The notes under the pieces were generated by a model, which saw nothing but the letters and a program-made list of their open reading frames with translations, had not been told where the DNA came from and searched no databases. Below, in pieces: positions 1 to 64,000 of a stretch of 64,000 bases of DNA (positions are counted from its first letter, which is position 1; every line of letters begins with the position of its first letter). The DNA is taken from positions 62,001-126,000 of the forward strand of contig NZ_LBHJ01000007.1 in NCBI RefSeq assembly GCF_001006305.1, read 5' to 3'. Source of the stretch: Silvibacterium bohemicum (GTDB taxonomy: Bacteria > Acidobacteriota > Terriglobia > Terriglobales > Acidobacteriaceae). The translations under genes and the position numbers were made by a program.

Positions 1-924
1 CAGCAAAGCGCGCTCGATCAGCAGACCGCTTCTGTGGTTTCGCAGATCAACTCGCTGTCGCAGTCCATTGCGCAGCTGAACCAGGAGATTCAATCGAGAA
101 GCCCGCACGCCGATGCCGGAACCCTCGAGGATCAGCGCCAGCAGGATATCTTGCAGCTGTCATCGCTGGTCGGCGTTCACCAGATCCAGACCGAGAACAA
201 CGGCCTGAGCATCACCACCTCGAGCGGTGCGCTGCTAGTCTCGCAGAACACATCGTATGCACTGACCGCCGGCCCTCTGAATGGGTCGACGCATGTCTAC
301 GACTCGGAAGGCAACGACATCACTTCTTCTCTGACCTCCGGCGGAGGGCAAATCGGCGGCGTGTTGACGGCCCGAAATCAAGATATTCCTCAGATACTGA
401 GCGCCCTCGACACCCTGGCCTATGACTTCGGAACGCAGGTGAATACGGTGAACGAGGCCGGCTCCGACGTCAATGGCAATACTGGAACTGCGATCTTCAA
501 TCTGCCTTCGACGGCGGCCGGGGCGTCGGCGGCGATCTCCGTAGCCCTCACCAGCCCTTCGCAGATTGCCGCTGCCGCGGCGGGACAGGGGTCATCGAAC
601 GACACCAATCTTCTCGCGATGGCCAACCTCGCCAGTAAGACCGTCATCGCCGGATCAACGCCCACTGATTACTATTCGTCGTTCGTTGCCTCGCTGGGAA
701 CGCTCGTCTCCGACGTTACGACGCAGAACACCGCCCAGCAGGCCTCTCTCACCCAGCTCCAGTCCCAGGTGAACTCTCTCAGCGCCGTCGACCTCAATGA
801 AGAAGCGGCATCGCTCGAAACCTTCGAGCAATCGTACGAGGCCGCCTCCCGAATCTTTACCACGCTGGACTTGGTAATGACGTCTGCGCTCAACCTCGGC
901 GTTCAGACCACATATTCCAGCTAG
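1..924 (+). CDS. flgK: Flagellar hook-associated protein 1 FlgK (3' part)
   Basis: This is the C-terminal part of FlgK, the hook-filament junction protein exported by the flagellar type III system. The reading frame is open from base 1, so the gene begins upstream of the window; the first in-frame GTG at 34 is internal. About 307 residues are visible. They are Ser/Thr/Gln/Asn-rich, as in the D2 domain, and end in the helical D1 segment that pairs with the N-terminus (AASLETFEQSYEAASR, then a hydrophobic heptad run and LNLG). flgL follows on the same strand after 64 bp, the usual flgK-flgL order. The assignment is firm from the C-terminal motif and synteny. Confidence 0.9.
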   Translation, partial: QQSALDQQTASVVSQINSLSQSIAQLNQEIQSRSPHADAGTLEDQRQQDILQLSSLVGVHQIQTENNGLSITTSSGALLVSQNTSYALTAGPLNGSTHVYDSEGNDITSSLTSGGGQIGGVLTARNQDIPQILSALDTLAYDFGTQVNTVNEAGSDVNGNTGTAIFNLPSTAAGASAAISVALTSPSQIAAAAAGQGSSNDTNLLAMANLASKTVIAGSTPTDYYSSFVASLGTLVSDVTTQNTAQQASLTQLQSQVNSLSAVDLNEEAASLETFEQSYEAASRIFTTLDLVMTSALNLGVQTTYSS

Positions 925-988
925 CGGCGGGAGATGGAAAGAGTCTCGGGAAAATTACTAGATGAAATCCCCGAAGGAGATCAGGTTC

Positions 989-1888
989 ATGCGAGTCGAT
1001 CCGCTGTACATCAACAACACGGTGGCCGCGCTGGACGCGGCGACTGCTACCGAGCAAAATCTGACCAACGAGCTCTCGACCGGCGTCAAGGTCAATTCCA
1101 TCAGCGACGATCCGGTGGCTTTTGCGCAGAACGTGCTTCTCTCTTCGCAATTGAGTGCGGACGATACCTTTGCCCAGACCGCCAGCTCGACGCAAAGCCT
1201 CCTTCAGGTGAGCGACACCGCGCTGGGCAGCGTGGTGAGCCAGCTTACCCAGGCCATCTCGCTTGCTACCGAAGGCAACAATGGCACCCTCAATGCGGCC
1301 AACCTCCAGACCATTTCAACCCAACTGGTTGGGATACGCGACGAGGTGCTTTCGCTAGCCAATTCATCCTATCTTGGGAGCTACATCTTCTCCGGAAGTC
1401 AGGGAGCGACGTCGCCTTTTACACTCGACACCTCGACCACGCCGGCGACGGTCACCTATCAAGGGGACGAAGACATCAGCTACGTGCAGACGCCTAATGG
1501 TCACACGATTCAGACCAATCTTCCCGGCGACCAGATCTTCAATGCTCCGGGTGCTAGTGTCCTGGGCAGTTTGAATGCGCTGATCGCCGATTTTTCTTCC
1601 GGCACTGCAGCTCCAACCTCGGTTGCGGATCTTGGCCAGCTTAATCAGGCGCTCAATTATGTCGACCAGCAGCGGACGGTGCTCGACGCCTCGATTACGC
1701 AGATGACCGCCGCCAGCAATTACAGCGCGAGTGAATCCGTTCAACTGCAATCAGCGCAGGATTTGCTGCTTCAAACCAATACTGCCCAGGTCGCGAGCCA
1801 GTTAAGCTCGGCCGAGACCCAGCAGGCGGCTCTGACTCAGGTCATCGCGGCGATCGAGAAGCAGGGAACGCTCTTCGACTCTATCTAG
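989..1888 (+). CDS. flgL: Flagellar hook-associated protein 3 FlgL
   Basis: FlgL is the second hook-filament junction protein and is flagellin-like. I chose the ATG at 989 rather than the in-frame ATG at 962 because AAGGAGA (974-980) sits 8 bases upstream of it, and the product then begins MRVDPLYINN, the usual FlgL style. The product is about 299 residues. The N-terminal helix contains LSTGVKVNSISDDPVAFA, the flagellin-type signature, and the middle has the FlgL-typical segment SYLGSYIFSGSQ. The C-terminal helix is Gln/Ala-rich. It lies 64 bp after flgK and is probably cotranscribed with it. Confidence 0.93.
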   Translation: MRVDPLYINNTVAALDAATATEQNLTNELSTGVKVNSISDDPVAFAQNVLLSSQLSADDTFAQTASSTQSLLQVSDTALGSVVSQLTQAISLATEGNNGTLNAANLQTISTQLVGIRDEVLSLANSSYLGSYIFSGSQGATSPFTLDTSTTPATVTYQGDEDISYVQTPNGHTIQTNLPGDQIFNAPGASVLGSLNALIADFSSGTAAPTSVADLGQLNQALNYVDQQRTVLDASITQMTAASNYSASESVQLQSAQDLLLQTNTAQVASQLSSAETQQAALTQVIAAIEKQGTLFDSI

Positions 1889-2006
1889 GACTGCCGAGTT
1901 GGGCTTCTGTGTCATAGAAGACCGGACGCCGCCTGATCCAGGCATCAAACGCCCTGCCGGATGGGCTGGGCGATCTTTCGATTCGCCTGATGAGTGTGAG
2001 CGCCCC

Positions 2007-2318
2007 TTAGTGCACCGGTCCAGAGGGAACAGGCACCGGATGCGGGTGCGGCTCGATGGCCAGCGTCCCGAACGTCTGCTCATACTGTGCGATGTTCTGG
2101 CCGAGAAGATTCCATAGTGCCTTTGCCTGCTGGGGGCTGAGATAGATGCCGTGCGTATTCTCAATGTCGACGATGTCCGGCGATTCCTGATGGACCACCC
2201 CGAAGGCCAGAAAGAAATCCCAGACGCTTACGCGAACCTGCACGCTATTGGCGTAGCTCTCCTGATACTCAGCGGCCTTGCTCATTTGAATCTTGGGCTG
2301 CGAATGATTCGAAGTCAT
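2007..2318 (-). CDS. DUF3467 family small protein
   Basis: A 103-residue soluble protein of the DUF3467 family, whose function is unknown. The family core is visible: YANSVQVRVSVWDFFLAFG near residues 22-40, and IYLSPQQAKALWNLLGQN followed by YEQTFG near residues 58-85. The C-terminal tail is Pro/His-rich (PHPHPVPVPSG). The start ATG at 2318 has only a weak upstream purine stretch. It converges on flgL and has no obvious operon partner; tRNA-Leu lies upstream on the same strand. Confidence 0.8.
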   Translation of the reverse strand: MTSNHSQPKIQMSKAAEYQESYANSVQVRVSVWDFFLAFGVVHQESPDIVDIENTHGIYLSPQQAKALWNLLGQNIAQYEQTFGTLAIEPHPHPVPVPSGPVH

Positions 2319-2462
2319 AGTGGTTCAAGGGTATCGCAATTCCCGAAAGAAACCGGGTCCCCGGAGTAAAGGTTTTGTGGAAGTGCGCTCTCTCGGTTGA
2401 GCGTTTGTATCGGCTGGCGTTTCAGATTGTGAGCCGTCTGGCAGGTGGAATCACGGAAAGGA

Positions 2463-2546
2463 TGGTGCGGGAGAAGGGACTTGAACCCCCACGGATTGCT
2501 CCGCTTGGACCTAAACCAAGTGCGTCTGCCATTTCGCCACTCCCGC
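2463..2546 (-). tRNA. tRNA-Leu (anticodon UAG)
   Basis: Read on the minus strand, the segment folds as a class II tRNA. The 7-bp acceptor stem pairs GCGGGAG (2546-2540) with CTCCCGC (2473-2467). The anticodon arm is CTTGG-TTTAGGT-CCAAG with anticodon TAG at 2513-2511. There is a short variable arm, and the T-arm carries GGTTCAAGTCC. The discriminator is A and CCA is encoded (2465-2463). The identity follows from the UAG anticodon and the extended variable arm. Confidence 0.95.
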
Positions 2547-2671
2547 ATTCCATTGCAGCAACCTGCCGCGGCGAGGGGCTGGTTGCTCTGATCCTAGCCT
2601 ACCGGCAAAGGCCGGGCGAATGCAACGCCCACTGCGATCCCGGCCCATCCCCGTGCTCTTCGCTTTCGTTC

Positions 2672-4714
2672 TTATTTCACAGCCGGTGCCAAGGCTCCGT
2701 TCAACGTGACCGCACCGCTCACCGTCTTCGGGTCCACCGTGATCTCCTTCAGCTTGGCTTCGACATCGGCGGGGACGTCCTGCTGGTAGCGCCCGCCCAG
2801 ATATTTCGCAAGGAATGCCTCCATCGCCGTGACCATGGCCAGGTTGTTGATCGGGCGAGCGAAGCCGTGGCCCTCGTCAGGAGCGACCAGGTACTCGACC
2901 GGCTTGCCGTTGTCGCGCACCGCGGCCACGATCTGGTTGCTCTCGCGAACATTGACGCGCGGATCGTTCTTGCCCTGAACCACCATCAGCGGCGTGACGA
3001 TGGCGGTGGCCTTGGTCAGCGGAGACTCCGCGATCAGCAGCGCCTTGCCCTCAGGCGTGTTGGGATCGGCCATCCGGGTGTACATCTGCTTGCGCCCCGC
3101 CTCCCAATACGGCGGAATCGCATCGAGCAGCGTGATAAGGTTCGACGGCGCGACATAGGCCACCGCCGCGGCGTAGAGATCAGGTGTAAACGCGACGCCC
3201 GCCAGCGTTGCATATCCGCCGTACGATCCGCCGAAGATGCCCACCCGCTTGGGGTCGACCGTTCCGTCGGCAACTAGCGCCTTCACGCCCCAGGTAAGGT
3301 CGTCCTGCATAGTCCTGCCCCACTGGCCATTGCCGGCATTGAGGAACTTCTTGCCGTAGCCAGTCGATGCTCGGAAGTTGGGTTGCAGCACGGCATAGCC
3401 GCGATTGGCGAGGAACTGCGCGAAGGTATCGTAGCCATACGAATCGCGCCCCCACGGACCGCCGTGCGGGAAGACCACCAGCGGAAGATTCTTCGCCGGC
3501 AGGCCCTTGGGCAGCGTCAGGTAAGCCGGGATGTCCAGTCCGTCGGATGACTTGTAGTGGTACGGCTTGCGCTCCGACAAGGACTCGCGAGGCAGCTCTT
3601 CGCGGATGCGGTATTGCAGCACCAGCGTTTTGGCGCTGCGGTTCCATAGATAGGTCTCTCCCGGTTCGGTGTCGCTATGCGCGGAGACGATCCAGATGTT
3701 CTCATCTTTGGAACGCGCACCGAAGCCAATCTCCTTGCCCGGCAGCTTGGTCTGCAGCCACTGATATTCCTTTTCGAATTGCTTGTCCTTGAAGTAGAGG
3801 CGAACTCGATCGTCCTCGTACTGGGTGAAGAGAATGCGATAGTCGACTTCGGAGGTCTGGACGCTGCTGAGGTCGACGCGGTTTTCGGGGTCGCTTTCCA
3901 CCTTGATGGTTGCGCCTGTGGCGGGATCGAGCAGTTCAAGCTCGCTCAGATCCAGCGCACCCTTGTTCGTCACCAGATATGCCTGTTTGTTTGCGGCATC
4001 GAAGCCTGAGACGCCGCAGCCCTCGAGCACGGTGCAGCTATAAATCTGTTTAAAGCCCTCGGCGGTGACGCTCAGGATCTCCGTATCGCCTGCCTGGTTG
4101 GTGCGCTCGGCCAGGCGTAAGTTGCCGTCGTTGTCGAAATCCCATCCAGCGATCTCTTCCGTATTTTTGCGGAGAAGCGTTTTCTCACCCGTCGACAGGT
4201 GCAGTTCATACAGGTCATGCCAGCGCGGATCGCGGTCGTTCAGGCCGATGAACAGGATGTCCGGCTTCGACTTGGGCGCGGCATAGATCGCCGTCCTTAC
4301 ACCCTTGAGATTAGTCAGCGCGCGTGTGGGAGGGACACCGGTCTTGGCATCGGCAGGCAGGCTCGGGTCGATGGCGTAGATATTGAAGTTTTCGTCGCCG
4401 CCCGCGTCCTGCGAATAGAGAACGTATTTTGAGTCGCGGCTCCAGAAGTAGGCGCGAATGGGACGCGTTGCCTCGGCGCTGACCGGGCGTGCTGCGCTGA
4501 AGGGCTCGTCCGCCTTCTTCACCCAGATGTTGCGGGTTCCTTTGTAAGGCTTGAGGAACGAGATGTATTGTCCGTCGGGAGAGATCTGCGCGCCGGAGAT
4601 TTCAACTTCTCCGAAGAAGAGCTTGCGGTCGATGATAGGCGGTTGCTGAGCATTCATGGCAAGGGGTCCGATCGTACTGGCGAGGGCAACGACAGACAGC
4701 AGCAGCTTCTTCAC
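2672..4714 (-). CDS. Secreted S9 family peptidase (prolyl oligopeptidase type)
   Basis: Serine peptidase of family S9, probably an acylaminoacyl-/dipeptidyl-peptidase acting in the periplasm. The frame is open to a GTG at 4726, but GGAG at 4724-4721 sits 6 bases before an in-frame GTG at 4714 (then KKLLLSVV), which I prefer. A Sec signal peptide ends near MNAQQ. A WD/TolB-like beta-propeller fills the first two thirds. The C-terminal alpha/beta-hydrolase holds the triad: Ser in GGSYGGYA near residue 495, Asp in GKNDPRV near 584, His in DEGHGFARP near 616. About 680 residues is normal for the family. It is monocistronic as far as can be seen. Confidence 0.9.
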   Translation of the reverse strand: MKKLLLSVVALASTIGPLAMNAQQPPIIDRKLFFGEVEISGAQISPDGQYISFLKPYKGTRNIWVKKADEPFSAARPVSAEATRPIRAYFWSRDSKYVLYSQDAGGDENFNIYAIDPSLPADAKTGVPPTRALTNLKGVRTAIYAAPKSKPDILFIGLNDRDPRWHDLYELHLSTGEKTLLRKNTEEIAGWDFDNDGNLRLAERTNQAGDTEILSVTAEGFKQIYSCTVLEGCGVSGFDAANKQAYLVTNKGALDLSELELLDPATGATIKVESDPENRVDLSSVQTSEVDYRILFTQYEDDRVRLYFKDKQFEKEYQWLQTKLPGKEIGFGARSKDENIWIVSAHSDTEPGETYLWNRSAKTLVLQYRIREELPRESLSERKPYHYKSSDGLDIPAYLTLPKGLPAKNLPLVVFPHGGPWGRDSYGYDTFAQFLANRGYAVLQPNFRASTGYGKKFLNAGNGQWGRTMQDDLTWGVKALVADGTVDPKRVGIFGGSYGGYATLAGVAFTPDLYAAAVAYVAPSNLITLLDAIPPYWEAGRKQMYTRMADPNTPEGKALLIAESPLTKATAIVTPLMVVQGKNDPRVNVRESNQIVAAVRDNGKPVEYLVAPDEGHGFARPINNLAMVTAMEAFLAKYLGGRYQQDVPADVEAKLKEITVDPKTVSGAVTLNGALAPAVK

Positions 4715-4830
4715 GGGCAACTCCACTGGAAATGAGTGTCCATAAAGATACCTCCAGCTTCCGTCTCTGCGAAGCGAAATAAGTTGCGTGGCGCTTGAGG
4801 CTGCGCCACGCGTTGGAGGGTGTGTGTCGG

Positions 4831-5943
4831 CTAAACCGATGTAGTTTGTGTCTGCGCCGCCAGGAAGGCAGCTTCATGCTCCACAGGAACGACCACCAAT
4901 TCTCCCATGCGCCATGCTTCCGGATATTCGGTCTTATGAACGATCTTCCACTGCGGGCCGGCAAATTCCACCAGGACGTGATTGTCCACATCGTTGAGCA
5001 GAATATTGCCGTTGGGCAAACGAGTGCAGTCCTGAATCCATCCGCCGTCGTACTCGATGGATTCCTTGCGCTTCAAATTGTCGTCGAGGACGATCAGCTC
5101 TTTGGCAAGAGTGTTGGCGAGAATCCATCCGCCAGGAATTTTTTCGAGAGCATGAGGACGAGCCAGGCCTTCGAGAATAATCTCGCCCTTCTGTTGCTCG
5201 GGAGGCAGGCTCCGGTCGATTTGGATAAGCAGCCCCTGGTGAAAGAGCAGGCACAGGATGTAGCGCTCTTCATCACGATCCCGCACTGTAGTGCAATTGA
5301 GATGAGTGGCCTGGAACTTGGTGTGATAGTACTTGTCGCGATGCTCACCGCCGCGGCCGCTGGCACGCGGTTCGCCGGAAGGCGTAACGGAGTATCCGTG
5401 CTCCGCAGCCCACCACTCCCACAGCAGATTGCCATCGCGATCCACTTCGATGATGAGATCGGTGCCGCAAGAGGCGGAGAGTAGTCCGCGCTTCGTTCTC
5501 TCCAGGCTATGCAAATCGTTGAAGTAAGGGTGCGAGATTCGTTTCAGCAACTTGCCCGGCTCAGCATCGAGGCTTACTTCAAAGATGTTGGAAGCTTCGA
5601 AGTCGCTGACGTAAAGCTGGCCATCGGCGAAGCAGACTCCCGCGGGGTTGCCGAGATAGTTTCCCCAATCGGCCTGCCAGATGATACTGTGCTGGTCCCA
5701 GTCGTACACGACGAAGGCGCCCATGTAGTTCTGATCGGGATTCAAAGAAGGGCCGAGCTCGCTAACTGGAAGAAAGGTGTAGTCGTCTTTCGTCCAGGTA
5801 AGAGGCGATGACGTCGTTTTCGGTCCGGTGACAGCAGGAGTATGAACTTTCTGGCCGGGAACCGCTGGAAGTCCTGATTCGAGCTTCCATCTTGCGCGAA
5901 GTTTTTCGCTATTCGTTGTGTATACCGATGCAGCTAGCAGCAT
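4831..5943 (-). CDS. Beta-propeller protein, possibly arylsulfotransferase-like
   Basis: A 370-residue protein without a recognisable signal peptide. It is built of repeated beta-propeller blades (for example NPAGVCFADGQLYVSDF, DLIIEVDRDGNLLWEWW, TRLPNGNILLNDVDNHVL). The HPYFNDLHSL and QATHLNCT segments carry conserved-looking His residues and resemble arylsulfotransferase/NHL-type propellers. I am confident of the fold, not the activity. It is divergent from the PHP/APS-kinase/arylsulfotransferase cluster that starts 230 bp away, which makes a related role plausible. It lacks the HHD, SSR and QHD motifs seen in the lipoprotein at 8815, so a non-catalytic or unrelated propeller remains possible. 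Confidence 0.5.
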   Translation of the reverse strand: MLLAASVYTTNSEKLRARWKLESGLPAVPGQKVHTPAVTGPKTTSSPLTWTKDDYTFLPVSELGPSLNPDQNYMGAFVVYDWDQHSIIWQADWGNYLGNPAGVCFADGQLYVSDFEASNIFEVSLDAEPGKLLKRISHPYFNDLHSLERTKRGLLSASCGTDLIIEVDRDGNLLWEWWAAEHGYSVTPSGEPRASGRGGEHRDKYYHTKFQATHLNCTTVRDRDEERYILCLLFHQGLLIQIDRSLPPEQQKGEIILEGLARPHALEKIPGGWILANTLAKELIVLDDNLKRKESIEYDGGWIQDCTRLPNGNILLNDVDNHVLVEFAGPQWKIVHKTEYPEAWRMGELVVVPVEHEAAFLAAQTQTTSV

Positions 5944-6063
5944 ATCTCTGAGAGTATGCGACCCATAGCTATTTCGTAAACAATCCGAGCCGCGAATGAT
6001 TGCGCAATGCCAACGCTATCGCGCAGGGTTTACCTTGTTGCGCGTGCTCCGATGACGATTTTT

Positions 6064-6097
6064 GCGGGACTGTTGTCCCGCAGTGCAACTTTTTTTT
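6064..6097 (+). terminator. Hairpin plus T-run in the leader of the sulfate cluster
   Basis: A perfect 7-bp stem (GCGGGAC at 6064-6070, GTCCCGC at 6075-6081) with a TGTT loop is followed 8 bases later by eight T (6090-6097). It lies between divergent genes, so on the plus strand it is not at a gene end; it would sit in the 5' leader of the PHP gene if transcription starts further upstream. It could be an attenuator. The gap between stem and T-run is longer than usual for an intrinsic terminator. Confidence 0.4.
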
Positions 6098-6173
6098 ACC
6101 TGATGCAGTCATACATTAGATTGGCAACCGGATTTTGTCCCCCATTTCCGTACTAGAGGTGCGCGTTTTTTCT

Positions 6174-7070
6174 GTGATCGACCTTCACTGCCATACAAAC
6201 TACTCCGACGGAAGCGCCGGTCCAATCGAGATATTGGATCAGGCTATCGGTCTTGGTCTCGACGCACTGGCCTTCACCGATCACGACACCCTCGAAGGAT
6301 ATGACTGCGCGAAGGATGAGGCGCAGGCACGGAGCTTCGATCTACTCTGCGGAGTGGAGCTAAGCACACACTTCCCATCGAGCACTCGATCCGTTCATCT
6401 CCTGGGCTACTTCGCATCCGATCCCGGCGAATGCTTTCGCGCTTGGTTAGGCGGCTTGCAGGAAGGCCGGCGGCTGCGAAATGTTGCTCTTTTGCTTAGA
6501 CTTCGCGAACTGGGAATGGATATCTCATGGGACGAATTAGAGGCCATCGGGAAGAAGCAGATGGGACGTCCTCATTTCGCAAAGCTCATGTTGGATAAAG
6601 GCTATGTAGCCTCGATCCCCGAGGCGTTTCATCGCTATTTGGCCGAAGGCGGACTGGCCTGGGTCGATCGTGACGAGCCGGCCTTGGAAGAAGCCCTGGC
6701 GCGAGTGATCAATGCGGGAGGAGTCGCTTCTCTCGCCCACCCAGTGCGCATCAACAGAAATCCATCCGATCTGCATCTTCTTCTCGCCGTGCTGGCGCAG
6801 CAGGGGCTCGAAGCGATGGAATGCTTCCACCCGGAACATACTCCGGCCGACACCCAGCTGCTCTTGGGGCTCGCGGACAAGTTCGATCTGGCGGCCACCG
6901 GCGGTTCGGATTTCCATGGAAGCTACAAACCCGATGTGAAGCTGGGAAGCGGACGAGGAGATCTCAACATATCGGCCGCGGTCCTCGACGATCTTCGAGA
7001 GCGGTTCGCAAAAAATCGAAGCCTTCCCGATTCTCACGCAGCTCCAGCCTATCAACTCAAGGTTTCGTAA
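6174..7070 (+). CDS. PHP domain phosphoesterase (TrpH/RNase AM-like, possible PAP phosphatase)
   Basis: Metal-dependent phosphoesterase of the PHP superfamily, about 298 residues. Candidate starts in frame are TTG 6135, GTG 6159 and GTG 6174; I favour 6174 because family members begin with (M)IDLHCH. Metal-ligand motifs are present: DLHCHTNYSDGS at the N-terminus, FTDHDTLEG, GVELSTH, LAHPVRI and GGSDFHG. Close family members (E. coli YciV/RNase AM and a characterised Chromobacterium protein) hydrolyse 3',5'-bisphosphonucleotides such as pAp. The next gene starts directly after this stop and encodes an APS kinase, so conversion of the by-product PAP to AMP is an attractive role. That substrate is inferred from context. 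Confidence 0.82.
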   Translation: MIDLHCHTNYSDGSAGPIEILDQAIGLGLDALAFTDHDTLEGYDCAKDEAQARSFDLLCGVELSTHFPSSTRSVHLLGYFASDPGECFRAWLGGLQEGRRLRNVALLLRLRELGMDISWDELEAIGKKQMGRPHFAKLMLDKGYVASIPEAFHRYLAEGGLAWVDRDEPALEEALARVINAGGVASLAHPVRINRNPSDLHLLLAVLAQQGLEAMECFHPEHTPADTQLLLGLADKFDLAATGGSDFHGSYKPDVKLGSGRGDLNISAAVLDDLRERFAKNRSLPDSHAAPAYQLKVS

Positions 7071-8813
7071 ATGAAGACACCTTTCTTGATGGGCAATGGT
7101 ATCTGCGAGGACAAGTCGCCTAGTCTTCTGGCGGCGCCGCATGGCGGGGGATTGGTCCGGCTCATGGTCCCGCCCGAGCGGCGTCAGGAGCTGATGCGGG
7201 AATCCGCGGAGCTGCCTTCGCTGCAAATTTCCGCGAGCTCATCGGCGAATCTCGCCATGCTGGCCTCCGGCGCATTCTCGCCTCTCGACCGATTCGTAGG
7301 AAAGCGCGAGTGCGAGAGCATCGTGGAGTCTATGCGGCTGACGACCGGCCAACTCTGTCCGGTGCCCATCATGCTGCCTGCGGGGGATCTCAGAAGCATC
7401 GATGCTGGCTCGCGGATCGCTCTGCGTGACCTGCAGAATCGCCCCCTCGCCGTCATGACCGTGGAAGAGGTATTTGAAATTCCGCGCGTCTCCTCATCGG
7501 TAAAACCTAAGCTGATCGACGCAGCGCGAGACTCGGATTCCACCGATCCTCTGGCTTTGAGCGGATCTCTTCAGGTCTTCAACATCCCGGCTGACATTCA
7601 ACTACCCGACATGTGGAAGGACCCGGCGGTGATTCGCGAACAGCTCGCGTTGCTGGGCCGCGATCCTGTGATCGCCGTCGACACCTGGGATTCGCGCGAC
7701 GGCAAGCAGACAGAGTGGCTTCGCAAACTCGCTGAAGAACGGAGAGCTTCTCTGTTGTTCAATCTCGCCGCGGCCGAACCTCGCGTCGATGCCTTCGATC
7801 ATTTTCACTACCTGCTGGCATGCAAAGCAGCCTTCTCGAGATTTTTTTCATCCAGCCAGGCATTCCTGAATTTTGTCCATCTCTCTGCGAATCTCTCCTC
7901 GGAGAATCGCGTGCTGTGGCATGCAATGGTGCACAGGAATTATGGAGCGGGAACTTACGTCATCGACCAGACCCGATGTAGCAATACGGACAGAGCCTCG
8001 AAAAGCTACGCCGGTTTTTCGACACCATCGCAAAAGCTTTTCGAATGCGCCGAGGAACTTGGAGTGGAGCTGATCTTTCGCCGTACATCCCAGACCGAGC
8101 GGAAATTCTCTACCGATCGGAATGGCTCATCTTCGCCAGCTCGGCGTCATAGTGTTTCGCCTGCGTCGGCAAAGAAATCCGCATCGCCTCGCGCGGTGTT
8201 GGGTGTACCTTCTGAGTGGGGCTTGTGCCTGTGGTTCACGGGCCTGCCCAGCGCGGGCAAATCCGCCATCGCAGAAGACCTGCTGATCATGCTGATGGAG
8301 AGCGGCTTGCGGGTAACGCTGCTGGATGGCGACACGGTGCGAACCCATCTTTCCAAAGGTCTGGGATTTTCCCGCGAAGACCGCGACACCAACGTGCAGC
8401 GTATCGGTTTCGTCGCAGCGGAGATCGTGCGGCACCGCGGCGTTGTGCTTTGCGCTGCGGTGAGCCCTTATCGCGAAACGCGCGATGCCGTGCGCGAGAT
8501 GATGCCCGAGGGCTCATTCGTGGAGATTTTTGTCGACACGCCCGTCGAGGAATGTGAGCGGCGCGATGTGAAAGGCTTCTACGCCAAAGCCCGCGCCGGA
8601 CAGTTGAGCCACTTCACCGGCATCGATGATCCGTATGAGCCACCGCAGCATCCCGAAGTCGTCTTGCGTACGGAGCAGACCACGGTGCGCGCCAACGCGC
8701 TGCAACTGATGCGGTTTTTGACTAACGAACAGTATCTCAATCCCATTCCGGAGCGAGACAGCTCCTGGCCTGCTTTGCAGGCGGCTGGGAATTCAGCAAG
8801 ATCAGGGAGATGA
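7071..8813 (+). CDS. ATP-sulfurylase-like (degenerate) / APS kinase fusion
   Basis: A 580-residue fusion. Residues about 35-165 match the ATP-sulfurylase N-terminal (PUA-like) domain, with GAFSPLDRF and MRLTTGQLCPVPIML. The following sulfurylase catalytic region (about 175-345) keeps the overall pattern, including VHRNYGAGTYVI. However, the canonical QxRNPxHxxH loop is replaced near residue 204 by DTWDSRDGKQ, and GRDHAG is replaced near 299 by DQTRCSN. Sulfurylase activity is therefore unlikely. After a Ser-rich linker, residues about 385-560 are a complete APS kinase: P-loop GLPSAGKS at 391-398, DGDTVRTHL, GFSREDRDTN, and KARAGQLSHFTGIDDPYE. The expected product is PAPS. It abuts the PHP gene and has a 1-bp gap to the arylsulfotransferase gene, so the three are likely one operon. 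Confidence 0.85.
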   Translation: MKTPFLMGNGICEDKSPSLLAAPHGGGLVRLMVPPERRQELMRESAELPSLQISASSSANLAMLASGAFSPLDRFVGKRECESIVESMRLTTGQLCPVPIMLPAGDLRSIDAGSRIALRDLQNRPLAVMTVEEVFEIPRVSSSVKPKLIDAARDSDSTDPLALSGSLQVFNIPADIQLPDMWKDPAVIREQLALLGRDPVIAVDTWDSRDGKQTEWLRKLAEERRASLLFNLAAAEPRVDAFDHFHYLLACKAAFSRFFSSSQAFLNFVHLSANLSSENRVLWHAMVHRNYGAGTYVIDQTRCSNTDRASKSYAGFSTPSQKLFECAEELGVELIFRRTSQTERKFSTDRNGSSSPARRHSVSPASAKKSASPRAVLGVPSEWGLCLWFTGLPSAGKSAIAEDLLIMLMESGLRVTLLDGDTVRTHLSKGLGFSREDRDTNVQRIGFVAAEIVRHRGVVLCAAVSPYRETRDAVREMMPEGSFVEIFVDTPVEECERRDVKGFYAKARAGQLSHFTGIDDPYEPPQHPEVVLRTEQTTVRANALQLMRFLTNEQYLNPIPERDSSWPALQAAGNSARSGR

Positions 8814-8814
8814 A

Positions 8815-10584
8815 GTGAGGCTAGACTCCTCGCGCCCCATGGCGCAGATATTTCTTTTTCTTTCAGCCTTCGCATTGGCTGCGATATCGGTTTCAGGATG
8901 CAAGAGCACTGGATCGGCGGGCACAATCGGCGCCGCTCCTTTTGTAACCGAAACAGGCACAGTTGCATCGACCAAGAATCCGCAGGTGGCCCTTTACACT
9001 ATCTTCCCGCTGCGGCCGGCGGATGTTGAGGTGCAGTTTGGACCCAGCACAGATTATTCGCTGCGCACCTGGACGCAAGCCGCCGACGGCAGTCATCCGT
9101 TATCGCTTCTAGTCGCAGGAATGCGCGCCGATAGCGACTATCATCTGCGCGCCGTGGTTCACTTTCACGACGGTCCCACTCTCACCGATGCGGATCACAT
9201 CTTCCACACCAGCCATATCGCCTCGAAGCTGATCCCGGTATTCACGACGCATACAGCTTCTGGCGCAACACCGCAGCCGGGCGTGGAGCTGCTCAATTCT
9301 GCCATCGGATCGACATCGCAGCTGCTTGTGACCGATCTCGATGGGCATGTGATCTGGGGCTATGACTACTCCGATCGGCGCTCGTCGGGAATGGTGCAGT
9401 TCCTGCGCTATGTGCAGGCATCGCTCGATATATTCCCTAATACTTATTACTGGGTGGCCGGCAAATTCGGAGTAACGAGACCGAATGACCAGTCGCCGTC
9501 AGATCCGTGGAAGAACGCGCCGCCGGACCAGAAGTCGGGCACGATCATCAATCCGGCGAAGCTCCTGCCCAATGGTGACGTTCTGCTCGTGATTGGGCTC
9601 ACCGCGCAGTCCCAGCTTCTGGGGCCGCCACCGATTGGCGTTCCCACCGTTCTTCGGGAAATCAATCTGGCCGGTGAAACGGTGAAAGAGCTGCGAGTGG
9701 AAACGCTGAACAGGGAACTCGCGTCGGCTGGCTATTCCAACCTTCATCTGGACGTGATTCACCACGACGTCGCCATTTTGCCGAATGGCCATTGGATCGT
9801 TCTCGCAAACACCACGCGATCTTTTAAGGATCTGCCGGGATATCCCGGCACCACGCATGTCGTAGGAGATGTGTTGGTCGATGTCGATGCCAACTCGCAT
9901 CCGGTCTGGGTGTGGAATGAGTTCGATCATCTCGACGTGCATCGTCACCCGATGGATTTTCCCGATTGGACGCATTCCAACGCCGTTCTGTATACGGCCG
10001 ACGATGGAAACCTCATTGTGTCCAGCCGCAGCCAGAGCTGGGTCATGAAGGTCGACTACCGCAACGGCAAGGGCGAAGGCCAGATTCTTTGGAGAATGGG
10101 GAAGGACGGCGACCTGCGGCTGTTGAACGGAACCGATCCCGTCGACTGGAGCTACGCGCAACACGATCCGGAGATCGTTGGTCAGCGCAGCGCAGGAGTT
10201 TTCCGGCTCTCCATAATGGACAACGGAAACAATCGCGTGATGGCCAACGGCGGCATCTGCGGAACGAAAGGGAATGCTCCCTGCTACTCTTCCGTCAATG
10301 TCTACGAGGTCGACGAGAGCGCCAAAACGGCGAAGCTGGTCTTTCATCAAGCGTACCCGCCGGCTCAATATTCGGTGTGGGGAGGCAGCGTAACACCCCT
10401 CGCCAATGGCGATCTCGATGCCGATCTCTGTTTTCAGCAGCACGCCTCGAATGTCTATGAGTTGACCGTGCCCGATTTATCCACGACTGAGAAGCCCCAG
10501 GTGGTGTGGCAGCTCCACATGCAGGGGACGAATCTCTATCGGACGCAGCGGCTGCCCAGCCTCTATCCCGGCGTGCAGTGGTGA
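8815..10584 (+). CDS. Arylsulfotransferase (ASST family) lipoprotein
   Basis: Bacterial arylsulfate sulfotransferase family protein, 589 residues. The GTG start at 8815 follows the APS-kinase stop by one base, with AGGGA about 6 bases upstream. The N-terminus is a lipoprotein signal with lipobox VSGC, so the mature protein should be membrane-anchored outside the cytoplasm. Family motifs of the six-bladed propeller are clear: VIHHDVAILPNG (His about 316), WTHSNAV (His about 387) followed 18 residues later by Arg in SSRSQS, AQHDPE (His about 450), and MDNGNNR. These match the His/Arg set I recall for E. coli AssT, including the sulfohistidine region. Characterised members use phenolic sulfates rather than PAPS, which sits oddly with the APS kinase upstream. 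Confidence 0.88.
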   Translation: MRLDSSRPMAQIFLFLSAFALAAISVSGCKSTGSAGTIGAAPFVTETGTVASTKNPQVALYTIFPLRPADVEVQFGPSTDYSLRTWTQAADGSHPLSLLVAGMRADSDYHLRAVVHFHDGPTLTDADHIFHTSHIASKLIPVFTTHTASGATPQPGVELLNSAIGSTSQLLVTDLDGHVIWGYDYSDRRSSGMVQFLRYVQASLDIFPNTYYWVAGKFGVTRPNDQSPSDPWKNAPPDQKSGTIINPAKLLPNGDVLLVIGLTAQSQLLGPPPIGVPTVLREINLAGETVKELRVETLNRELASAGYSNLHLDVIHHDVAILPNGHWIVLANTTRSFKDLPGYPGTTHVVGDVLVDVDANSHPVWVWNEFDHLDVHRHPMDFPDWTHSNAVLYTADDGNLIVSSRSQSWVMKVDYRNGKGEGQILWRMGKDGDLRLLNGTDPVDWSYAQHDPEIVGQRSAGVFRLSIMDNGNNRVMANGGICGTKGNAPCYSSVNVYEVDESAKTAKLVFHQAYPPAQYSVWGGSVTPLANGDLDADLCFQQHASNVYELTVPDLSTTEKPQVVWQLHMQGTNLYRTQRLPSLYPGVQW

Positions 10585-10743
10585 GTCGCCGCTTCTGAAT
10601 CCGGCCATAACGGCTCGAACCATCCTTATTCCCGCACGCTAGCCCTTGAAGTCCGCTTGCAAAAGGCGATAGTGTGGACGCTGGACAATGATAACGATCT
10701 CACGCCCGCATCTTCGCGTGGGCCGTTACGCCGAAAGGATTGG

Positions 10744-13700
10744 ATGTCGACCTCAAGACGGGATTTTCTGAAGACCACGATCATCGCGGGTGCAGGCATG
10801 GCCGTGCCCGCCGCTGCCGCTGCAGCCACTGCTGAGGGATCGGCAGCAACCGGAAGCATGGATGAAGCCCAGATCGGCAGAGCCGGCGCAAGCACCGGCG
10901 AATACACGCGCGGCATCGGCATGTATCCCGGCGCACCATCGGAAAACTTCAGTCCTGAGCTCGTAGCCGACAATACGGCCTACCGCAATCTGGCATTGCT
11001 GCGGCCGGCCTATCACTCCAGCAGTTACGACTACAACCTGACCGCACAGCTGGTCACCGACGGCATCAAGGATACGCATCTTCCCACCTGGGTCGGGGTC
11101 TCCATGAATCGGATGGGCGACCTTCCCAAGGCCGAGCGTGAAGTGCTCCTCGACCACTTTCCCGCCAGCCTTGTGCCCCTGCGCGGAACGAATCCATCGG
11201 TACAGGTCCAACTCGGCGGCGGCGAAAGCCTTCCCGCTGTCGATCGAATCGCGGTCTTCGTCGTTCTGTCTGAGGCGGTGCACGCCGAGCAGCTGACATT
11301 TACGGTTTCCGTCTCCGACGACGGACGCGCCTGGAAAGAGGTCGGCAGTGCTTCCTCGCCCCAGGCCGTTGATGGTGCGAATTACCCGCCTGACATGATC
11401 CATGGCGCCAAACTTTATTTCCCCTCCATCTCTCTGAAAGAGGCCTATCGCAGCCGCTATTACGAGGTGAAATGCGGCCTGTCGACGTCGCAGGAGAACG
11501 ATGGATCGTCTCCCTGGACCATGGGGCAGATCGAGTTTTACGAAGGAGACCGCCGCGTACAAGTCGGCGGCCCGTACAGCTTTACCAGCGCATGGATGAG
11601 CGCCGGCTGCGGCGAAGAGTGGGTGTATGTCGATCTCGGCACACGATGCGAGTTCGACCGCGTTGCGCTCTATTGGATCGCACCCGCCGCCGAAGGTGCA
11701 ATCCAGGTCTCCGATGATGCACAAACGTGGCGTGACTTGAGGCCGCTCTCGGGCAACGGCACAGTGGACGATATCAAGCTTTCGTCCCCCGCGCGAGGCC
11801 GCTATGTGCGCGTGCTCATGACTCGTCCCACTTCAGCCGAAGGTTATCTGTTGAGCGAGATCGAGGTGTACGGCCGAGGCGGCTTCACCGCCAAACCCAA
11901 GCCCAGATCGATGACGGCTTCTGATGGAAAGCTCGATCTCGCCGGAGGGAACTGGCGCCTGCAGCGCTCGACGCAGACCGAAGCAGCGGGGGAGTCTCTT
12001 TCCAAGGCCGGCTTCAAAGATAGCGATTGGGTGGTCGCAACCGTGCCGGGAACGGTTCTCACCTCGTACGTAAACGTGGGTGCAGTGCCCGATCCCAACT
12101 ACAGCCAGAATCAGCTTCACATCTCTGACTCGTTCTTCTATTCGGACTTTTGGTATCGCACGGAATTTCAGGCTCCGTCCTTTGCTCACGGCCAGATTGC
12201 GTGGTTGAACTTCGACGGCATCAACTGGAAGGCTGACGTCTTTTTGAACGGCGAAAAGATAGGCCGCATCGAAGGCGGGTTTATCCGCGGCCGATTCGAT
12301 GTCACAGAGAAACTGCTTGCCGGCAAGTTGAATGCGCTCGCCGTGCGCGTCGAGAAGAATGCGACACCGGGCAGCACGAAACAAAAAACCTACGAGAGCC
12401 CCGGCAGGAATGGCGGTGCGCTGGGCGCAGACAACCCCACCTACCACGCATCGATCGGGTGGGACTGGATTCCCACCATTCGTGGAAGGAACACCGGCAT
12501 CTGGGGCGACGTCTCGCTCACGCTGACCGGTGCTGCGACTCTCGAAAATCCATTCGTCTCCACCACCCTGCCGCTTCCTGATACCTCGCACGCCGATGTC
12601 AGCATTGAAGTCGATGCCGTCAATCATGGGACGAAGCCGATCATCGGAACCTTGCGCGGCCGCTTCGGAGACGTGCATTTCGAGCAGCATGTGACGCTGC
12701 CAGGCTCCTCGCGACTTACCATCAAGCTTGATCCTTCGACGCATCCTGTGCTTCGCCTGCAAAAACCGGATCTCTGGTGGCCGGTTGGCTACGGTGAGCC
12801 GCACCTGTACGACGTAGAGCTGAGCTTCGAGTCGAAAGAGAAAAAGCTGCTCGATAAAAAGTCGTTTAAGGCCGGCGTGCGCCAGATGACCTACAGCGAA
12901 GAGGGTTCGGCGCTGAAGATTTGGATCAACGGCCGCCGCTTTGTCGCGCGCGGCGGCAACTGGGGCTTCGGCGAATCGATGCTGCTCTATCGCGCCCGCG
13001 AATATGACGCGGCAGTTCGCTATCACCGCGAGATGAACTTCACCATGGTCCGCAACTGGGTGGGGCAGATCGGCGATGAGGCATTCTACGAAGCGTGCGA
13101 CCGCCACGGCGTAATGGTGTGGCAGGATTTCTGGCTGGCCAATCCCTGGGACGGCCCGATACCCGATGACAACGCAATGTTCCTCAGCAATGCGCGCGAC
13201 TTCGTGCAGCGCATTCGCAGCCATGCATCCATTGGCCTCTACTGCGGACGCAACGAAGGATTTCCCCCAAAGCCATTGGACGATGGAATACGTAGCATTC
13301 TGGCGGAGCTGCATCCTGACTTGCATTACATTGGCAGCTCTGCGGATAAGGTGGTCAGCGGACACGGCCCTTACAACGCCCTGCCGCCAGCCGTCTACTT
13401 TCAGTTGGCGGACAACAAGCTGCACAGCGAGATTGGCATGCCCAACATTCCGCCCATCGAGAGCGTGCGCGCCATGATGCCGGAGAGCGCGATCTGGCCG
13501 CAGGCATTGGATTGGGGACTCCATGATTTCAATCTCACCGGCGCGCAGGGCGGCAGCTCCTTCCTCAACATCATCAAGGATAGTTACGGTGGCGCCGATA
13601 GCGGCGAGGAGTGGATTTCGCTCGCGCAGTTCGTGAACTACGAGGGCTATCGCGCCATGTTCGAGGCCCAGAGCAAATACCGGATGGGCGTGCTGTTATG

Positions 13701-14397
13701 GATGAGCCATCCCTGCTGGCCTTCGTTCGTATGGCAGACCTACGATTATTACTTCGAGCCCACTGCTGCTTACTTCGGCTGCAAAAAAGGATCGGAGCCG
13801 CTGCACATTCAGTGGAACCGCGTGGACGAAAGCATCGAAGTAGTGAACTACAGCGGCGGAGATGCGAAAGGACTGAGTGCGCAGGCCGAGATTTTGAATC
13901 TGGACGGGACCAAGGCGTGGACGAAGACCGTGTCACTCGATAGCGCCGAGGACAGCACCTCGCCGTGCATCAAACTCGAGTCGGTAGCAGGTCTCACGCC
14001 CGTACACTTCCTGCGCCTGACATTGACGCGCGGAACGGATGCGATTTCAACTAACTTTTATCTGCGAGGGATAAAGGAGGGCGATTATCGCTCGATCCGC
14101 ACGTTGCCCAAAGCGCAGGTGAAGGCCCGCACAAATGCGGTACGGGAGGCCGACCGCTGGATACTGACCACCGAGCTGAACAACGCATCAGCGGCCCCGG
14201 CGTTGATGACGCGCCTCAAAGCCGTCCGCGACCGCAGCGGCGACCGCATCCTCCCCGCCATCTACAGTGATAATTACGTCTCCCTTATGCCGGGCGAGCA
14301 TAAAATTATTACCACGGAGCTCAAGCATGCCGACACCCGAGGCGAGAAGCCTAGAATCGTTGTCGGCGGATTCAATGTCGAATCGAGTTCGGCATAA
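10744..14397 (+). CDS. Tat-exported GH2 family glycosidase with discoidin-like domains
   Basis: Large secreted glycoside hydrolase family 2 enzyme, about 1217 residues; beta-mannosidase and exo-beta-glucosaminidase are the nearest recognisable activities. I start it at the ATG at 10744 (AAAGGA just upstream) because it yields the Tat signal STSRRDFLKT and a hydrophobic stretch; the open frame extends to 10657. Two discoidin (F5/8C)-like segments cover about residues 55-370. The GH2 sugar-binding, Ig-like and TIM-barrel domains follow from about 390 (INWKADVFLNGEKIG, WWPVGYGEPHLYDVEL). The likely acid/base Glu is in CGRNEG (about 838) and the nucleophile Glu in LHSEIGMP (about 896). No transporter or sulfatase is adjacent. 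Confidence 0.85.
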   Translation: MSTSRRDFLKTTIIAGAGMAVPAAAAAATAEGSAATGSMDEAQIGRAGASTGEYTRGIGMYPGAPSENFSPELVADNTAYRNLALLRPAYHSSSYDYNLTAQLVTDGIKDTHLPTWVGVSMNRMGDLPKAEREVLLDHFPASLVPLRGTNPSVQVQLGGGESLPAVDRIAVFVVLSEAVHAEQLTFTVSVSDDGRAWKEVGSASSPQAVDGANYPPDMIHGAKLYFPSISLKEAYRSRYYEVKCGLSTSQENDGSSPWTMGQIEFYEGDRRVQVGGPYSFTSAWMSAGCGEEWVYVDLGTRCEFDRVALYWIAPAAEGAIQVSDDAQTWRDLRPLSGNGTVDDIKLSSPARGRYVRVLMTRPTSAEGYLLSEIEVYGRGGFTAKPKPRSMTASDGKLDLAGGNWRLQRSTQTEAAGESLSKAGFKDSDWVVATVPGTVLTSYVNVGAVPDPNYSQNQLHISDSFFYSDFWYRTEFQAPSFAHGQIAWLNFDGINWKADVFLNGEKIGRIEGGFIRGRFDVTEKLLAGKLNALAVRVEKNATPGSTKQKTYESPGRNGGALGADNPTYHASIGWDWIPTIRGRNTGIWGDVSLTLTGAATLENPFVSTTLPLPDTSHADVSIEVDAVNHGTKPIIGTLRGRFGDVHFEQHVTLPGSSRLTIKLDPSTHPVLRLQKPDLWWPVGYGEPHLYDVELSFESKEKKLLDKKSFKAGVRQMTYSEEGSALKIWINGRRFVARGGNWGFGESMLLYRAREYDAAVRYHREMNFTMVRNWVGQIGDEAFYEACDRHGVMVWQDFWLANPWDGPIPDDNAMFLSNARDFVQRIRSHASIGLYCGRNEGFPPKPLDDGIRSILAELHPDLHYIGSSADKVVSGHGPYNALPPAVYFQLADNKLHSEIGMPNIPPIESVRAMMPESAIWPQALDWGLHDFNLTGAQGGSSFLNIIKDSYGGADSGEEWISLAQFVNYEGYRAMFEAQSKYRMGVLLWMSHPCWPSFVWQTYDYYFEPTAAYFGCKKGSEPLHIQWNRVDESIEVVNYSGGDAKGLSAQAEILNLDGTKAWTKTVSLDSAEDSTSPCIKLESVAGLTPVHFLRLTLTRGTDAISTNFYLRGIKEGDYRSIRTLPKAQVKARTNAVREADRWILTTELNNASAAPALMTRLKAVRDRSGDRILPAIYSDNYVSLMPGEHKIITTELKHADTRGEKPRIVVGGFNVESSSA

Positions 14398-14556
14398 ACT
14401 CTGGAAGATTTGCCGCAGTAACCTCGGAATTGCGGGATGATGCATCGCGATCTGGATTTCGGACATCTATATATCCGGTTTCTGCCGCTAAAAATGCCTC
14501 CGGCAGGATATTTTGTACGGAATTGCCGATAGAAGGCATGGTAAGTTGGGCCGTCA
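14398..14556. other. Intergenic, nothing recognised
   Basis: Between the GH2 stop and the small ORF at 14557. It is A/T-richer than its surroundings. I see no hairpin with a T-run and no convincing promoter. Confidence 0.3.
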
Positions 14557-14922
14557 ATGGTAATCAGACTTCTTCCCGCGCCGCATGATTCGACTGCACC
14601 ATCGGAAATGCCCGGCGTCTCCTCCGTTTCTGCCGGCTCCGGTCCGGTCGCGGTTGTAACCCGGATCAATACACAAGGCGGATCCACATCCGCCGCCGGT
14701 GCCTATTCTGGTTGGACACAATCCGCCAAGCAACCCCGTGTCTATACGACACCGGGTCTACAGAACGATGATGCCACGACCGAATACCAGCAGCCCTCTT
14801 GGAGCTACCTGTCCAGCGCCGACTGGACCGCTCCGCCCGCAAACAGCCCCGCCGCGCATTACCTGATGTATTCCGGAGCGTTGACCCAGGAAAGCGGGCA
14901 GCTGGTCAATCTATATGCCTAA
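14557..14922 (+). CDS. Hypothetical protein, 121 aa
   Basis: I do not recognise this protein. It is low-complexity, rich in Ser, Thr, Pro, Gln and Gly, without signal peptide or membrane segment. Its N-terminus is Pro-rich (LLPAPHDSTAPSEMPGV). The ATG at 14557 has no clear ribosome-binding site. Support for it being real comes from codon-like composition and an inverted repeat starting two bases after its stop (14925-14967). A competing minus-strand ORF overlaps the first part, so this could be spurious. Confidence 0.4.
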   Translation: MVIRLLPAPHDSTAPSEMPGVSSVSAGSGPVAVVTRINTQGGSTSAAGAYSGWTQSAKQPRVYTTPGLQNDDATTEYQQPSWSYLSSADWTAPPANSPAAHYLMYSGALTQESGQLVNLYA

Positions 14923-14924
14923 GT

Positions 14925-14967
14925 TGCGCTAGCCTGGCCGTGCGCCTGGCTTCGCCGCTCTAGCGCA
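14925..14967 (+). terminator. Inverted repeat after the 14557 ORF
   Basis: Arms TGCGCTAG (14925-14932) and CTAGCGCA (14960-14967) pair perfectly around a GC-rich loop that can itself pair partly. It is followed by CTTTCTC rather than a true T-run, so intrinsic termination is uncertain. Confidence 0.35.
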
Positions 14968-15230
14968 CTTTCTCTACGTCAACTCTGTTACAGGATGCGA
15001 GTCGCCCTATGCCATTTTCAATGGCCTTCTGCGCCGCGGCTATGTCCCTACATTCATAATTGTCTTCAAGTCAAAGTATTCTGGGGCGGATGCAAACGTC
15101 GACAGGAAGTGTTTCTTTATACGTGTCATTGCTGATCTTTGAAAGCGTTCTATCCTGCGTTGATGAGGCTTTATGAGCACATACAAGGTGAGTCAAATTT
15201 GCAAGAACAGCTTCTCGTCTTTCTCCAGCC
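14968..15230. other. Intergenic, nothing recognised
   Basis: This gene-free stretch is A/T-richer than its surroundings and holds no ORF I can support. Confidence 0.3.
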
Positions 15231-15260
15231 TTGTGTTACGCTACAGTTCGCTGCATTAAT
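15231..15260 (+). promoter_or_regulatory. Possible sigma70-type promoter for the SDR gene
   Basis: TTGTGT at 15231-15236 and ATTAAT at 15255-15260 are separated by 18 bases and end about 20 bases before the start codon. The match to -35/-10 consensus is only fair, and the downstream leader would be very short. Confidence 0.25.
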
Positions 15261-15279
15261 TTGCATCATGGAGTAATTG

Positions 15280-16056
15280 TTGAGCACTGCCCCATTTGAT
15301 TTAAGCGGTAAGTGCGCTGTGGTAATCGGCGGAACATCCGGCCTCGGAAAAGCGATTGCTCTCGGGCTCGCCGCAGCCGGTGCCGACGTCGTCGCCGCCT
15401 CGCGCCGCTCGGAAGAATCTGCTCAGACAGCAGTTGAGATAGAAGCGCTCGGCAGAAAGACCCTGCAGCAGACCGTAGACGTTTGCGACCGCTCGTCGAT
15501 CGAATCGCTGCATCGGGCAGTCATCGAGAAGTTTTCCAAGGTCGACATCCTGATAAACGCGGCAGGTGTCACGCTGAAAGTGCCCACGCTGGAGTGCGCG
15601 GAAGAAGACTGGCTGCGCGTGCTCGATATCAATTTGAACGGCACATGGCGCTCATGCCAGATCTTCGGCAGAACCATGGCCGCGCAGAAGCACGGGAAGA
15701 TTTTGAATATCGCTTCACTCTCGACCTTCGTCGCCTTCAAAGACGTAGCCGTGTATGGAGTGAGCAAGAGTGGTGTCGGTGCGCTCACAAAATCGCTCGC
15801 GGTGGAGCTCGCGCCTTCCAACATTTGCGTGAACGCCATCGCGCCCGGCATCTTTCCAACCTCGCTGAATGCCAATCTTGTCCGGAACACCGACCGCGGG
15901 CGTGAATTAAAGATGCGCACGCCAATGAACCGCTTCGGAGAGTTAAACGAAATTGTCGGCGGCGCGATCTATCTGGTTTCCGATGCCGCGTCTTTCGTCA
16001 CCGGAGAAATTTTGGTCATCGACGGCGGTTACATGGCAAGCGGCGTCAATCAGTAG
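15280..16056 (+). CDS. SDR family NAD(P)-dependent oxidoreductase
   Basis: Classical short-chain dehydrogenase, about 258 residues, soluble. Two adjacent TTG codons (15277, 15280) can start it; GGAG at 15270-15273 favours 15280 by spacing. The cofactor motif GGTSGLGKAIA is at residues 18-28, NAAG lies mid-protein, and the catalytic Ser and YGVSK (Tyr-x3-Lys) follow NIASLS. The C-terminal FVTGEILVIDGGYMASG is typical of sugar-acid dehydrogenases such as gluconate 5-dehydrogenase, but the substrate cannot be read from the sequence. It stands alone; the next gene is convergent. Confidence 0.85.
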   Translation: MSTAPFDLSGKCAVVIGGTSGLGKAIALGLAAAGADVVAASRRSEESAQTAVEIEALGRKTLQQTVDVCDRSSIESLHRAVIEKFSKVDILINAAGVTLKVPTLECAEEDWLRVLDINLNGTWRSCQIFGRTMAAQKHGKILNIASLSTFVAFKDVAVYGVSKSGVGALTKSLAVELAPSNICVNAIAPGIFPTSLNANLVRNTDRGRELKMRTPMNRFGELNEIVGGAIYLVSDAASFVTGEILVIDGGYMASGVNQ

Positions 16057-16092
16057 AGCATCTTTACAGCTCCCTCATCCGCCGCTTCGGAG

Positions 16093-16773
16093 TTAAGGTG
16101 ATCTCTGTTTCTCCCGCAGACGGACCGGAGTGACCTTTCGCGGCGATGAGGAATCGGCTGGCATCGACCTTCCTCCATCTGCATAGACTCTCTGCTGTGC
16201 CTCCCAGGCTACGGAATCCATCTTCCATGCGAACACAAACATCTTCAAGCCGACGAAGCAGAGGTATGTCCCCAGGATGGCGGTAGCAAGAGAATTGCCT
16301 ACGTCATCGACGGCACATGCCGCCAGAATGCCCGAGAACGCAATCGATGCGGGACCGAAGAGATAGACAGAGTAGTGACGTGACAGCTGATTTCCAGGTC
16401 CGGTCGCGGACACAATCGAAAAGATTCCAAATACGCATGCGTAAATCGCCGCAGCGACCAGCAGCCATCGCGTCGCAATCAGTGGAGAGTATCCTAACAC
16501 CACTCCAGTGCCGGCCAGAATTGTGCCGCTCATCATGTAAAAGATGAAGCGATGCATACGCCTCGGTCCCTCGCCGAGGGCAGCAAACCAGTCCGAAATT
16601 CCAGCCAGTATGAGCGCGGCCATCGCAAGAACCAGCGCAATGGCGACAGACACGGCTTCAAAGAAGAGGTTGGTCATGGTGGCGCCGAGATAGACGAAAG
16701 CCGATCCCAGAATGAATGCCAAAGCTCCATGGAAACTAAGAACTGCAGTGCGAATCTTCACATCGTTCAGCAT
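16093..16773 (-). CDS. HdeD/DUF308-like integral membrane protein
   Basis: A 226-residue polytopic protein with about six membrane helices in three pairs, beginning RTAVLSFHGALAFILG and ending with LGTYLCFVGLKMFVFAWKM. A basic, Ser/Pro-rich cytoplasmic tail of about 45 residues follows. Organisation and length suit the HdeD/DUF308 group, linked in E. coli to acid resistance, but similarity is only by architecture. GAGGAGG lies about 10 bases upstream of the ATG at 16773. Its start overlaps the last codons of the universal stress gene, so the two are translationally coupled and share the CRP/FNR-type sites further upstream. Confidence 0.6.
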   Translation of the reverse strand: MLNDVKIRTAVLSFHGALAFILGSAFVYLGATMTNLFFEAVSVAIALVLAMAALILAGISDWFAALGEGPRRMHRFIFYMMSGTILAGTGVVLGYSPLIATRWLLVAAAIYACVFGIFSIVSATGPGNQLSRHYSVYLFGPASIAFSGILAACAVDDVGNSLATAILGTYLCFVGLKMFVFAWKMDSVAWEAQQRVYADGGRSMPADSSSPRKVTPVRLREKQRSP

Positions 16774-17684
16774 TGGAGTGAAACCTCCTCATTCTGTGAA
16801 CCGCCGATTACTTGCTGAATAGGCTTTTCGGCTGCGGCTGCTCTGAGCGGTGGGACGCACAATACTGGACATGTCGCGCTCGACACCACTTGCAGCACAG
16901 TGCTTGATGGAAAGTCTTTCTCGCCAAGTTCGTTCGCTGGGGAGCCGAGAACAATAAGATCCGCGTGAACCTTGTTTGCATAGAGGCCAATGAGTTTCGC
17001 GGGCTCGCCGATGCTAACCAGATGTTCCACTGGAACGGTGTGAGCTTCGTTGAAGGGCGCGAGAAAACGCAATCGCTCCATGCAGCTCGAATGGTCATGC
17101 TCATTGGCATTGGAAGCAACGTGCAGGGCGAAGAGCTGTGTGTGGGCAATGCGGTGGGCATAGCGGAGCGCCACCAGCGATGCCGGTGAGAAATCCGTTG
17201 CTGCCAGAACGTGACGCCAATGGCCGGCCCACGGCAGCAAACTTTCCGCGCTGGGAGACACTGCCAGAATCGGGCACGGAGCTTTGCTCAGAAGCTGCCG
17301 TGCGACCGTACCCAGTGCGACGCGCCCCGCCTCGGTTGTCGCTCGAGTTCCCAGGATCAGCAGATCCGCGTGATGATCGGCAATCGTCTGCAGAATGCGC
17401 TCGCAGACTACCCCATTTTCGACCACGGATTGAGTTGCAATTCCCAGGTCTCGGGCTTCTTCTTCGATCCGGCTCAACTCCTGGCGCGCAGCTTTGTCTG
17501 CTGCAAGCGTCGAAGGCGCGCCCTCTGGAAACGCATACGCCAACGGATCGATGACGTGGACGATCACCAGCAACGATTGCCGCAGCCGCGCGAGAGCCTG
17601 CGCATACTTGAGTGCGATAGAGGCCGGATCGCTCAAATCCGTCGCAACTACGATCGTCCTGAGTTTCAAGCTTGTGTTGTTCAT
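16767..17684 (-). CDS. Two-domain universal stress protein
   Basis: Tandem UspA-type protein, about 305 residues. The open frame reaches 17747, but GAGGTG at 17695-17690 five bases before the ATG at 17684 fixes the start (MNNTSLKLRTIVVATDLSD). Domain 1 runs to about residue 145 and domain 2 from about 155. Both begin with the hydrophobic-T/D-F/L-S motif (VVATDLSDPAS, VLAATDFSPASL). Domain 1 carries LLILGTRATTEAGRVALG and domain 2 LIVLGSPANELGEKDFPSST, related to the GxxGxxx(S/T) ATP-binding loop. It is the first gene of a two-gene unit with the HdeD-like protein; upstream palindromes suggest oxygen- or NO-responsive control. Confidence 0.87.
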   Translation of the reverse strand: MNNTSLKLRTIVVATDLSDPASIALKYAQALARLRQSLLVIVHVIDPLAYAFPEGAPSTLAADKAARQELSRIEEEARDLGIATQSVVENGVVCERILQTIADHHADLLILGTRATTEAGRVALGTVARQLLSKAPCPILAVSPSAESLLPWAGHWRHVLAATDFSPASLVALRYAHRIAHTQLFALHVASNANEHDHSSCMERLRFLAPFNEAHTVPVEHLVSIGEPAKLIGLYANKVHADLIVLGSPANELGEKDFPSSTVLQVVSSATCPVLCVPPLRAAAAEKPIQQVIGGSQNEEVSLQC

Positions 17685-17733
17685 CGCTACACCTCGCTGT
17701 CTTGAATATCGAACAGCGAACAACGGTGCCGCA

Positions 17734-17747
17734 GTGATTCGCATCAC
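17734..17747. promoter_or_regulatory. CRP/FNR-type palindrome (GTGAT-N4-ATCAC)
   Basis: GTGATTCGCATCAC: five-base arms pair perfectly around TCGC. It is centred about 57 bp upstream of the universal stress start codon, close to where a promoter would lie. Confidence 0.45.
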
Positions 17748-17754
17748 GGGAAGA

Positions 17755-17770
17755 TGTGATCGGCGTCACA
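17755..17770. promoter_or_regulatory. CRP-like site TGTGA-N6-TCACA
   Basis: TGTGATCGGCGTCACA is a perfect match to the classical CRP half-site pair with six-base spacing. It is centred about 78 bp upstream of the universal stress start codon. The protein binding it in this organism is unknown; CRP/FNR-family regulators share this architecture. Confidence 0.55.
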
Positions 17771-17835
17771 AAGGAAAACCCGAGATACACGCCTCGCCCT
17801 TCAGAGGATGCATCTGAAAAACGTCTCATTCGTTC

Positions 17836-17849
17836 TTGATCCGGATCAA
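17836..17849. promoter_or_regulatory. FNR/DNR-like site TTGAT-N4-ATCAA
   Basis: TTGATCCGGATCAA is a perfect 14-bp palindrome that matches the FNR/DNR consensus exactly. It lies in the divergent region, about 158 bp upstream of the universal stress gene and 160 bp upstream of the GGDEF-EAL gene, and could serve either. Confidence 0.6.
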
Positions 17850-18001
17850 TGGAAAAGCAGAAAAAATCTCCATTTGTCGCAGATACGGACAGATACAAAA
17901 CGAATATCTACAACTAGATGGGGATTGCTCATCGAATATGCACAAACCTAGAGTCTCCAGAAGAAGATTGGGGCAAGGGCGAAGATTGGCGGAGCGGACT
18001 T

Positions 18002-21000
18002 ATGATGCGCAAGCTGGCTGATCGAATCAAATTGCTTGCGCCAATCGTACTGGTATTACTCTGGCACGCCAACCTCTATGCCCAGCAGCCGGCGATAACC
18101 ACGGCAGCGCGCGTGCATGATTTACCCGCAGACCAGGCGGCCAAAAAGATTCCGGTCCATCTGATTGCTACCGTAACTTATTACGAGCCTTCGGAGCGTA
18201 CGCTGTTTGTCGCGGATGCCAGCGGCGCGGTCTACGTCAAGACGACGCGGTTCTATCCCATTCATCGCGGGGATCTGGTCAAAATCGATGGCTTCACGGC
18301 GATGAGCTTTCGTACCACGGTCGCCCCCGATCCGCACATCGAAGTCATCGGCAAAGGTTCCTTCACCCGAACCAAGATTCAGAGTTATCTCAGTTATCGT
18401 GAATTAATGGCCGGTAAGTGGGATTGCCAGTATGTCGTTCTGCATGGAACGGTTCGTTCCGCGCTGATTGAGCCTCACGCCGACACCAACACTCTGGAAA
18501 TAGAGGTTCTGGTGCCCGGGGGCATTGTGCAGGCCTACCTCCAGGACTTCAGAGGCGTCGATCCGAGTGAGTTGATCGATGCGGAGGTCGAGATCTCAGG
18601 CGTGATCGGCGGTGATTTCAACGCGCAATGGCAGCTCATGCGCAGTGTCGTGTATGCCGCCGATCCGAGTGAACTGCTGATTATCCGCAAGCCTCGGATA
18701 CCGCCGTCTAGCCTGCCTCTCACCGATATCGACGGGGTCATGCAGACCCACTCGATCAAGGATCAATCGCAGCGAGTAAGAGTAAGAGGCACAGTTACCT
18801 ATTATCAGCCGGGCCATGCCATCGTCATCCAACGGGACGGCCGCAGCCTCTTTGCTTCAACTCGCCAGGTCGACCCTATTCCTCTTGGAGCGATCGTCGA
18901 CTTGATCGGCTTCGCGGAAGGCGACGGATATGCGCCGACACTGGCGCAGACCGAAATTATACTTACCGGACAGTCGGAGGTTATTCAACCAACGCCTGTC
19001 ACTTATACGCAAGCAATCGGTGGCACTTATAGCGACGATCTTGTATCGTTGCGGGGAACCGTCATCTCGCAGATGCATGCCAATTCCGCGGATACGCTTT
19101 TGCTGATGGTCGATAACCACGCCGTGACGGCTGTGCTGCAAGGACGCGCGGGAAGCCGTTGGCTGCCGAATCTGCCCACGGGGACCGCTGTTTCGGTGAG
19201 CGGAATATGCCGCGTCACTCCAGGCGCGGACTGGGGAACGCCTGGTATCACGCCAATGCTTTTCCGGCTGGACCTGCGCACTGCGGAGGATCTGCGAGTT
19301 ATCAGCTCGCCCTCGTGGTGGACAGTAGGCCATCTGCTTGTCGCGATAGGCGCACTGGTGGGACTATCTTTCCTCATCGCCATCTGGGCTATCGTGTTGC
19401 GTAAAAGAGTGGCCGACCAGACGGCAACGATCGAGCGCACCGTCCGTTTGGAAAAGGTGCGCAGCCGCATTCTTGAAGCAGTAAATTCCGAAATACCGTT
19501 GGACGAACTGCTCGCCGATATCTGCAACTCGGTGGCGGAGCTGGTAGTCGGAATCCGCTGCTGTTGTTCCATTAAAGATTCGGACAAAGAACAAATCTAC
19601 GGCGCCGAAGCCAGTGCCTGTTACCTGTCGTCCGGCCAGACTGTCTTCACCCAGCCATTGAATGACGCGAGGGGACGGCAGATCGGCACATTCCTGGGGT
19701 GCGGCACCGAGCCGCGGATGCTCTCGCATTTTGAAACAGAGGTGCTTGGAGTGGGTGCGGCCCTGGCCAATCTTGCCCTCAACCAAAGACGGATCTACCA
19801 GGAGTTGAACTACACATCTACGCACGATCAACTCACCTCGCTTCCCAATCGAAGACTGTCGGATCTCAATTTCGAAGTCGCGATTCAAGCGGCGACGCAA
19901 TCGGGAAGCCGCATTGCCGTTGCATACATCGATGTCGACCGCTTCAAACGAGTGAATGACGAGCACGGCCACAAGATCGGCGATCTCTATCTGCAACAGA
20001 TCGCCTGCCGCCTCATTTCCAGGGTCCGCACCAGCGACAAGCTGGCGCGCATCGGCGGCGATGAGTTCCTGCTCATAGCTACTGAGATCGAGAATCTTGA
20101 AGATGCCGAAGCATGCCGGCGCAGGGTCGAGAGCTGCTTCGAGCATGGCTTCATCCTTGACGAAGCACGCGTGTATGGCTCAGCGAGCATCGGCATCGCT
20201 GTTTATCCCGATCATGGTTCCAACGCGGAGGAGTTGAAGCGTCACGCGGATATCGATATGTACTCCGCGAAACGTCGCCGCGGAGCGGATCAGGATTACC
20301 GGCCGTCGGCTGCTGGGGAGACAACAATCTTCTCACCGGCGGATTTAGATGCGGCGCTTGAAAACCGGCAGTTCCAGCTTTATTACCAGCCTCAGTTTTC
20401 CGCGCAGGGTAAATTGCGGGGATTGGAAGCGCTGCTTCGGCTCGACGACCCCATCTTAGGCATCGTAACGCCGGACGCCTTCATCAGTGTTGCCGAGCGC
20501 AACGACATCATCATTCCGGTCGGAGCGTGGGTATTGCGCCAGGCTCTACACGATGCGGCCCAATGGGGCCTGCAAGCGATGGATGGAGTTCGCATGGTGG
20601 TCAACGTCTCGGCTCGCCAGATCGAGCAGCCTGATTTCGCCGGCGATGTTCTCGCGGCGTTGCGGGAGTGTGAAATGCCGGCGAGTTGTTTAGAGATTGA
20701 ACTCACCGAGCGAACGATTGCACGCGATATCGCGCAAGCCATGATCCAACTCAACAAGCTTCACGCCGAAGGCGTGCGTATCTCCATCGACGACTTTGGT
20801 ATGGAACACTCCTGCCTCGGAGTTCTGCACAAGCTGCCGATCGATACGCTGAAAATAGACCGAAGTTTCGTTCGCGCACTGCACAGCGAACCGGCCGTGC
20901 TGCCTATCGTTGAAGCGATTGTGAGCATGGGAAAGACGATGCTCAAGCGAATCGTCGCAGAAGGAGTCGAGACGGAAGAAGATATCCAGGCGCTCGCGAA

Positions 21001-21178
21001 GCTGGGCGAGATGGATCTGCAGGGCTTCTACTTCAGCCGTCCTCAGTCGTTTGAAGTCATCTCCCAAAGACTCGAAGAATGGCGCTCAGGCGTAGTCATG
21101 GGAGTATCGAGACCATGGAATTCCGATCGTCCGAAGCAAGATACACCCGCGATGAGAAAGATGCGGAGAGAGCCGTAG
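18002..21178 (+). CDS. Membrane GGDEF-EAL protein (c-di-GMP turnover)
   Basis: About 1058 residues. Start at ATG 18002 is supported by GGAG at 17991-17994 and an immediate signal peptide ending near LYAQQP; the open frame begins at 17918. Residues about 30-435 form a periplasmic region with repeated OB-like beta segments (HLIATVTYYEPSERTLFVAD and RVRGTVTYYQPGHAIV are internal repeats). A transmembrane helix lies at about 440-465, then a GAF-like stretch. GGDEF is intact (IGGDEF about 684) with I-site RTSD five residues before it. The EAL domain keeps LEALLR, NVSARQ, ELTERT, DDFG, KIDRSF and AEGVET. Both synthesis and hydrolysis of c-di-GMP are possible. Confidence 0.9.
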   Translation: MMRKLADRIKLLAPIVLVLLWHANLYAQQPAITTAARVHDLPADQAAKKIPVHLIATVTYYEPSERTLFVADASGAVYVKTTRFYPIHRGDLVKIDGFTAMSFRTTVAPDPHIEVIGKGSFTRTKIQSYLSYRELMAGKWDCQYVVLHGTVRSALIEPHADTNTLEIEVLVPGGIVQAYLQDFRGVDPSELIDAEVEISGVIGGDFNAQWQLMRSVVYAADPSELLIIRKPRIPPSSLPLTDIDGVMQTHSIKDQSQRVRVRGTVTYYQPGHAIVIQRDGRSLFASTRQVDPIPLGAIVDLIGFAEGDGYAPTLAQTEIILTGQSEVIQPTPVTYTQAIGGTYSDDLVSLRGTVISQMHANSADTLLLMVDNHAVTAVLQGRAGSRWLPNLPTGTAVSVSGICRVTPGADWGTPGITPMLFRLDLRTAEDLRVISSPSWWTVGHLLVAIGALVGLSFLIAIWAIVLRKRVADQTATIERTVRLEKVRSRILEAVNSEIPLDELLADICNSVAELVVGIRCCCSIKDSDKEQIYGAEASACYLSSGQTVFTQPLNDARGRQIGTFLGCGTEPRMLSHFETEVLGVGAALANLALNQRRIYQELNYTSTHDQLTSLPNRRLSDLNFEVAIQAATQSGSRIAVAYIDVDRFKRVNDEHGHKIGDLYLQQIACRLISRVRTSDKLARIGGDEFLLIATEIENLEDAEACRRRVESCFEHGFILDEARVYGSASIGIAVYPDHGSNAEELKRHADIDMYSAKRRRGADQDYRPSAAGETTIFSPADLDAALENRQFQLYYQPQFSAQGKLRGLEALLRLDDPILGIVTPDAFISVAERNDIIIPVGAWVLRQALHDAAQWGLQAMDGVRMVVNVSARQIEQPDFAGDVLAALRECEMPASCLEIELTERTIARDIAQAMIQLNKLHAEGVRISIDDFGMEHSCLGVLHKLPIDTLKIDRSFVRALHSEPAVLPIVEAIVSMGKTMLKRIVAEGVETEEDIQALAKLGEMDLQGFYFSRPQSFEVISQRLEEWRSGVVMGVSRPWNSDRPKQDTPAMRKMRREP

Positions 21179-21418
21179 TTGGAATTCATTGCGCCTATCC
21201 TCGGGCGATCAGGAAATGTAGAAGTCTAATCCAGTGCGATGAACCTCCGTTCGGCCGAACAAAATCAATCTATCGCCCTAACTAGGTGGGTGAACAACCC
21301 CGATCTCAGGTGGTAGTTGCGAGCCTATCCCTCCCGCAAAGGTGATATGGCGCTTCTTCATGAGAAGCCGATAATAGATAGATTGAGGATCGCTCATTTT
21401 TAGCTACGAATTTCCAGA

Positions 21419-24361
21419 ATGTTAGTGTCTCTTCGCAGTTTCGCTGCCAGATGGAGAAGGCTCACCGTGTGCCTTCTCGTTTTCGGCTGCCTGACTTCAT
21501 ACTGCCATGCGCTGGATCCTAACAAAGCTATTACGCAATATGTGCAGTTTGAGCTTAACGACAAGAATGGTTTGCCGCAGAACTCCGTCTATTCCATCGC
21601 TCAAACCAAAGACGGCTATATGTGGTTCGGGACAGAGGAGGGTATCGCCCGTTTCGATGGGCTCCGCGTGACCGTTCTCAATACTCTGAAGAATAAAAAG
21701 CTGGTCGACAACTACATCAATGTACTCACGGCCGCAAGCGATGGAAGTTTGTGGATAGGAACGCGCAGCGGAGTGGGACGTTACAAAGACGGCGTATTCC
21801 GCACCTACTTCACTCCGGGATCGCCGATCCTTGCCATCCATGAGGACCGAAGCCGCCGCATCTGGGTGGGCAGTGCAGAGGGCCTGTACTGCTTAAAGAA
21901 TGAACATATACGCCGCTACACAACGGCCGACAACCTGCCCAGCGCAGAGATCCGCGCCATCGCGGAAGATCGCCGAGGCACCCTGTGGTTTGGAACTCCC
22001 AAAGGTCTGGTCAGCTTGGTAGGGGACCGCTTCACCACTTACACCACGAAAGATGGATTGTCGGGTGACGCGATTCAGAAGCTCACCCCTTCGCGAGATG
22101 GATCTCTCTGGGTAGCGACGCTGGCCGGTCTGGTTCATTGGTCTGGCGGTGTGTTACAGAAGTTGCGGCCATCTGAGTTTCCTCCGCAAGCGCGCATTGC
22201 GTCGATGCTCGAAGACCACGATGGAGTGCTCTGGCTGGCCTTCGAGCACAACGGTATTGCCTCTCTGTGGCAGGGTAAGCTCAAGTTTTACACCATGGCG
22301 GAAGGGTTGCCCTCCGATGAAGTTGGCTATCTCTTCGAAGATCGCGCCCAACACCTGTGGGTAGGCATGTCCGAAGGGGGAGCAGTGGAGCTGCGCGATG
22401 GCCTCTTCAGCAGCTTTGGCAGGCGTGAGGGGCTTTCCTCAAACATGATCTGGAGCGTTCTGCAGGCCCGCGACGGCAGCGTATGGGTAGGCACGAACGG
22501 CAAGGGCCTCAATCACATCGATAAAGACGGGAAGGTCCGTATTTATACCGTCGCCGATGGACTCACGGCCGACACGATTTTCGGTTTGTGTGAGGCCCCC
22601 GATGGAAGCCTCTGGATCGGTCTGGAACATGGCCAGCTCGTTCATTTCGATCGAGGCCGCTTTACTACCTTCCGCGATCCGGCGGCGAAGGATAGTCGCC
22701 TCGCGGCAATTCTTCAGGATCCCAGCGGAGACCTGTGGCTTGGATTTCACGAGGAGAACGGTCTTGTTCGTTTCCACAACGGTCATTTTCAACACTACGC
22801 CGCGCCTGGCCTGGTGAACACGTTGGCCATGGCTCCAGACGGCGCAATCTGGGTAGGCAGCGATCACGCCGGCGTCAGCCGCATGAAGAACGGCGCGATC
22901 ACCACCTACACCACCGCGCAAGGATTGCTCAGTGATTTTGCGCAGGCCGTGTACGTCGACCGCGAGGGCGTGGTCTGGGCCGGCACTTCGCCGGGAGGCT
23001 TGAACCGCATCAAGGACGGACATGTCACCACCTATTCCGTGAACCAGGGTCTCTTCGATCTAACCGTAGGAGCCATCGTCGAGGATGATCTGGGAAACCT
23101 ATGGATGACCTGCAACAACGGGATCTTTCGCGTCACGAAAAAAGAGTTGACCGACTATGCCGAGGGCCGGACGCGATCCATCCACAGCGTGGTTTACGGC
23201 AGCGCCGACGGACTGCGCGAGCCGGAGTGCAATTTCGCAGCCTATCCAGCGGTATGGAAAGGCTCCAGCGGCCGGCTTTGGTTTGCGACCGTGGGCGGCG
23301 TGGCATCGATCAATCCTGATCACATGCCGCGTCTCGTTGCCGAGCCTCAAATTCATATCGAGAGAGTTCTCCTCAATCAGAACCCGGTGCCTTCGAAGGC
23401 GGAAGCCATCGTGGGTATAGGTGGCGACGATCTCGAAGTTCAATTCACCGCACCGGAATTCTCTGACCCGGCGCGAATGCAGTTCCGCTATCGTCTCGAT
23501 CGATTCGATCGCGATTGGGTTTATGTGGCAGGCCGTCGCGAAGCCTACTACACCAAGCTCCCGCCGGGCCGCTACACATTTCAAGTGCAGGCGGCCAACG
23601 GTAGCGAGAGCTGGAGTCCGAACTCAGCCGTCCTTTCTTTTGTCCTGAGGCCGCACTACTGGCAGACAACCTGGTTCAAGGCCGTCTGCACTCTTGTCTT
23701 TCTCTTGCTGTGCATCGTTCTTGCCAAGCTGCGTTTCCATTACTTGGAAGCTCGCAACCGCGACCTCGAGAATCGAGTAAATCTCAGAACGCAGGAGCTG
23801 CAGGAGGCGATCAAGGTCGCGGAAGCGGCGACGGAGGCTTTGCACGAGCAGGCCACCAAAGATTCACTCACTAAACTCTGGAACCGTCACGCCATCTTCG
23901 AGCTATTGGACAAGGAAATACAGCGCAGCAGCCGGGAAAGCTCTCATCTTTGCGTCCTGATGGTCGACGTCGACCATTTTAAGGTGATTAACGATATGTA
24001 TGGCCATCTCACTGGAGACGCGGTCCTGCAACAGGTAGCGGAACGAGTTACAAAACATGCCAGGCCCTACGATTCCATAGGCCGCTACGGCGGAGAAGAG
24101 CTGCTCATCGCGCTTCCGCGGTGCACCCTGCCGGATGGCCTGCGGCGAGCCGAGGAGTTTCGCCACGCCATTGCCGCGCAACCCTTCCTCGTAGGACCGT
24201 ATGTCATCCAGGTCACCTGCAGCATCGGTGTCGCCGTCAGTGAGGGAGACGCAACGGTTGAAGCAATGATTGCCGAAGCAGACTCTGCGCTCTATCAGGC
24301 AAAACGAAGTGGCCGCAATTGCGTCCAGACTCTCGATCCTCCCAGCTCTCGGTTGGCGTAG
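21419..24361 (+). CDS. Two-component-type propeller sensor with GGDEF domain
   Basis: A 980-residue sensor diguanylate cyclase. After a signal peptide (CLLVFGCLTSYCHA), about 12-14 copies of the regulator-propeller repeat (GSLWIGTRSGVGRYKDG, GNLWMTCNNGIFRV) make a double beta-propeller to about residue 610. A Y_Y_Y (Ig-like) domain follows (about 640-735, LPPGRYTFQVQAANG), then one transmembrane helix near 750-770 and a coiled coil. The cytoplasmic GGDEF domain has GGEEL at about 890 and an I-site RPYD five residues upstream. Such propellers in Bacteroides hybrid sensors bind oligosaccharides. It follows the GGDEF-EAL gene by 240 bp. Confidence 0.9.
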   Translation: MLVSLRSFAARWRRLTVCLLVFGCLTSYCHALDPNKAITQYVQFELNDKNGLPQNSVYSIAQTKDGYMWFGTEEGIARFDGLRVTVLNTLKNKKLVDNYINVLTAASDGSLWIGTRSGVGRYKDGVFRTYFTPGSPILAIHEDRSRRIWVGSAEGLYCLKNEHIRRYTTADNLPSAEIRAIAEDRRGTLWFGTPKGLVSLVGDRFTTYTTKDGLSGDAIQKLTPSRDGSLWVATLAGLVHWSGGVLQKLRPSEFPPQARIASMLEDHDGVLWLAFEHNGIASLWQGKLKFYTMAEGLPSDEVGYLFEDRAQHLWVGMSEGGAVELRDGLFSSFGRREGLSSNMIWSVLQARDGSVWVGTNGKGLNHIDKDGKVRIYTVADGLTADTIFGLCEAPDGSLWIGLEHGQLVHFDRGRFTTFRDPAAKDSRLAAILQDPSGDLWLGFHEENGLVRFHNGHFQHYAAPGLVNTLAMAPDGAIWVGSDHAGVSRMKNGAITTYTTAQGLLSDFAQAVYVDREGVVWAGTSPGGLNRIKDGHVTTYSVNQGLFDLTVGAIVEDDLGNLWMTCNNGIFRVTKKELTDYAEGRTRSIHSVVYGSADGLREPECNFAAYPAVWKGSSGRLWFATVGGVASINPDHMPRLVAEPQIHIERVLLNQNPVPSKAEAIVGIGGDDLEVQFTAPEFSDPARMQFRYRLDRFDRDWVYVAGRREAYYTKLPPGRYTFQVQAANGSESWSPNSAVLSFVLRPHYWQTTWFKAVCTLVFLLLCIVLAKLRFHYLEARNRDLENRVNLRTQELQEAIKVAEAATEALHEQATKDSLTKLWNRHAIFELLDKEIQRSSRESSHLCVLMVDVDHFKVINDMYGHLTGDAVLQQVAERVTKHARPYDSIGRYGGEELLIALPRCTLPDGLRRAEEFRHAIAAQPFLVGPYVIQVTCSIGVAVSEGDATVEAMIAEADSALYQAKRSGRNCVQTLDPPSSRLA

Positions 24362-24391
24362 CGATCAGGGTTGCCCAGCACCCCTGATCGC
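24361..24391 (+). terminator. Stem-loop after the propeller-GGDEF gene
   Basis: GCGATCAGGG (24361-24370) pairs perfectly with CCCTGATCGC (24382-24391) around an 11-base loop. It begins at the stop codon. No T-run follows, so it may be a transcript-end stabiliser or a weak terminator. Confidence 0.45.
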
Positions 24392-24541
24392 CTGGCATCC
24401 CCGGGAATTGATCTCTTGTCCATCATGCCCATCCCGACCATACCGATAGAGGCTCCTGACATGCGCATGTCCGCGTGACGAGTGGCCGGTTCATCAATGG
24501 TTTCGTATCAGGGCAAGGCTTGAGCCGTGCCGTAAAACGCG

Positions 24542-24573
24542 CATCCCCCAGGGGCTTTGGCCCCTGAGGGATG
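24542..24573 (-). terminator. Strong hairpin after the E1-E2-PPTase operon
   Basis: CATCCCCCAGGGGC (24542-24555) and GCCCCTGAGGGATG (24560-24573) pair with one mismatch around TTTG. On the minus strand it lies 30 bases after the PPTase stop and is followed by a short run reading GCGTTTTA, consistent with an intrinsic terminator. Confidence 0.6.
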
Positions 24574-24603
24574 AATGAATCGACGAAAAGAGAATTGGCA
24601 GCT

Positions 24604-25368
24604 CTAGTGGCGGAGAAAAGCCACAACCAGCGCTACGATCGCGACCAACAATGCAAGCAGAGCCATCTTGTTGCTCGTCTTCGGCGGCTCAGCGGGAGCT
24701 GCCACTGGAGCAGCTACAATCACCGGCGGAGGTACCGGCTTTGGCGCCGGCACGGAGACGAACGCGGCGAAGGCCGCTTCGTCCGTATGACTCAGGCTGA
24801 GCGCACCTGCCAGCGGCACTCCATCAAGATTGATACTCGGCTTGCCGCTTTCGTCGTGGAGCACTTCGATCCGCTGCCAATCCACGCCGTAGAGTCCCGG
24901 AATCGCTTTGCGGACCGCCTCCTTGGCGCTCCACATCGCAGCGAGACTGGCCTTCGGAGAAGGCTGCAGATGCGCGTATGCAATCTCCTGCCGCGTGAAC
25001 GTCTGCTGGTAGAAGGGTGCTTCCCAAAGATCGACGGCCTCGGGCATCGCGGCAACGCTCTCGATATCAACGCCGAGACTGACCTCTCCGCTGCCCTTGA
25101 GATTCAACGGAGCAGATGGCGCAGCGACATGACCGTTGCCATTGCTTGAAGCGTGGCCCAGGCCGCACAGACTGCAGAGATCTCCGAAGGTGGCGACTTT
25201 GTAGACTGCGGGATCGGTGATCGAATACTTCGAGCGAAGCATCACTGCCAGTCGTGCGCGAGCCAGCGAGCCAGCCAGGTTTCCATCCAGAGCCGTGGCT
25301 CCGGTAATTCTCGATGCGTCCGTGCGCCCGAGCGTTGCGACAATCTCTTTCAGATCTGTTTCGGTCAT
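24604..25368 (-). CDS. ACP-like / 4'-phosphopantetheinyl transferase / membrane-anchor fusion
   Basis: An unusual 254-residue fusion. Residues about 1-70 look like an acyl carrier domain: LAGSLARARLAVML corresponds to the helix around the pantetheine Ser, with GSL in place of the usual DSL, and TFGDLCSLCG follows. Residues about 95-205 are an AcpS-type phosphopantetheinyl transferase with LGVDIE, FTRQEIAYA, WSAKEAVRKA and LSLSHTDEAAFAAFV, so the metal-binding Asp and Glu/Lys are present. A Pro/Ala linker leads to a single C-terminal membrane helix (LLALLVAIVALVVAFL). It is the last gene of the operon, 4 bases after E2. The enzyme could modify its own or a partner carrier domain at the membrane. 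Confidence 0.75.
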   Translation of the reverse strand: MTETDLKEIVATLGRTDASRITGATALDGNLAGSLARARLAVMLRSKYSITDPAVYKVATFGDLCSLCGLGHASSNGNGHVAAPSAPLNLKGSGEVSLGVDIESVAAMPEAVDLWEAPFYQQTFTRQEIAYAHLQPSPKASLAAMWSAKEAVRKAIPGLYGVDWQRIEVLHDESGKPSINLDGVPLAGALSLSHTDEAAFAAFVSVPAPKPVPPPVIVAAPVAAPAEPPKTSNKMALLALLVAIVALVVAFLRH

Positions 25369-25372
25369 CGCG

Positions 25373-26770
25373 TTAGTATCCTGTCAGGCACACACTGCAT
25401 AAATACTGGTTGGGAACCGATGATTGCAGCAGGTGCTGATCTTTCTCCCTGAGCTCGGCAACGCTGCGCATGCACCGCGAGCAAGACATCTCTTCCTGCA
25501 GCTCCTGCAGTGTGCTCTCATAAGCCTTCATGCGATCCTTCAGGTCGTTCAGGAACAACGCCGCAGTTCGTCCATCGCCCAACTGATGATCGAAGGTGAG
25601 CACCAGCTCATACCATCCGTACTGATGCCCGGGGATGAACTGCTCTGCGCCCACACCGAGAATCGCTCCCTGGTTTTCGCTGATCAGCGGAAAGAATCCG
25701 GAGATCCCCATGCTGGAGAGATCGCTGATGGTGAAGGTGCCGTTGGCGATCTGAGCCGTCGTCAGCTTGTCGTCCAGATAGGCTTCGGTCAGCTCGCGCA
25801 TCTGCGTCGTGATCTCAGCCAGCGACAGGGTATCCGCATTCGGAACGACCGCGACCTTCAGGCCGCGTCCGTCATCCATGGCGAAGCCCACATTCACCTG
25901 CTTGTATTCAAGCCTCATGCCGTCGCGGTAGGTGGAGTTGAACGCGGGGTATTTCCGCAGCAGCCGGCTTACCTCGTAGAGCATGACCGCGGAGGAGTTG
26001 CCGTCGATCTTGCGCTTCGCAATTGCGCGCTGCAATCCGGTGGTGACACAAGTGACCGCAACCGCGCTCTGCACCGCGTTGCTCACTCCCGCGGCCAGAT
26101 TCATGCCCTCGCGGCGCTTGGCCTTTGAGAGCTTGATCTCTTCGTACGGCTGCGTAGGCAGCGGCGACGCTGCTGCTGCAGCACGCGGGGCAGCGTCACC
26201 ATAAGCAGGTGCTGGCGACGGCTTCGCAGCAGCGGGGTTCAAGAAGTCGAGGATGTCCTGCTTGCGGACCGCGGACTTGCCGGCGAAGTCCTTCTCCGTC
26301 AGTCCATGCTCGCGCATCATCTTCACTGCAAGCGGCGAGAAGCGCTGCCGGTATGCGGTCACCGCAGTAAACTCGGCGGCCAATCCCGCTGTGACTGGGA
26401 TGGGCTCACGCGAAGGCATCTGCAGCGGAGCACTCGGACCCTTCTTCGGAGTGTCCTCAGCCTCGGCAATCACCGCGGCCGTTGATGTGTTTGCGCCCTT
26501 CTTCAAGAAGGGGCCACTCGCGGGAGCTTCCGAAGTGATGGTCGCGATCGGCTCCGACACCGGAACGTCCTCGCCCGCCGCGAAGTGATGATTCAGATAT
26601 CCCGCCGCCGGAGAATGCACCTCGATGTTGGCCTTGCTGGTCTCGATCTCCGCCAGCAGGGCATCGGCTTCTACCATTGCGCCGTGGTCGGCCAGCCAGC
26701 GCACCAGCACCACCGACTCGTCGTTAACATTGTCCCGCTCGAGAGCGACAGGGATCGACAGGCTGCTCAT
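25373..26770 (-). CDS. 2-oxoacid dehydrogenase E2 (lipoyl acyltransferase) with cysteine-pair tail
   Basis: Dihydrolipoyllysine acyltransferase, 465 residues. The lipoyl domain (about 1-78) carries the modifiable Lys in EIETSKANIEV. A peripheral subunit-binding domain follows at about 138-175 (SPLAVKMMREHGL). The catalytic domain occupies about 225-410, with His395 and Asp399 in FDHQLGDG. Beyond it is an extra tail with CSRC (430-433) and CSVC (458-461), suggestive of a zinc ribbon and not part of standard E2 proteins. Its ATG overlaps the end of E1. No E3 gene lies nearby. The acyl substrate cannot be read from the sequence. Confidence 0.85.
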   Translation of the reverse strand: MSSLSIPVALERDNVNDESVVLVRWLADHGAMVEADALLAEIETSKANIEVHSPAAGYLNHHFAAGEDVPVSEPIATITSEAPASGPFLKKGANTSTAAVIAEAEDTPKKGPSAPLQMPSREPIPVTAGLAAEFTAVTAYRQRFSPLAVKMMREHGLTEKDFAGKSAVRKQDILDFLNPAAAKPSPAPAYGDAAPRAAAAASPLPTQPYEEIKLSKAKRREGMNLAAGVSNAVQSAVAVTCVTTGLQRAIAKRKIDGNSSAVMLYEVSRLLRKYPAFNSTYRDGMRLEYKQVNVGFAMDDGRGLKVAVVPNADTLSLAEITTQMRELTEAYLDDKLTTAQIANGTFTISDLSSMGISGFFPLISENQGAILGVGAEQFIPGHQYGWYELVLTFDHQLGDGRTAALFLNDLKDRMKAYESTLQELQEEMSCSRCMRSVAELREKDQHLLQSSVPNQYLCSVCLTGY

Positions 26771-28734
26771 CGCACCAGCTCCAATACTTCCTTAATGACG
26801 CGCTCAACATTGGGAAGCACAGCCAGCTCCAGGGGCTTTGCCGAAGGAATGTGCTGCGGATGGGAGTACAGCCGGCGCATCTTGAGACCTCGATCGAGTT
26901 CGGCGAAGGATGCCATCAGCTCCGCAGTGAAACCGCAAAAGCCATGTCCTTCTTCGACCAGCAGGGCGCGCCCGCTGTGCTGCAGCAGAGGCAGCATGGC
27001 CGCCTTTTGCAGCGGATAGAGCTGCATCACGCAGACCACTTCGATTACAAGATCGTGCTCGGTAAAGAGCCGGTCGACGGCCTGCTCCACGCTGGGCAGC
27101 ATTCCGCCATAGCAGACCACCGTAGCGTCGGGCTTCGACTCAGACCTCATGTAGCTGAGAGGGAAGCTGTGCCCGCTGTGGAACCACTTGTAGCCTTCGA
27201 CGGCATCCGGCGAAGCCTTCTCGCCGTAAAGAACCTTGTTCTCGATGACCAGCGTCGGCTTCTGCTCAACCTCGTCACTCAACAGCCGTTCGTATACCGT
27301 GGCCGGGTCGAAGCGCTGATGCAGCGCCAGCACCCGCGTGCCTGGAATGCCCAGCAGATGCTTCTCGAGCGATTGGCTGTGCGTCGGACCGTAGCCGCGC
27401 ATGCCGCCCATCGGCGTTCGCAGTACCAGCGGCGTCTTCACCTGGCCGCCATACATGTATTCGAATTTCGCGGCGTGGTTCAAGATCTGGTCCGAGGCGA
27501 GCATGATGAAGTCGCCGAACATCACCTCCAGCACCGGCTTCATCCCAGCAAGCGCCAGTCCGTTGGTGATACCGGTGATGGCCAGCTCGCTGATCGGCGT
27601 GTTGCGCACGCGTCCCGGAAAAAGCAGACTCAGATCTTTCGTCGCCTTGAACGCTCCGCCGTATGGACCTTCAATGTCCTCGCCCAGCATGACGACGCGC
27701 TCGTCGCGTTCCAGAGCAGCGCGCAGGCCGGCATAGATGCGGTTTACCATGCGTTCGCCGCCGAGGAAGATCGTCTCGGTCCAGGAAGCAACGGGTTCCT
27801 CATGTACTTGCTCGAGCGTGTTTGAGAGCGGAGAAGTCTCCGCTCGCTCGACCGCGGCATCGAGAGTTGCCAGCAGACGCGCTTCGATCGGCCCCATAAT
27901 CTCAGGGAAATCTTTGGCGGCGCGATGAACCAGATCCCGCTCCCAGTAGCTCTCGACCTCCGCCTTCTCGCGGTCGTCGTCGCTCTTGGAATGCGCCATC
28001 AGGCGGTAGGTGTCCACGCGTAGGAAGAGCGGCCTGGTCTCGCTGCGCACATAATCCACGGCCTGCCCCATGGTTTCGATCAGCTGCAGCGGATCCCAGG
28101 TATCGGCGCGCAGGGTGCGAATGCCGAAGGCCTGCGCACGCGCCTCGATATCTCCGCTCAATGTTTGCTTCTGCGAGGTGCTCTGCGCATAGAGATTGTT
28201 TTCGAGCACCACCATCACCGGGATGCCCCACGCCGATGCGATGTTCAGCGTTTCGTATAGAGCGCCTTCACCCAGCGTCCCGTCGCCGACGAAGACCACG
28301 GCGATGTCGCCGGTCCCGCGCAGACGCTTGGCATAGGCGATGCCCGAAGCCACCGGCACAATGCCGCCCTGAATGCCGTTGCTGAAGACGTTGCCGTCGC
28401 AGATATGCTGGCTGCCGCCGCGTCCGCGACAGATGCCGGCTTCGCGTCCCATGATCTCGGCAAAAAGTCCTTCATAGTTGCCGGTGCGGGCCAGGTAATG
28501 CCCGTGGCAGCGATGATTGCTGAAGATGACGTCCCCGGGAGTCAGATGCTCGGCTAACGCTACGCCGGTCCATTCCTGCCCGATACATGTGTGAACGGTT
28601 CCGAAAAGGCGACCTTCGCTGAACAGCTTCAAAAGCCGCTGTTCAAACATCCGAATGCCAAGCGCTTTTTCCAAAAGCCTAGGCTCCGGAAGCAGGGCGG
28701 GCATGAACTCGCTGAGTGCTGGACTATTAGACAT
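26767..28734 (-). CDS. 2-oxoacid dehydrogenase E1, fused alpha and beta subunits
   Basis: Thiamine-diphosphate-dependent E1 in one 655-residue chain. Residues about 15-320 are the alpha part with the ThDP motif VGDGTLGEGALYETLNIAS ending at ENN, and HRCHGHYLA. Residues about 330-655 are the beta (transketolase-like) part with GEDIEGPYGGAFKAT and PISELAITGITNGLALAG. Many acetoin/pyruvate/branched-chain complexes use separate subunits, and fusions also occur in bacteria. It is the first gene of the E1-E2-PPTase operon; its stop overlaps the E2 start by four bases. Substrate preference is undetermined. Confidence 0.88.
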   Translation of the reverse strand: MSNSPALSEFMPALLPEPRLLEKALGIRMFEQRLLKLFSEGRLFGTVHTCIGQEWTGVALAEHLTPGDVIFSNHRCHGHYLARTGNYEGLFAEIMGREAGICRGRGGSQHICDGNVFSNGIQGGIVPVASGIAYAKRLRGTGDIAVVFVGDGTLGEGALYETLNIASAWGIPVMVVLENNLYAQSTSQKQTLSGDIEARAQAFGIRTLRADTWDPLQLIETMGQAVDYVRSETRPLFLRVDTYRLMAHSKSDDDREKAEVESYWERDLVHRAAKDFPEIMGPIEARLLATLDAAVERAETSPLSNTLEQVHEEPVASWTETIFLGGERMVNRIYAGLRAALERDERVVMLGEDIEGPYGGAFKATKDLSLLFPGRVRNTPISELAITGITNGLALAGMKPVLEVMFGDFIMLASDQILNHAAKFEYMYGGQVKTPLVLRTPMGGMRGYGPTHSQSLEKHLLGIPGTRVLALHQRFDPATVYERLLSDEVEQKPTLVIENKVLYGEKASPDAVEGYKWFHSGHSFPLSYMRSESKPDATVVCYGGMLPSVEQAVDRLFTEHDLVIEVVCVMQLYPLQKAAMLPLLQHSGRALLVEEGHGFCGFTAELMASFAELDRGLKMRRLYSHPQHIPSAKPLELAVLPNVERVIKEVLELVR

Positions 28735-28977
28735 TTGGGTAAAAGGTTTAAGAGGACCAAGGAGAATATACCACGGTAAGGACGTTTGCCAATTACCAAA
28801 ATTGGTTACTGCTTTCCCTGATCTTCTCTCCCTTCAACATGCCTTTCTCTTATTTGCTGTGTCGGATGCAATTGGAGAGCGTCAAGGCTGTGCGCGATTG
28901 CGGAGAAAGTAACTTATAGACTTACACATAACCCGGCGAAGCCGCTTAAATTCCAGATACACGAAAACTGGCTCGGC

Positions 28978-29616
28978 TCACTCGATTCGCCGCTCCAGCG
29001 CGACACGCACCAGTTGACTCCTGGTACGAACCCCGGTTTTCGCGAATAACTGTTGCAACACAGCCTTCACATAGCTCTCGGAGATCTCGAGATACACGGC
29101 GATCTCTTTATTGGTGAGGCCTTCGAAGACTCCCTTGAGCACTCCCTGTTCTCTCTCGCTCAGTGAAGGGAAGGCCGGCGTCTGGGTCCGGGTCGCGGTC
29201 GAGCCCACCAGAGAATTGAGGCTGCTTGGGTCCATCCAGGCTTCGCCGCGCGCCACCCGATTGATGGCGGTGATCAATTCTGCCGGAGGGTTGTGCTTGA
29301 GGAAGACGCCAGCCGCACCTTCTTTGAGAACGCGAAACGTGTCGGCGCCCGAGATGCCAGCGGTCACCATGAGGATCTTCCCGGGGAATCCCTGCTGTCG
29401 AAAGCTATGGAGAAACTGAAGGCTGTTTTTCTCGCCAAGATCGAAGTCGAGCAGCACCACATCTACGGAATTTTGCTCGAGCGATTGCAGCGCCTCTTCG
29501 GTGGAGGAAAAATTCCCCACCATCGCCAATCCGCTCTCCGCTTCGAGCAGTCTGGCCAACCCCTCGCGGAAGAGCGTATGGTCGTCAACCAGCAACAGTC
29601 TGATCTTGTCTTCCAT
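28978..29616 (-). CDS. NarL/FixJ-family response regulator
   Basis: A 212-residue two-component regulator. The receiver domain has the acidic pair VDDH at 10-13, phospho-acceptor Asp57 in VVLLDFDL, a Thr in MVTAG and the Lys in FLKHNP. The C-terminal LuxR-type helix-turn-helix covers about 150-210 (LSEREQGVLKGVFEGLTNKE). The gene is 14 bases downstream of the histidine kinase stop, so they form one unit. Its targets are unknown; the divergent czcBAC-like operon 250 bp beyond the kinase is the nearest candidate. Confidence 0.9.
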   Translation of the reverse strand: MEDKIRLLLVDDHTLFREGLARLLEAESGLAMVGNFSSTEEALQSLEQNSVDVVLLDFDLGEKNSLQFLHSFRQQGFPGKILMVTAGISGADTFRVLKEGAAGVFLKHNPPAELITAINRVARGEAWMDPSSLNSLVGSTATRTQTPAFPSLSEREQGVLKGVFEGLTNKEIAVYLEISESYVKAVLQQLFAKTGVRTRSQLVRVALERRIE

Positions 29617-29630
29617 GGGTCACATCCGGG

Positions 29631-31007
29631 TTACTGTACCGCGGCAATCTCCACGATGAAAATCGCGCCCTCATTTGCCGCCTCGTAACGCAGATCTCCT
29701 CCGAAGGACCGCATCAGCGCTCGTGAGAGGTATAAACCCAATCCGGTGGCCTTGGCATTCTGTTGGAAAGGCCGGAACAGTACCTCGGCATTCTTTACGC
29801 CTCCGCCATTATCCGCCACGAAAACCAACACCCGCTGTGCCTCCGCTGTCGCAGTGATCAGCACTCTCGCATTGCGTTGATCCTCCAAGGCGCGCTCGCA
29901 GTTCTTGGTCAGATTCAAAAACACCTGCATGAGGCTGTGCGGATCTGCCCACACCGGAGGCAGATCGGATGGAATCACCCAATCGACCTCAATGTCCTTC
30001 TCGCGGAACGACGGGCCGCTCACGATTCGCAGCTCGTCGAGAAAGGATTGCAGCTCCAGCGATGTGCCTTGTTCTCCGGTCTGGCGGAGCTCCATGGCTG
30101 CGATCTTTTCGAGCGCAAGCACCAGAGTCCCCAGAGCCTCGAAGTCGGCATTCTTCGCCAGCGTTCCGCTTCGCGACAGGTTTTCGTGGACGACGGCAAT
30201 GGCGCCGCAGATATTGCGGATCTCATGGCTGACCGCGCTCACCAGAATGCGCGAGCCCGTCAACAACTGATGCAGACCGGCCTCCTCGCGATCACGCAGC
30301 TCCTCGGAGGCGTCAACGACCATCGCCGCCAGCCTCGGACCGGCACTGGTGCGGTAAGTTGAAAACCAGACGTCGGCAATGAACATCGCGCCGTCGTTTC
30401 TCCGTCCTTTGCACTGCATCACGGTGCGGAACGATTGCTGCCCCGTCCGCAGATCGGGGATATTGACGAGCGAGGGCAGGTAGGGATCGATGGTCTGCCC
30501 GACCAGGCTTCCCGATGGCAGCTCGAACAGCCGATGCGCCGCGTCATTGGCCATGAGCACCGATCCATTCGCATCGGTGGTCAAGATCGCGATGGGACTG
30601 CTTTCAACCAGGACCTCCAGCTGCTCCTCGGCATCCCGCCGCGCCTGATTTTCGCGCTCCAGTTCTTCGACGTGAGCGACCGCCGTGCGGCGGCTGGCCC
30701 CGACTTCGTGCGCGAAGAGTCCAATACCTGCGAAGGCGGCGAGATAGAGCAGGTCGCGAGGCAGCCCCGATTGGGCCGACCACGTCAATCCATCGAAGAG
30801 CTCGGCAAGCAGGGCGCAGACAACTCCCAATAGCGCAACCTGGGCTCGATTCAAGATGCGGCTGGCGAGGACGATCGGCATCAGGTAAAGAAATCCGACC
30901 GGAACTTCGGAATTGATCTTCCAGTCGGCCAGCGCGATCAGGGTGATTAGCGATACCACTTGCAGGAGAACGATGGGGCGCCGGATGTGAAGGGAAGGGG
31001 AGTTCAT
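29631..31007 (-). CDS. Membrane-bound PAS sensor histidine kinase
   Basis: A 458-residue sensor kinase. Residues about 10-100 contain four hydrophobic helices with only short loops, so any signal is probably sensed in the membrane. A coiled coil at 105-130 leads to a PAS domain at about 130-235 (SSPIAILTTDANGSVLMAND). The phospho-acceptor is His261 in AVSHEIRN. The ATP-binding domain has NLTKNCERAL (N box), DNGGG (G1) and GLGLYLSR (G2). The partner regulator follows directly. It is divergent from the RND efflux operon, 248 bp away. Confidence 0.88.
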   Translation of the reverse strand: MNSPSLHIRRPIVLLQVVSLITLIALADWKINSEVPVGFLYLMPIVLASRILNRAQVALLGVVCALLAELFDGLTWSAQSGLPRDLLYLAAFAGIGLFAHEVGASRRTAVAHVEELERENQARRDAEEQLEVLVESSPIAILTTDANGSVLMANDAAHRLFELPSGSLVGQTIDPYLPSLVNIPDLRTGQQSFRTVMQCKGRRNDGAMFIADVWFSTYRTSAGPRLAAMVVDASEELRDREEAGLHQLLTGSRILVSAVSHEIRNICGAIAVVHENLSRSGTLAKNADFEALGTLVLALEKIAAMELRQTGEQGTSLELQSFLDELRIVSGPSFREKDIEVDWVIPSDLPPVWADPHSLMQVFLNLTKNCERALEDQRNARVLITATAEAQRVLVFVADNGGGVKNAEVLFRPFQQNAKATGLGLYLSRALMRSFGGDLRYEAANEGAIFIVEIAAVQ

Positions 31008-31255
31008 CGTGTGGTGCCGGAAAAGAAAGCCCTCGCCCCATAGCCTATTCGTTTCAGAGTTGAATACGAAACGAAGGCATCGAGGAATCAGCGTGACTGA
31101 CCGAAAGATAGTGTCATGTTTATCGAAAGATCAAGAAGTGAATTTGCTCATTTCAAATACACTAGAGCTGTGATGGGGTCCTTTGCTCCGTGCTGGGCAG
31201 CCGGCTTTCTGGGCTGCAGCCGTGACGCGTAATGGGTCATACATAGTGAGGACAT
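31008..31255. promoter_or_regulatory. Divergent intergenic region, kinase versus RND efflux
   Basis: 248 bp that must contain promoters for both the kinase-regulator unit and the czcB-like gene. The part around 31060-31165 is A/T-rich. I could not pick a convincing -35/-10 pair or a clear operator repeat. Confidence 0.3.
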
Positions 31256-32401
31256 GTGCGTAATCTAAAAATCGGGGCGGGGTTCTGCGCAGCGCTGACG
31301 TTGGTTCTGCTCACGGCCGGTTGTGAAAAAAAAGGCAGCGATCCGGCAGCGGAAGCGCCTCCACCGACTTCCGTCCAACATGAACAGGGCGTGAATGTCG
31401 TCCACGTCGACCGGTCCGAGCGCTTTCCTCTTGTAGCCGCGGTCGCGCGTGAAGCCGCGTCGACATTGAATGTGACCGGCAGCGTCAACCCCGATATCTC
31501 GCGCGAGATTCCCATCGTCTCCATCGCATCGGGACGCGTGGTCGCCGTTCATGTCCGCCTCGGCGATTACGTCAAGAAGGGCCAGCTGGTAATGGAGGTG
31601 CAGAGTAGCGATATCTCCGGTGCCTTCAACAACTATCTGAAGGCCGTTAACGACGAACATCTTGCGAACACGCAGCTGGAGCGTGCCAAGATCCTTTATG
31701 ACAAGGGTGCGATCGCCAAGAGCCAGCTCGAAATCGCCCAGGACGGCGAGGACGATGCCAAGGCCAATCTGGTCGCTACCGAAGAGCAGTTGCATGTGCT
31801 TGGCATCGACAAGGATCATCCCGGCGAGACAGTGAAGGTCTACTCTCCGGCTTCCGGTTTCATCATTCAGCAGAATGTCACCGAGGCCGCAACCGCGGGT
31901 GTCGCTCTCTCCGGATCGGCCAACGCCTTCACCATCGCCGATCTTTCCCACGTCTGGATCATCTGCGACGTCTATGAGAACGATCTCTCGACGGTGCATC
32001 TCGGCCAGACCGCCGACATCCGTCTCAATGCTTATCCCGACAAGGCATTCACCGGAACCATCGGCGACATCGGTGCGATTCTCGATCCCAACATACGCAC
32101 CGGCAAGGTGCGCATTCAGGTCGAGAATCCCGGCAACCTGATGCGCATCGGCATGTTCGCGACAGCGACCTTCCACGGCAAAAAGGCGGAGACTCATACC
32201 GCAGTGCCCGCATCGGCCGTGCTTCATCTGCACGACCGCGATTGGGTCTACGTTCCTAACGGCGATGGAAGCTTCAAGCGGCTCGCGGTGCAGGGAGGAG
32301 CGATGCTGCCCGGCAACCTGCAGGAGATTTCCACCGGACTCGCGCCCGGCCAGCAGGTCGTTTCCAATGCACTCGAGCTGCAGAATTCGTCGGAGCAATA
32401 A
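31256..32401 (+). CDS. czcB: RND efflux periplasmic adaptor lipoprotein (CzcB-like)
   Basis: Membrane-fusion protein that links an inner-membrane RND pump to an outer-membrane channel. The GTG at 31256 is preceded by GAGGAC. A lipoprotein signal ends at lipobox LTAGC, giving about 381 residues. The order is barrel-sandwich/lipoyl half (ASGRVVAVHVRLGDYVKKGQLV), alpha-hairpin (LANTQLERAKILYDKGAIAKS), second lipoyl half (VYSPASGFIIQQNV), beta-barrel (VWIICDVYENDLSTVHLGQ) and membrane-proximal domain. Its stop codon overlaps the start of the pump gene (TAATG). The family and neighbours indicate divalent-metal efflux. Confidence 0.9.
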   Translation: MRNLKIGAGFCAALTLVLLTAGCEKKGSDPAAEAPPPTSVQHEQGVNVVHVDRSERFPLVAAVAREAASTLNVTGSVNPDISREIPIVSIASGRVVAVHVRLGDYVKKGQLVMEVQSSDISGAFNNYLKAVNDEHLANTQLERAKILYDKGAIAKSQLEIAQDGEDDAKANLVATEEQLHVLGIDKDHPGETVKVYSPASGFIIQQNVTEAATAGVALSGSANAFTIADLSHVWIICDVYENDLSTVHLGQTADIRLNAYPDKAFTGTIGDIGAILDPNIRTGKVRIQVENPGNLMRIGMFATATFHGKKAETHTAVPASAVLHLHDRDWVYVPNGDGSFKRLAVQGGAMLPGNLQEISTGLAPGQQVVSNALELQNSSEQ

Positions 32402-35400
32402 TGATTCGTGGCCTCGTCGATTTTGCGCTCAATAACCGATGGCTCGTCCTCGGCACGTCGATCCTGCTCTTTGCATGGGGAATCGTCTCTTTCCACAATC
32501 TGCCCGTCGAGGCCTATCCAGATGTAGCCAATAACTACGTCGAAGTGATCACGCAGTGGCCGGGCCGCGCTGCCGAAGAGGTCGAGCAGCAAGTCACCAT
32601 CCCCGTCGAAATTCAGATGGCCGGCATCCCGCACATGGAGCACCTGCGCTCGTTTTCGCTCGCCGGCCTCTCCGATGTGAAGATGATCTTCGACGACGAT
32701 TCGGTCAATGACTGGAATCGCGAAAAGGTTCTGGAGCGACTCTCGCAAGTCACGCTGCCGGGCAATCTGCAGCCGCAGATCGGCACCGACTGGAGCCCGG
32801 TCGGGCAAATCTATTGGTACACCGTGGTCAGCACCAATCCTCAATACGACAACATGGAGCTCAAGTCGATTGAGGATTGGACGCTGGAGAAGCAGTTCAA
32901 GTCCGTGCCCGGCGTGGTCGATGTATCGAGCTTCGGCGGTATGACCCGCGAATACCAGGTCCGCATCGATCCCAATAAGCTGGTCTCTTATGGCTTGAGC
33001 ATCGGCCAGGTCGAACAGCAGCTCGCGAGCAACAATACCAATGCCGGCGGCCAGTTCATCGAACAGGGCCAGCAGCAGATCAACGTCCGCGAAGTCGGCC
33101 TGGTGACCAGCGTTGCCGATATCGAAAACACCGTTCTCAAAACGCAGACCGGCACCGCGCTGCGTGTGAAAGACATCGCGACCGTCGTGCAGGGTCCGAA
33201 AATCCGCCTCGGCCAGATCGGCAAAGCGACCCATCGCGCCGACGGAAAAGTGCTCGATGACGACGACACCGTCGAAGGCATCGGTTTGCTGCAAAAAGGC
33301 GATGATTCGGACAAGGTGCTGGAGGGGATCCACGCCAAGCTGCAGGAGCTGAACGGCGTTCCACCCAAGCCTGCGGACCCCGGCGGCTTCTTCAAGGATG
33401 GACATTTCTACAAGCATGCGACGCCTGCCACAGCGGCTCAGCCGGGCCTGCTTCCCGAGGGCGTGAAGGTCGTTCCGTTCCTCGATCGCAGCGATCTGCT
33501 CCACTACACGACGCATACGGTGCTGCACAATCTCACCGAAGGCATCGTCCTCGTCGTCATCATCCTCTTTTTCTTTCTCGGCAACGTGCGCGGCGCGCTG
33601 ATCGTTTCCGTCACCATCCCCTTCGCGCTCCTCTTCGCATCGATCTGTCTCGACCTCCGTCACATTCCGGCCAACCTGCTCTCGCTCGGAGCGCTGGATT
33701 TCGGCATGGTGGTCGATGGCGCAGTGGTCATGGTGGAAAATATTGTTCGCCATCTGAGCCGGCGAACCGACAAGCAGCACGGCACCGTCATCGAACAGAT
33801 TCGCGAAGCGGCGCACGAGGTGCAGCGGCCGGTCTTCTACGCGATCGGCATTATCATTACCGCCTACCTGCCCATCTTCACGCTGCAGGCTGTCGAGGGC
33901 CGCCTGTTTCGTCCCATGGCCTGGACGGTAGCCTTCGCTCTCCTGGGAGCGCTGCTCTTTTCCATGGTGCTGGCTCCGGTGCTGTCGAGCTTCCTCTTCT
34001 CGAACGGCGCCAAGGAGTGGCACAACCCGCTGATGGTGTGGCTCACCAATCGCTATCGCCACGCTGCCACCTGGGCCATCGAGCATCGCTATGTGACCGT
34101 CGGCGTGGCGGTGCTCGCGCTGTGTCTCACCGCCTTCCTGTCGTTCAGCGGCGTCATTGGATCGGAGTTCCTGCCGCATCTCGATGAAGGCGCGATCTGG
34201 GTGCGCGGCACGCTTGCCCCCAGCGCCGGACCAACCGAGGGTGTTGCCGTGATGAATCAGGCGCGCGTTTTGCTCGCGACCTTTCCCGAGGTGACGCAGG
34301 TGGTCAGCCAGGTAGGCCGACCCGATGACGGCACCGACACGACGGGCTTCTTCAACACCGAATACTTCGTCGACCTGAAGCCCAAGGACAAGTGGCGGCC
34401 TGTCTTTCATGAAGACAAGGACGAGCTGATCGCAGCCATGGACCGCGAACTCGAAAAGATGCCGGGCGTGATCTGGAACTTCTCGCAGCCCATCTCCGAC
34501 AACGTCGAAGAGGCGGTTAGCGGTGTAAAAGGTGAGCTAGCCGTCAAGCTTTACGGTGATGACCTGAAGACGCTGGAATCGATAGGCGATCAGGTGGTCG
34601 ACACCATGAGCAAGGTGCGCGGCGTCGCCGACCTCGGTCTCTTCCGGGTCATCGGCCAGCCCAACTTGAATTACACCGTCGACCGCGTGGCGGCGGCACG
34701 CTTCGGCATTAACGTGGCCGATGTGCAGGACGCGATCCAGACTGCTGTGGGCGGTAACTCGGTTAGTCAGGTGCTGCGCGGCGAAGCGCGTTACGATCTC
34801 GTCGTTCGCTATTTGCCGGAATATCGCAATACCGAGGAGGCGATCGGCAACATCCGCCTGCTCTCGCCCTCCGGCGAGCGCGTCTCGCTGGCGCAGCTCA
34901 CCACCGTCAAGACGGAAGACGGCGCCGAAGAGATCTATCGCGAAGGCGGGCAGCGTTATGTCGCCATCAAGTACAGTGTGCGTGGTCGCGACCTGGGCAG
35001 CACGGTGGAAGAGGCGATCCGCCACGTCAATTCGCAAATCAAGCTCCCGCCCGGTTACAAATTCGATTGGGCTGGCGAGTATGAAAGCCAGAAGCGTTCG
35101 TCGAAGCGTCTGATGCTGGTGCTTCCGATCACCATCATTTTGATCTTCGTCATTCTATACACGATGTTCAAGTCCGGAAAGTGGGCGCTGTTGATTCTCG
35201 GCAACGTCGCGATGGCTCCGCTCGGCGGCATGCTCGCCCTGCTGCTGACTCACACCAACTTCAGCGTGTCCTCGGGAGTCGGCTTCCTCGCTCTGTTCGG
35301 TGTATCGGTGCAGACCGGCGTCATCATGCTCGAATACATCAACCAGCTTCGCGTTCGCGGCCGCTCCATTGAAGAGTCCGCCGTGGAAGGCGCGGTGCTG

Positions 35401-35628
35401 AGGCTGCGGCCCATCATGATGACCATGCTGGTTGCCACCCTGGGCCTGCTCCCGGCGGCCACTTCGCACGGCATCGGCTCGGATTCGCAACGACCCTTCG
35501 CCATCGTCATTGTGGGCGGACTGATCGCAGCGCTGGCTATCAACGTGTTTCTGCTGCCGACGCTCTACGTCTGGATCGCGGGAGACGGCGACGTGCTGCC
35601 GAATCCGGAGACGGAGTTCGAGAACTAA
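32401..35628 (+). CDS. czcA: Heavy-metal RND efflux pump (CzcA-like)
   Basis: Inner-membrane resistance-nodulation-division transporter, 1075 residues, with about 12 membrane helices and two large periplasmic loops. In the fourth helix, DFGMVVDGAVVMVEN carries the D-x-x-x-x-x-D-x-x-x-x-x-x-E pattern of heavy-metal pumps of the Co/Zn/Cd/Ni type rather than the Cu/Ag type. A linker of about 45 residues around positions 275-325 is longer than I expect (DGKVLDDDDTVEG, PADPGGFFKDGHFYKH). The exact metal cannot be fixed from sequence alone. Both ends overlap the neighbouring genes by one base, so the three are translationally coupled. Confidence 0.9.
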   Translation: MIRGLVDFALNNRWLVLGTSILLFAWGIVSFHNLPVEAYPDVANNYVEVITQWPGRAAEEVEQQVTIPVEIQMAGIPHMEHLRSFSLAGLSDVKMIFDDDSVNDWNREKVLERLSQVTLPGNLQPQIGTDWSPVGQIYWYTVVSTNPQYDNMELKSIEDWTLEKQFKSVPGVVDVSSFGGMTREYQVRIDPNKLVSYGLSIGQVEQQLASNNTNAGGQFIEQGQQQINVREVGLVTSVADIENTVLKTQTGTALRVKDIATVVQGPKIRLGQIGKATHRADGKVLDDDDTVEGIGLLQKGDDSDKVLEGIHAKLQELNGVPPKPADPGGFFKDGHFYKHATPATAAQPGLLPEGVKVVPFLDRSDLLHYTTHTVLHNLTEGIVLVVIILFFFLGNVRGALIVSVTIPFALLFASICLDLRHIPANLLSLGALDFGMVVDGAVVMVENIVRHLSRRTDKQHGTVIEQIREAAHEVQRPVFYAIGIIITAYLPIFTLQAVEGRLFRPMAWTVAFALLGALLFSMVLAPVLSSFLFSNGAKEWHNPLMVWLTNRYRHAATWAIEHRYVTVGVAVLALCLTAFLSFSGVIGSEFLPHLDEGAIWVRGTLAPSAGPTEGVAVMNQARVLLATFPEVTQVVSQVGRPDDGTDTTGFFNTEYFVDLKPKDKWRPVFHEDKDELIAAMDRELEKMPGVIWNFSQPISDNVEEAVSGVKGELAVKLYGDDLKTLESIGDQVVDTMSKVRGVADLGLFRVIGQPNLNYTVDRVAAARFGINVADVQDAIQTAVGGNSVSQVLRGEARYDLVVRYLPEYRNTEEAIGNIRLLSPSGERVSLAQLTTVKTEDGAEEIYREGGQRYVAIKYSVRGRDLGSTVEEAIRHVNSQIKLPPGYKFDWAGEYESQKRSSKRLMLVLPITIILIFVILYTMFKSGKWALLILGNVAMAPLGGMLALLLTHTNFSVSSGVGFLALFGVSVQTGVIMLEYINQLRVRGRSIEESAVEGAVLRLRPIMMTMLVATLGLLPAATSHGIGSDSQRPFAIVIVGGLIAALAINVFLLPTLYVWIAGDGDVLPNPETEFEN

Positions 35629-36932
35629 TGAGAAAACTTCGCGCTCTCTTTCTGAAGTCTTTTTTCCGCTCTCATGCACTGACTTCCGCATCGCGATGCG
35701 CATGGCTGCTTCTGGCCATCTTCGCGAGCGTATCCGCATTGCAGGCACAGACGGGAACACCCGTGCCGATGACCTTGCAGGAAGTGGTGAGCCTGGCCCG
35801 CTCGAAGAACCCCAATCTGCTAGCCGCCCAGCAGAACCTGCTCTCGGTGAAGGCCCAGGAGATTCAGGCCGGGCTTCGGGCCAATCCCGTTCTCACCGGC
35901 CTGGGCACCGACGTTACCAACTCCGCATCGAACCCCGCCTCACCCTACAACTACAGCGTGCAGGTGTCGCGACTCTTCGAGCGCGGCGAGAAGCGCCGCT
36001 GGAGACTGGATAGCGCACGATCCACAACAGATCAGACGCGCGACCAGTATGCGCTGCAGGAGCAGCAAACCATCTTGTCGGTGAAGCAGGCCTTCACCAA
36101 CATGCTGCTGGCTAAAGCCGCGTTGAAGCTGGCCCAGGACAACCTGAAGGATTTCCGTCATGAGCTCGACATCAATAAGGCGCGCTACGACGCAGGCGAC
36201 ATCGGCAAGCTGGACTACGAGCGTCTCGACCTGCAGCTTGCGCAGTTCGAAAGCGATGAGACGAATGCCGAGGTCAGCCTGAAACAGGGAAGCTACCAGC
36301 TGCAAACGCTGATCGGCATGGACCGCGTCAGCGATAACTTCGACATCCTTGGAGACATCCTGCCGCCGGCGCTGGCCACCACCATGAGCGACCTGGAGCA
36401 GCGCGCCCTTGCTGCAAGGCCCGACTACAAGGCCGCCCAGGATGCGATTCGCGTTGCTGATGCCAACGTAAAACTCGCCTACGCCAACGGCACCACCGAT
36501 CCCACTCTTGAAGGCGAGTACGATCGCGTCGGCACCTTCAATTCTGCGGGCTTCAACATCAGCATTCCGCTGCGCATCTTCGATCGCAACCAGGGGAATA
36601 AAGAGACCAGCAAATATGTTGCACAGGCCAGCAGGTTCGGCGAGATCGCAGCCAAGGCGCAGGTTTATTCCGATGTCGATCAGGCGTGGGCGGGATACAC
36701 CGCCTCCAAAGTATTGGCTGATCGCTATAACGGACACTATCTCGATGAAGCCAAGGATGTGCTCTCCATCGCCCAGTTTGCGTATGAACATGGCGGACTG
36801 GCGCTGCTCGATTACCTGAACGCGCTGCAGGAAAATCGCTCAACCACTCTCAATGCGCTGAACGCCGATGCGCAAACCTGGCTGGCCATTCATCAATTGA
36901 GCTTTGTCACGGCGACTGACGTCGCCCCGTAG
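35628..36932 (+). CDS. czcC: Outer-membrane channel protein of the TolC family (CzcC-like)
   Basis: Outer-membrane factor, 434 residues, completing the tripartite metal-efflux system. The ATG overlaps the pump stop (TAATG). A signal peptide ends near SALQAQTG, followed by the two tandem TolC repeats (TLQEVVSLARSKNPNLLAAQQNL; ALAARPDYKAAQDAIRVADANVKLA) rich in long helices. No lipobox cysteine follows the signal. A pair of 21-bp repeats lies just beyond the stop. Confidence 0.88.
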   Translation: MRKLRALFLKSFFRSHALTSASRCAWLLLAIFASVSALQAQTGTPVPMTLQEVVSLARSKNPNLLAAQQNLLSVKAQEIQAGLRANPVLTGLGTDVTNSASNPASPYNYSVQVSRLFERGEKRRWRLDSARSTTDQTRDQYALQEQQTILSVKQAFTNMLLAKAALKLAQDNLKDFRHELDINKARYDAGDIGKLDYERLDLQLAQFESDETNAEVSLKQGSYQLQTLIGMDRVSDNFDILGDILPPALATTMSDLEQRALAARPDYKAAQDAIRVADANVKLAYANGTTDPTLEGEYDRVGTFNSAGFNISIPLRIFDRNQGNKETSKYVAQASRFGEIAAKAQVYSDVDQAWAGYTASKVLADRYNGHYLDEAKDVLSIAQFAYEHGGLALLDYLNALQENRSTTLNALNADAQTWLAIHQLSFVTATDVAP

Positions 36933-36970
36933 TTCACCGGCGTAATGCCGTAATTTACCGGCGTCGTGTC
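36929..36970. repeat. Two imperfect 21-bp tandem units
   Basis: Copies at 36929-36949 and 36950-36970 share the core TTYACCGGCGT and differ at a few bases. A third, more degenerate unit may begin at 36971. They fill the short gap between the czcC-like gene and the amidase. Confidence 0.45.
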
Positions 36971-36988
36971 GTCATTTATAGTTCGGAA

Positions 36989-38803
36989 ATGTCGAAGTCG
37001 CGTAGGGAGTTTCTGACTCAAGGCTCGGTCGGGCTTTTGGGAGTAGCGGTAAGTTCTGCAGCAGCGCAGCAGCCGAGTCCCCAGCTTAATGCACAGACGA
37101 ATCCGCAGCCCGGCGCGCCGCCTGCATTTGGAACCGCGCCTCCAGTCGGGCCTGAAGTCTCTGCGGAGACCTTTGCGCAGGCGGAAAGGCTCGTCGAAGT
37201 GGAGATGACTCCGGCCGACCGCGCCGAGGCTGCCAGCAACTGGCGCATGCAGATGGCGCCGTTGTACGAGCGCCGCGTAGGTCCGCGCAAGTTGGCGCTC
37301 GAGGCGACGCTCGCACCGGCCACGCAGTGGAATCCCTCGTTGCCCGGCCTTCGCAAATTGCCTGACCGCAACGAATTTGTGCGCAGCGCCGCGAACGCGA
37401 ATCCACTGCCAGCAACTGAAGAAGACATTGCCTTCGCTCCAGTCACCCAGCTGTCGCGTTGGATCGAAAGCCGCAAGCTGACGGCGATGCAGCTGACGGA
37501 GATCTATCTGACTCGCCTGCAGCGTTTCGATCCCAAGCTTCGCTGCGTCATCACTCTGACTCGCGATCACGCGATGGAGCAGGCGCGCCGGGCAGATGCT
37601 GAGATTGCCGCCGGGCATTACCGCGGCCCGCTGCACGGCATTCCCTGGGGCGCAAAAGACCTGCTCGATACCGCGAAGATTCCCACCACTTATGGAGCGG
37701 AGCCGTACCGCGATCGTATTCCGCTGGAGGACAGCGCCGTCGTGCAGCGGCTCAACGCCGCTGGAGCCATCCTCGTCGCCAAGCTGAGCCTCGGCGCGCT
37801 GGCGCTCAACGACATCTGGTTCGGCGGACAGACGATGAATCCGTGGCTGCTCGAAGAAGGCTCATCAGGATCGAGTGCCGGGCCCGGAGCCGCGACCGCA
37901 GCCGGTCTTGTGGGCTTTGCCATTGGCAGCGAAACCGGAGGAAGCATCGTCAGCCCGTCGATGCGCTGCGGTGTCACCGGCCTGCGCCCGACCTATGGCC
38001 GCGTACCGCGCACCGGAGCCATGACCCTCTGCTGGTCGCTCGATAAGCTTGGTCCGATGGCGCGCAGCGTCGAAGACACCATGCTGGTGCTGAATGCGAT
38101 CTCCGGCCCCGACGCGGGCGACGTTGCCAGCGTGCCCAGCAAGCTCGATTTCAACGCGGGAGCCAGCGTAACTGGTTTGCGCGTCGGTTATTTTCCTGCA
38201 TGGATGAAGGAGAATCCTGCTACGGATGTCGACCGCGCCGCGCTCGAAACGGTGAAGAAGCTCGGCATGAAGCCGGTCGAGGTCTCGCTCCCTGACTGGC
38301 CGTACGACTCGCTCAACCTCATCCTCTTCGCCGAAGGCGCAGCTGCATTCGAATATCTGACTCTCAGTCATAAGGTCGATGAGTTAAAAGCACAGGTGCC
38401 CGATGCGTGGCCCAACGTCTTTCGCCAGGCGCGTTTCCTCTCTGCTGTCGACTTTGTTCAAGCAGACCGGCTTCGCCGCAAGGTCGCTGAAGAGATGGCG
38501 CGAGTCTTCTCGCAGGTAGACTTGCTGCTGATTCCGTCGTTGCGCGATGAGATGCTGGTAATCACCAACTTCACTGGCCATCCCTCGCTCACGCTGCGCG
38601 CCGGCTTCGTCGAAGTAGCGGAGGCACGCAGCGATTGGGCGCCCGACCCGAAAAGCCCGTTGCCCAAGTTCTCTCCGCCGCGCCGCGTACCGCACGGCGT
38701 CACGCTGATTGGGAGGCTCTTCGATGAAGGCACGTTGGCCGAAGCAGGCATCGCTCTCGAGCGCGCCTTCGGAGTCAGCAACGAACGGCCGCAGGGATTC
38801 TAG
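36989..38803 (+). CDS. Tat-exported amidase signature enzyme
   Basis: Amidase-signature family hydrolase, 604 residues. The N-terminus SKSRREFLTQG with a following hydrophobic stretch is a Tat signal. The catalytic Lys is in WGAKDLLDTA. The Gly/Ser loop reads EGSSGSSAGPGAATAAG and the nucleophilic Ser lies in GSETGGSIVSPS, so the Ser-cisSer-Lys triad is present although the loop departs from the common GGSSGGSA form. Residues about 40-145 form an extra N-terminal helical segment. Despite resemblance to GatA it cannot be the tRNA amidotransferase, since it is exported and has no gatB/C neighbours. Confidence 0.85.
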   Translation: MSKSRREFLTQGSVGLLGVAVSSAAAQQPSPQLNAQTNPQPGAPPAFGTAPPVGPEVSAETFAQAERLVEVEMTPADRAEAASNWRMQMAPLYERRVGPRKLALEATLAPATQWNPSLPGLRKLPDRNEFVRSAANANPLPATEEDIAFAPVTQLSRWIESRKLTAMQLTEIYLTRLQRFDPKLRCVITLTRDHAMEQARRADAEIAAGHYRGPLHGIPWGAKDLLDTAKIPTTYGAEPYRDRIPLEDSAVVQRLNAAGAILVAKLSLGALALNDIWFGGQTMNPWLLEEGSSGSSAGPGAATAAGLVGFAIGSETGGSIVSPSMRCGVTGLRPTYGRVPRTGAMTLCWSLDKLGPMARSVEDTMLVLNAISGPDAGDVASVPSKLDFNAGASVTGLRVGYFPAWMKENPATDVDRAALETVKKLGMKPVEVSLPDWPYDSLNLILFAEGAAAFEYLTLSHKVDELKAQVPDAWPNVFRQARFLSAVDFVQADRLRRKVAEEMARVFSQVDLLLIPSLRDEMLVITNFTGHPSLTLRAGFVEVAEARSDWAPDPKSPLPKFSPPRRVPHGVTLIGRLFDEGTLAEAGIALERAFGVSNERPQGF

Positions 38804-38826
38804 GTGGAAGGCCATTCATCCGCCGC

Positions 38827-38912
38827 CATCCTGACGACCGGAGGGAGGAAGGATCTCAGCAGTGTTGAATGATAAACATCCGCTGAGATTCTCCACTAGG
38901 CTCGGAATGACG
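38827..38912. repeat. Dispersed inverted repeat, degenerate copy C
   Basis: Arms ending GGATCTCAGC and starting GCTGAGATTCTCC are inverted around an A/T-rich centre, and the right arm ends GCTCGGAATGACG. It is a diverged relative of the copies at 50796 and 62463. It lies between the convergent amidase and GH3 genes. Confidence 0.6.
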
Positions 38913-38935
38913 CTACCAAGTGGGCTAACACTGTC

Positions 38936-41125
38936 TTACCGGACCTGTATCGTGCCGGTCAGCTTGATGTCCTTCGACGAATCGCCGATCATCACGTCCA
39001 CCGGCGTAGCTTCGACCTTGAAGCCGGACGTCTTTTCATCCCAGTAAGCAAGATCCGCACCCCTCAACGCTATCTGCACGGTTTTCGTTTCGTTGGGCTG
39101 CACGGTCACGCGCTGGAATCCCTTCAGCGCTTCGTGCGGCCTTTCCACCTTCGAGTGCGGATACTTTATATAGAGCTGGACGACATCATCCCCGGCCCGG
39201 CTGCCGGTATTTGTCACATCCACGCTTACATTTACCGTTCCATCCTTGGCCAACTCCGCGGAACTCGTTTTCAGATTGGAATAACGGAAGCTCGTATAGC
39301 TGAGTCCATAGCCGAAGGGATAGAGCGGCTCGCCCTTGAAATACATATAGGTGCGGCCATCGCGAATGTTGTAGTCCATCATCGGCGGCTCCTGGTCGAG
39401 TGACTTCGGCCAGGTCGTCACCAGGCGTCCGCCCGGGTTGTATTCCCCGAAGAGCACTTTGGCCAACGCCATGCCTTCATCCTGCGAGGAATGAGCCATG
39501 TGCAGGATCGCTGGAATATGCGCCTGCGTCCAGTTGATGGCGAAGGGGAAGCTCGATACCAGCATCACGACGGTCTTCGGATTCGCCGCGTAGACCTGCT
39601 TTACCAGCTGTTCCTGTTCGAGGTCGATGCTCTCGCGGTCGCGGCCCTCGCGGCCGTCGCTGGCTACGGTGCAGGGAAGCGTGCCGCCTCCATCCCAGTC
39701 GGTGTTGTGCCAATCGTGAGCCATATCCGGGCCACAGGTGGGATTGTTGCCGACCACCACCACGGCAACGTCGGAAGATTTCGCCGCGTCGTACGCCGCG
39801 TTGCCGATTTCATCGGCCGCATAGTTGACCTTGACGTTCGGCCCCACCGCATCCTTGATGCCTTGCAGAGGAGTCGTCGTATACGGCGGCTTCCCGCCAT
39901 ACCAGTCCCAGTGAATGACATCCGCAAGCGGTCCGATCACCGCGATCGACTTGATCTTGTCTTTATCGAGAGGCAGAAGGTTGTCGGCGTTCTTGAGCAG
40001 CACGACGGACTCGAGTGCGATCTTCTTCGATACGTCGCGGTCTCTGTCGGTGTTCCAGGGCTCCGGCGAATCCTTGATCTTCGAATACGGAACCATCGCC
40101 TGCGGGTCGAGCAGCCCCAGCCGTATGGTCACGCGGAACTTGGGGCGCAGCAGATCGTCGATCTCCGCTTCGGTGATCTCTCCATCCTTCAGCGCGGCCT
40201 TGGTTTCGTCGCTATAGGTATCGAGAAACTGATTGATGCCGGCCTTGAGGCATGCCACCACCGCTTCTTTCTGATTGGCAAAGCGCTTATGCGAGGTCAC
40301 CAGCAGCTTCACCGCTCCGCCGTCGCTCGAGAGCACGTCGACGCCCCACTTGTCCCGCACGATGCTCTTCAGAATGGGATTGATCGCCATCGGCGTTCCG
40401 TTCCACGCGTTGTACGACGCCATCACGCCCTTGGCGCCGCCTTCGAGAAACGCCATGCGGAAGGGAACCGAGTAGTACTCCCAGAAGAGCCGCTCATCGA
40501 AGTTCGACGACGAGCTGGTACGGTAATCCTCGTTGCTGTTGGCGAGAAAATGCTTCAGCAGCGCCGCCGCCTGCCAGTACTTCGGGTCGTCTCCCTGCAG
40601 GCCCTTGGTGAAAGCCACCGCCATGGTTCCGTTGAAGAACGGATCCTCGCCGTAGACCTCTTCGCTGCGTCCCCAGCGCGGGTCGCGAGCCAGGTCCGAC
40701 TGCGGCCCCCACAGCATCAGGATCTGGCGATCGTACTTCTCGGTCTGCGTGATGAATCGCGCCTCGTAACCTTGAACTCCGCCCGCCTGCCGCACCAGCT
40801 CCGGATCCCACGACTCGCCCATGCCTGGCGGCTGCGGAAATTGCGTGGTGGTGATGACGGAGCGTTCAGCCTTCCCTCCGCCGCGCTGCACCACACCGTG
40901 AATGCCTTCAGAGCTGCCGAAGTTGGGAACGCCCAGCCTCGGCACGCCGGTCTTCGTCCCCAGGCAATCGATCTTCTCGTCGACCGTCATCTGCGAAAGC
41001 AGGTTGTCGATGCGCTTTTCCATCGGCATTGTCGGATCATTGAATGGGTGGGAGGGTTGCTGCGCATGGGCTGGAACCAGCCCGAGGAAAAAAAGGCCAA
41101 GGCTTACAAATCGCATTTTCGTCAT
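38936..41125 (-). CDS. Secreted GH3 family beta-glycosidase
   Basis: Glycoside hydrolase family 3 enzyme, about 729 residues from the ATG at 41125, which gives the signal peptide TKMRFVSLGLFFLGLVPAHA; an in-frame ATG at 41179 would only extend the N-terminus. The catalytic nucleophile Asp is in VDVLSSDGGAV, and the substrate-binding segment KHFLANSNEDYR is present. The second alpha/beta domain (VVLLKNADNLLPL onward) and C-terminal fibronectin-III domain (GYGLSYTSF) follow. Beta-glucosidase or beta-xylosidase activity is likely but not separable by eye. It is divergent from the semialdehyde dehydrogenase gene. Confidence 0.9.
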   Translation of the reverse strand: MTKMRFVSLGLFFLGLVPAHAQQPSHPFNDPTMPMEKRIDNLLSQMTVDEKIDCLGTKTGVPRLGVPNFGSSEGIHGVVQRGGGKAERSVITTTQFPQPPGMGESWDPELVRQAGGVQGYEARFITQTEKYDRQILMLWGPQSDLARDPRWGRSEEVYGEDPFFNGTMAVAFTKGLQGDDPKYWQAAALLKHFLANSNEDYRTSSSSNFDERLFWEYYSVPFRMAFLEGGAKGVMASYNAWNGTPMAINPILKSIVRDKWGVDVLSSDGGAVKLLVTSHKRFANQKEAVVACLKAGINQFLDTYSDETKAALKDGEITEAEIDDLLRPKFRVTIRLGLLDPQAMVPYSKIKDSPEPWNTDRDRDVSKKIALESVVLLKNADNLLPLDKDKIKSIAVIGPLADVIHWDWYGGKPPYTTTPLQGIKDAVGPNVKVNYAADEIGNAAYDAAKSSDVAVVVVGNNPTCGPDMAHDWHNTDWDGGGTLPCTVASDGREGRDRESIDLEQEQLVKQVYAANPKTVVMLVSSFPFAINWTQAHIPAILHMAHSSQDEGMALAKVLFGEYNPGGRLVTTWPKSLDQEPPMMDYNIRDGRTYMYFKGEPLYPFGYGLSYTSFRYSNLKTSSAELAKDGTVNVSVDVTNTGSRAGDDVVQLYIKYPHSKVERPHEALKGFQRVTVQPNETKTVQIALRGADLAYWDEKTSGFKVEATPVDVMIGDSSKDIKLTGTIQVR

Positions 41126-41351
41126 GAAAGGTTTCCGTCTCGACTTTTCAACAAATCCCAGCTTCGGATAGGAACGCATCTCGAAAAAGCCTGTTTTGCA
41201 GACGCACCAAGGCTAACATGGGCTGACCGTTCCGACCGGCACTGTCAGCCTCCTTACCGGACGGCCTATGATAGGGAACGGATCTCCGGACGATGGCTAG
41301 CGTGCCGTGCCGGCGTTTATGATCGGGAACTTCAAGCCGGGAGGAAATGTC

Positions 41352-42833
41352 ATGTCAACGAGCGCGGTGTCGCCCGTCACAGTCAGCAATTATGTGAATG
41401 GCAAATGGGTTGAATCGAGCACCTCGGATTGGCTGGATGTCGTGAACCCCGCCACCCATGAGCTGATTGCGCGTGCTCCCTCATCCGGAGCTGCGGAGGT
41501 CAACGCAGCCGTTGAGGCTGCCGCCGCCGCGTTTCCCGCGTGGCGCCGCACTCCGGCGGAAGACCGCATCCAGCCGCTCTTCAAACTCAAGATGTTGCTC
41601 GAAGATCACATCGACGAGCTGGCCCGGCTCATCTCGCGGGAAAACGGCAAGACCTTCATCGAGGCCAAGGCCGAATTGCGCCGCGCCATCGAAAACGTCG
41701 AGGTCGCCTGCGGCATCCCCATGATGATGCAGGGTTCGAACCTTGAAGACGTGGCCCGCGGCATCGACGAGATGATGATCCGCCAGCCGCTCGGCGTGGT
41801 CGCCGCCATCACTCCCTTCAATTTTCCGGGCATGATTCCATTCTGGTTTCTGCCCTATGCCATCGCCACGGGCAACACCATTGTCCTCAAGCCCTCCGAG
41901 CGCGTCCCGCTGACCATGGCCCGCGCCATGGAGCTGATCGAGCAGACCGGCCTGCCCAAAGGCGTCGTCAATCTGGTGAATGGCGGCAAAGCCGCGGTCG
42001 ACGCGCTGCTCGACCATCCGAAGATTCGTGCCATCAGCTTTGTAGGATCGACGGCCATCGCGAAATACGTCTATGCGCGTGCCGCGGCGAACGGCAAACG
42101 GGCGCAATGCCAGGGCGGCGCGAAGAACCACGTCATCGTGCTCCCCGACGCGGAGATGAAGATGGCGACCCAGATCATCAATGACAGCGCCTTTGGCTGC
42201 GCCGGACAGCGTTGCCTCGCGGTCTCCGTGGCTGTGACCATCGGAGACGCGCAGAAGTCCTTCCGCGACTCCATCGTCGAGGCCGCCGCCGCACTCAAGG
42301 TTGGCAACGGATTGGAAGACGGCGTTCAGATGGGTCCGGTCATCACGCCGCAGAGCAAGTCGCGCATCGAATCCCTTGTTGCGGCCGGCGAAAAGGAGGG
42401 CGCAAAGGTGGTGCTTGATGGGCGCAATCCCAAGGGTTTGACAGGAAACTTCGTGAAGCCCACCATCCTCGACGGCGTTCCAGCAGCCAGCGAGCTGACC
42501 GACACGGAAATCTTCGGACCCGTTCTGAGCCTGGTCCATGCCCACGATATGGACGAAGCGCTGGCCTTCCTCGAACGCAGCGCCTATGGAAACCAGGCCT
42601 CGCTCTTCACCTCGAGCGGTGCCGCGGCACGGCGTTTCCGTTACGAGGCGCCTGCCGGAAATATCGGCATCAATATAGGTGTCGCCGCTCCCATGGCCTA
42701 TTTTCCCTTCAGCGGTTGGAAAGGAAGCTTCTTCGGCGATCTTCACGCTCAGGGGCGCGACAGCATCGAGTTTTATACCGACAAAAAAATCGTTGTCGAG
42801 CGCTGGGCCAGCGATCACTCGCGCAAGTTCTAG
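41352..42833 (+). CDS. mmsA: Methylmalonate-semialdehyde dehydrogenase (acylating)
   Basis: CoA-acylating aldehyde dehydrogenase of the MmsA/IolA type, about 493 residues. GGGAGGAAA just before ATG 41352 sets the start. The N-terminus [11 protein letters not shown] is typical. The catalytic Cys is in GQRCLAVSV at about 288. The family's distinctive NVEVACGIP and [28 protein letters not shown] are present, and it ends with the subfamily pattern [15 protein letters not shown]. It converts methylmalonate or malonate semialdehyde to propionyl- or acetyl-CoA, in valine or inositol catabolism. No other genes of either pathway are adjacent. Confidence 0.9.
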
Positions 42834-43098
42834 CTGCGTGGCGCATCGCTTTGCAGCTTCGCTTCTGGTGCGCATCGGGGCACTGGAAATCGTCCGGCGC
42901 GCATCTATGTAAAGAAGCGGCGAAAGTCGCATGAGGTTTCCAAAAGATGGAGAGCGCATGCTTGAATTGCTAGTTGCCAAGAGCGTGCAGACATCTGTTA
43001 GGGTAGCGTCTGCTTGACTGCGTGCGTTTGCGATGGACGGACGATCGACTTACAGGAATTCAAAACGGGTTAAGGTACGAGTGAAAAGGCATCCGAGC

Positions 43099-46000
43099 AT
43101 GGAATTCCATATCTCCCGCGCCTCGCGCAAGAAATACGGCATCAACGAGCTGCTGTTCAGCTACACGGGAAATGTCGTCTTCGCGAATGTGGCCGCCAGC
43201 CGCGAGCTGGCGAACCGCGTGAACGCGGTCCGTGGCGCGGACCTCGCACCCGAGCGCGTCATGCACGCAGCGGCACTCTTTGCCATGGGGCTGATAGACG
43301 AGCTAAGCCACGCCATGATCGCCCGCTACCGCGAAACGCGCGACCCGGGCGTGTTGGCCGAAGCGCTGCGCTGGTTCGGAGAGCGGCAGAATCAGACAGA
43401 ACTCGAGAAGCTGCTCCGCACCTTTACCGATCTCTTTCCCAATGTCGCCATCTACCGCGGCGAACAGACCGTCGAACAATGGCTCAACGCCGTTACTGCG
43501 AACCTGCCCAATCGCGAAGCCGCCTTCGAGGAGTTGATCCTCGCGTGGCTGGCCAACATCAATCCCGCATTCAAACCCTTCCGCGAATTCTTCGACGACC
43601 AGGAGCTGCGCGAGAAGACGGTCTACTCGCGGATCACGCCTGACTTCGGAGCCTACTTCGCAACCCGGCCGCCTTTCGTTCCCGACGGGGGATCGCTGCT
43701 GGAGGCCCTGCAGGAACCGATGCTGGCTTCGCCCGATTCGCTGACCGGGCAGCTCGCATACATACGGGAAAAGTGGGCGCCCTACCTCGGCGAACATCTG
43801 CGCCAGGTGTTGCTCGCCATCGATGTCCTGAAAGAAGAAGATATCGCCATCTGGATGCGCTTCCATCCCCCCTCCGCTTCGAAGTGGCATCAACCGCGCG
43901 AAAAGGGATGGGGCTCCGAAGGCTTCCAGGGCAACGAGTTCGTCGGGCTCGGCCACGGCCGGTCGGCTACTGCGCCGTCAGGTCCAGTGGTCCACGAATA
44001 TGAGGCCTTTAGCCCCGATACGGACTGGATGCCGAATGTGGTGCTCATCGCCAAGAGCACCTATGTCTGGCTCGAACAGCTTTCGAAGAAATTCGGACGG
44101 CACATCGAGCGGCTGGATCAGATCCCCGACGAAGAACTGGAGCTGCTGGCCCGCCGCGGCCTCAACGGCCTGTGGCTCATCGGCCTGTGGGAGCGCAGCG
44201 ACGCCTCGCAAACCATCAAGCGTCTGCGTGGACAAGGCGATGCTGTAGCCTCGGCCTACTCGCTGCGCGACTACGCCATCGCCGAGGACATCGGCGGCTA
44301 TCTCTCCTACACCAACCTCCGCGACCGCGCCGCGCGCTTCGGCATCCGGCTGGCCAGCGACATGGTTCCGAACCACATGGGCATCGATTCAAACTGGGTC
44401 ATCGAGCATCCCGACTGGTTTCTCTCGCGCTCCGACAGCCCCTATCCGGTGTATTCCTTCGAGGGGCCGGACGTCTCCAGCGACAGCCGCGTCGAGATCA
44501 AGATCGAAGATCACTATTACGATCAGACCGATGCCGCCGTAGTCTTTCGCCGCCGCGACCGCGCCTCGGGGCACACCGCCTACGTTTATCACGGCAACGA
44601 CGGCACGACCTTCGCCTGGAACGACACCGCGCAGCTCGACTACTCCAAGGCCCACGTTCGCGAGCAGGTGATTCAGACCATTCTGAGTGTGGCGCGGCAG
44701 TTTCCCATCATCCGCTTCGACGCCGCGATGACCCTGGCCAAGACTCACGTGCAGCGGCTGTGGTTTCCGCTGCCCGGCTCGGGTGGCTCGATTCCATCCC
44801 GCGCCGAGTTCAGCATGACCCAGGAAGAATTCGATGCGCTGATGCCGAACGAATTCTGGCGCGAGGTTGTCGACCGTGTCGCGGCAGAAGTGCCAGGTAC
44901 GCTGCTCCTCGCCGAAGCCTTTTGGCTGCTCGAGGGATACTTCGTCCGCACCCTGGGCATGCACCGCGTCTACAACAGCGCCTTCATGAACATGCTGCGA
45001 GATGAGGAGAACGCGAAGTACCGTTCCTACCTCAAAAAGACCATCGAATTCGATCCAGAAATCCTCAAGCGTTACGTGAACTTCATGAGCAATCCCGATG
45101 AACGAACGGCGATTGATCAATTCGGAACAGGGGACAAATATTTCGGCGTCTGCAGCATGATGGCGACCATCCCAGGCCTGCCCATGTTCGGCCACGGCCA
45201 GATTGAAGCCTTCACCGAGAAGTACGGCATGGAGTACAAGCGCGCCCGCTACGACGAATCTCCCAACGAGGATCTCGTCGCCCGGCACATGCGCGAGATC
45301 GCTCCGCTGCTGAAGCGGCGCGCCGTCTTTGCCGAAAGCGCGCACTTTGCGCTCTACGATTTTTGGACCAGCGACGGCAGCGTGGACGAAAACGTCTTTG
45401 CTTATTCAAATCGCCTGGGTGAGGAGCGTGCGCTGATTCTCTTCAATAACCGCTACGGGCAGACGCGCGGGACCGTGCATCACTCCGCAGCAATGATGGA
45501 CAAGCGAAGCGGCCAACAGGTGCAGATCGCCCTGCCGGATGCGCTGGCTCTGCCGCATGATGGCGGAGCGGTGCTGGCTTACGAAGACACCGCGACCGGC
45601 CTCAAGTATCTTCACCGCGCCGAAACGATCCGGGAACGCGGATTCACCATCGAGCTTCATGCCTATCGATATGCGGTGCTTCAGTATTGGCGCGAGATGA
45701 TCTGCACCGCCGAAAAGCCGTGGGACAAGCTGTGCGACATCCTCGATGGCGTAGGTGTGTACAACCTCGATGAGGCGCTGGAACGGCTGCGCCTGCGCCC
45801 TGTCCACGAAGCTCTGAGGAAAGTTCTCAGCCCGGTTGTATTGGAGCCGCTGATCGAAGCCGCGGAGGATAAGCACGACCACCCCACCGCCAAGGACGAT
45901 CATCGGAAGCTCATCCATGACGGCCGGGGCATCGAGGGTGCCGTAGCCGCCATTGCCGAGGATGCGGAGGAGCTCTACCGCAGCATTGCGGAATTGTCGC

Positions 46001-46824
46001 CGGATGCTCCTGCTCTCCGCACCCTCGCCGAGTCCGCACCCGAGCGTCTGACGAGGTCGCTCGAAGCTGTGGCCAATCTGCCCCGCCTGGTAAGCAGCTC
46101 GCAGCTGGATTGGCCGCCAACCGCGCGCGCCGTTCTGCCCAACAGTCATCCGCTCAAGCGCGCGAGTGCGCTCTGGGCGCCGGTGATCGCATGGAGCGTC
46201 TTGCACTCTCTCTCTTCCGACAGCGAAGAGGTGCTGGAGATCTTCGACCGGCTTCAACTCCGCACCGCCCTGGCGGAGGCCTTCTCGAAGCTGGGCCTCG
46301 AAGGCGAAGGAGCGTGGCGTGCTGCTGCACGCATTCGCATCCTGCTCTCGGGAAGCTACAAAGGGTCCGGATTACTGATCGAGCCAGGAAAGGCCGCACT
46401 CGGATTCTGGCAGGAGCCCGACATTCGCTGGCTGCTCGGCGTCAATGAATCGGAAGGCGTTCTCTACTTCAATAAAGAATGCCTGGAAGAGATGTTCTGG
46501 TGGCTGCAGCTTCCCGCTCTGACTACGCAGCTGGAGAGCGGAGCTGTCGACCCGAAAACTCTCTCCGGCGTGCGAAAGCTCTACGAGGCCCAGCTCGCAA
46601 AAGCCAAACAGGCGGGCTACAAGCTTCAGGATTATCTGGGCGTCCCTGCAAAGGCAGACAAAACCATGTCGGAAAAGGTTGAGGTCGCTTCGTCAAAAGC
46701 AGCGGACAAAGATGCTTTGTCCGAACCGTCTTCACTGCCTGGGAAGTCGCAGAAGCAGACGTTGGAGGAAGAAAGTCTGCCCGATGAGGCTGATATGAAA
46801 CCTACTGAGGCGAAGAAGAAATAG
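43099..46824 (+). CDS. Giant GH13 (alpha-amylase superfamily) protein
   Basis: About 1241 residues from the ATG at 43099 (AAAGG about 10 bases upstream); an in-frame ATG at 43033 lacks a ribosome-binding site. No signal peptide, so probably cytoplasmic. An all-helical N-terminal region (1-300) precedes a GH13 barrel with region I DMVPNH (about 421), nucleophile Asp541 in IIRFDAAM, acid/base Glu606 in LLLAEAFW and transition-state Asp667 in MSNPDER. GQIEAFTEKYGMEY is also GH13-typical. A helical region of about 320 residues follows, then a charged Lys/Glu tail. The length is far above the usual 450-700. Alpha-glucan or trehalose metabolism is likely. Confidence 0.8.
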   Translation: MEFHISRASRKKYGINELLFSYTGNVVFANVAASRELANRVNAVRGADLAPERVMHAAALFAMGLIDELSHAMIARYRETRDPGVLAEALRWFGERQNQTELEKLLRTFTDLFPNVAIYRGEQTVEQWLNAVTANLPNREAAFEELILAWLANINPAFKPFREFFDDQELREKTVYSRITPDFGAYFATRPPFVPDGGSLLEALQEPMLASPDSLTGQLAYIREKWAPYLGEHLRQVLLAIDVLKEEDIAIWMRFHPPSASKWHQPREKGWGSEGFQGNEFVGLGHGRSATAPSGPVVHEYEAFSPDTDWMPNVVLIAKSTYVWLEQLSKKFGRHIERLDQIPDEELELLARRGLNGLWLIGLWERSDASQTIKRLRGQGDAVASAYSLRDYAIAEDIGGYLSYTNLRDRAARFGIRLASDMVPNHMGIDSNWVIEHPDWFLSRSDSPYPVYSFEGPDVSSDSRVEIKIEDHYYDQTDAAVVFRRRDRASGHTAYVYHGNDGTTFAWNDTAQLDYSKAHVREQVIQTILSVARQFPIIRFDAAMTLAKTHVQRLWFPLPGSGGSIPSRAEFSMTQEEFDALMPNEFWREVVDRVAAEVPGTLLLAEAFWLLEGYFVRTLGMHRVYNSAFMNMLRDEENAKYRSYLKKTIEFDPEILKRYVNFMSNPDERTAIDQFGTGDKYFGVCSMMATIPGLPMFGHGQIEAFTEKYGMEYKRARYDESPNEDLVARHMREIAPLLKRRAVFAESAHFALYDFWTSDGSVDENVFAYSNRLGEERALILFNNRYGQTRGTVHHSAAMMDKRSGQQVQIALPDALALPHDGGAVLAYEDTATGLKYLHRAETIRERGFTIELHAYRYAVLQYWREMICTAEKPWDKLCDILDGVGVYNLDEALERLRLRPVHEALRKVLSPVVLEPLIEAAEDKHDHPTAKDDHRKLIHDGRGIEGAVAAIAEDAEELYRSIAELSPDAPALRTLAESAPERLTRSLEAVANLPRLVSSSQLDWPPTARAVLPNSHPLKRASALWAPVIAWSVLHSLSSDSEEVLEIFDRLQLRTALAEAFSKLGLEGEGAWRAAARIRILLSGSYKGSGLLIEPGKAALGFWQEPDIRWLLGVNESEGVLYFNKECLEEMFWWLQLPALTTQLESGAVDPKTLSGVRKLYEAQLAKAKQAGYKLQDYLGVPAKADKTMSEKVEVASSKAADKDALSEPSSLPGKSQKQTLEEESLPDEADMKPTEAKKK

Positions 46825-46847
46825 CCTCTCGAGCGATCGAGAGGCTA
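46822..46847. terminator. Bidirectional terminator hairpin
   Basis: TAGCCTCTCGA (46822-46832) and TCGAGAGGCTA (46837-46847) form a perfect 11-bp stem with a GCGA loop. The first three bases are the GH13 stop codon, and the stem lies 5 bp from the stop of the convergent transporter gene. Short T and A runs flank it on both sides. Confidence 0.75.
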
Positions 46848-46851
46848 TTTC

Positions 46852-48180
46852 TCAGTCGATGCCGAGCTTCTTCTGCATCTGCTCCAGAGTCACGCCCTTG
46901 GTCTCGGGATACATGAACAGCACCACGAAGAATTGCAGCGCCATCATGGCCGCGAAGAAGACGAACGGCGTGGCCGTGGAATGTTTCGCCACCCAGGGGA
47001 AGGCCAGAGAGATGATGGCGTTCATGATCCAGTGCGAAGAACTGCCCAGGCTCTGACCCTTGGCGCGGACGCGTGTCGGGAAGATCTCGCTGATGTAGAC
47101 CCAGATCACCGCGCCCTGTGAGATGGAGAAAAAGAAGATAAATCCGACCAGCAGCCAGAGCAGATATGCCTGATGTTGCTGCGTATAGAACACAGCCGCA
47201 ACTCCGGCCAGTGCGGCCGAAGTGCCAACCGATCCCACCAACAGCAGAGTCTTTCGTCCGAGCTTGTCGATCACCGTCATGGCCAGCATGGTCGCCAGCA
47301 GGTTCATCAGGCCCACCAACACCGCCTGCTTGTCGCCGGAAAGTTTGCTGTAGCCCGCGTAGTTGAAGATCGAGGGCAGGTAGTAAAGGATGGCGTTGAT
47401 GCCCGATAGCTGATTGAAGCTGCCGATGGTGACGGCTAGAAAAATAGGCAGCCAGTATTTCTTCCTGAAAAGCGGTTCGGAGCGTGACGCCCGCTCCAGG
47501 TGAATGGAGTCGACGATCTCCTTCAACTCCTCTTCGGAATTGGGCGAGCCCATCATGCGCAGAACTTCGCGGGCCTCGTCGATGCGGCTTTGCGTCACCA
47601 GCCAGCGCGAGCTGCGCGGAATGGTAAAGAGCAGGATGAGGAAGAGCAGCGCCGGCGCTCCGGCGACACCCAGCTCCCACCGCCATTCGGCCGCGCCCAG
47701 CTTCATTCCGGCGATAAGATAATTCGACGCGTAGGCCAGCATGATGCCCAGCACGACATTGATCTGGAAGAGCCCCACCAACCGCCCGCGCAATTTTGCC
47801 GGTGCGAGCTCGGCAATATAGACCGGTCCCAGGACCGACGAACCGCCGATGCCCAGGCCGCCGATAAAACGGAAGCAGATGAGCGCCGGCCAGCTCCACG
47901 AGAAAGCGCAGCCGATGGCCGAGATCACGTAAAGGAAGGCCATGATCCGCAGAGCTTCGCGGCCGCCGATCTTCTGCCCCAGCTCGCCCGAGGTCATGGC
48001 GCCGATCACCGTGCCAAAGAGCGCGGTCGAGACGGTCAAGCCCAGATTGAAGGGGCTGAGGTGGAAGACATCGCTCAGCTGCTGCGTGGTGCCGGAGATG
48101 ACCGCGGTGTCGAAGCCGAAGAGCAGGCCGCCGAGCGCGCCGACTAGAGTGCCCTTGGCCAGGTAGTAATTCAATCGCAT
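46852..48180 (-). CDS. Sugar porter, MFS family
   Basis: Proton-coupled sugar transporter of the major facilitator superfamily, 442 residues, about 12 membrane helices. The frame is open to 48336, but that would overlap the ROK gene. ATG 48180 with AAGGAA upstream gives the standard N-terminus RLNYYLAKGTLVGALGGLLFGFD. Signatures are RFIGGLGIGGSS, PVYIAELAPAKLRGR, DKLGRKTLLL, SSRWLV and YISEIFPTRVRAKG. It follows the ROK glucokinase gene by 31 bp on the same strand, an arrangement that imports and phosphorylates a hexose. A hairpin terminates the unit. Confidence 0.9.
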   Translation of the reverse strand: MRLNYYLAKGTLVGALGGLLFGFDTAVISGTTQQLSDVFHLSPFNLGLTVSTALFGTVIGAMTSGELGQKIGGREALRIMAFLYVISAIGCAFSWSWPALICFRFIGGLGIGGSSVLGPVYIAELAPAKLRGRLVGLFQINVVLGIMLAYASNYLIAGMKLGAAEWRWELGVAGAPALLFLILLFTIPRSSRWLVTQSRIDEAREVLRMMGSPNSEEELKEIVDSIHLERASRSEPLFRKKYWLPIFLAVTIGSFNQLSGINAILYYLPSIFNYAGYSKLSGDKQAVLVGLMNLLATMLAMTVIDKLGRKTLLLVGSVGTSAALAGVAAVFYTQQHQAYLLWLLVGFIFFFSISQGAVIWVYISEIFPTRVRAKGQSLGSSSHWIMNAIISLAFPWVAKHSTATPFVFFAAMMALQFFVVLFMYPETKGVTLEQMQKKLGID

Positions 48181-48211
48181 TCGAGTTGCATTCCTTCCAC
48201 GTTCTGCCCGA

Positions 48212-49231
48212 TCAGCAGTAGCCGTTGAGCTGCGTCGAATCCAGAAAGGGAAGGATACACGCACCGAGTAATCCCGCGTCGGGCCCGAGTTCGGCCGGAA
48301 GCACCTGGGTCGCTCCCCGTGGATGCCCCTTGGCAATGGTGCTGCCCGGAGCGGTAAGCCGATAAACGTAGCTGCGGTGGTTGAGTTCGGCGAAGAGGGC
48401 AGCCTGCATCAGGTGCCAGGCCTGCACCAGGCCTCCGCCGACAACATACAGAGGCAGATTCAGCGTATTGACCAGCGCGGCCAGTCCGATCCCCAGCGCG
48501 CGTCCGGCATCCGCGAAGATCTTTGCGGCATCCGCGTTGCCTGCGTCGGCGGCGTGCGCCAGTGCGCGAGCGGTCCATGGCGTAGCATCTTCCGGCTGAA
48601 CCAGGGAGGGCGCATTTCCTGCCGCGGCGCGCTCCTTGGCGGCGCGTACCACTGCTGTAGCCGAGGCATAGAGTTCGAGACATCCGTTACTGCCGCACGG
48701 GCAGGCGGGTCCGTAGGGATAGACCGTCGCATGGCCGGCCTCGCCCGCCATGCCGTGCGCGCCGTCCCAGACCCTTCCGCAGAGAATGATGCCGTTGCCG
48801 ACTCCGGTGCCCAGAGTCAGCATGCACAGCGAATCCAAGCCCAGCGTGCGTCCGCGGCCCAGCTTGCACTCCGCAAGAGCGGCCAGGTTCGCATCCGATT
48901 CAACAATGATCGGTCGATTCAAGCGCGCTTCCAGATGGGACTTGAGCTCGAAGCCATCCCACCCCGGAAAGTTGGGCAGGTGATGCAGGCGTCCGGCGGG
49001 CAGCTCCAGCGGACCCGGAGTCCCAACACCCACGCCGGCCAGCGCCAATTGGGAAGAGTAGCGGCCTTCCAATGTCTCGACAGCGCTGCACAGATCCTCG
49101 GCAACCGCATCCCGTCCGGCTTCGAGACGAGTCGGCAGCAGGATGGTTTCCAGAAGACCTTTGTCGCGCGTATAAGCGGCGATCCGCAGATTCGTTCCCC
49201 CGAGATCGACGCCAATGCTATAGCTCTCCAC
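48212..49231 (-). CDS. ROK family sugar kinase (glucokinase)
   Basis: A 339-residue ROK kinase, most like glucokinase. The phosphate-binding motif SIGVDLGGTNLR is at the N-terminus, GVGTPGPL and ESDANLAALAE lie mid-protein, TLGTGVGNGII is the second nucleotide loop, and CPCGSNGCLELYAS is the zinc-binding ROK signature. No helix-turn-helix precedes the kinase, so it is an enzyme rather than a repressor. It is the first gene of a two-gene unit with the sugar transporter. N-acetylhexosamine kinase activity cannot be excluded. Confidence 0.88.
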   Translation of the reverse strand: MESYSIGVDLGGTNLRIAAYTRDKGLLETILLPTRLEAGRDAVAEDLCSAVETLEGRYSSQLALAGVGVGTPGPLELPAGRLHHLPNFPGWDGFELKSHLEARLNRPIIVESDANLAALAECKLGRGRTLGLDSLCMLTLGTGVGNGIILCGRVWDGAHGMAGEAGHATVYPYGPACPCGSNGCLELYASATAVVRAAKERAAAGNAPSLVQPEDATPWTARALAHAADAGNADAAKIFADAGRALGIGLAALVNTLNLPLYVVGGGLVQAWHLMQAALFAELNHRSYVYRLTAPGSTIAKGHPRGATQVLPAELGPDAGLLGACILPFLDSTQLNGYC

Positions 49232-49355
49232 CGAAACTTCTCCTCCATTTTGGGCAAGCGTAATGTTGCCGCTCTCATCAAAGTAGCAAAAGATGGGTAA
49301 TGTTATCGTTATCGGCGTGAATTACTGAAGGAAAGAGTTTTAGCTGCGGTGCCGG

Positions 49356-50240
49356 TCAGGGAAAAATCGTGGTGTCGCCTTCGCGCAGTGCCTGAATGCG
49401 CTGTTGCAGTCCAACCTCGGTTGCGGCTTTCATCAGGCGAGGTAGCGGCTCGTCCATCTCTTCTTCAGAGAGCCGGAAGGTGCCATAGTGCATGGGGACC
49501 ATGAACTCCGCGCGCAGATCCTGGAAGGCCTGCAGCGCATCTTCAGGACTGGTGTGAACGCGCCGGAAGCTATCCGGCTTATAGGCCCCGATGGGCAGCA
49601 GTGCAACCCGTGGCGCAAGGCGCTCGCCGATCTCGCGGAAGCCCTCGAAGTAGCCGCTGTCGCCGGAGTGGTAGACGGAGTGCGATCCGCTGCGTAGCAG
49701 ATATCCGCCAAAGCCGCGGTGCGAATCCCGCAGCATGCGCGCACCCCAGTGCTGCGCGGGAGTCATCGTCACCTCCACCTGGCGCAGCTTGCACGTAGAC
49801 CATGGGCGCAGGCTACGCACGCTTTCAAATCCGATCTTGTCGACCAGATCGGCAACGCCCTCCGGCACCACCGCAACCGGCGATCGACCCGACATGCGAA
49901 AGGTGTGACGGACGATCTTCCGCAACGAAGGCAGATTGAGGTGATCCATGTGAGCGTGCGTCAAGAGGACGGCATCGATCGGCGGAAGGTCGCGGATCAG
50001 CACGCCGGGTCGGCGCACGCGCCGGATCACCACCAGCCGCGTGGCAAATACCGGATCCACCAGCAGCTTGAGGCCGCCGATCTGGATCAGGAACGAGGCG
50101 TGTCCGATGAAGGTGACCGCCAGCTCTTCAGGCTTGGCCAGAAGAGGCTTCTGCGGCACGCCCTGCATCGGTTGAAGTGCTGATTTTGCAATGAGATTGA
50201 ACGCGAACTTCAATCCAGGACTTGAACGCTTATCTGGCAA
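49356..50240 (-). CDS. MBL-fold hydrolase (NAPE-PLD / UlaG-like)
   Basis: Metallo-beta-lactamase-fold hydrolase, 294 residues. Metal ligands are in VTFIGHASFL, LTHAHMDHLN, TPAQHWGAR, YHSGDSGYF and PMHYGTFRL. The PAQHWG and IGAYKP motifs are those of bacterial relatives of N-acylphosphatidylethanolamine phospholipase D. The short N-terminus lacks a signal peptide. A phosphodiesterase or lactonase reaction is likely; the substrate is unknown. It is monocistronic and divergent from the YjbQ gene. Confidence 0.85.
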   Translation of the reverse strand: MPDKRSSPGLKFAFNLIAKSALQPMQGVPQKPLLAKPEELAVTFIGHASFLIQIGGLKLLVDPVFATRLVVIRRVRRPGVLIRDLPPIDAVLLTHAHMDHLNLPSLRKIVRHTFRMSGRSPVAVVPEGVADLVDKIGFESVRSLRPWSTCKLRQVEVTMTPAQHWGARMLRDSHRGFGGYLLRSGSHSVYHSGDSGYFEGFREIGERLAPRVALLPIGAYKPDSFRRVHTSPEDALQAFQDLRAEFMVPMHYGTFRLSEEEMDEPLPRLMKAATEVGLQQRIQALREGDTTIFP

Positions 50241-50348
50241 TGAGAAAGAATCCCCTCTACCGCATCATGATGGATGCTGAATGGAAAGCGAGGGTTCAGA
50301 ATCTCCGCATCCATAATGAGGAATGATGGGAGATGAAAAGGATTGCCA

Positions 50349-50750
50349 ATGAAACGTCTTAAGATCAAAACCACCCGAAAGCGCGAGATACTCGACATCA
50401 CCGAAATCGTTGAACAGAACCTTAGCGATATCAGCGCGCGTGAGGGAATTTGCTACCTCAATATCCTGCACACGACAGCCGCCCTGACCACCGCCGACCT
50501 CGACCCCGGCACCGATCTCGACATGCTCGATGCCTTCGAGGCCATGATGCCCAAGCTGAAGTACCGCCATCCCCACAATCCGGCGCATGCTCCGGATCAC
50601 ATCCTGTCATCGATCCTGGGAACAGCGCTGACGATTCCGATGAAGGACAACTCACTTGTGCTGGGAACCTGGCAGAGGGTGATCGTGGTTGAACTCGACG
50701 GCCCGCGGGAGCGGGATGTGGTGCTGAGCTTTGTGGAAACCAGGGGTTGA
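50349..50750 (+). CDS. YjbQ/UPF0047 family protein
   Basis: Small protein of the YjbQ (UPF0047) family, 133 residues from ATG 50349, which has AAAGG about 7 bases upstream. The family core is complete: ICYLNILHTTAALTT, DLDMLDAFEAMMP, HNPAHAPDHILSSILG and LGTWQRVIVVELDGPRERDV. Family members form trimers with a metal-like His cluster, and some have weak thiamine-phosphate synthase activity; the physiological role is not settled. Confidence 0.88.
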   Translation: MKRLKIKTTRKREILDITEIVEQNLSDISAREGICYLNILHTTAALTTADLDPGTDLDMLDAFEAMMPKLKYRHPHNPAHAPDHILSSILGTALTIPMKDNSLVLGTWQRVIVVELDGPRERDVVLSFVETRG

Positions 50751-50795
50751 AAGGCGCGACAGGCGGGATGACGGTTACGATACAAATTTCCGATT

Positions 50796-50878
50796 CGTCA
50801 TTCCGAGCGCAGCGAAGAATCTCGGCAGTCTTGGATTCGAAAGACGCGCTAAGATCCTTCGCTGCGCTTAGGATGACG
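50796..50878. repeat. Dispersed inverted repeat, copy A
   Basis: The left arm begins CGTCATTCCGAGCGCAGCG and the right arm, on the other strand, begins CGTCATCCTAAGCGCAGCG; each arm is about 30 bp and ends in a GATC/AATC-type motif. The element can fold into one long hairpin. Related copies are at 62463 and, degenerate, 38827. Confidence 0.8.
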
Positions 50879-50917
50879 GTGAAGGGTAGCGAGTACCTAA
50901 CGAGGAAGCCTCGCGCT

Positions 50918-51166
50918 CTAAGTGTTCTCGGTAGCAGTCTGCGGAACGACCGGCGGCGGTGCGGAGTCCTGCGCCTGGAATCCGATCTTGCTGTGGGCTC
51001 CGTCGCAGAAAGGCTTGTTCGCAGATGCGCCGCAGCGACAAAGAGAGATGGCTGGCTTACCGGTCAGGTCCCACTCGCCACCCTGGGCGTCGACCAGCTT
51101 GATGGAGCCTTCCACGCGAAACGGCCCGTTGGGACGCACTGTAATTTTCACTTCGTTCTCTGCCAC
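50918..51166 (-). CDS. CDGSH iron-sulfur domain protein
   Basis: An 82-residue protein with one CDGSH domain. The [2Fe-2S] ligands are three Cys and one His in CRCGASANKPFCDGAHSKIG at about residues 43-62. The N-terminal strands (VRPNGPFRVEGSIKLVD) match the single-domain bacterial type. The Pro/Thr tail is low-complexity. Such proteins are thought to act in redox or iron-sulfur handling. Confidence 0.92.
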   Translation of the reverse strand: MAENEVKITVRPNGPFRVEGSIKLVDAQGGEWDLTGKPAISLCRCGASANKPFCDGAHSKIGFQAQDSAPPPVVPQTATENT

Positions 51167-51242
51167 ACTTGCTCCTTAGAATACGAATTTCGAATACGAA
51201 TTTCTTTGAGTCTAACAGTCTGAGCGAGAGCCGAAGCCGCGG

Positions 51243-51929
51243 TCACAAAGTCTTCAAATAAGCTTTGGCTTGATAGAGTTCGGGAAAGAGATTTTCTTCC
51301 GCCTGGAACTCCCGCGAGTGTACGCAGCGCCGTCCGTTGCGCGTCTTTACCGGATGCTTGAGGTGCAGCATCTCGTGGTACATCAGGTATTCGATGGCGT
51401 ACCGCGGCGTGCCGCGCCGGTCGAAGACCCTGCTGACCATGATGGTGTTGTGCGCGGCATCGTAGTGGCCGAGTAGACGCTTGGCGCGGTGCTCGCTCCA
51501 GGTGAGCTGCGGACGGCCAAGCAGTCCGTGGAAGAAGCGGATGTTCAGTGCCTCAAAGACCTCATCGAGATCGTAGTGCTCGCCCTTCGCCGTGGAGATT
51601 CGTTTCCGTCCGCGCGATTGGCGGATGCGCTCAGTCTGACGCATCACTGCTTCGCTCGCGGCAAAACGCCGGTAGCGCGTAGCGTGCCCCGTCTCAATGG
51701 GTTTGCGATACAGCTTGGCGATGAGGATGTGCGCGATGGCGCGAATGACACTCTCCGGCGCGCCCTCCAGCAGATCGGAGAGCCGCACCTTGATCCCGCC
51801 CTCGCGCAGCCGGATAGTGGTGTTCAGACTGGTGAAGCGGTAAAAGCGGACCTCGAAGGCAGGCATCGGGGCCCGGGGCCGCAGGGCGCGATACTCCTCT
51901 TCAAACCAACGGACAAACTCGGGGTTCAC
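51243..51929 (-). CDS. SprT-like zinc metallopeptidase domain protein
   Basis: A 228-residue soluble protein with a SprT/zincin-like site: HEMLH at about 185-189, with the downstream VHSREFQAEE supplying the third His (about 204). The middle (HYDLDEVFEALNIRFFHGLLG) is the usual SprT-domain opening, and LGHYDAAHNTIMVSRVFD leads into the active-site helix. An N-terminal half of about 115 residues is not recognised. Family members include Spartan-type DNA-protein crosslink proteases, but bacterial relatives are mostly uncharacterised. Confidence 0.8.
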   Translation of the reverse strand: MNPEFVRWFEEEYRALRPRAPMPAFEVRFYRFTSLNTTIRLREGGIKVRLSDLLEGAPESVIRAIAHILIAKLYRKPIETGHATRYRRFAASEAVMRQTERIRQSRGRKRISTAKGEHYDLDEVFEALNIRFFHGLLGRPQLTWSEHRAKRLLGHYDAAHNTIMVSRVFDRRGTPRYAIEYLMYHEMLHLKHPVKTRNGRRCVHSREFQAEENLFPELYQAKAYLKTL

Positions 51930-51952
51930 TCGCTTGAGAATAGCAAAAAGCT

Positions 51953-52077
51953 AGGGTGCAGGGCTCAGGGCACAGAGCTCAGAAAACAAAGCCCAGAGCT
52001 GAGGACAGAGAGATGGGTATAGAGCATAAGCAATTCTGCCAAAGCCATCCGAGCCCTGCACCCTGATCCCTATACCC
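51953..52077. repeat. Palindromic intergenic element
   Basis: AGGGTGCAGGGCTC (51953-51966) and GAGCCCTGCACCCT (52051-52064) are perfect 14-bp inverted repeats. A second pair, GGGTATAG (52015-52022) and CTATACCC (52070-52077), is also inverted. The left half holds repeated GAGCTC/CAGAGCT motifs. It fills the gap between two minus-strand genes. Confidence 0.7.
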
Positions 52078-52625
52078 TATGTCGGCCCAGTCCCATTCTT
52101 ATTAGCCTCGTCCTTGTGCTCGGCAAAGTATTTCTGCTGGCTTTCCTGCAGCTTTTTGGCCTGTTCACTGGTGCTTTGGGCGGCGTCAAGCGCGGTCTTA
52201 CGCGGAAAATCGTAACTTGGATCGGTGCCCGCCTGAGTGATGATCTCCGGCCATTTGGCGCTGGCCGGAACGAGATCCTTTAAAGCTTTGCGGATGTCGG
52301 CGTGGGCTTCGTCGAAGGTGTCGAGATTGTCCTGCAGCTCATCGGACAGGCGCGTGAATTCCTCCAGCTTCGCCCGCAGCTCGGCCTTGCGATCCTCGGC
52401 CTTGGGATTCGGCCCCAGCTGCTTGATGGTCGCGATGCGCTCCTCGATGAATTTCTGATAGAGCTTGATGCGCTGCACCGGCTGGTCGCGCACCTCGCGG
52501 ATCTGGTCGACCTCGTCATCGTTCAGAGGGTCTTTCTCTTTTTGCGCATGAAGCAACTGAGAGCACAGCGGGAAAAGCAGCAGGGCGAGAATTGCGGCAC
52601 GCCACTTGAATGTTCGAGAGGTCAT
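52077..52625 (-). CDS. Exported helical protein, unknown function
   Basis: About 182 residues from ATG 52625; the frame stays open to 53108 but that extension would run into the divergent permease and gives no sensible N-terminus. A Sec signal peptide ends near LLHAQKEK. The rest is highly charged and helical, probably coiled-coil (RIKLYQKFIEERIATIKQLG, KLEEFTRLSDELQDNLDTF). I recognise no domain. The stop codon lies at the edge of the palindromic element. Confidence 0.7.
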   Translation of the reverse strand: MTSRTFKWRAAILALLLFPLCSQLLHAQKEKDPLNDDEVDQIREVRDQPVQRIKLYQKFIEERIATIKQLGPNPKAEDRKAELRAKLEEFTRLSDELQDNLDTFDEAHADIRKALKDLVPASAKWPEIITQAGTDPSYDFPRKTALDAAQSTSEQAKKLQESQQKYFAEHKDEANKNGTGPT

Positions 52626-52872
52626 GGTTTTCGTGGAAAAGCGGAGCACGGCGGTCCCCTTTGCAATACTGCCAGTAAGATGCCCAATTCGCATTGGCGC
52701 TCTTGAGCTTGCCGCGAAGCGTCCGCGCGTGAACACCGCGATCCGCGGGTGGACACATTCGCCGCTGCGCCTCATTCTACTCCGGAAGGGTATCCCGCAT
52801 AAGCTCAAAGAGATGCGTTCTCTCTGCAGATTGGACCGGCAGATGCTCATTGCCTGCTGAGGATTTCTGCCC

Positions 52873-55353
52873 ATGTCTTCGCCGCTGCTCTCGCTTCGTT
52901 TCAGCATCCGCCAGCTGCGCAAATCACCCGGATTCGCACTGACCGCGATTCTTACTCTGGCGCTGGGTATTGGCGCCGCGGCCGCAGTCTTCAGCGTGGT
53001 GAATGCGGTGCTCCTGAAGCCCTTTGCCTTCCGCGAGCCCGACCGGCTGGTGGTCGTGCGCGAGACGGTTGCAGAGATGCGCGCCAAGGAGCCGGATGTT
53101 CCCGACAACTACCGCCATTATCTGCGCCTGAAGAAGGCTACGCAGACCTTGGAATCGATAGCCATCTTCCAGGATGCCGGCCCCAGCGTTTCCACTGGCA
53201 CCGGCCATCCCCGCGTCGTAAACGGTCTGTCGATCTCGCCCGATTTCTTTCGCGTCTTCGGCGTCGCGCCAGTCATGGGACGCGACTTCGAAGCGCGCGA
53301 TGTGGCCAAGGGCGCTCCGCCAGTGGTGATGCTCAGCTATGCAGGCTGGCAGAGCCTCTTCCACGGCGATCCCGCAGTCGTCGGCAAGAGCCTGCGCATC
53401 GGTGGAGAGCTGAACACCATCGTGGGCGTGCTGCCGGCGAGTGTGCGCATTCCCGACATTCGCTTTTCCAGCCGGCTGACCTTTGCCGGACAGACTTCAG
53501 CTGAGCAGCCGAACATGGTCTTCGGGCCGATCACCGAGGATGATCACAACCTTCAGGATGACGACGGCAACTTCAACTTCAAGGTTGTAGGCAGGTTGAA
53601 GCAGGGTGTCACGGTCGCCCAGGCACAGGCTGAGCTTGATGGGATGCAGCGCGCCTATACCGCTTCCTCGCATCTTTCCATGCATCTCGGCGCGGTGGTC
53701 ACGCCGCTGGCCAGCGACGTCACCTCCGGCATCAGTGGGACGCTTTGGCTGCTCTTTGCCTCAGTCGGCGCGGTCCTACTGATCGCGTGCGTGAATCTGG
53801 CCAATCTGCAGCTGGCCCGCGCCGTCGCCGCCGAGCGGGAGACTGCGGTCCGCGCAGCGCTCGGCGCGAGCCGGATGCAGCTGGTGATGGTCCGGCTGAC
53901 CGAGAGCTTCGTACTGGCGGCAATCGGCGGCATTGCCGGCGTGGCTCTGGCCTTTGCAGGGGTTCGCGTCATCCTGGCTGTTGCTCCGTCTAACATCCCC
54001 AGGCTCGCGGATGTTCAGGTCGATCTTCCTGTCCTTGCATTTGCAGTCGGGCTCTCCGCGTTAACCGCGCTGCTCTTCGGAACGCTTCCCGCGCTGCAGT
54101 CGCTGCGCGCCGATCCACAAACCGCACTGCGGGCCAGCTCCACGCGCACCGCCGGCTCGCAGCAGGGAAGCCGTGTCCGCAGCCTGCTGGTTGCCAGCGA
54201 AGTCGCATTTACAGTGGTGCTGCTTATGATTACCGGCCTGGTGCTGCGCAGCTTCTCGCATCTCCTCACCCAGAATCGCGGCTTCGAGGTTCACAACGTA
54301 ACGGCGGCTCAGGTCGACCTCTTCTCTCCGCAGTATGGCGACACCAAGCCCGGCATGAAGGAGGCGAAGCTGGCATTCGCCGACCGCGCTCTCGCCGCGC
54401 TGCGAGAGCTTCCCGGCGTCGAGAACGCTACTCTAACCAACAACCTGCCTCTCAGCGGACAAACTTGGGTCGACGAGTTGACCCGCCCCGACCATCCGGC
54501 GCCGAATGGACACGGCCCGCTCGTCAACATCCGCTGGACCGATCCGCAGTACCTGCCCACCATGAGCATGGCGCTCGTCTCGGGCCGAAACTTCACTGCT
54601 GCCGATCGCGCCAATCCTTACGTGGCATTGATTTCCGAGCAGACCGCACGAGAAGGCTTCCCCGGCGAAAATCCGATAGGAAAAAAGATCAGCGATATCG
54701 TTCCTGACAGCCAACAATCGCTCACCATCGTCGGCGTGGTGGCGAACACGCGCGTGAACGGGCTAAAAGACACGGCCAACATGGTCTACGTACCATACTG
54801 GACCTTCACGCCGTGGACCCTCACCTTCCTGGTGCGTAGCTCGCAGCCGGGCAAAGCCATCGCGCCTGAAATCCAGCAAACTTTATGGAAGATTGACCCG
54901 CAGGTGCCGATTCCCGCGGTGAAGTCGCTTGATGATCAGCTCAGCGAGTCTGTCGCCTCGGACCGCTTCCAGACGCTGCTCCTCTCGAGCTTCGGCGCGG
55001 CCGCCCTGCTCCTGGCTCTGCTCGGGGTTTACGGAGTATTAGCCTACTCGGTGACGCTCCGCCTGCAGGAGTTCGGCATCCGCGTCGCTCTCGGCTCCGG
55101 GAAGGCAAGGTTGATGGGGCTGGTACTGCGGCAGGCGGCGCTGCCGGTCGTAACCGGCGCAGGAGTAGGGCTGGGATTAGCTCTGATTGCCACGCGCTGG
55201 ATGCGCAGCCTGCTCTATGAGACACGGGTCGCCGATCCGATGGCAATTGCAGGAAGCCTGGTTCTGCTGGGAATCGTGGCCGCGCTGGCAGCGATTCTGC
55301 CGGCACGACGGGCATCGCAGGTCGATCCGATGGAGGTTCTGCGCACCCGGTAA
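52873..55353 (+). CDS. MacB/FtsX-type double permease (ADOP family)
   Basis: An 826-residue permease built as two fused MacB_PCD-FtsX halves, each with a large periplasmic domain, without an ATPase gene nearby. Residues 15-45 (SPGFALTAILTLALGIGAAAAVFS) are the first membrane segment. FtsX-type three-helix groups lie at about 285-400 and 690-820, with LLLALLGVYGVLAYSVTLR and a closing PARRASQVDPMEVLR. The duplicated, orphan organisation is typical of acidobacterial permeases. Substrate and energy source are unknown. Confidence 0.88.
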   Translation: MSSPLLSLRFSIRQLRKSPGFALTAILTLALGIGAAAAVFSVVNAVLLKPFAFREPDRLVVVRETVAEMRAKEPDVPDNYRHYLRLKKATQTLESIAIFQDAGPSVSTGTGHPRVVNGLSISPDFFRVFGVAPVMGRDFEARDVAKGAPPVVMLSYAGWQSLFHGDPAVVGKSLRIGGELNTIVGVLPASVRIPDIRFSSRLTFAGQTSAEQPNMVFGPITEDDHNLQDDDGNFNFKVVGRLKQGVTVAQAQAELDGMQRAYTASSHLSMHLGAVVTPLASDVTSGISGTLWLLFASVGAVLLIACVNLANLQLARAVAAERETAVRAALGASRMQLVMVRLTESFVLAAIGGIAGVALAFAGVRVILAVAPSNIPRLADVQVDLPVLAFAVGLSALTALLFGTLPALQSLRADPQTALRASSTRTAGSQQGSRVRSLLVASEVAFTVVLLMITGLVLRSFSHLLTQNRGFEVHNVTAAQVDLFSPQYGDTKPGMKEAKLAFADRALAALRELPGVENATLTNNLPLSGQTWVDELTRPDHPAPNGHGPLVNIRWTDPQYLPTMSMALVSGRNFTAADRANPYVALISEQTAREGFPGENPIGKKISDIVPDSQQSLTIVGVVANTRVNGLKDTANMVYVPYWTFTPWTLTFLVRSSQPGKAIAPEIQQTLWKIDPQVPIPAVKSLDDQLSESVASDRFQTLLLSSFGAAALLLALLGVYGVLAYSVTLRLQEFGIRVALGSGKARLMGLVLRQAALPVVTGAGVGLGLALIATRWMRSLLYETRVADPMAIAGSLVLLGIVAALAAILPARRASQVDPMEVLRTR

Positions 55354-55544
55354 GCGGCTCGGAGATTGCCGCGCGTGATCGATCGCCCTTCCGAAACCGG
55401 GGAAGAGAGTAAACCAACTTCAGGTTGATGTGACCGCGATTTGTTTTTCGGAGGGAGAGTGAGGCTTCAGCCTCATGAATAAACCGATCCAATCCCGCGG
55501 ACTTCTAGCCCCGGGCGTTTGCTTCCTAAATCCGGCATAACCGC

Positions 55545-55991
55545 TTAATGCTTGAACACCTGCACCATCATCTCCCCCTCCACCTGATCGAGCTGTTTGA
55601 GAGTCGATTCCAGGGTGGGGCGGTCGTCGAGCGATGCGCCCAGCATGATCTCCTTCAGGCGGAAGGCGGTATGTCTCATCAGGATCTCGGCGTTTTTGAG
55701 TCGCTTGGCGTCATCGGCAACGTTCATGTGAATCTTGGCGGCGTACTGCTGCACGGCTTTGAGCGAAGCCGAGGCATCCTGCGCGTTGCCGGCATTCAGC
55801 TGTTGTCCGGCCAACTCGGCCATGGAATGGGCCAGCTCGGCGTAGAGAAAGCATTGTTCCTTGGGCGCTGCCTGGGCCGCACGGCTTTCCAGCACGGCCA
55901 TTTCGTGAACGTCCAGGATCTTGTCATTGGCTGCGTACGCAGCGGGGGCAATGGCGACTGTCGCGAGTGAAAGAGCTAAAACGAACCGCAT
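55545..55991 (-). CDS. Small exported helical protein
   Basis: A 148-residue protein from ATG 55991, which follows GGGAGGTG closely and gives the signal peptide RFVLALSLATVAIAPAAYA. The mature part is helical, Ala/Gln-rich and without cysteines beyond one (KEQCFLYAEL). I recognise no family. It lies 42 bp downstream of the TPR gene and is probably cotranscribed with it. Confidence 0.7.
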   Translation of the reverse strand: MRFVLALSLATVAIAPAAYAANDKILDVHEMAVLESRAAQAAPKEQCFLYAELAHSMAELAGQQLNAGNAQDASASLKAVQQYAAKIHMNVADDAKRLKNAEILMRHTAFRLKEIMLGASLDDRPTLESTLKQLDQVEGEMMVQVFKH

Positions 55992-56032
55992 GATGCACCT
56001 CCCAGGGTGCCACGGGAACGTCGAACGCCAGC

Positions 56033-57343
56033 TTACTTGGCGAGGACTGCCAGCCTTTGTTTGGCCTGCCACTCCTCATCGGGAAACTTCCCCAGGGCAG
56101 AACTTAGGAACAGACGATAATACTCCACAGCTTGCTTGCTCTGATGTAATTTATCGTGCGCGGTGGCATACATAAAGTAAGTAGCCGGTGTTTCGGCAGC
56201 AATTTTTGATCGGGCTGCAAGCGCATCCAGTTCCAGGGTGCTGTCCCCGGTCTTGGAAGCGGCAAAAGCGATCCCGCCCCATACATCGGCATCTTGTGCG
56301 TTGATCTTAACCGCGTGCTGAAATAAGGCAAGGGCGTCGGCGTATTTCTGTTCCCGAATGAGAACTTGTCCGCGGGCGGAGAGCAGATCAGCGTCATTTG
56401 GGGAAACAGTCAATAAATCAGCGTAAACGGCGTCGGCCTTTTCCAGATTTTCAGCCTGCATATAGGCATCGGCCAGCATATTCGAGATCTGGCGATCCTT
56501 CGGCTGAAGCAGGTGCAGCTTCTCAAGCGTGGCCGTGGCCTCGTCGCTCTTGCCTTCCGCGGCCAGTAGGGCGGCGTACTGCGCATTCAAGGCCGGATCG
56601 TCGGGGTCGCGGAGCAGCGCGCTGTGCACCAGAGGCTCGGCGTCGGTGTATTTCTTGTCCTGGATCAGGATATGGACGAGGCCCGCGATGGCCGGCGAAG
56701 ACTCCGGCTCGCTGTTCAGCACACGCCGATAAGCCTGCTCCGCGATGTCGCGGTCGCCTTCTGACTCCGCGATCTCGGCGGTAAGCAGCGTGTCGTCCGG
56801 TGTCTCGGGCGATAGCTTCAGCGCCGCCAGCAGATCGGCCTTGGCCGCGTCAGCATCGAAGTTGCGCAACATGTGGGCGAGTGTGCGGTAAGCCTGCGCT
56901 TTCGCGGCTGGATTGGGCGGGTTCGGCTCGAGATTCGTCGCGGCTTCGAGCTCGGCGCGGGCATCGGACGAGTCCTGCTGCGCCAGCAGCAGACCCAGCG
57001 CCAGGTGAGACTCGAACTGCTTGGAATCGGCCGCGACCGCTTTGCGATAGAAGCCAATTGCCGCGTCGCTATGTCCCTGCGCATCATCGCAATAGCCGCG
57101 GTCGAAGAGCGCGCGCGCGTCGCTGGCATGCGCGGAGAGATAGCTGTCGAGCAGGCCTCGCGCCTTATCGAAATTCTTGTCGTCGACCGCCGCCTCGGCC
57201 TCCGTAAGCGGACTGGTCTTAGGGAAGGCAGGCGAGGCTGCGGGCTCCGGGTCGCTGGTTCCCGGCGGCATAGAAGCCGACTGCGCGCTCAGGGCAAGCG
57301 GAGAGAGAAGGATGACGAAGATTAGTGCGAGGCGTTGCTGCAA
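56033..57343 (-). CDS. Secreted TPR-repeat protein
   Basis: About 436 residues. The open frame reaches 57505, inside uvrA, but TTG 57343 has AAGGTGA upstream and begins the signal peptide LQQRLALIFVILLSPLALSAQ, so I prefer it. The mature protein is a chain of about ten tetratricopeptide repeats (ALFDRGYCDDAQGHSDAAIG, LADAYMQAENLEKADAVYADL). These act as protein-interaction scaffolds, often at the cell envelope. It follows uvrA by 37 bp and precedes the small exported protein. Confidence 0.8.
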   Translation of the reverse strand: MQQRLALIFVILLSPLALSAQSASMPPGTSDPEPAASPAFPKTSPLTEAEAAVDDKNFDKARGLLDSYLSAHASDARALFDRGYCDDAQGHSDAAIGFYRKAVAADSKQFESHLALGLLLAQQDSSDARAELEAATNLEPNPPNPAAKAQAYRTLAHMLRNFDADAAKADLLAALKLSPETPDDTLLTAEIAESEGDRDIAEQAYRRVLNSEPESSPAIAGLVHILIQDKKYTDAEPLVHSALLRDPDDPALNAQYAALLAAEGKSDEATATLEKLHLLQPKDRQISNMLADAYMQAENLEKADAVYADLLTVSPNDADLLSARGQVLIREQKYADALALFQHAVKINAQDADVWGGIAFAASKTGDSTLELDALAARSKIAAETPATYFMYATAHDKLHQSKQAVEYYRLFLSSALGKFPDEEWQAKQRLAVLAK

Positions 57344-57380
57344 GAAATCACCTTTGTTTCCGAGACTATTCCATGGACGG

Positions 57381-60300
57381 CTAAGCCACGGTTTCGTTGG
57401 CCAGCTCACTGGCCGGCTCGCGCCGCGCCGCCAGAACCTTGGCCAGCCAATATCCGGTATGCGAGAGCTCATTGGCGGCAATCTGTTCGGGCGTTCCGAC
57501 GGCAACGATCTGGCCCCCCGCCGAACCGCCTTCGGGGCCGAGGTCGATCACCCAGTCCGCCGATTTGATCACGTCAAGGTTATGTTCGATCACCACCAGC
57601 GATCCGCCGCCATCGATGAGCTTGCGAAAGGCGGTCAGCAGCTTGCTGACATCGTCGAAATGCAGCCCGGTCGTCGGCTCATCGAGAATGTAGAGCACCC
57701 GGCTCTGCTTCTTCGCGTCGCTGCCGTTCGAGCCCCGCACCGAAGCCAGGTGCGCGGCCAGCTTCACGCGCTGCGCCTCGCCGCCCGAGAGCGTTGTTGC
57801 GGATTGTCCCAGGCGAACGTAGCCAAGTCCGGTCTCGTCCAGTACGGCAAGCTTTTCGACGATCTTCGGCTGCCCGGCAAAGAAGCGCAGCGCTTCCTTC
57901 ACGGTCATGCCCAACACCTCGTGGATGTTCTTGCCCTTGTACCTGATCTCCAGCGTGCTGGCTTTGTAGCGTGTCCCGCCGCACTCCTCGCAAGGCAGCT
58001 CCACATCGGCGAGAAACTGCATCTCGACCGTCACCGTGCCGTCGCCCTCGCAGACATCGCACCGCCCGCCGGGAACATTGAAGGAAAAGTGTCCGGCAGC
58101 GTAGCTGCGGCGCTGCGCTTCGGGCTGCGCGGCGAAAAGCTCGCGGATAGCGTCGAAGGCCTTGATGTAAGTCACCGGATTCGAGCGTGGTGTCCGGCCG
58201 ATGGGCGCCTGATCGACCAGCACAATGTCATTGAGCCGGTCCGCGCCCTTGATCTCGCGATAAAGGTTGGTCGGGTCGCCGCCTTCGGTCTTGCCTAACT
58301 GATGGGAGATGACGCGATACAGCACCTCGTGCACCAGTGTCGATTTTCCCGAGCCGGAGACGCCGGTGATGCACACCAGCATGCCCAGCGGAATCTCGAC
58401 GTCGAGACCGCGCAAATTGTGGGCGCGAGCTCCGCGTACTCGGATCCAGTCCTTCGCCGCACCGGTCTCGCGCCGCCGCGTAGGGATGGGAATGGTGAGC
58501 TGCCCGGAGAGATATTTGCCGGTGATGGATTCGGGATCGCGCTCCACTTCTGCCACCGTCCCGGAAGCGAGCAGCTTTCCGCCGAACTCTCCTGCGCCCG
58601 GTCCGAGATCGAGCAGGTGATCGGCGGAGCGGATGACGTCGGGATCGTGCTCGACCACCAGGATCGTGTTGCCCAGGTCGCGCAGGTTTTCGAGGATGCG
58701 AATCAGCTTCGCAGTATCGCGAGTATGCAGCCCGATGGAAGGCTCGTCGAGCACATAGAGTGCGCCTACCAGGCGCGAGCCGAGCGACGTGGCCAGCTGG
58801 ATGCGCTGCGATTCGCCGCCGGAAAGCGTGGAGGCCAGCCGGTCAAGGGTGAGGTAATCGAGACCGACCGCATCGAGGAAGTGCAGGCGCTGCTGAATCT
58901 CGGTGAGAATGCTGCCCGCGATCTCCTGGTGCATGGGCGAAAGTTCGATGCCCTGGAAGAACTCATTCGCGGTGCGAATGGTGAGCGCCGCTGCCTCGCA
59001 GATATTATGGCCCCGGCTATCGCGACCGGCGCTTTTACCGGCGATGCGCACGGCGCGAGCCTCGGCGCGCAGCCGCTGCCCCTTGCACTCCGGGCACAGC
59101 GCGTAGCCGCGATACTTCGAAAGCATCACGCGGACGTGCAGCTTGTACTTCTTGCGCTCCAGCGATTCAAAGAAGCCATGCACTCCAAGAAAGCTGCCGT
59201 AGCCATCCAGCACGAATGTCTGCTGATCGAGCGTGAGGTCGTACCAGGGCACGTCCATGGGAATGCCGTGCGCTTTCGCAGTCTTCTTAAGTTCAGTGAA
59301 GTAGGTGCGGTACTTCGGACGGTTCCAGGGATCGATCGCACCATCGTCCAGCGTTTTGGACTTGTCGGGAATGATTAGGTCGAGGTCGAAGTCGATGGTG
59401 TTGCCGAAGCCCTGGCAGCGCGGGCACGCGCCGAAGGGATTGTTGAAGGAGAACAGACGCGGCTCAGGCTCGCGATAAATGCGATGGCAGTTCTTGCATT
59501 CGAAAGCTGACGAAAATCGGAGCCGTTCGCGATCGGGCTCCTGCCTGCCGTCCGGCGCCGGGTCGCGCGGGACAATCTCAAAGAGGATTTCATTCGCCTC
59601 GCGATAGCCGATCTCGGCGGCGTCGACGATGCGGGCGCGATTCTCGGCCGAAACTACGATGCGGTCGACGAGGATGAAGACCGGCAGCGCGAAGTTGACC
59701 TCAAGCAGCGACTCGGGCGTCGAGAACTCGTAGATGATTCCGTTCTGATACAGGCGGTTGAAGCCGCGCTTGCGCAGATCGGAGAGCCGCTCTTTCAGTT
59801 CCTCGGTAAGCAGCGACTCCGCTGCTTTCTTTGTAGTCTTTTTCGCTGCCTTCTTAGGCCGCGCAGGCTTGGCCTCGGGATCGGCAGCGGTCTCTGCAGC
59901 CGGAGCGGGACGTGTCACCGGCGTAACCGGGAAGAGCGCATGCAGGCGCGTGCCTTCGCCCAGGGCGAGGACGGCGGCAGCAATTTCGTCGACCGTGTCG
60001 CGCTTCACGATGCCATCGCAGACGATGCAGTGCACTACGCCGCAACGCGCCCACAGCAGACGCATGTAGTCGTAGATTTCGGTAGCGGTGGCGACGGTCG
60101 AGCGCGGATTGCGCGTCGAGTTCTTCTGCTTGATAGCAATGGCGGGAGCCAGCCCGTCGATGAGGTCCACGTCCGGCTTCTCGATGCGCTCCAGAAACTG
60201 CCGGGCATACGCTGACAGAGATTCGACATAGCGCCGCTGCCCCTCGGCGTAGACGGTGTCGAAGGCGAGCGAAGACTTGCCCGAGCCGGAGACGCCGGAG

Positions 60301-60449
60301 ACGACGGTGAGCTTCCCATGCGGGATATCCACGTCGATATTTTTCAGGTTGTGGGTCCGCGCGCCGCGGATAACGATCTGATCGGTCAAACGTAAGCCCC
60401 GTAGTGAATGCACCGGGCGTCCATCGTGCAGCAACGCCGCGGGGAGCAC
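57381..60449 (-). CDS. uvrA: Excinuclease ABC subunit A
   Basis: UvrA, the damage-recognition ATPase of nucleotide excision repair. The open frame gives 1022 residues from GTG 60449; TTG 60389 (just before [16 protein letters not shown]) is an alternative start that fits the family better. Both ABC modules are complete: Walker [15 protein letters not shown] and [13 protein letters not shown], signatures [12 protein letters not shown] and [12 protein letters not shown], with the C-terminal zinc finger CDVCEGDG...CEECGGTRY. An Ala/Lys/Pro-rich insertion around residues 172-205 ([14 protein letters not shown]) is not general in the family. It heads a unit with the TPR gene. Confidence 0.95.
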
Positions 60450-60485
60450 AAAGATGTCCAGTTTGATTATAAGGGGCGGCCGGGG

Positions 60486-60660
60486 AAGCGGGTTGCTGCA
60501 GAAGCAGGTTGCTGAAATCCGGGTCGCTAAGAAGCGGATGGCGGGTGTTGTTGCAGTGCCGGCAGTCGATTGTTGGCGAGCTATTTCGCAATCAGGATTT
60601 TAAGCCATCCGGTCTTTAGCTACCCGCCTTTTAGCAACCGGCCCTTCAGCGACCCGCCTT
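60486..60660. repeat. Long imperfect inverted repeat with internal subunits
   Basis: Two 56-bp arms, 60486-60541 and 60605-60660, are inverted copies of each other. Each arm contains about three units resembling GCGGGTYGCTRAA. They flank a 63-bp centre. The right arm includes the last codons and stop of the glutaminyl cyclase gene. Confidence 0.8.
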
Positions 60661-61419
60661 ACCAGCCACTACTTTGATCTCAAACAACTTTGGCCACAGC
60701 TTGCCGGTCACGAAAAGGCGATCGTGCTGCACGTCATAGGCAATGCCATTCAGCACCGCATTCTGATCCTGCGGCACCACGCTTGCGACCAGGCCGCTCA
60801 GATCGATCCAGCCCAGAACCTTGCCGGTCTGCGGCGAGATGCGCGCGATTTTGTTGGAGTACCAGATGTTGGCGTAGATCTGGCCGTGAATGTACTCGAG
60901 CTCGTTGATCTCCTTCACCGGCGCACCGTGATCGGTAACCGTGATGCGGCGAACCACGGCGAAGGTCTCCGGGTTGAGGAAGCGCAACTCAGCGCTTCCG
61001 TCGCTCAGGATGAGATTCTTCCCGTCCTGCGTGAGCCCCCAGCCCTCGCCTTCGTATGGAAAGGTGCGCAGCTGGCGAAAACTGAAGCGGTCATAAACGA
61101 ACGCGATGTGCGCCTTCCACGTGAGTTGGACGAGCGTGCTGCCCCAGTTGGTGAGGCCTTCGGCAAAGAATTGCGACGGCACATCCTGGCGCTGAAGAAC
61201 TTTCCCCGTTTCGAGGTCGTCCATGCGCAGCGACGAGCGGCCGTTCAAGCCGGTGCTCTCGTAGAGCTGGCCATTGATGAAGATCAGTCCCTGCGTGAAG
61301 GCTTCGGGATCGTGCGGATAAGTGTGGACGATGCGATATCCGTCGGCGCAAAAAGCCAGCGGCAGAAATACAAGACAGAACGAAGCGAGCAGGAGGAGTC
61401 GGCGTGACATGGCAATCAT
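60646..61419 (-). CDS. Glutaminyl-peptide cyclotransferase (glutamine cyclotransferase)
   Basis: Five-bladed beta-propeller glutaminyl cyclase, converting N-terminal Gln to pyroglutamate. ATG 61419 overlaps the upstream TGA (ATGA), implying coupling; ATG 61410 (SRRLLLLASFCLVF) is the alternative. A signal peptide ends at LAFCADG, giving about 257 residues. Diagnostic motifs are HTYPHDPEAFTQGLIF, LYESTGLNGRSSL, FAEGLTNWG, EGWGLTQDGKNLILSDGS, NELEYIHGQIYANIW and LNGIAYD. The last codons lie in a long inverted repeat. Confidence 0.9.
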   Translation of the reverse strand: MIAMSRRLLLLASFCLVFLPLAFCADGYRIVHTYPHDPEAFTQGLIFINGQLYESTGLNGRSSLRMDDLETGKVLQRQDVPSQFFAEGLTNWGSTLVQLTWKAHIAFVYDRFSFRQLRTFPYEGEGWGLTQDGKNLILSDGSAELRFLNPETFAVVRRITVTDHGAPVKEINELEYIHGQIYANIWYSNKIARISPQTGKVLGWIDLSGLVASVVPQDQNAVLNGIAYDVQHDRLFVTGKLWPKLFEIKVVAGKAGR

Positions 61420-62450
61420 TGAGCGGGTACGGTGCGCGAAAGATAAAAACGAAAGAAGGCGTCGGAGTCGGAGTGCAGGCATGCGTTTACGTTAGGCAAG
61501 CCGGGAGTGCGCCGCGTGTATCCCTGGTCGTCGACCGAGAGATGCATCGGTGTCGTTGGGCAGAGGCCGGGATCGATTGCATAGCTCACCGCCATGGGAT
61601 CGAAGAGCGTCGGCATGGTCTGCTTGGTCGCAGCGCTCCAGTATCCATAAATGATCCGCAGTTGCTCGGTCAGCGGCGTGTGCGCATCGAAGAGCTTGGT
61701 AAGGCGCGCCTGATTAAACTTCAAAATCGTCGAATCTAGCGGCATGGCGTAAATCGGTACACCCGAGGCAAAGACCTTGCGCGCGGCAGGAATGTCGCAA
61801 AGAATGTTCCACTCGGGATCGGGGTACTTGTGATCGTCATAACCGCGATCGACCGACCCGCCCATCATGACAATGCGCTTCAGCTTGCGAAAGGTCGCGG
61901 GATCTTTGTCGATAGCCGCGGCCAGGTTGGTCTGCGGCCCGATAGCGATTAGTGTGATCTGGCCGGGATTTTTTTTAATTTGACTAAGCAAAAAATCAGG
62001 GCCGGAAACCTTGAGCACCTTCGTGCTGTGCGCATCCTTCGCGTACAAAGCCTGAGTGAACGGCGCCTTCGGAGGTGTAGGCACACCAGCGGCGACAGGA
62101 ACATTTCCGAATCCCGTCGCATCGAGGAATTTCTGCGCAAACTGCGCGCGCAAAGCCGTGTCGCCGAAGGCGGTAGTCACGCCCAAAATCTGCAGCTCGG
62201 GGCTACGCTCGGCCAGAGCCAGTGCGAATACGTCATCGATGTCGTCTCCGATATCGGTGTCGATGATGACCAGCTGTTTTGCGGGTTTCGATGCCTTTGT
62301 CTGCGCGTTCGAATGCAGTGGAGTGAAGACCACTGCCAACAGGCCGATGACCGCCAGCGTCCGTAGAATCCCACGTCTCAGAAGCGAGGCGTGGGGCACC
62401 CGGTCGCTGGAAACGACATGACGATTTGTTGTTCCACCGCTCTTCGTCAT
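61416..62450 (-). CDS. Exported inosine-uridine-type nucleoside hydrolase
   Basis: Nucleoside hydrolase, about 344 residues from ATG 62450. The open frame extends to 62660, but that part is translation of a dispersed repeat (RFFATLRMTK) and should be excluded. A hydrophobic export signal (ILRTLAVIGLLAVVF) follows a basic leader. The calcium-binding DTDIGDDIDD is present, as are IGPQTNLAAA, MMGGSVDRG and a late DP segment (TLFDPMAV). Periplasmic nucleoside cleavage is likely. It overlaps the cyclase gene by four bases. Confidence 0.85.
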   Translation of the reverse strand: MTKSGGTTNRHVVSSDRVPHASLLRRGILRTLAVIGLLAVVFTPLHSNAQTKASKPAKQLVIIDTDIGDDIDDVFALALAERSPELQILGVTTAFGDTALRAQFAQKFLDATGFGNVPVAAGVPTPPKAPFTQALYAKDAHSTKVLKVSGPDFLLSQIKKNPGQITLIAIGPQTNLAAAIDKDPATFRKLKRIVMMGGSVDRGYDDHKYPDPEWNILCDIPAARKVFASGVPIYAMPLDSTILKFNQARLTKLFDAHTPLTEQLRIIYGYWSAATKQTMPTLFDPMAVSYAIDPGLCPTTPMHLSVDDQGYTRRTPGLPNVNACLHSDSDAFFRFYLSRTVPAQ

Positions 62451-62462
62451 TCCACCATCCTT

Positions 62463-62544
62463 CGTCATTCTGAGCGTAGCGAAGAATCTCGACAATATCA
62501 GTGCACAAACGTCGCTGCGATCCTTCGCTGCGATCAGTACGACG
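62463..62544. repeat. Dispersed inverted repeat, copy B
   Basis: The left arm begins CGTCATTCTGAGCGTAGCG and the right arm, on the other strand, begins CGTCGTACTGATCGCAGCG. A partial extra CGTCATTC arm lies just upstream near 62448. Same family as the copy at 50796. Confidence 0.8.
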
Positions 62545-62577
62545 CCCCCGCGTCGACCGTCGCGGCTTCGGACCCAC

Positions 62578-63090
62578 CTAGGCATTCGGCTCTTCCTTAG
62601 ACCGTAGCGAGTCGAGCAGCAGAAGAATCCCACCGACGACGATGGCCGAATCGGCAACATTGAAGTCGGGCCAGTGGTAGTGGATGATGTGGACCTCGAG
62701 GAAGTCGATGACCGTGCCGGTGCGCACGCGATCCCACACGTTGCCGATGGCCCCGCCCAGCACCAGCGCCATCGACAGCGAGGTCATGGTGATGCGGCGT
62801 CCCACGCGCAGCAGAACCACCAGCACGACGATGGCTGCCAGCACGGAGAAGGCAGTCAGCATCCAGCGAGTGCGCTCCGGGTGAGGCGAGTCGGTGAACA
62901 TGCTGAAGGCCGCGCCGCCATTGAGCACGTGCGAGATGCGAAAGACATGCGGGATCACGGTGATCGCCGAGCCTTCCTCGATATGGCCGCTCACCCAGTG
63001 CTTGGTGATGCGGTCGAGGGCGATAATGAGCGCGGACAGGCCCAGGAGCCAGCCCCGCATGTCGAATGGTTGGTTGCGGGTCAGGCTCAA
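62578..63090 (-). CDS. lspA: Lipoprotein signal peptidase II
   Basis: Prolipoprotein signal peptidase, 170 residues, four membrane helices. The TTG start at 63090 overlaps the ileS stop (TTGA) and has GGGAG about 9 bases upstream; ATG 63060 is an alternative. Catalytic Asp residues lie in GGAIGNVWDRV and FNVADSAIVVG. The other family motifs LDRITKHWV and NGGAAFSMF are present. It removes the signal of lipoproteins such as the CzcB-like adaptor and the arylsulfotransferase seen here. The ileS-lspA order is widespread. Confidence 0.95.
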   Translation of the reverse strand: MSLTRNQPFDMRGWLLGLSALIIALDRITKHWVSGHIEEGSAITVIPHVFRISHVLNGGAAFSMFTDSPHPERTRWMLTAFSVLAAIVVLVVLLRVGRRITMTSLSMALVLGGAIGNVWDRVRTGTVIDFLEVHIIHYHWPDFNVADSAIVVGGILLLLDSLRSKEEPNA

Positions 63091-64000
63091 GCGTTCACGC
63101 TCCCGGCATTCTCAAACGGGGCAAACTCCGGCATCTGGCGAAGAGCATCGGCGCAGCGTCCGCAGACGGTAGACCAGGGACCGAACCGTGCAGTGTCGGT
63201 GCGATAGTTCCAGCAGCGCTCGCACTTGATTCCGTCGGCAGGATGGAACGCAAATCCGAAGCTGCTGAGGTCACGTGAAGATTGATTCTCGCGCGGAAGT
63301 TCGAATTGCGAAATATTGAAAAGCTCTTTGAGCGATGAGGAGTACTTATTCAAAAGCGCGAGAACTCCATCGGAGCCGTTCAGCACTATTTTCGCTTCGA
63401 GTGCTTTGCCAATACGGCCAGCCTTGCGCTCTATCTCAAGAATTCTTAAGACTTCATCGCGAATTTCGAGCAAATTATTCCAGTCAGTCAGCAGCGCTTC
63501 GTCTTTGACGGCGATGTCATCCAATTTCGGAAACAGCGCCAGATGCACACTAGCCTCGCGGCCTTCCACATGCGGCAGATACCCCCAGACCTCCTCCGCA
63601 GTAAAGGTCAGCATAGGAGCGACCAGCCGCACCAGCGTTTCGGTGATCTTCCAGAGAACCGTCTGCGCTGACCTGCGCTCCACGCTCACCGGCGCGAAGG
63701 TGTACATGCGATCCTTCAGCACATCCAGATAGAGCGCGCTCAGGTCGACGATGGTGAACTCGTTGATCGCGTGATACACGCGATGAAACTCGAACTCGTC
63801 GTACCAGGTCAACACCTTCTCCGTCAGCTCGCGGGTGCGCGCCAGCATGTAGCGATCGAGAGGCAACAGCTCTTCGTCCTTCACTGCATCGCGGGCCGGA
63901 ACGAAGCCCTGCAGGTTGCCGAGCAGGAATTTAAAGGTGTTGCGCAGCTTGCGATAGTTCTCAGCTGCGCGCTGCATCAGGTTCTCGCTCGCGGTCACGT
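63087..64000 (-). CDS. ileS: Isoleucyl-tRNA synthetase (3' part)
   Basis: C-terminal 304 residues of IleRS; the gene continues beyond base 64000. The visible region is the anticodon-binding domain (NTFKFLLGNLQGF, MLARTRELTEKV, FTAEEVWGYLP) and the C-terminal zinc finger, CERCWNYRT followed by CGRC. The frame is open at the window edge, so no start is seen. The stop overlaps the lspA start. Confidence 0.95.
   Translation of the reverse strand, partial: VTASENLMQRAAENYRKLRNTFKFLLGNLQGFVPARDAVKDEELLPLDRYMLARTRELTEKVLTWYDEFEFHRVYHAINEFTIVDLSALYLDVLKDRMYTFAPVSVERRSAQTVLWKITETLVRLVAPMLTFTAEEVWGYLPHVEGREASVHLALFPKLDDIAVKDEALLTDWNNLLEIRDEVLRILEIERKAGRIGKALEAKIVLNGSDGVLALLNKYSSSLKELFNISQFELPRENQSSRDLSSFGFAFHPADGIKCERCWNYRTDTARFGPWSTVCGRCADALRQMPEFAPFENAGSVNA

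Follow-up and report, generated by a model that had tools for sequence, protein, structure and literature searches.

Two-component transketolase-ACP systems, NapB/NapD/NapC and QncN/QncL/QncM, were reportedly described by Peng et al. in 2012, and in these systems a C2 acyl group is said to pass via a lipoyl group to an ACP. Loading of the ACP by the NapB/NapD and QncN/QncL enzymes is reported in work cited in PMC6335953 and PMC7570522, and the reported enzymes draw their C2 unit from a ketose phosphate. For the scleric acid cluster, PMC6335953 assigns an ACP, an E1 alpha, an E1 beta, an E2 and a phosphopantetheinyl transferase (PPTase) to the glycolic acid unit; the role of SclQ1-Q4 and SclP was proposed there from homology to Qnc. 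The best matches in open-licence PMC included no paper that deals with the gene triad described below, with a lipoyl-hexapeptide acyltransferase, or with an E1/E2 pair accompanied by a PPTase-ACP fusion.

The window analyzed here is a stretch of 64,000 nucleotides from Silvibacterium bohemicum (NZ_LBHJ01000007.1, positions 62,001 to 126,000). Three genes were found on its minus strand in contiguous order, as seen from their ORFs and Pfam matches. They encode an E1 with fused alpha and beta halves (26767-28734, 655 aa), an E2 (25373-26770, 465 aa) and a fusion of a carrier protein, a PPTase and a hydrophobic helix (24604-25368, 254 aa); all coordinates of operon parts given here are on the minus strand. 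The E1 and E2 reading frames overlap by 4 bp, and the gap from E2 to the carrier-PPTase gene is 4 bp. No E3 was found within the operon; the genome has one E3 match above the curated cut-off at another place (C4:187069). The initial annotation had described an E3-less unit of three near-touching genes, which the ORFs, Pfam and structure model confirmed. It had also held that a PPTase has no place in a dehydrogenase operon. The PPTase is indeed odd in this setting, but not unprecedented, since the scleric acid cluster has one according to PMC6335953. A weak candidate sigma-70 promoter (TTGGCA-16-TATATT) lies upstream of E1 at 28765-28792; two such sites occur in the region, compared to 1.3 expected by chance. 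A conserved tie to the upstream histidine kinase and response regulator (28978-31007) was rejected, as inspection of L031 and L033 by eye showed no such pair next to the triad. The pair in L096, about 1.5 to 4 kb downstream of the triad, is a different one and consists of a sigma-54-type regulator and a kinase; no gene pair for two-component regulation common to L031, L033 and L096 was found.

The single E1 chain matched Pfam E1_dh, Transket_pyr and Transketolase_C, and its ThDP motif GDG...N was intact by eye. E2 matched Biotin_lipoyl and 2-oxoacid_dh and also has a subunit-binding-like segment, seen by eye. Its lipoyl domain (residues 5-79; 26534-26758) has VNDE near the start and the lipoyl Lys46 in ETSKA, and its acyltransferase domain (residues 208-419; 25514-26149) has His395 in DHQLGDG, both located by Pfam and alignment. 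E2 thus has the lipoylatable lysine and catalytic histidine of the ACP-loading branch. The E2 structure model was of moderate confidence (mean pLDDT 70.8). Alignment also revealed a zinc-ribbon-like CxxC-x24-CxxC tail on E2 (Cys430, 433, 458 and 461; 25388-25483), which was found in all nine E2s paired with a carrier-PPTase fusion and in none of 14 other E2s.

The first part of the fusion is an ACP-like four-helix domain (residues 1-70; 25159-25368). Its AlphaFold model places helices at residues 3-14, 34-48, 53-57 and 61-67, so that Ser34 (codon 25267-25269), the predicted pantetheine site, opens the second long helix. Ser34 was invariant in nine of nine homologues, and the domain lacks the usual Asp before the Ser. 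Pfam PP-binding did not match the carrier domain, and a profile match to stand-alone ACPs was modest (probability 75.4, E 2.4e-5). Foldseek and VIA rows mostly matched the PPTase domain. The one carrier among the best 50 solved entries was the Helicobacter pylori holo-ACP 5h9h (rank 50, rmsd 2.0, 70 aligned residues), with a Z of 10.4, and for helical bundles a Z under about 13 can reflect mere arrangement. Judging from the model, fold match and conservation together, the operon appears to have a dedicated ACP with a pantetheinylatable serine, as the ACP-loading branch does. The AcpS-type PPTase domain (residues 96-205; 24754-25083) matched Pfam ACPS at residues 97-191 with 49.7 bits, and its closest solved fold was the PPT domain of fungal FAS (Z about 15.7). 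Along with this AcpS fold, it has D101, K149, E150 and K154, which were invariant in 7/7 and which we take to be the catalytic Asp, Glu and Lys residues of the AcpS type. The protein ends in a hydrophobic helix (residues 234-253; 24610-24669) seen in the model, which is a predicted tail anchor given its residues. Neither this helix nor the CxxC...CxxC ending of E2 appeared in the initial annotation.

The triad recurs in nine loci, the window and eight further ones, from Acidobacteriota, Planctomycetota and Armatimonadota. E1 lies beyond the contig end in one of them (L035). Since the order and the coupled spacing are the same in the eight further loci, the arrangement is not due to chance. Two contigs, L037 and L036, belong to genomes G210 and G457 and were each counted once; G472, with only the alpha half of E1 and no E2, and L086, broken off inside E2, were left out of the counts. 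The survey of genome context suggested by the initial annotation thus found the triad conserved among relatives, albeit with a rare and patchy distribution, so that the proposal withstood the refuting condition of a triad not conserved in them. Among the matches listed, 3 of 299 genomes of the class matched most of the fusion. Since all but three of the listed matches start no earlier than query residue 66, diverged fusions may have been overlooked. ACP-type E1s were found in 9 of 399 class genomes; a further candidate, in G088 (E 2.5e-124), was rejected as canonical, with none of eight signature residues. Of the acidobacterial loci with a full E2 and without the fusion, all four that were readable have a carrier gene immediately downstream of E2; the one in L083 scored 19.5 bits in Pfam, below the 20.8 cut-off.

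Phylogenetic trees separated these enzymes from canonical 2-oxoacid dehydrogenases. In the E1 tree, 10 ACP-type rows (six triads, RenH and three actinobacterial loci) split from eight canonical rows with support of 100/99, and in the E2 tree 11 ACP-type rows split from five (100/97). Larger sets gave the same split, with 16 and then 19 against 9 rows for E1 (both 100/99) and 15 against 6 for E2 (99/98). The window enzymes sit with RenH/RenI and the natural-product E1/E2 sets of three actinobacterial loci, outside the canonical clade. RenH is the best plasmid match of the window E1 (45.5% identity over 97%), and RenI follows it directly. The triads alone formed one clade in the first trees (E1 97/97; E2 80/94), which was no longer single once L083, L084, L097 and L098 joined. 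Nine E1 columns were fixed in all 16 ACP-type rows and absent from all nine canonical rows, having been picked on these same 25 rows; the window E1 has all nine (L35, T49, Q109, S118, Q122, T153, Y160, Q184 and T451). Eight of them, all except L35, were checked in three rows added later (L096, L097 and L098), each of which had 8/8. The Asp of the HxxxDG motif was found in 3 of 17 ACP-type E2s compared to 6 of 6 canonical E2s, and the window E2 keeps it (DHQLGDG), as canonical dehydrogenases do. An ACP gene next to E2 is not in itself diagnostic of the branch, because in L048 a carrier gene follows E2 and yet the operon falls among the canonical rows.

One possible explanation is that the operon encodes an ordinary 2-oxoacid dehydrogenase that relies on a shared E3 to make acyl-CoA and has the carrier-PPTase gene as a mere neighbor. 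The E1 and E2 domains are intact, His395 and the DG motif are present, and the genome has an E3. However, the trees place E1 and E2 apart from the canonical rows, E2 is followed by the carrier-PPTase gene at all nine loci across three phyla, and the Cys tail tracks the fusion. On the strength of the trees and the conservation we rejected this explanation as very improbable. The initial annotation's idea that E2 hands the acyl group from lipoyl to pantetheine instead appears well supported, because E1 and E2 join RenH/RenI and the actinobacterial sets. By analogy with the reported enzymes of the same plan, transfer to the ACP is likely. Our estimate was lowered slightly because two of the four natural-product relatives show no free carrier gene: L043 and L044 have one directly before E1, and none was found among the small ORFs of L042 and L045.

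Another possible explanation is that the triad feeds a C2-acyl extender or starter in trans to the NRPS/PKS of the genome, as reported for naphthyridinomycin and quinocarcin. Its close kin RenH and L043 reside in such clusters; L043 has the order ACP-E1a-E1b-E2 after PKS and condensation-domain genes. In the window genome itself, a large NRPS cluster lies at C11:371-434 kb and further condensation domains at C1:861-866 kb, with ketosynthase domains at both places. None of its 24 condensation matches, however, lies on C23, the contig of the window, and no linked polyketide or fatty-acid pathway was seen by eye among the large ORFs of the window. Of six triad genomes searched, three (the window's, G033 and G560) had condensation matches and three (G662, G457 and G210, drafts that are 92-96% complete) had none. 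Several related loci carry glycan-type acyltransferases instead, so supply to an NRPS/PKS is unlikely. The suggestion that the operon primes a lipid or secondary-metabolite pathway thus found no support at the window locus.

A glycan-type acyltransferase was linked to E1 or its lipoyl partner in 7 of 17 related loci, four plasmid loci being excluded. A hexapeptide acyltransferase gene adjoins the unit in L031, L036, L098 and L099, a lipoyl domain is fused to a hexapeptide transferase in L084 and L097, and a DltB-like MBOAT is the second gene after the ACP in L083. The MBOAT was not filed as DltB, because it scored 178.8 against a cut-off of 375. No acyltransferase or polysaccharide gene was found beside the triad in the ORFs and flanks of the window or in L033, L037 and L096. 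The 4.5-Mb G033 genome has hexapeptide matches at some ten positions, giving a chance of about 0.5% per locus for a flanking position if about 3,900 genes are assumed, a figure that overstates the case since polysaccharide clusters are richer in such genes. The two lipoyl-hexapeptide fusions are independent of this estimate.

Taken together, we lean toward the operon being a generator of C2-acyl-ACP, probably glycolyl-ACP, and probably for the acylation of envelope glycans. The ThDP-dependent E1 would cleave a C2 unit from its donor, which is most likely a ketose phosphate and would yield a glycolyl group, and reductively acylate the lipoyl arm of E2. E2 would transfer the acyl group to the carrier, onto the 4'-phosphopantetheine of Ser34, and not to CoA, the fused PPTase domain having installed this arm on its own carrier. 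The Cys tail of E2 is probably the docking site for the carrier protein, the C-terminal helix would tether the loaded carrier at the inner membrane, and the genome-encoded E3 would reoxidize the dihydrolipoyl group. An acyltransferase would probably then use the acyl group to decorate an envelope polysaccharide. For the window itself, this end use has slightly less than an even chance, judging from the neighborhoods of relatives. Tentatively, this may be a glycan-decoration route that central carbohydrate metabolism feeds directly with acyl groups by ThDP-lipoyl chemistry. In it, E1 and E2 would charge an ACP that pantetheinylates itself and is tethered to the membrane, as a counterpart of DltA-DltC that needs no ATP; the Cys tail would be a docking module co-evolved with the carrier-PPTase, and the sister lipoyl-hexapeptide fusions would skip the ACP.

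The odds that the acyl group is glycolyl are about even. The same machinery could instead use a 2-oxoacid, such as pyruvate to give acetyl, and make acetyl-ACP or another acyl-ACP. The best NCBIfam matches of E1 are PDH subunits, and the hexapeptide neighbors score best against EpsC and WcaF-type acetyltransferases, in both cases below the cut-off. This donor is rather doubtful, as E1 shares a clade with RenH and the actinobacterial E1s, whose reported analogues use a ketose C2, and as acetylation could run on acetyl-CoA without a dedicated ACP. The donor may also differ within the ACP-type branch, since K458/H459, which RenH shares with the actinobacterial E1s, do not occur in the ACP2 subgroup or in L098. 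The name dehydrogenase may by analogy be a misnomer for the triad, because the reported Nap/Qnc enzymes draw their C2 unit from a ketose phosphate.

If this reading is true, a lipoyl-to-ACP reaction known from a few antitumor antibiotic pathways would prove to be a more widespread module among environmental bacteria, one whose carrier undergoes self-activation at the membrane. Should the connection to glycans also be true, polysaccharides would be modified through a new kind of acyl activation that needs neither ATP nor CoA, and a lipoyl-hexapeptide fusion protein together with its E1 would be a minimal enzyme open to direct assay.

Compared with known systems, the window operon resembles Nap/Qnc in having a ThDP E1, a lipoyl E2 and a dedicated ACP on which the C2 unit would end, and the Nap/Qnc accounts in PMC7570522 and PMC6335953, as far as they go, likewise name no E3. 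In Nap/Qnc, E1 beta is fused to E2, a separate protein serves as ACP and the C2 unit goes to an NRPS encoded in the same cluster, whereas the window operon has fused E1 alpha and beta, an ACP-PPTase-helix fusion, the E2 Cys tail and no linked NRPS. Branch membership was judged against RenH/RenI and the three actinobacterial loci; we infer that Nap/Qnc belong to the ACP-type branch by analogy of domain plan and setting. SclQ1-Q4 and SclP are five separate genes of a Streptomyces natural-product cluster, in contrast to the fused forms of the window. RenH/RenI (renieramycin cluster, MK748463) share the fused E1, the E2 directly after it and the clade, but RenI has HRVLTG and no Cys tail, and the Ren cluster is an NRPS cluster with no free carrier among its small ORFs. 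The pyruvate and branched-chain 2-oxoacid dehydrogenase complexes share the E1/E2 domain plan and lipoyl chemistry; the window set differs in its clade, its operon without E3, its carrier-PPTase partner, its Cys tail and the start of its lipoyl domain. In the Dlt pathway (AcpS, DltA, DltC and DltB), as in our proposal, a PPTase-activated carrier loaded in the cytoplasm acylates an envelope polymer, there via an MBOAT, and the related locus of G307, with E1-E2-ACP, one further gene and a DltB-like MBOAT, recalls this arrangement. Dlt loads D-alanine with the ligase DltA, whereas the acyl group of the window operon would come from ThDP-lipoyl chemistry.

The domains, gene order, clade and conserved residues of the triad are shown by the analysis. 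All three genes lie where the initial annotation had placed them, on the reverse strand: E1 at 26767-28734, E2 at 25373-26770 and the carrier-PPTase fusion at 24604-25368. The E1 and E2 genes overlap by 4 bp, a 4 bp gap separates the E2 and carrier protein genes, and no E3 gene is found in the triad operon. According to Pfam, E1 joins its alpha and beta parts in a single chain, E2 combines one lipoyl domain with an acyltransferase domain, and the third protein contains an AcpS-type PPTase domain; a subunit-binding-like segment in E2 was recognized by eye. Two features had been overlooked, the C-terminal end of E2 (CxxC-x24-CxxC) and a hydrophobic helix, residues 234-253, that closes the carrier protein in its AlphaFold model. 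Convergent with the triad, a GGDEF-EAL protein adjoins a Reg_prop/Y_Y_Y propeller-GGDEF sensor (17918-24361), and a PHP-domain gene, an ATP sulfurylase-APS kinase fusion and an arylsulfotransferase (ASST) are consecutive at 6135-10584. Outside the window, contig C11 of the same genome carries a large NRPS cluster (371-434 kb) whose open frames reach 7899 aa, and a second locus with condensation and ketosynthase domains lies on contig C1 (861-870 kb).

Pfam did not detect a carrier domain in the window's carrier-PPTase protein and, therefore, this domain was examined by structure model. The AlphaFold model predicts an ACP-like fold with helices at 3-14, 34-48, 53-57 and 61-67, in which Ser34, invariant in 9/9 homologues of the fusion, opens the second long helix, an ACP-like placement. 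The N-terminal part matches one of the 50 solved entries shown, H. pylori holo-ACP at rank 50, with a Z of 10.4 (70 residues, rmsd 2.0), a level that helical bundles can commonly reach. For residues 91-208 the matches, at Z about 15, are AcpS enzymes and the PPT domain of fungal FAS. Profile comparison of the carrier domain with stand-alone ACPs of related operons gave an E of 2.4e-5 and a probability of 75.4.

The survey of genome context bore out the grouping of the three genes, which is conserved in relatives as a unit at nine loci, though rare and patchy. A match over most of the fusion was found in at least 3 of the 299 class genomes among the matches listed, the remaining rows there covering only its PPTase part. 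Five fusion loci came from a scan with one genome per species: L033 and L036 (Acidobacteriaceae), L034 (Phycisphaerae), L035 (Armatimonadetes) and L037, a contig of Candidatus Sulfopaludibacter genome G210. These five, genomes G033, G662 and G560, and the window make up the nine loci where a Cys-tailed E2 is followed directly by the carrier-PPTase gene. E1 precedes E2 in 8/9; in the ninth, L035, it falls beyond the contig end. The carrier-PPTase proteins of L036 and L098 are without the C-terminal helix. In the family sample, E1 was matched in 8/398 genomes, one of them with half an E1, and in 0/8 other genomes of the window's genus among those listed. The Cys tail is present in 9/9 E2s paired with the fusion and in 0/14 other E2s. 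The E2 of genome G307, which has a separate ACP, falls inside the same E2 group (97/94) and is without the tail. The simplest reading is that the tail serves docking; from its spacing, putative zinc binding might be guessed.

Searched against plasmid records, E1 has its best match in RenH from the renieramycin cluster (45.5% over 97%), which the E2 RenI directly follows; actinobacterial loci rank next among the matches. In Streptomyces NBC_01136, ACP, E1 alpha, E1 beta and E2 are consecutive downstream of PKS and condensation-domain genes, and in S. cattleyicolor a PP-binding gene immediately precedes E1 alpha. No free carrier gene was found among the small ORFs of the remaining two plasmid loci, L042 and L045, the renieramycin locus being one of these. 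The triads join these four loci in an ACP-type branch separate from the canonical rows, with support of 100/99 for E1 (10 vs 8 rows) and 100/97 for E2 (11 vs 5) in the first trees, 100/99 (16 vs 9) and 99/98 (15 vs 6) in the enlarged ones, and 100/99 in the largest E1 tree (19 vs 9). Nine E1 columns are fixed in 16/16 ACP-type rows and absent from 9/9 canonical rows; the eight of these checked in three E1 rows added later all hold. The HxxxDG Asp is kept in 3/17 ACP-type E2s, the window's among them, and in 6/6 canonical ones. A Streptomyces fungicidicus plasmid operon (L048:5013-8555), in which canonical-type E1a-E1b-E2 genes precede an 81-aa carrier protein, groups with the canonical rows despite its carrier gene. 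It sits among universal stress genes and shows E2 paired with an ACP in an operon that does not belong to the ACP-type branch.

As described in passages of PMC7570522 and PMC6335953 citing Peng et al. 2012, NapB/NapD and QncN/QncL load a C2 unit from ketose phosphate onto an ACP. Genes for ACP, E1 alpha, E1 beta, E2 and a PPTase also occur together in the scleric acid cluster, where PMC6335953 assigns them to the glycolic acid unit. The suggestion that E2 may hand its acyl group from lipoyl to pantetheine therefore matches a reported reaction of enzymes sharing this domain plan. The Nap, Qnc and Scl enzymes probably belong to the ACP-type branch, whose natural-product members in the trees are RenH/RenI and the actinobacterial loci.

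The E2 partner varies among 17 loci of the branch, counted without the four plasmid loci. It is the carrier-PPTase fusion in nine and a carrier gene immediately after E2 in four (G307, slightly below the Pfam cut-off, G347, G296 and G015). In two (G044 and G484), a lipoyl domain without a 2-oxoacid_dh match is fused to a hexapeptide acyltransferase and adjoins an ACP-type E1 (L084:9132-10754, WcaF-like, and L097:8530-9780, both on the reverse strand); these are E2s with the catalytic domain replaced. E2 is cut by the contig end in G276, and G472 has the E1 half only. A hexapeptide acyltransferase gene adjoins E1 or the triad in G033, G457, G560 and G472, and an acyltransferase (hexapeptide or MBOAT) is adjacent or fused at 7/17 loci in total. 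The E1 alpha half of G472 (L099:1316-3296), 71% to that of G033, overlaps the hexapeptide transferase gene and is possibly a decaying or repurposed copy. Glycosyltransferase, flippase-like and deacetylase genes surround the G484 locus and, with an O-antigen-ligase-like gene, the G033 triad, whose deacetylase is a polysaccharide deacetylase; asparagine synthase, methyltransferase, epimerase and LPG_synthase_TM genes lie near L034. Among neighbours inspected by eye and partly by Pfam, no adjacent hexapeptide or MBOAT gene was seen in the window, L033, L034, L035, L037, L096, L085, L087, L088 or L086. GNAT-like genes seen by eye near L085, L087 and L088 had no Pfam match where tested.

Since the window triad is without an acyltransferase neighbour and NRPS clusters are present on other contigs of its genome, it is possible that the triad feeds an NRPS in trans. 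As a general role, this is countered by the lack of a condensation match in 3/6 searched triad genomes. The relatives' neighbours suggest instead that the acyl group would end on an envelope glycan. By analogy with enzymes of the same plan, the lipoyl arm of E2 would be acylated and the acyl group then passed to the ACP; the Nap and Qnc enzymes are said to move their C2 unit via a lipoyl intermediate. The group may be acetyl instead of glycolyl. The fusion suggests that the carrier-PPTase protein pantetheinylates itself, and the genome's E3 is likely to reoxidize the lipoyl.

In the Dlt route, as outlined in a passage of PMC9338922, AcpS, DltA and DltB act successively on DltC. The proposed envelope glycan acylation would be similar in kind. 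The G307 operon (L083:6536-12924) runs E1, E2, ACP, a gene without Pfam or NCBIfam match that is SGNH-like by eye, and an MBOAT that among NCBIfam models scores highest against DltB (178.8 bits, below the 375 cut-off). It is like a Dlt operon with E1/E2 standing where DltA would be.
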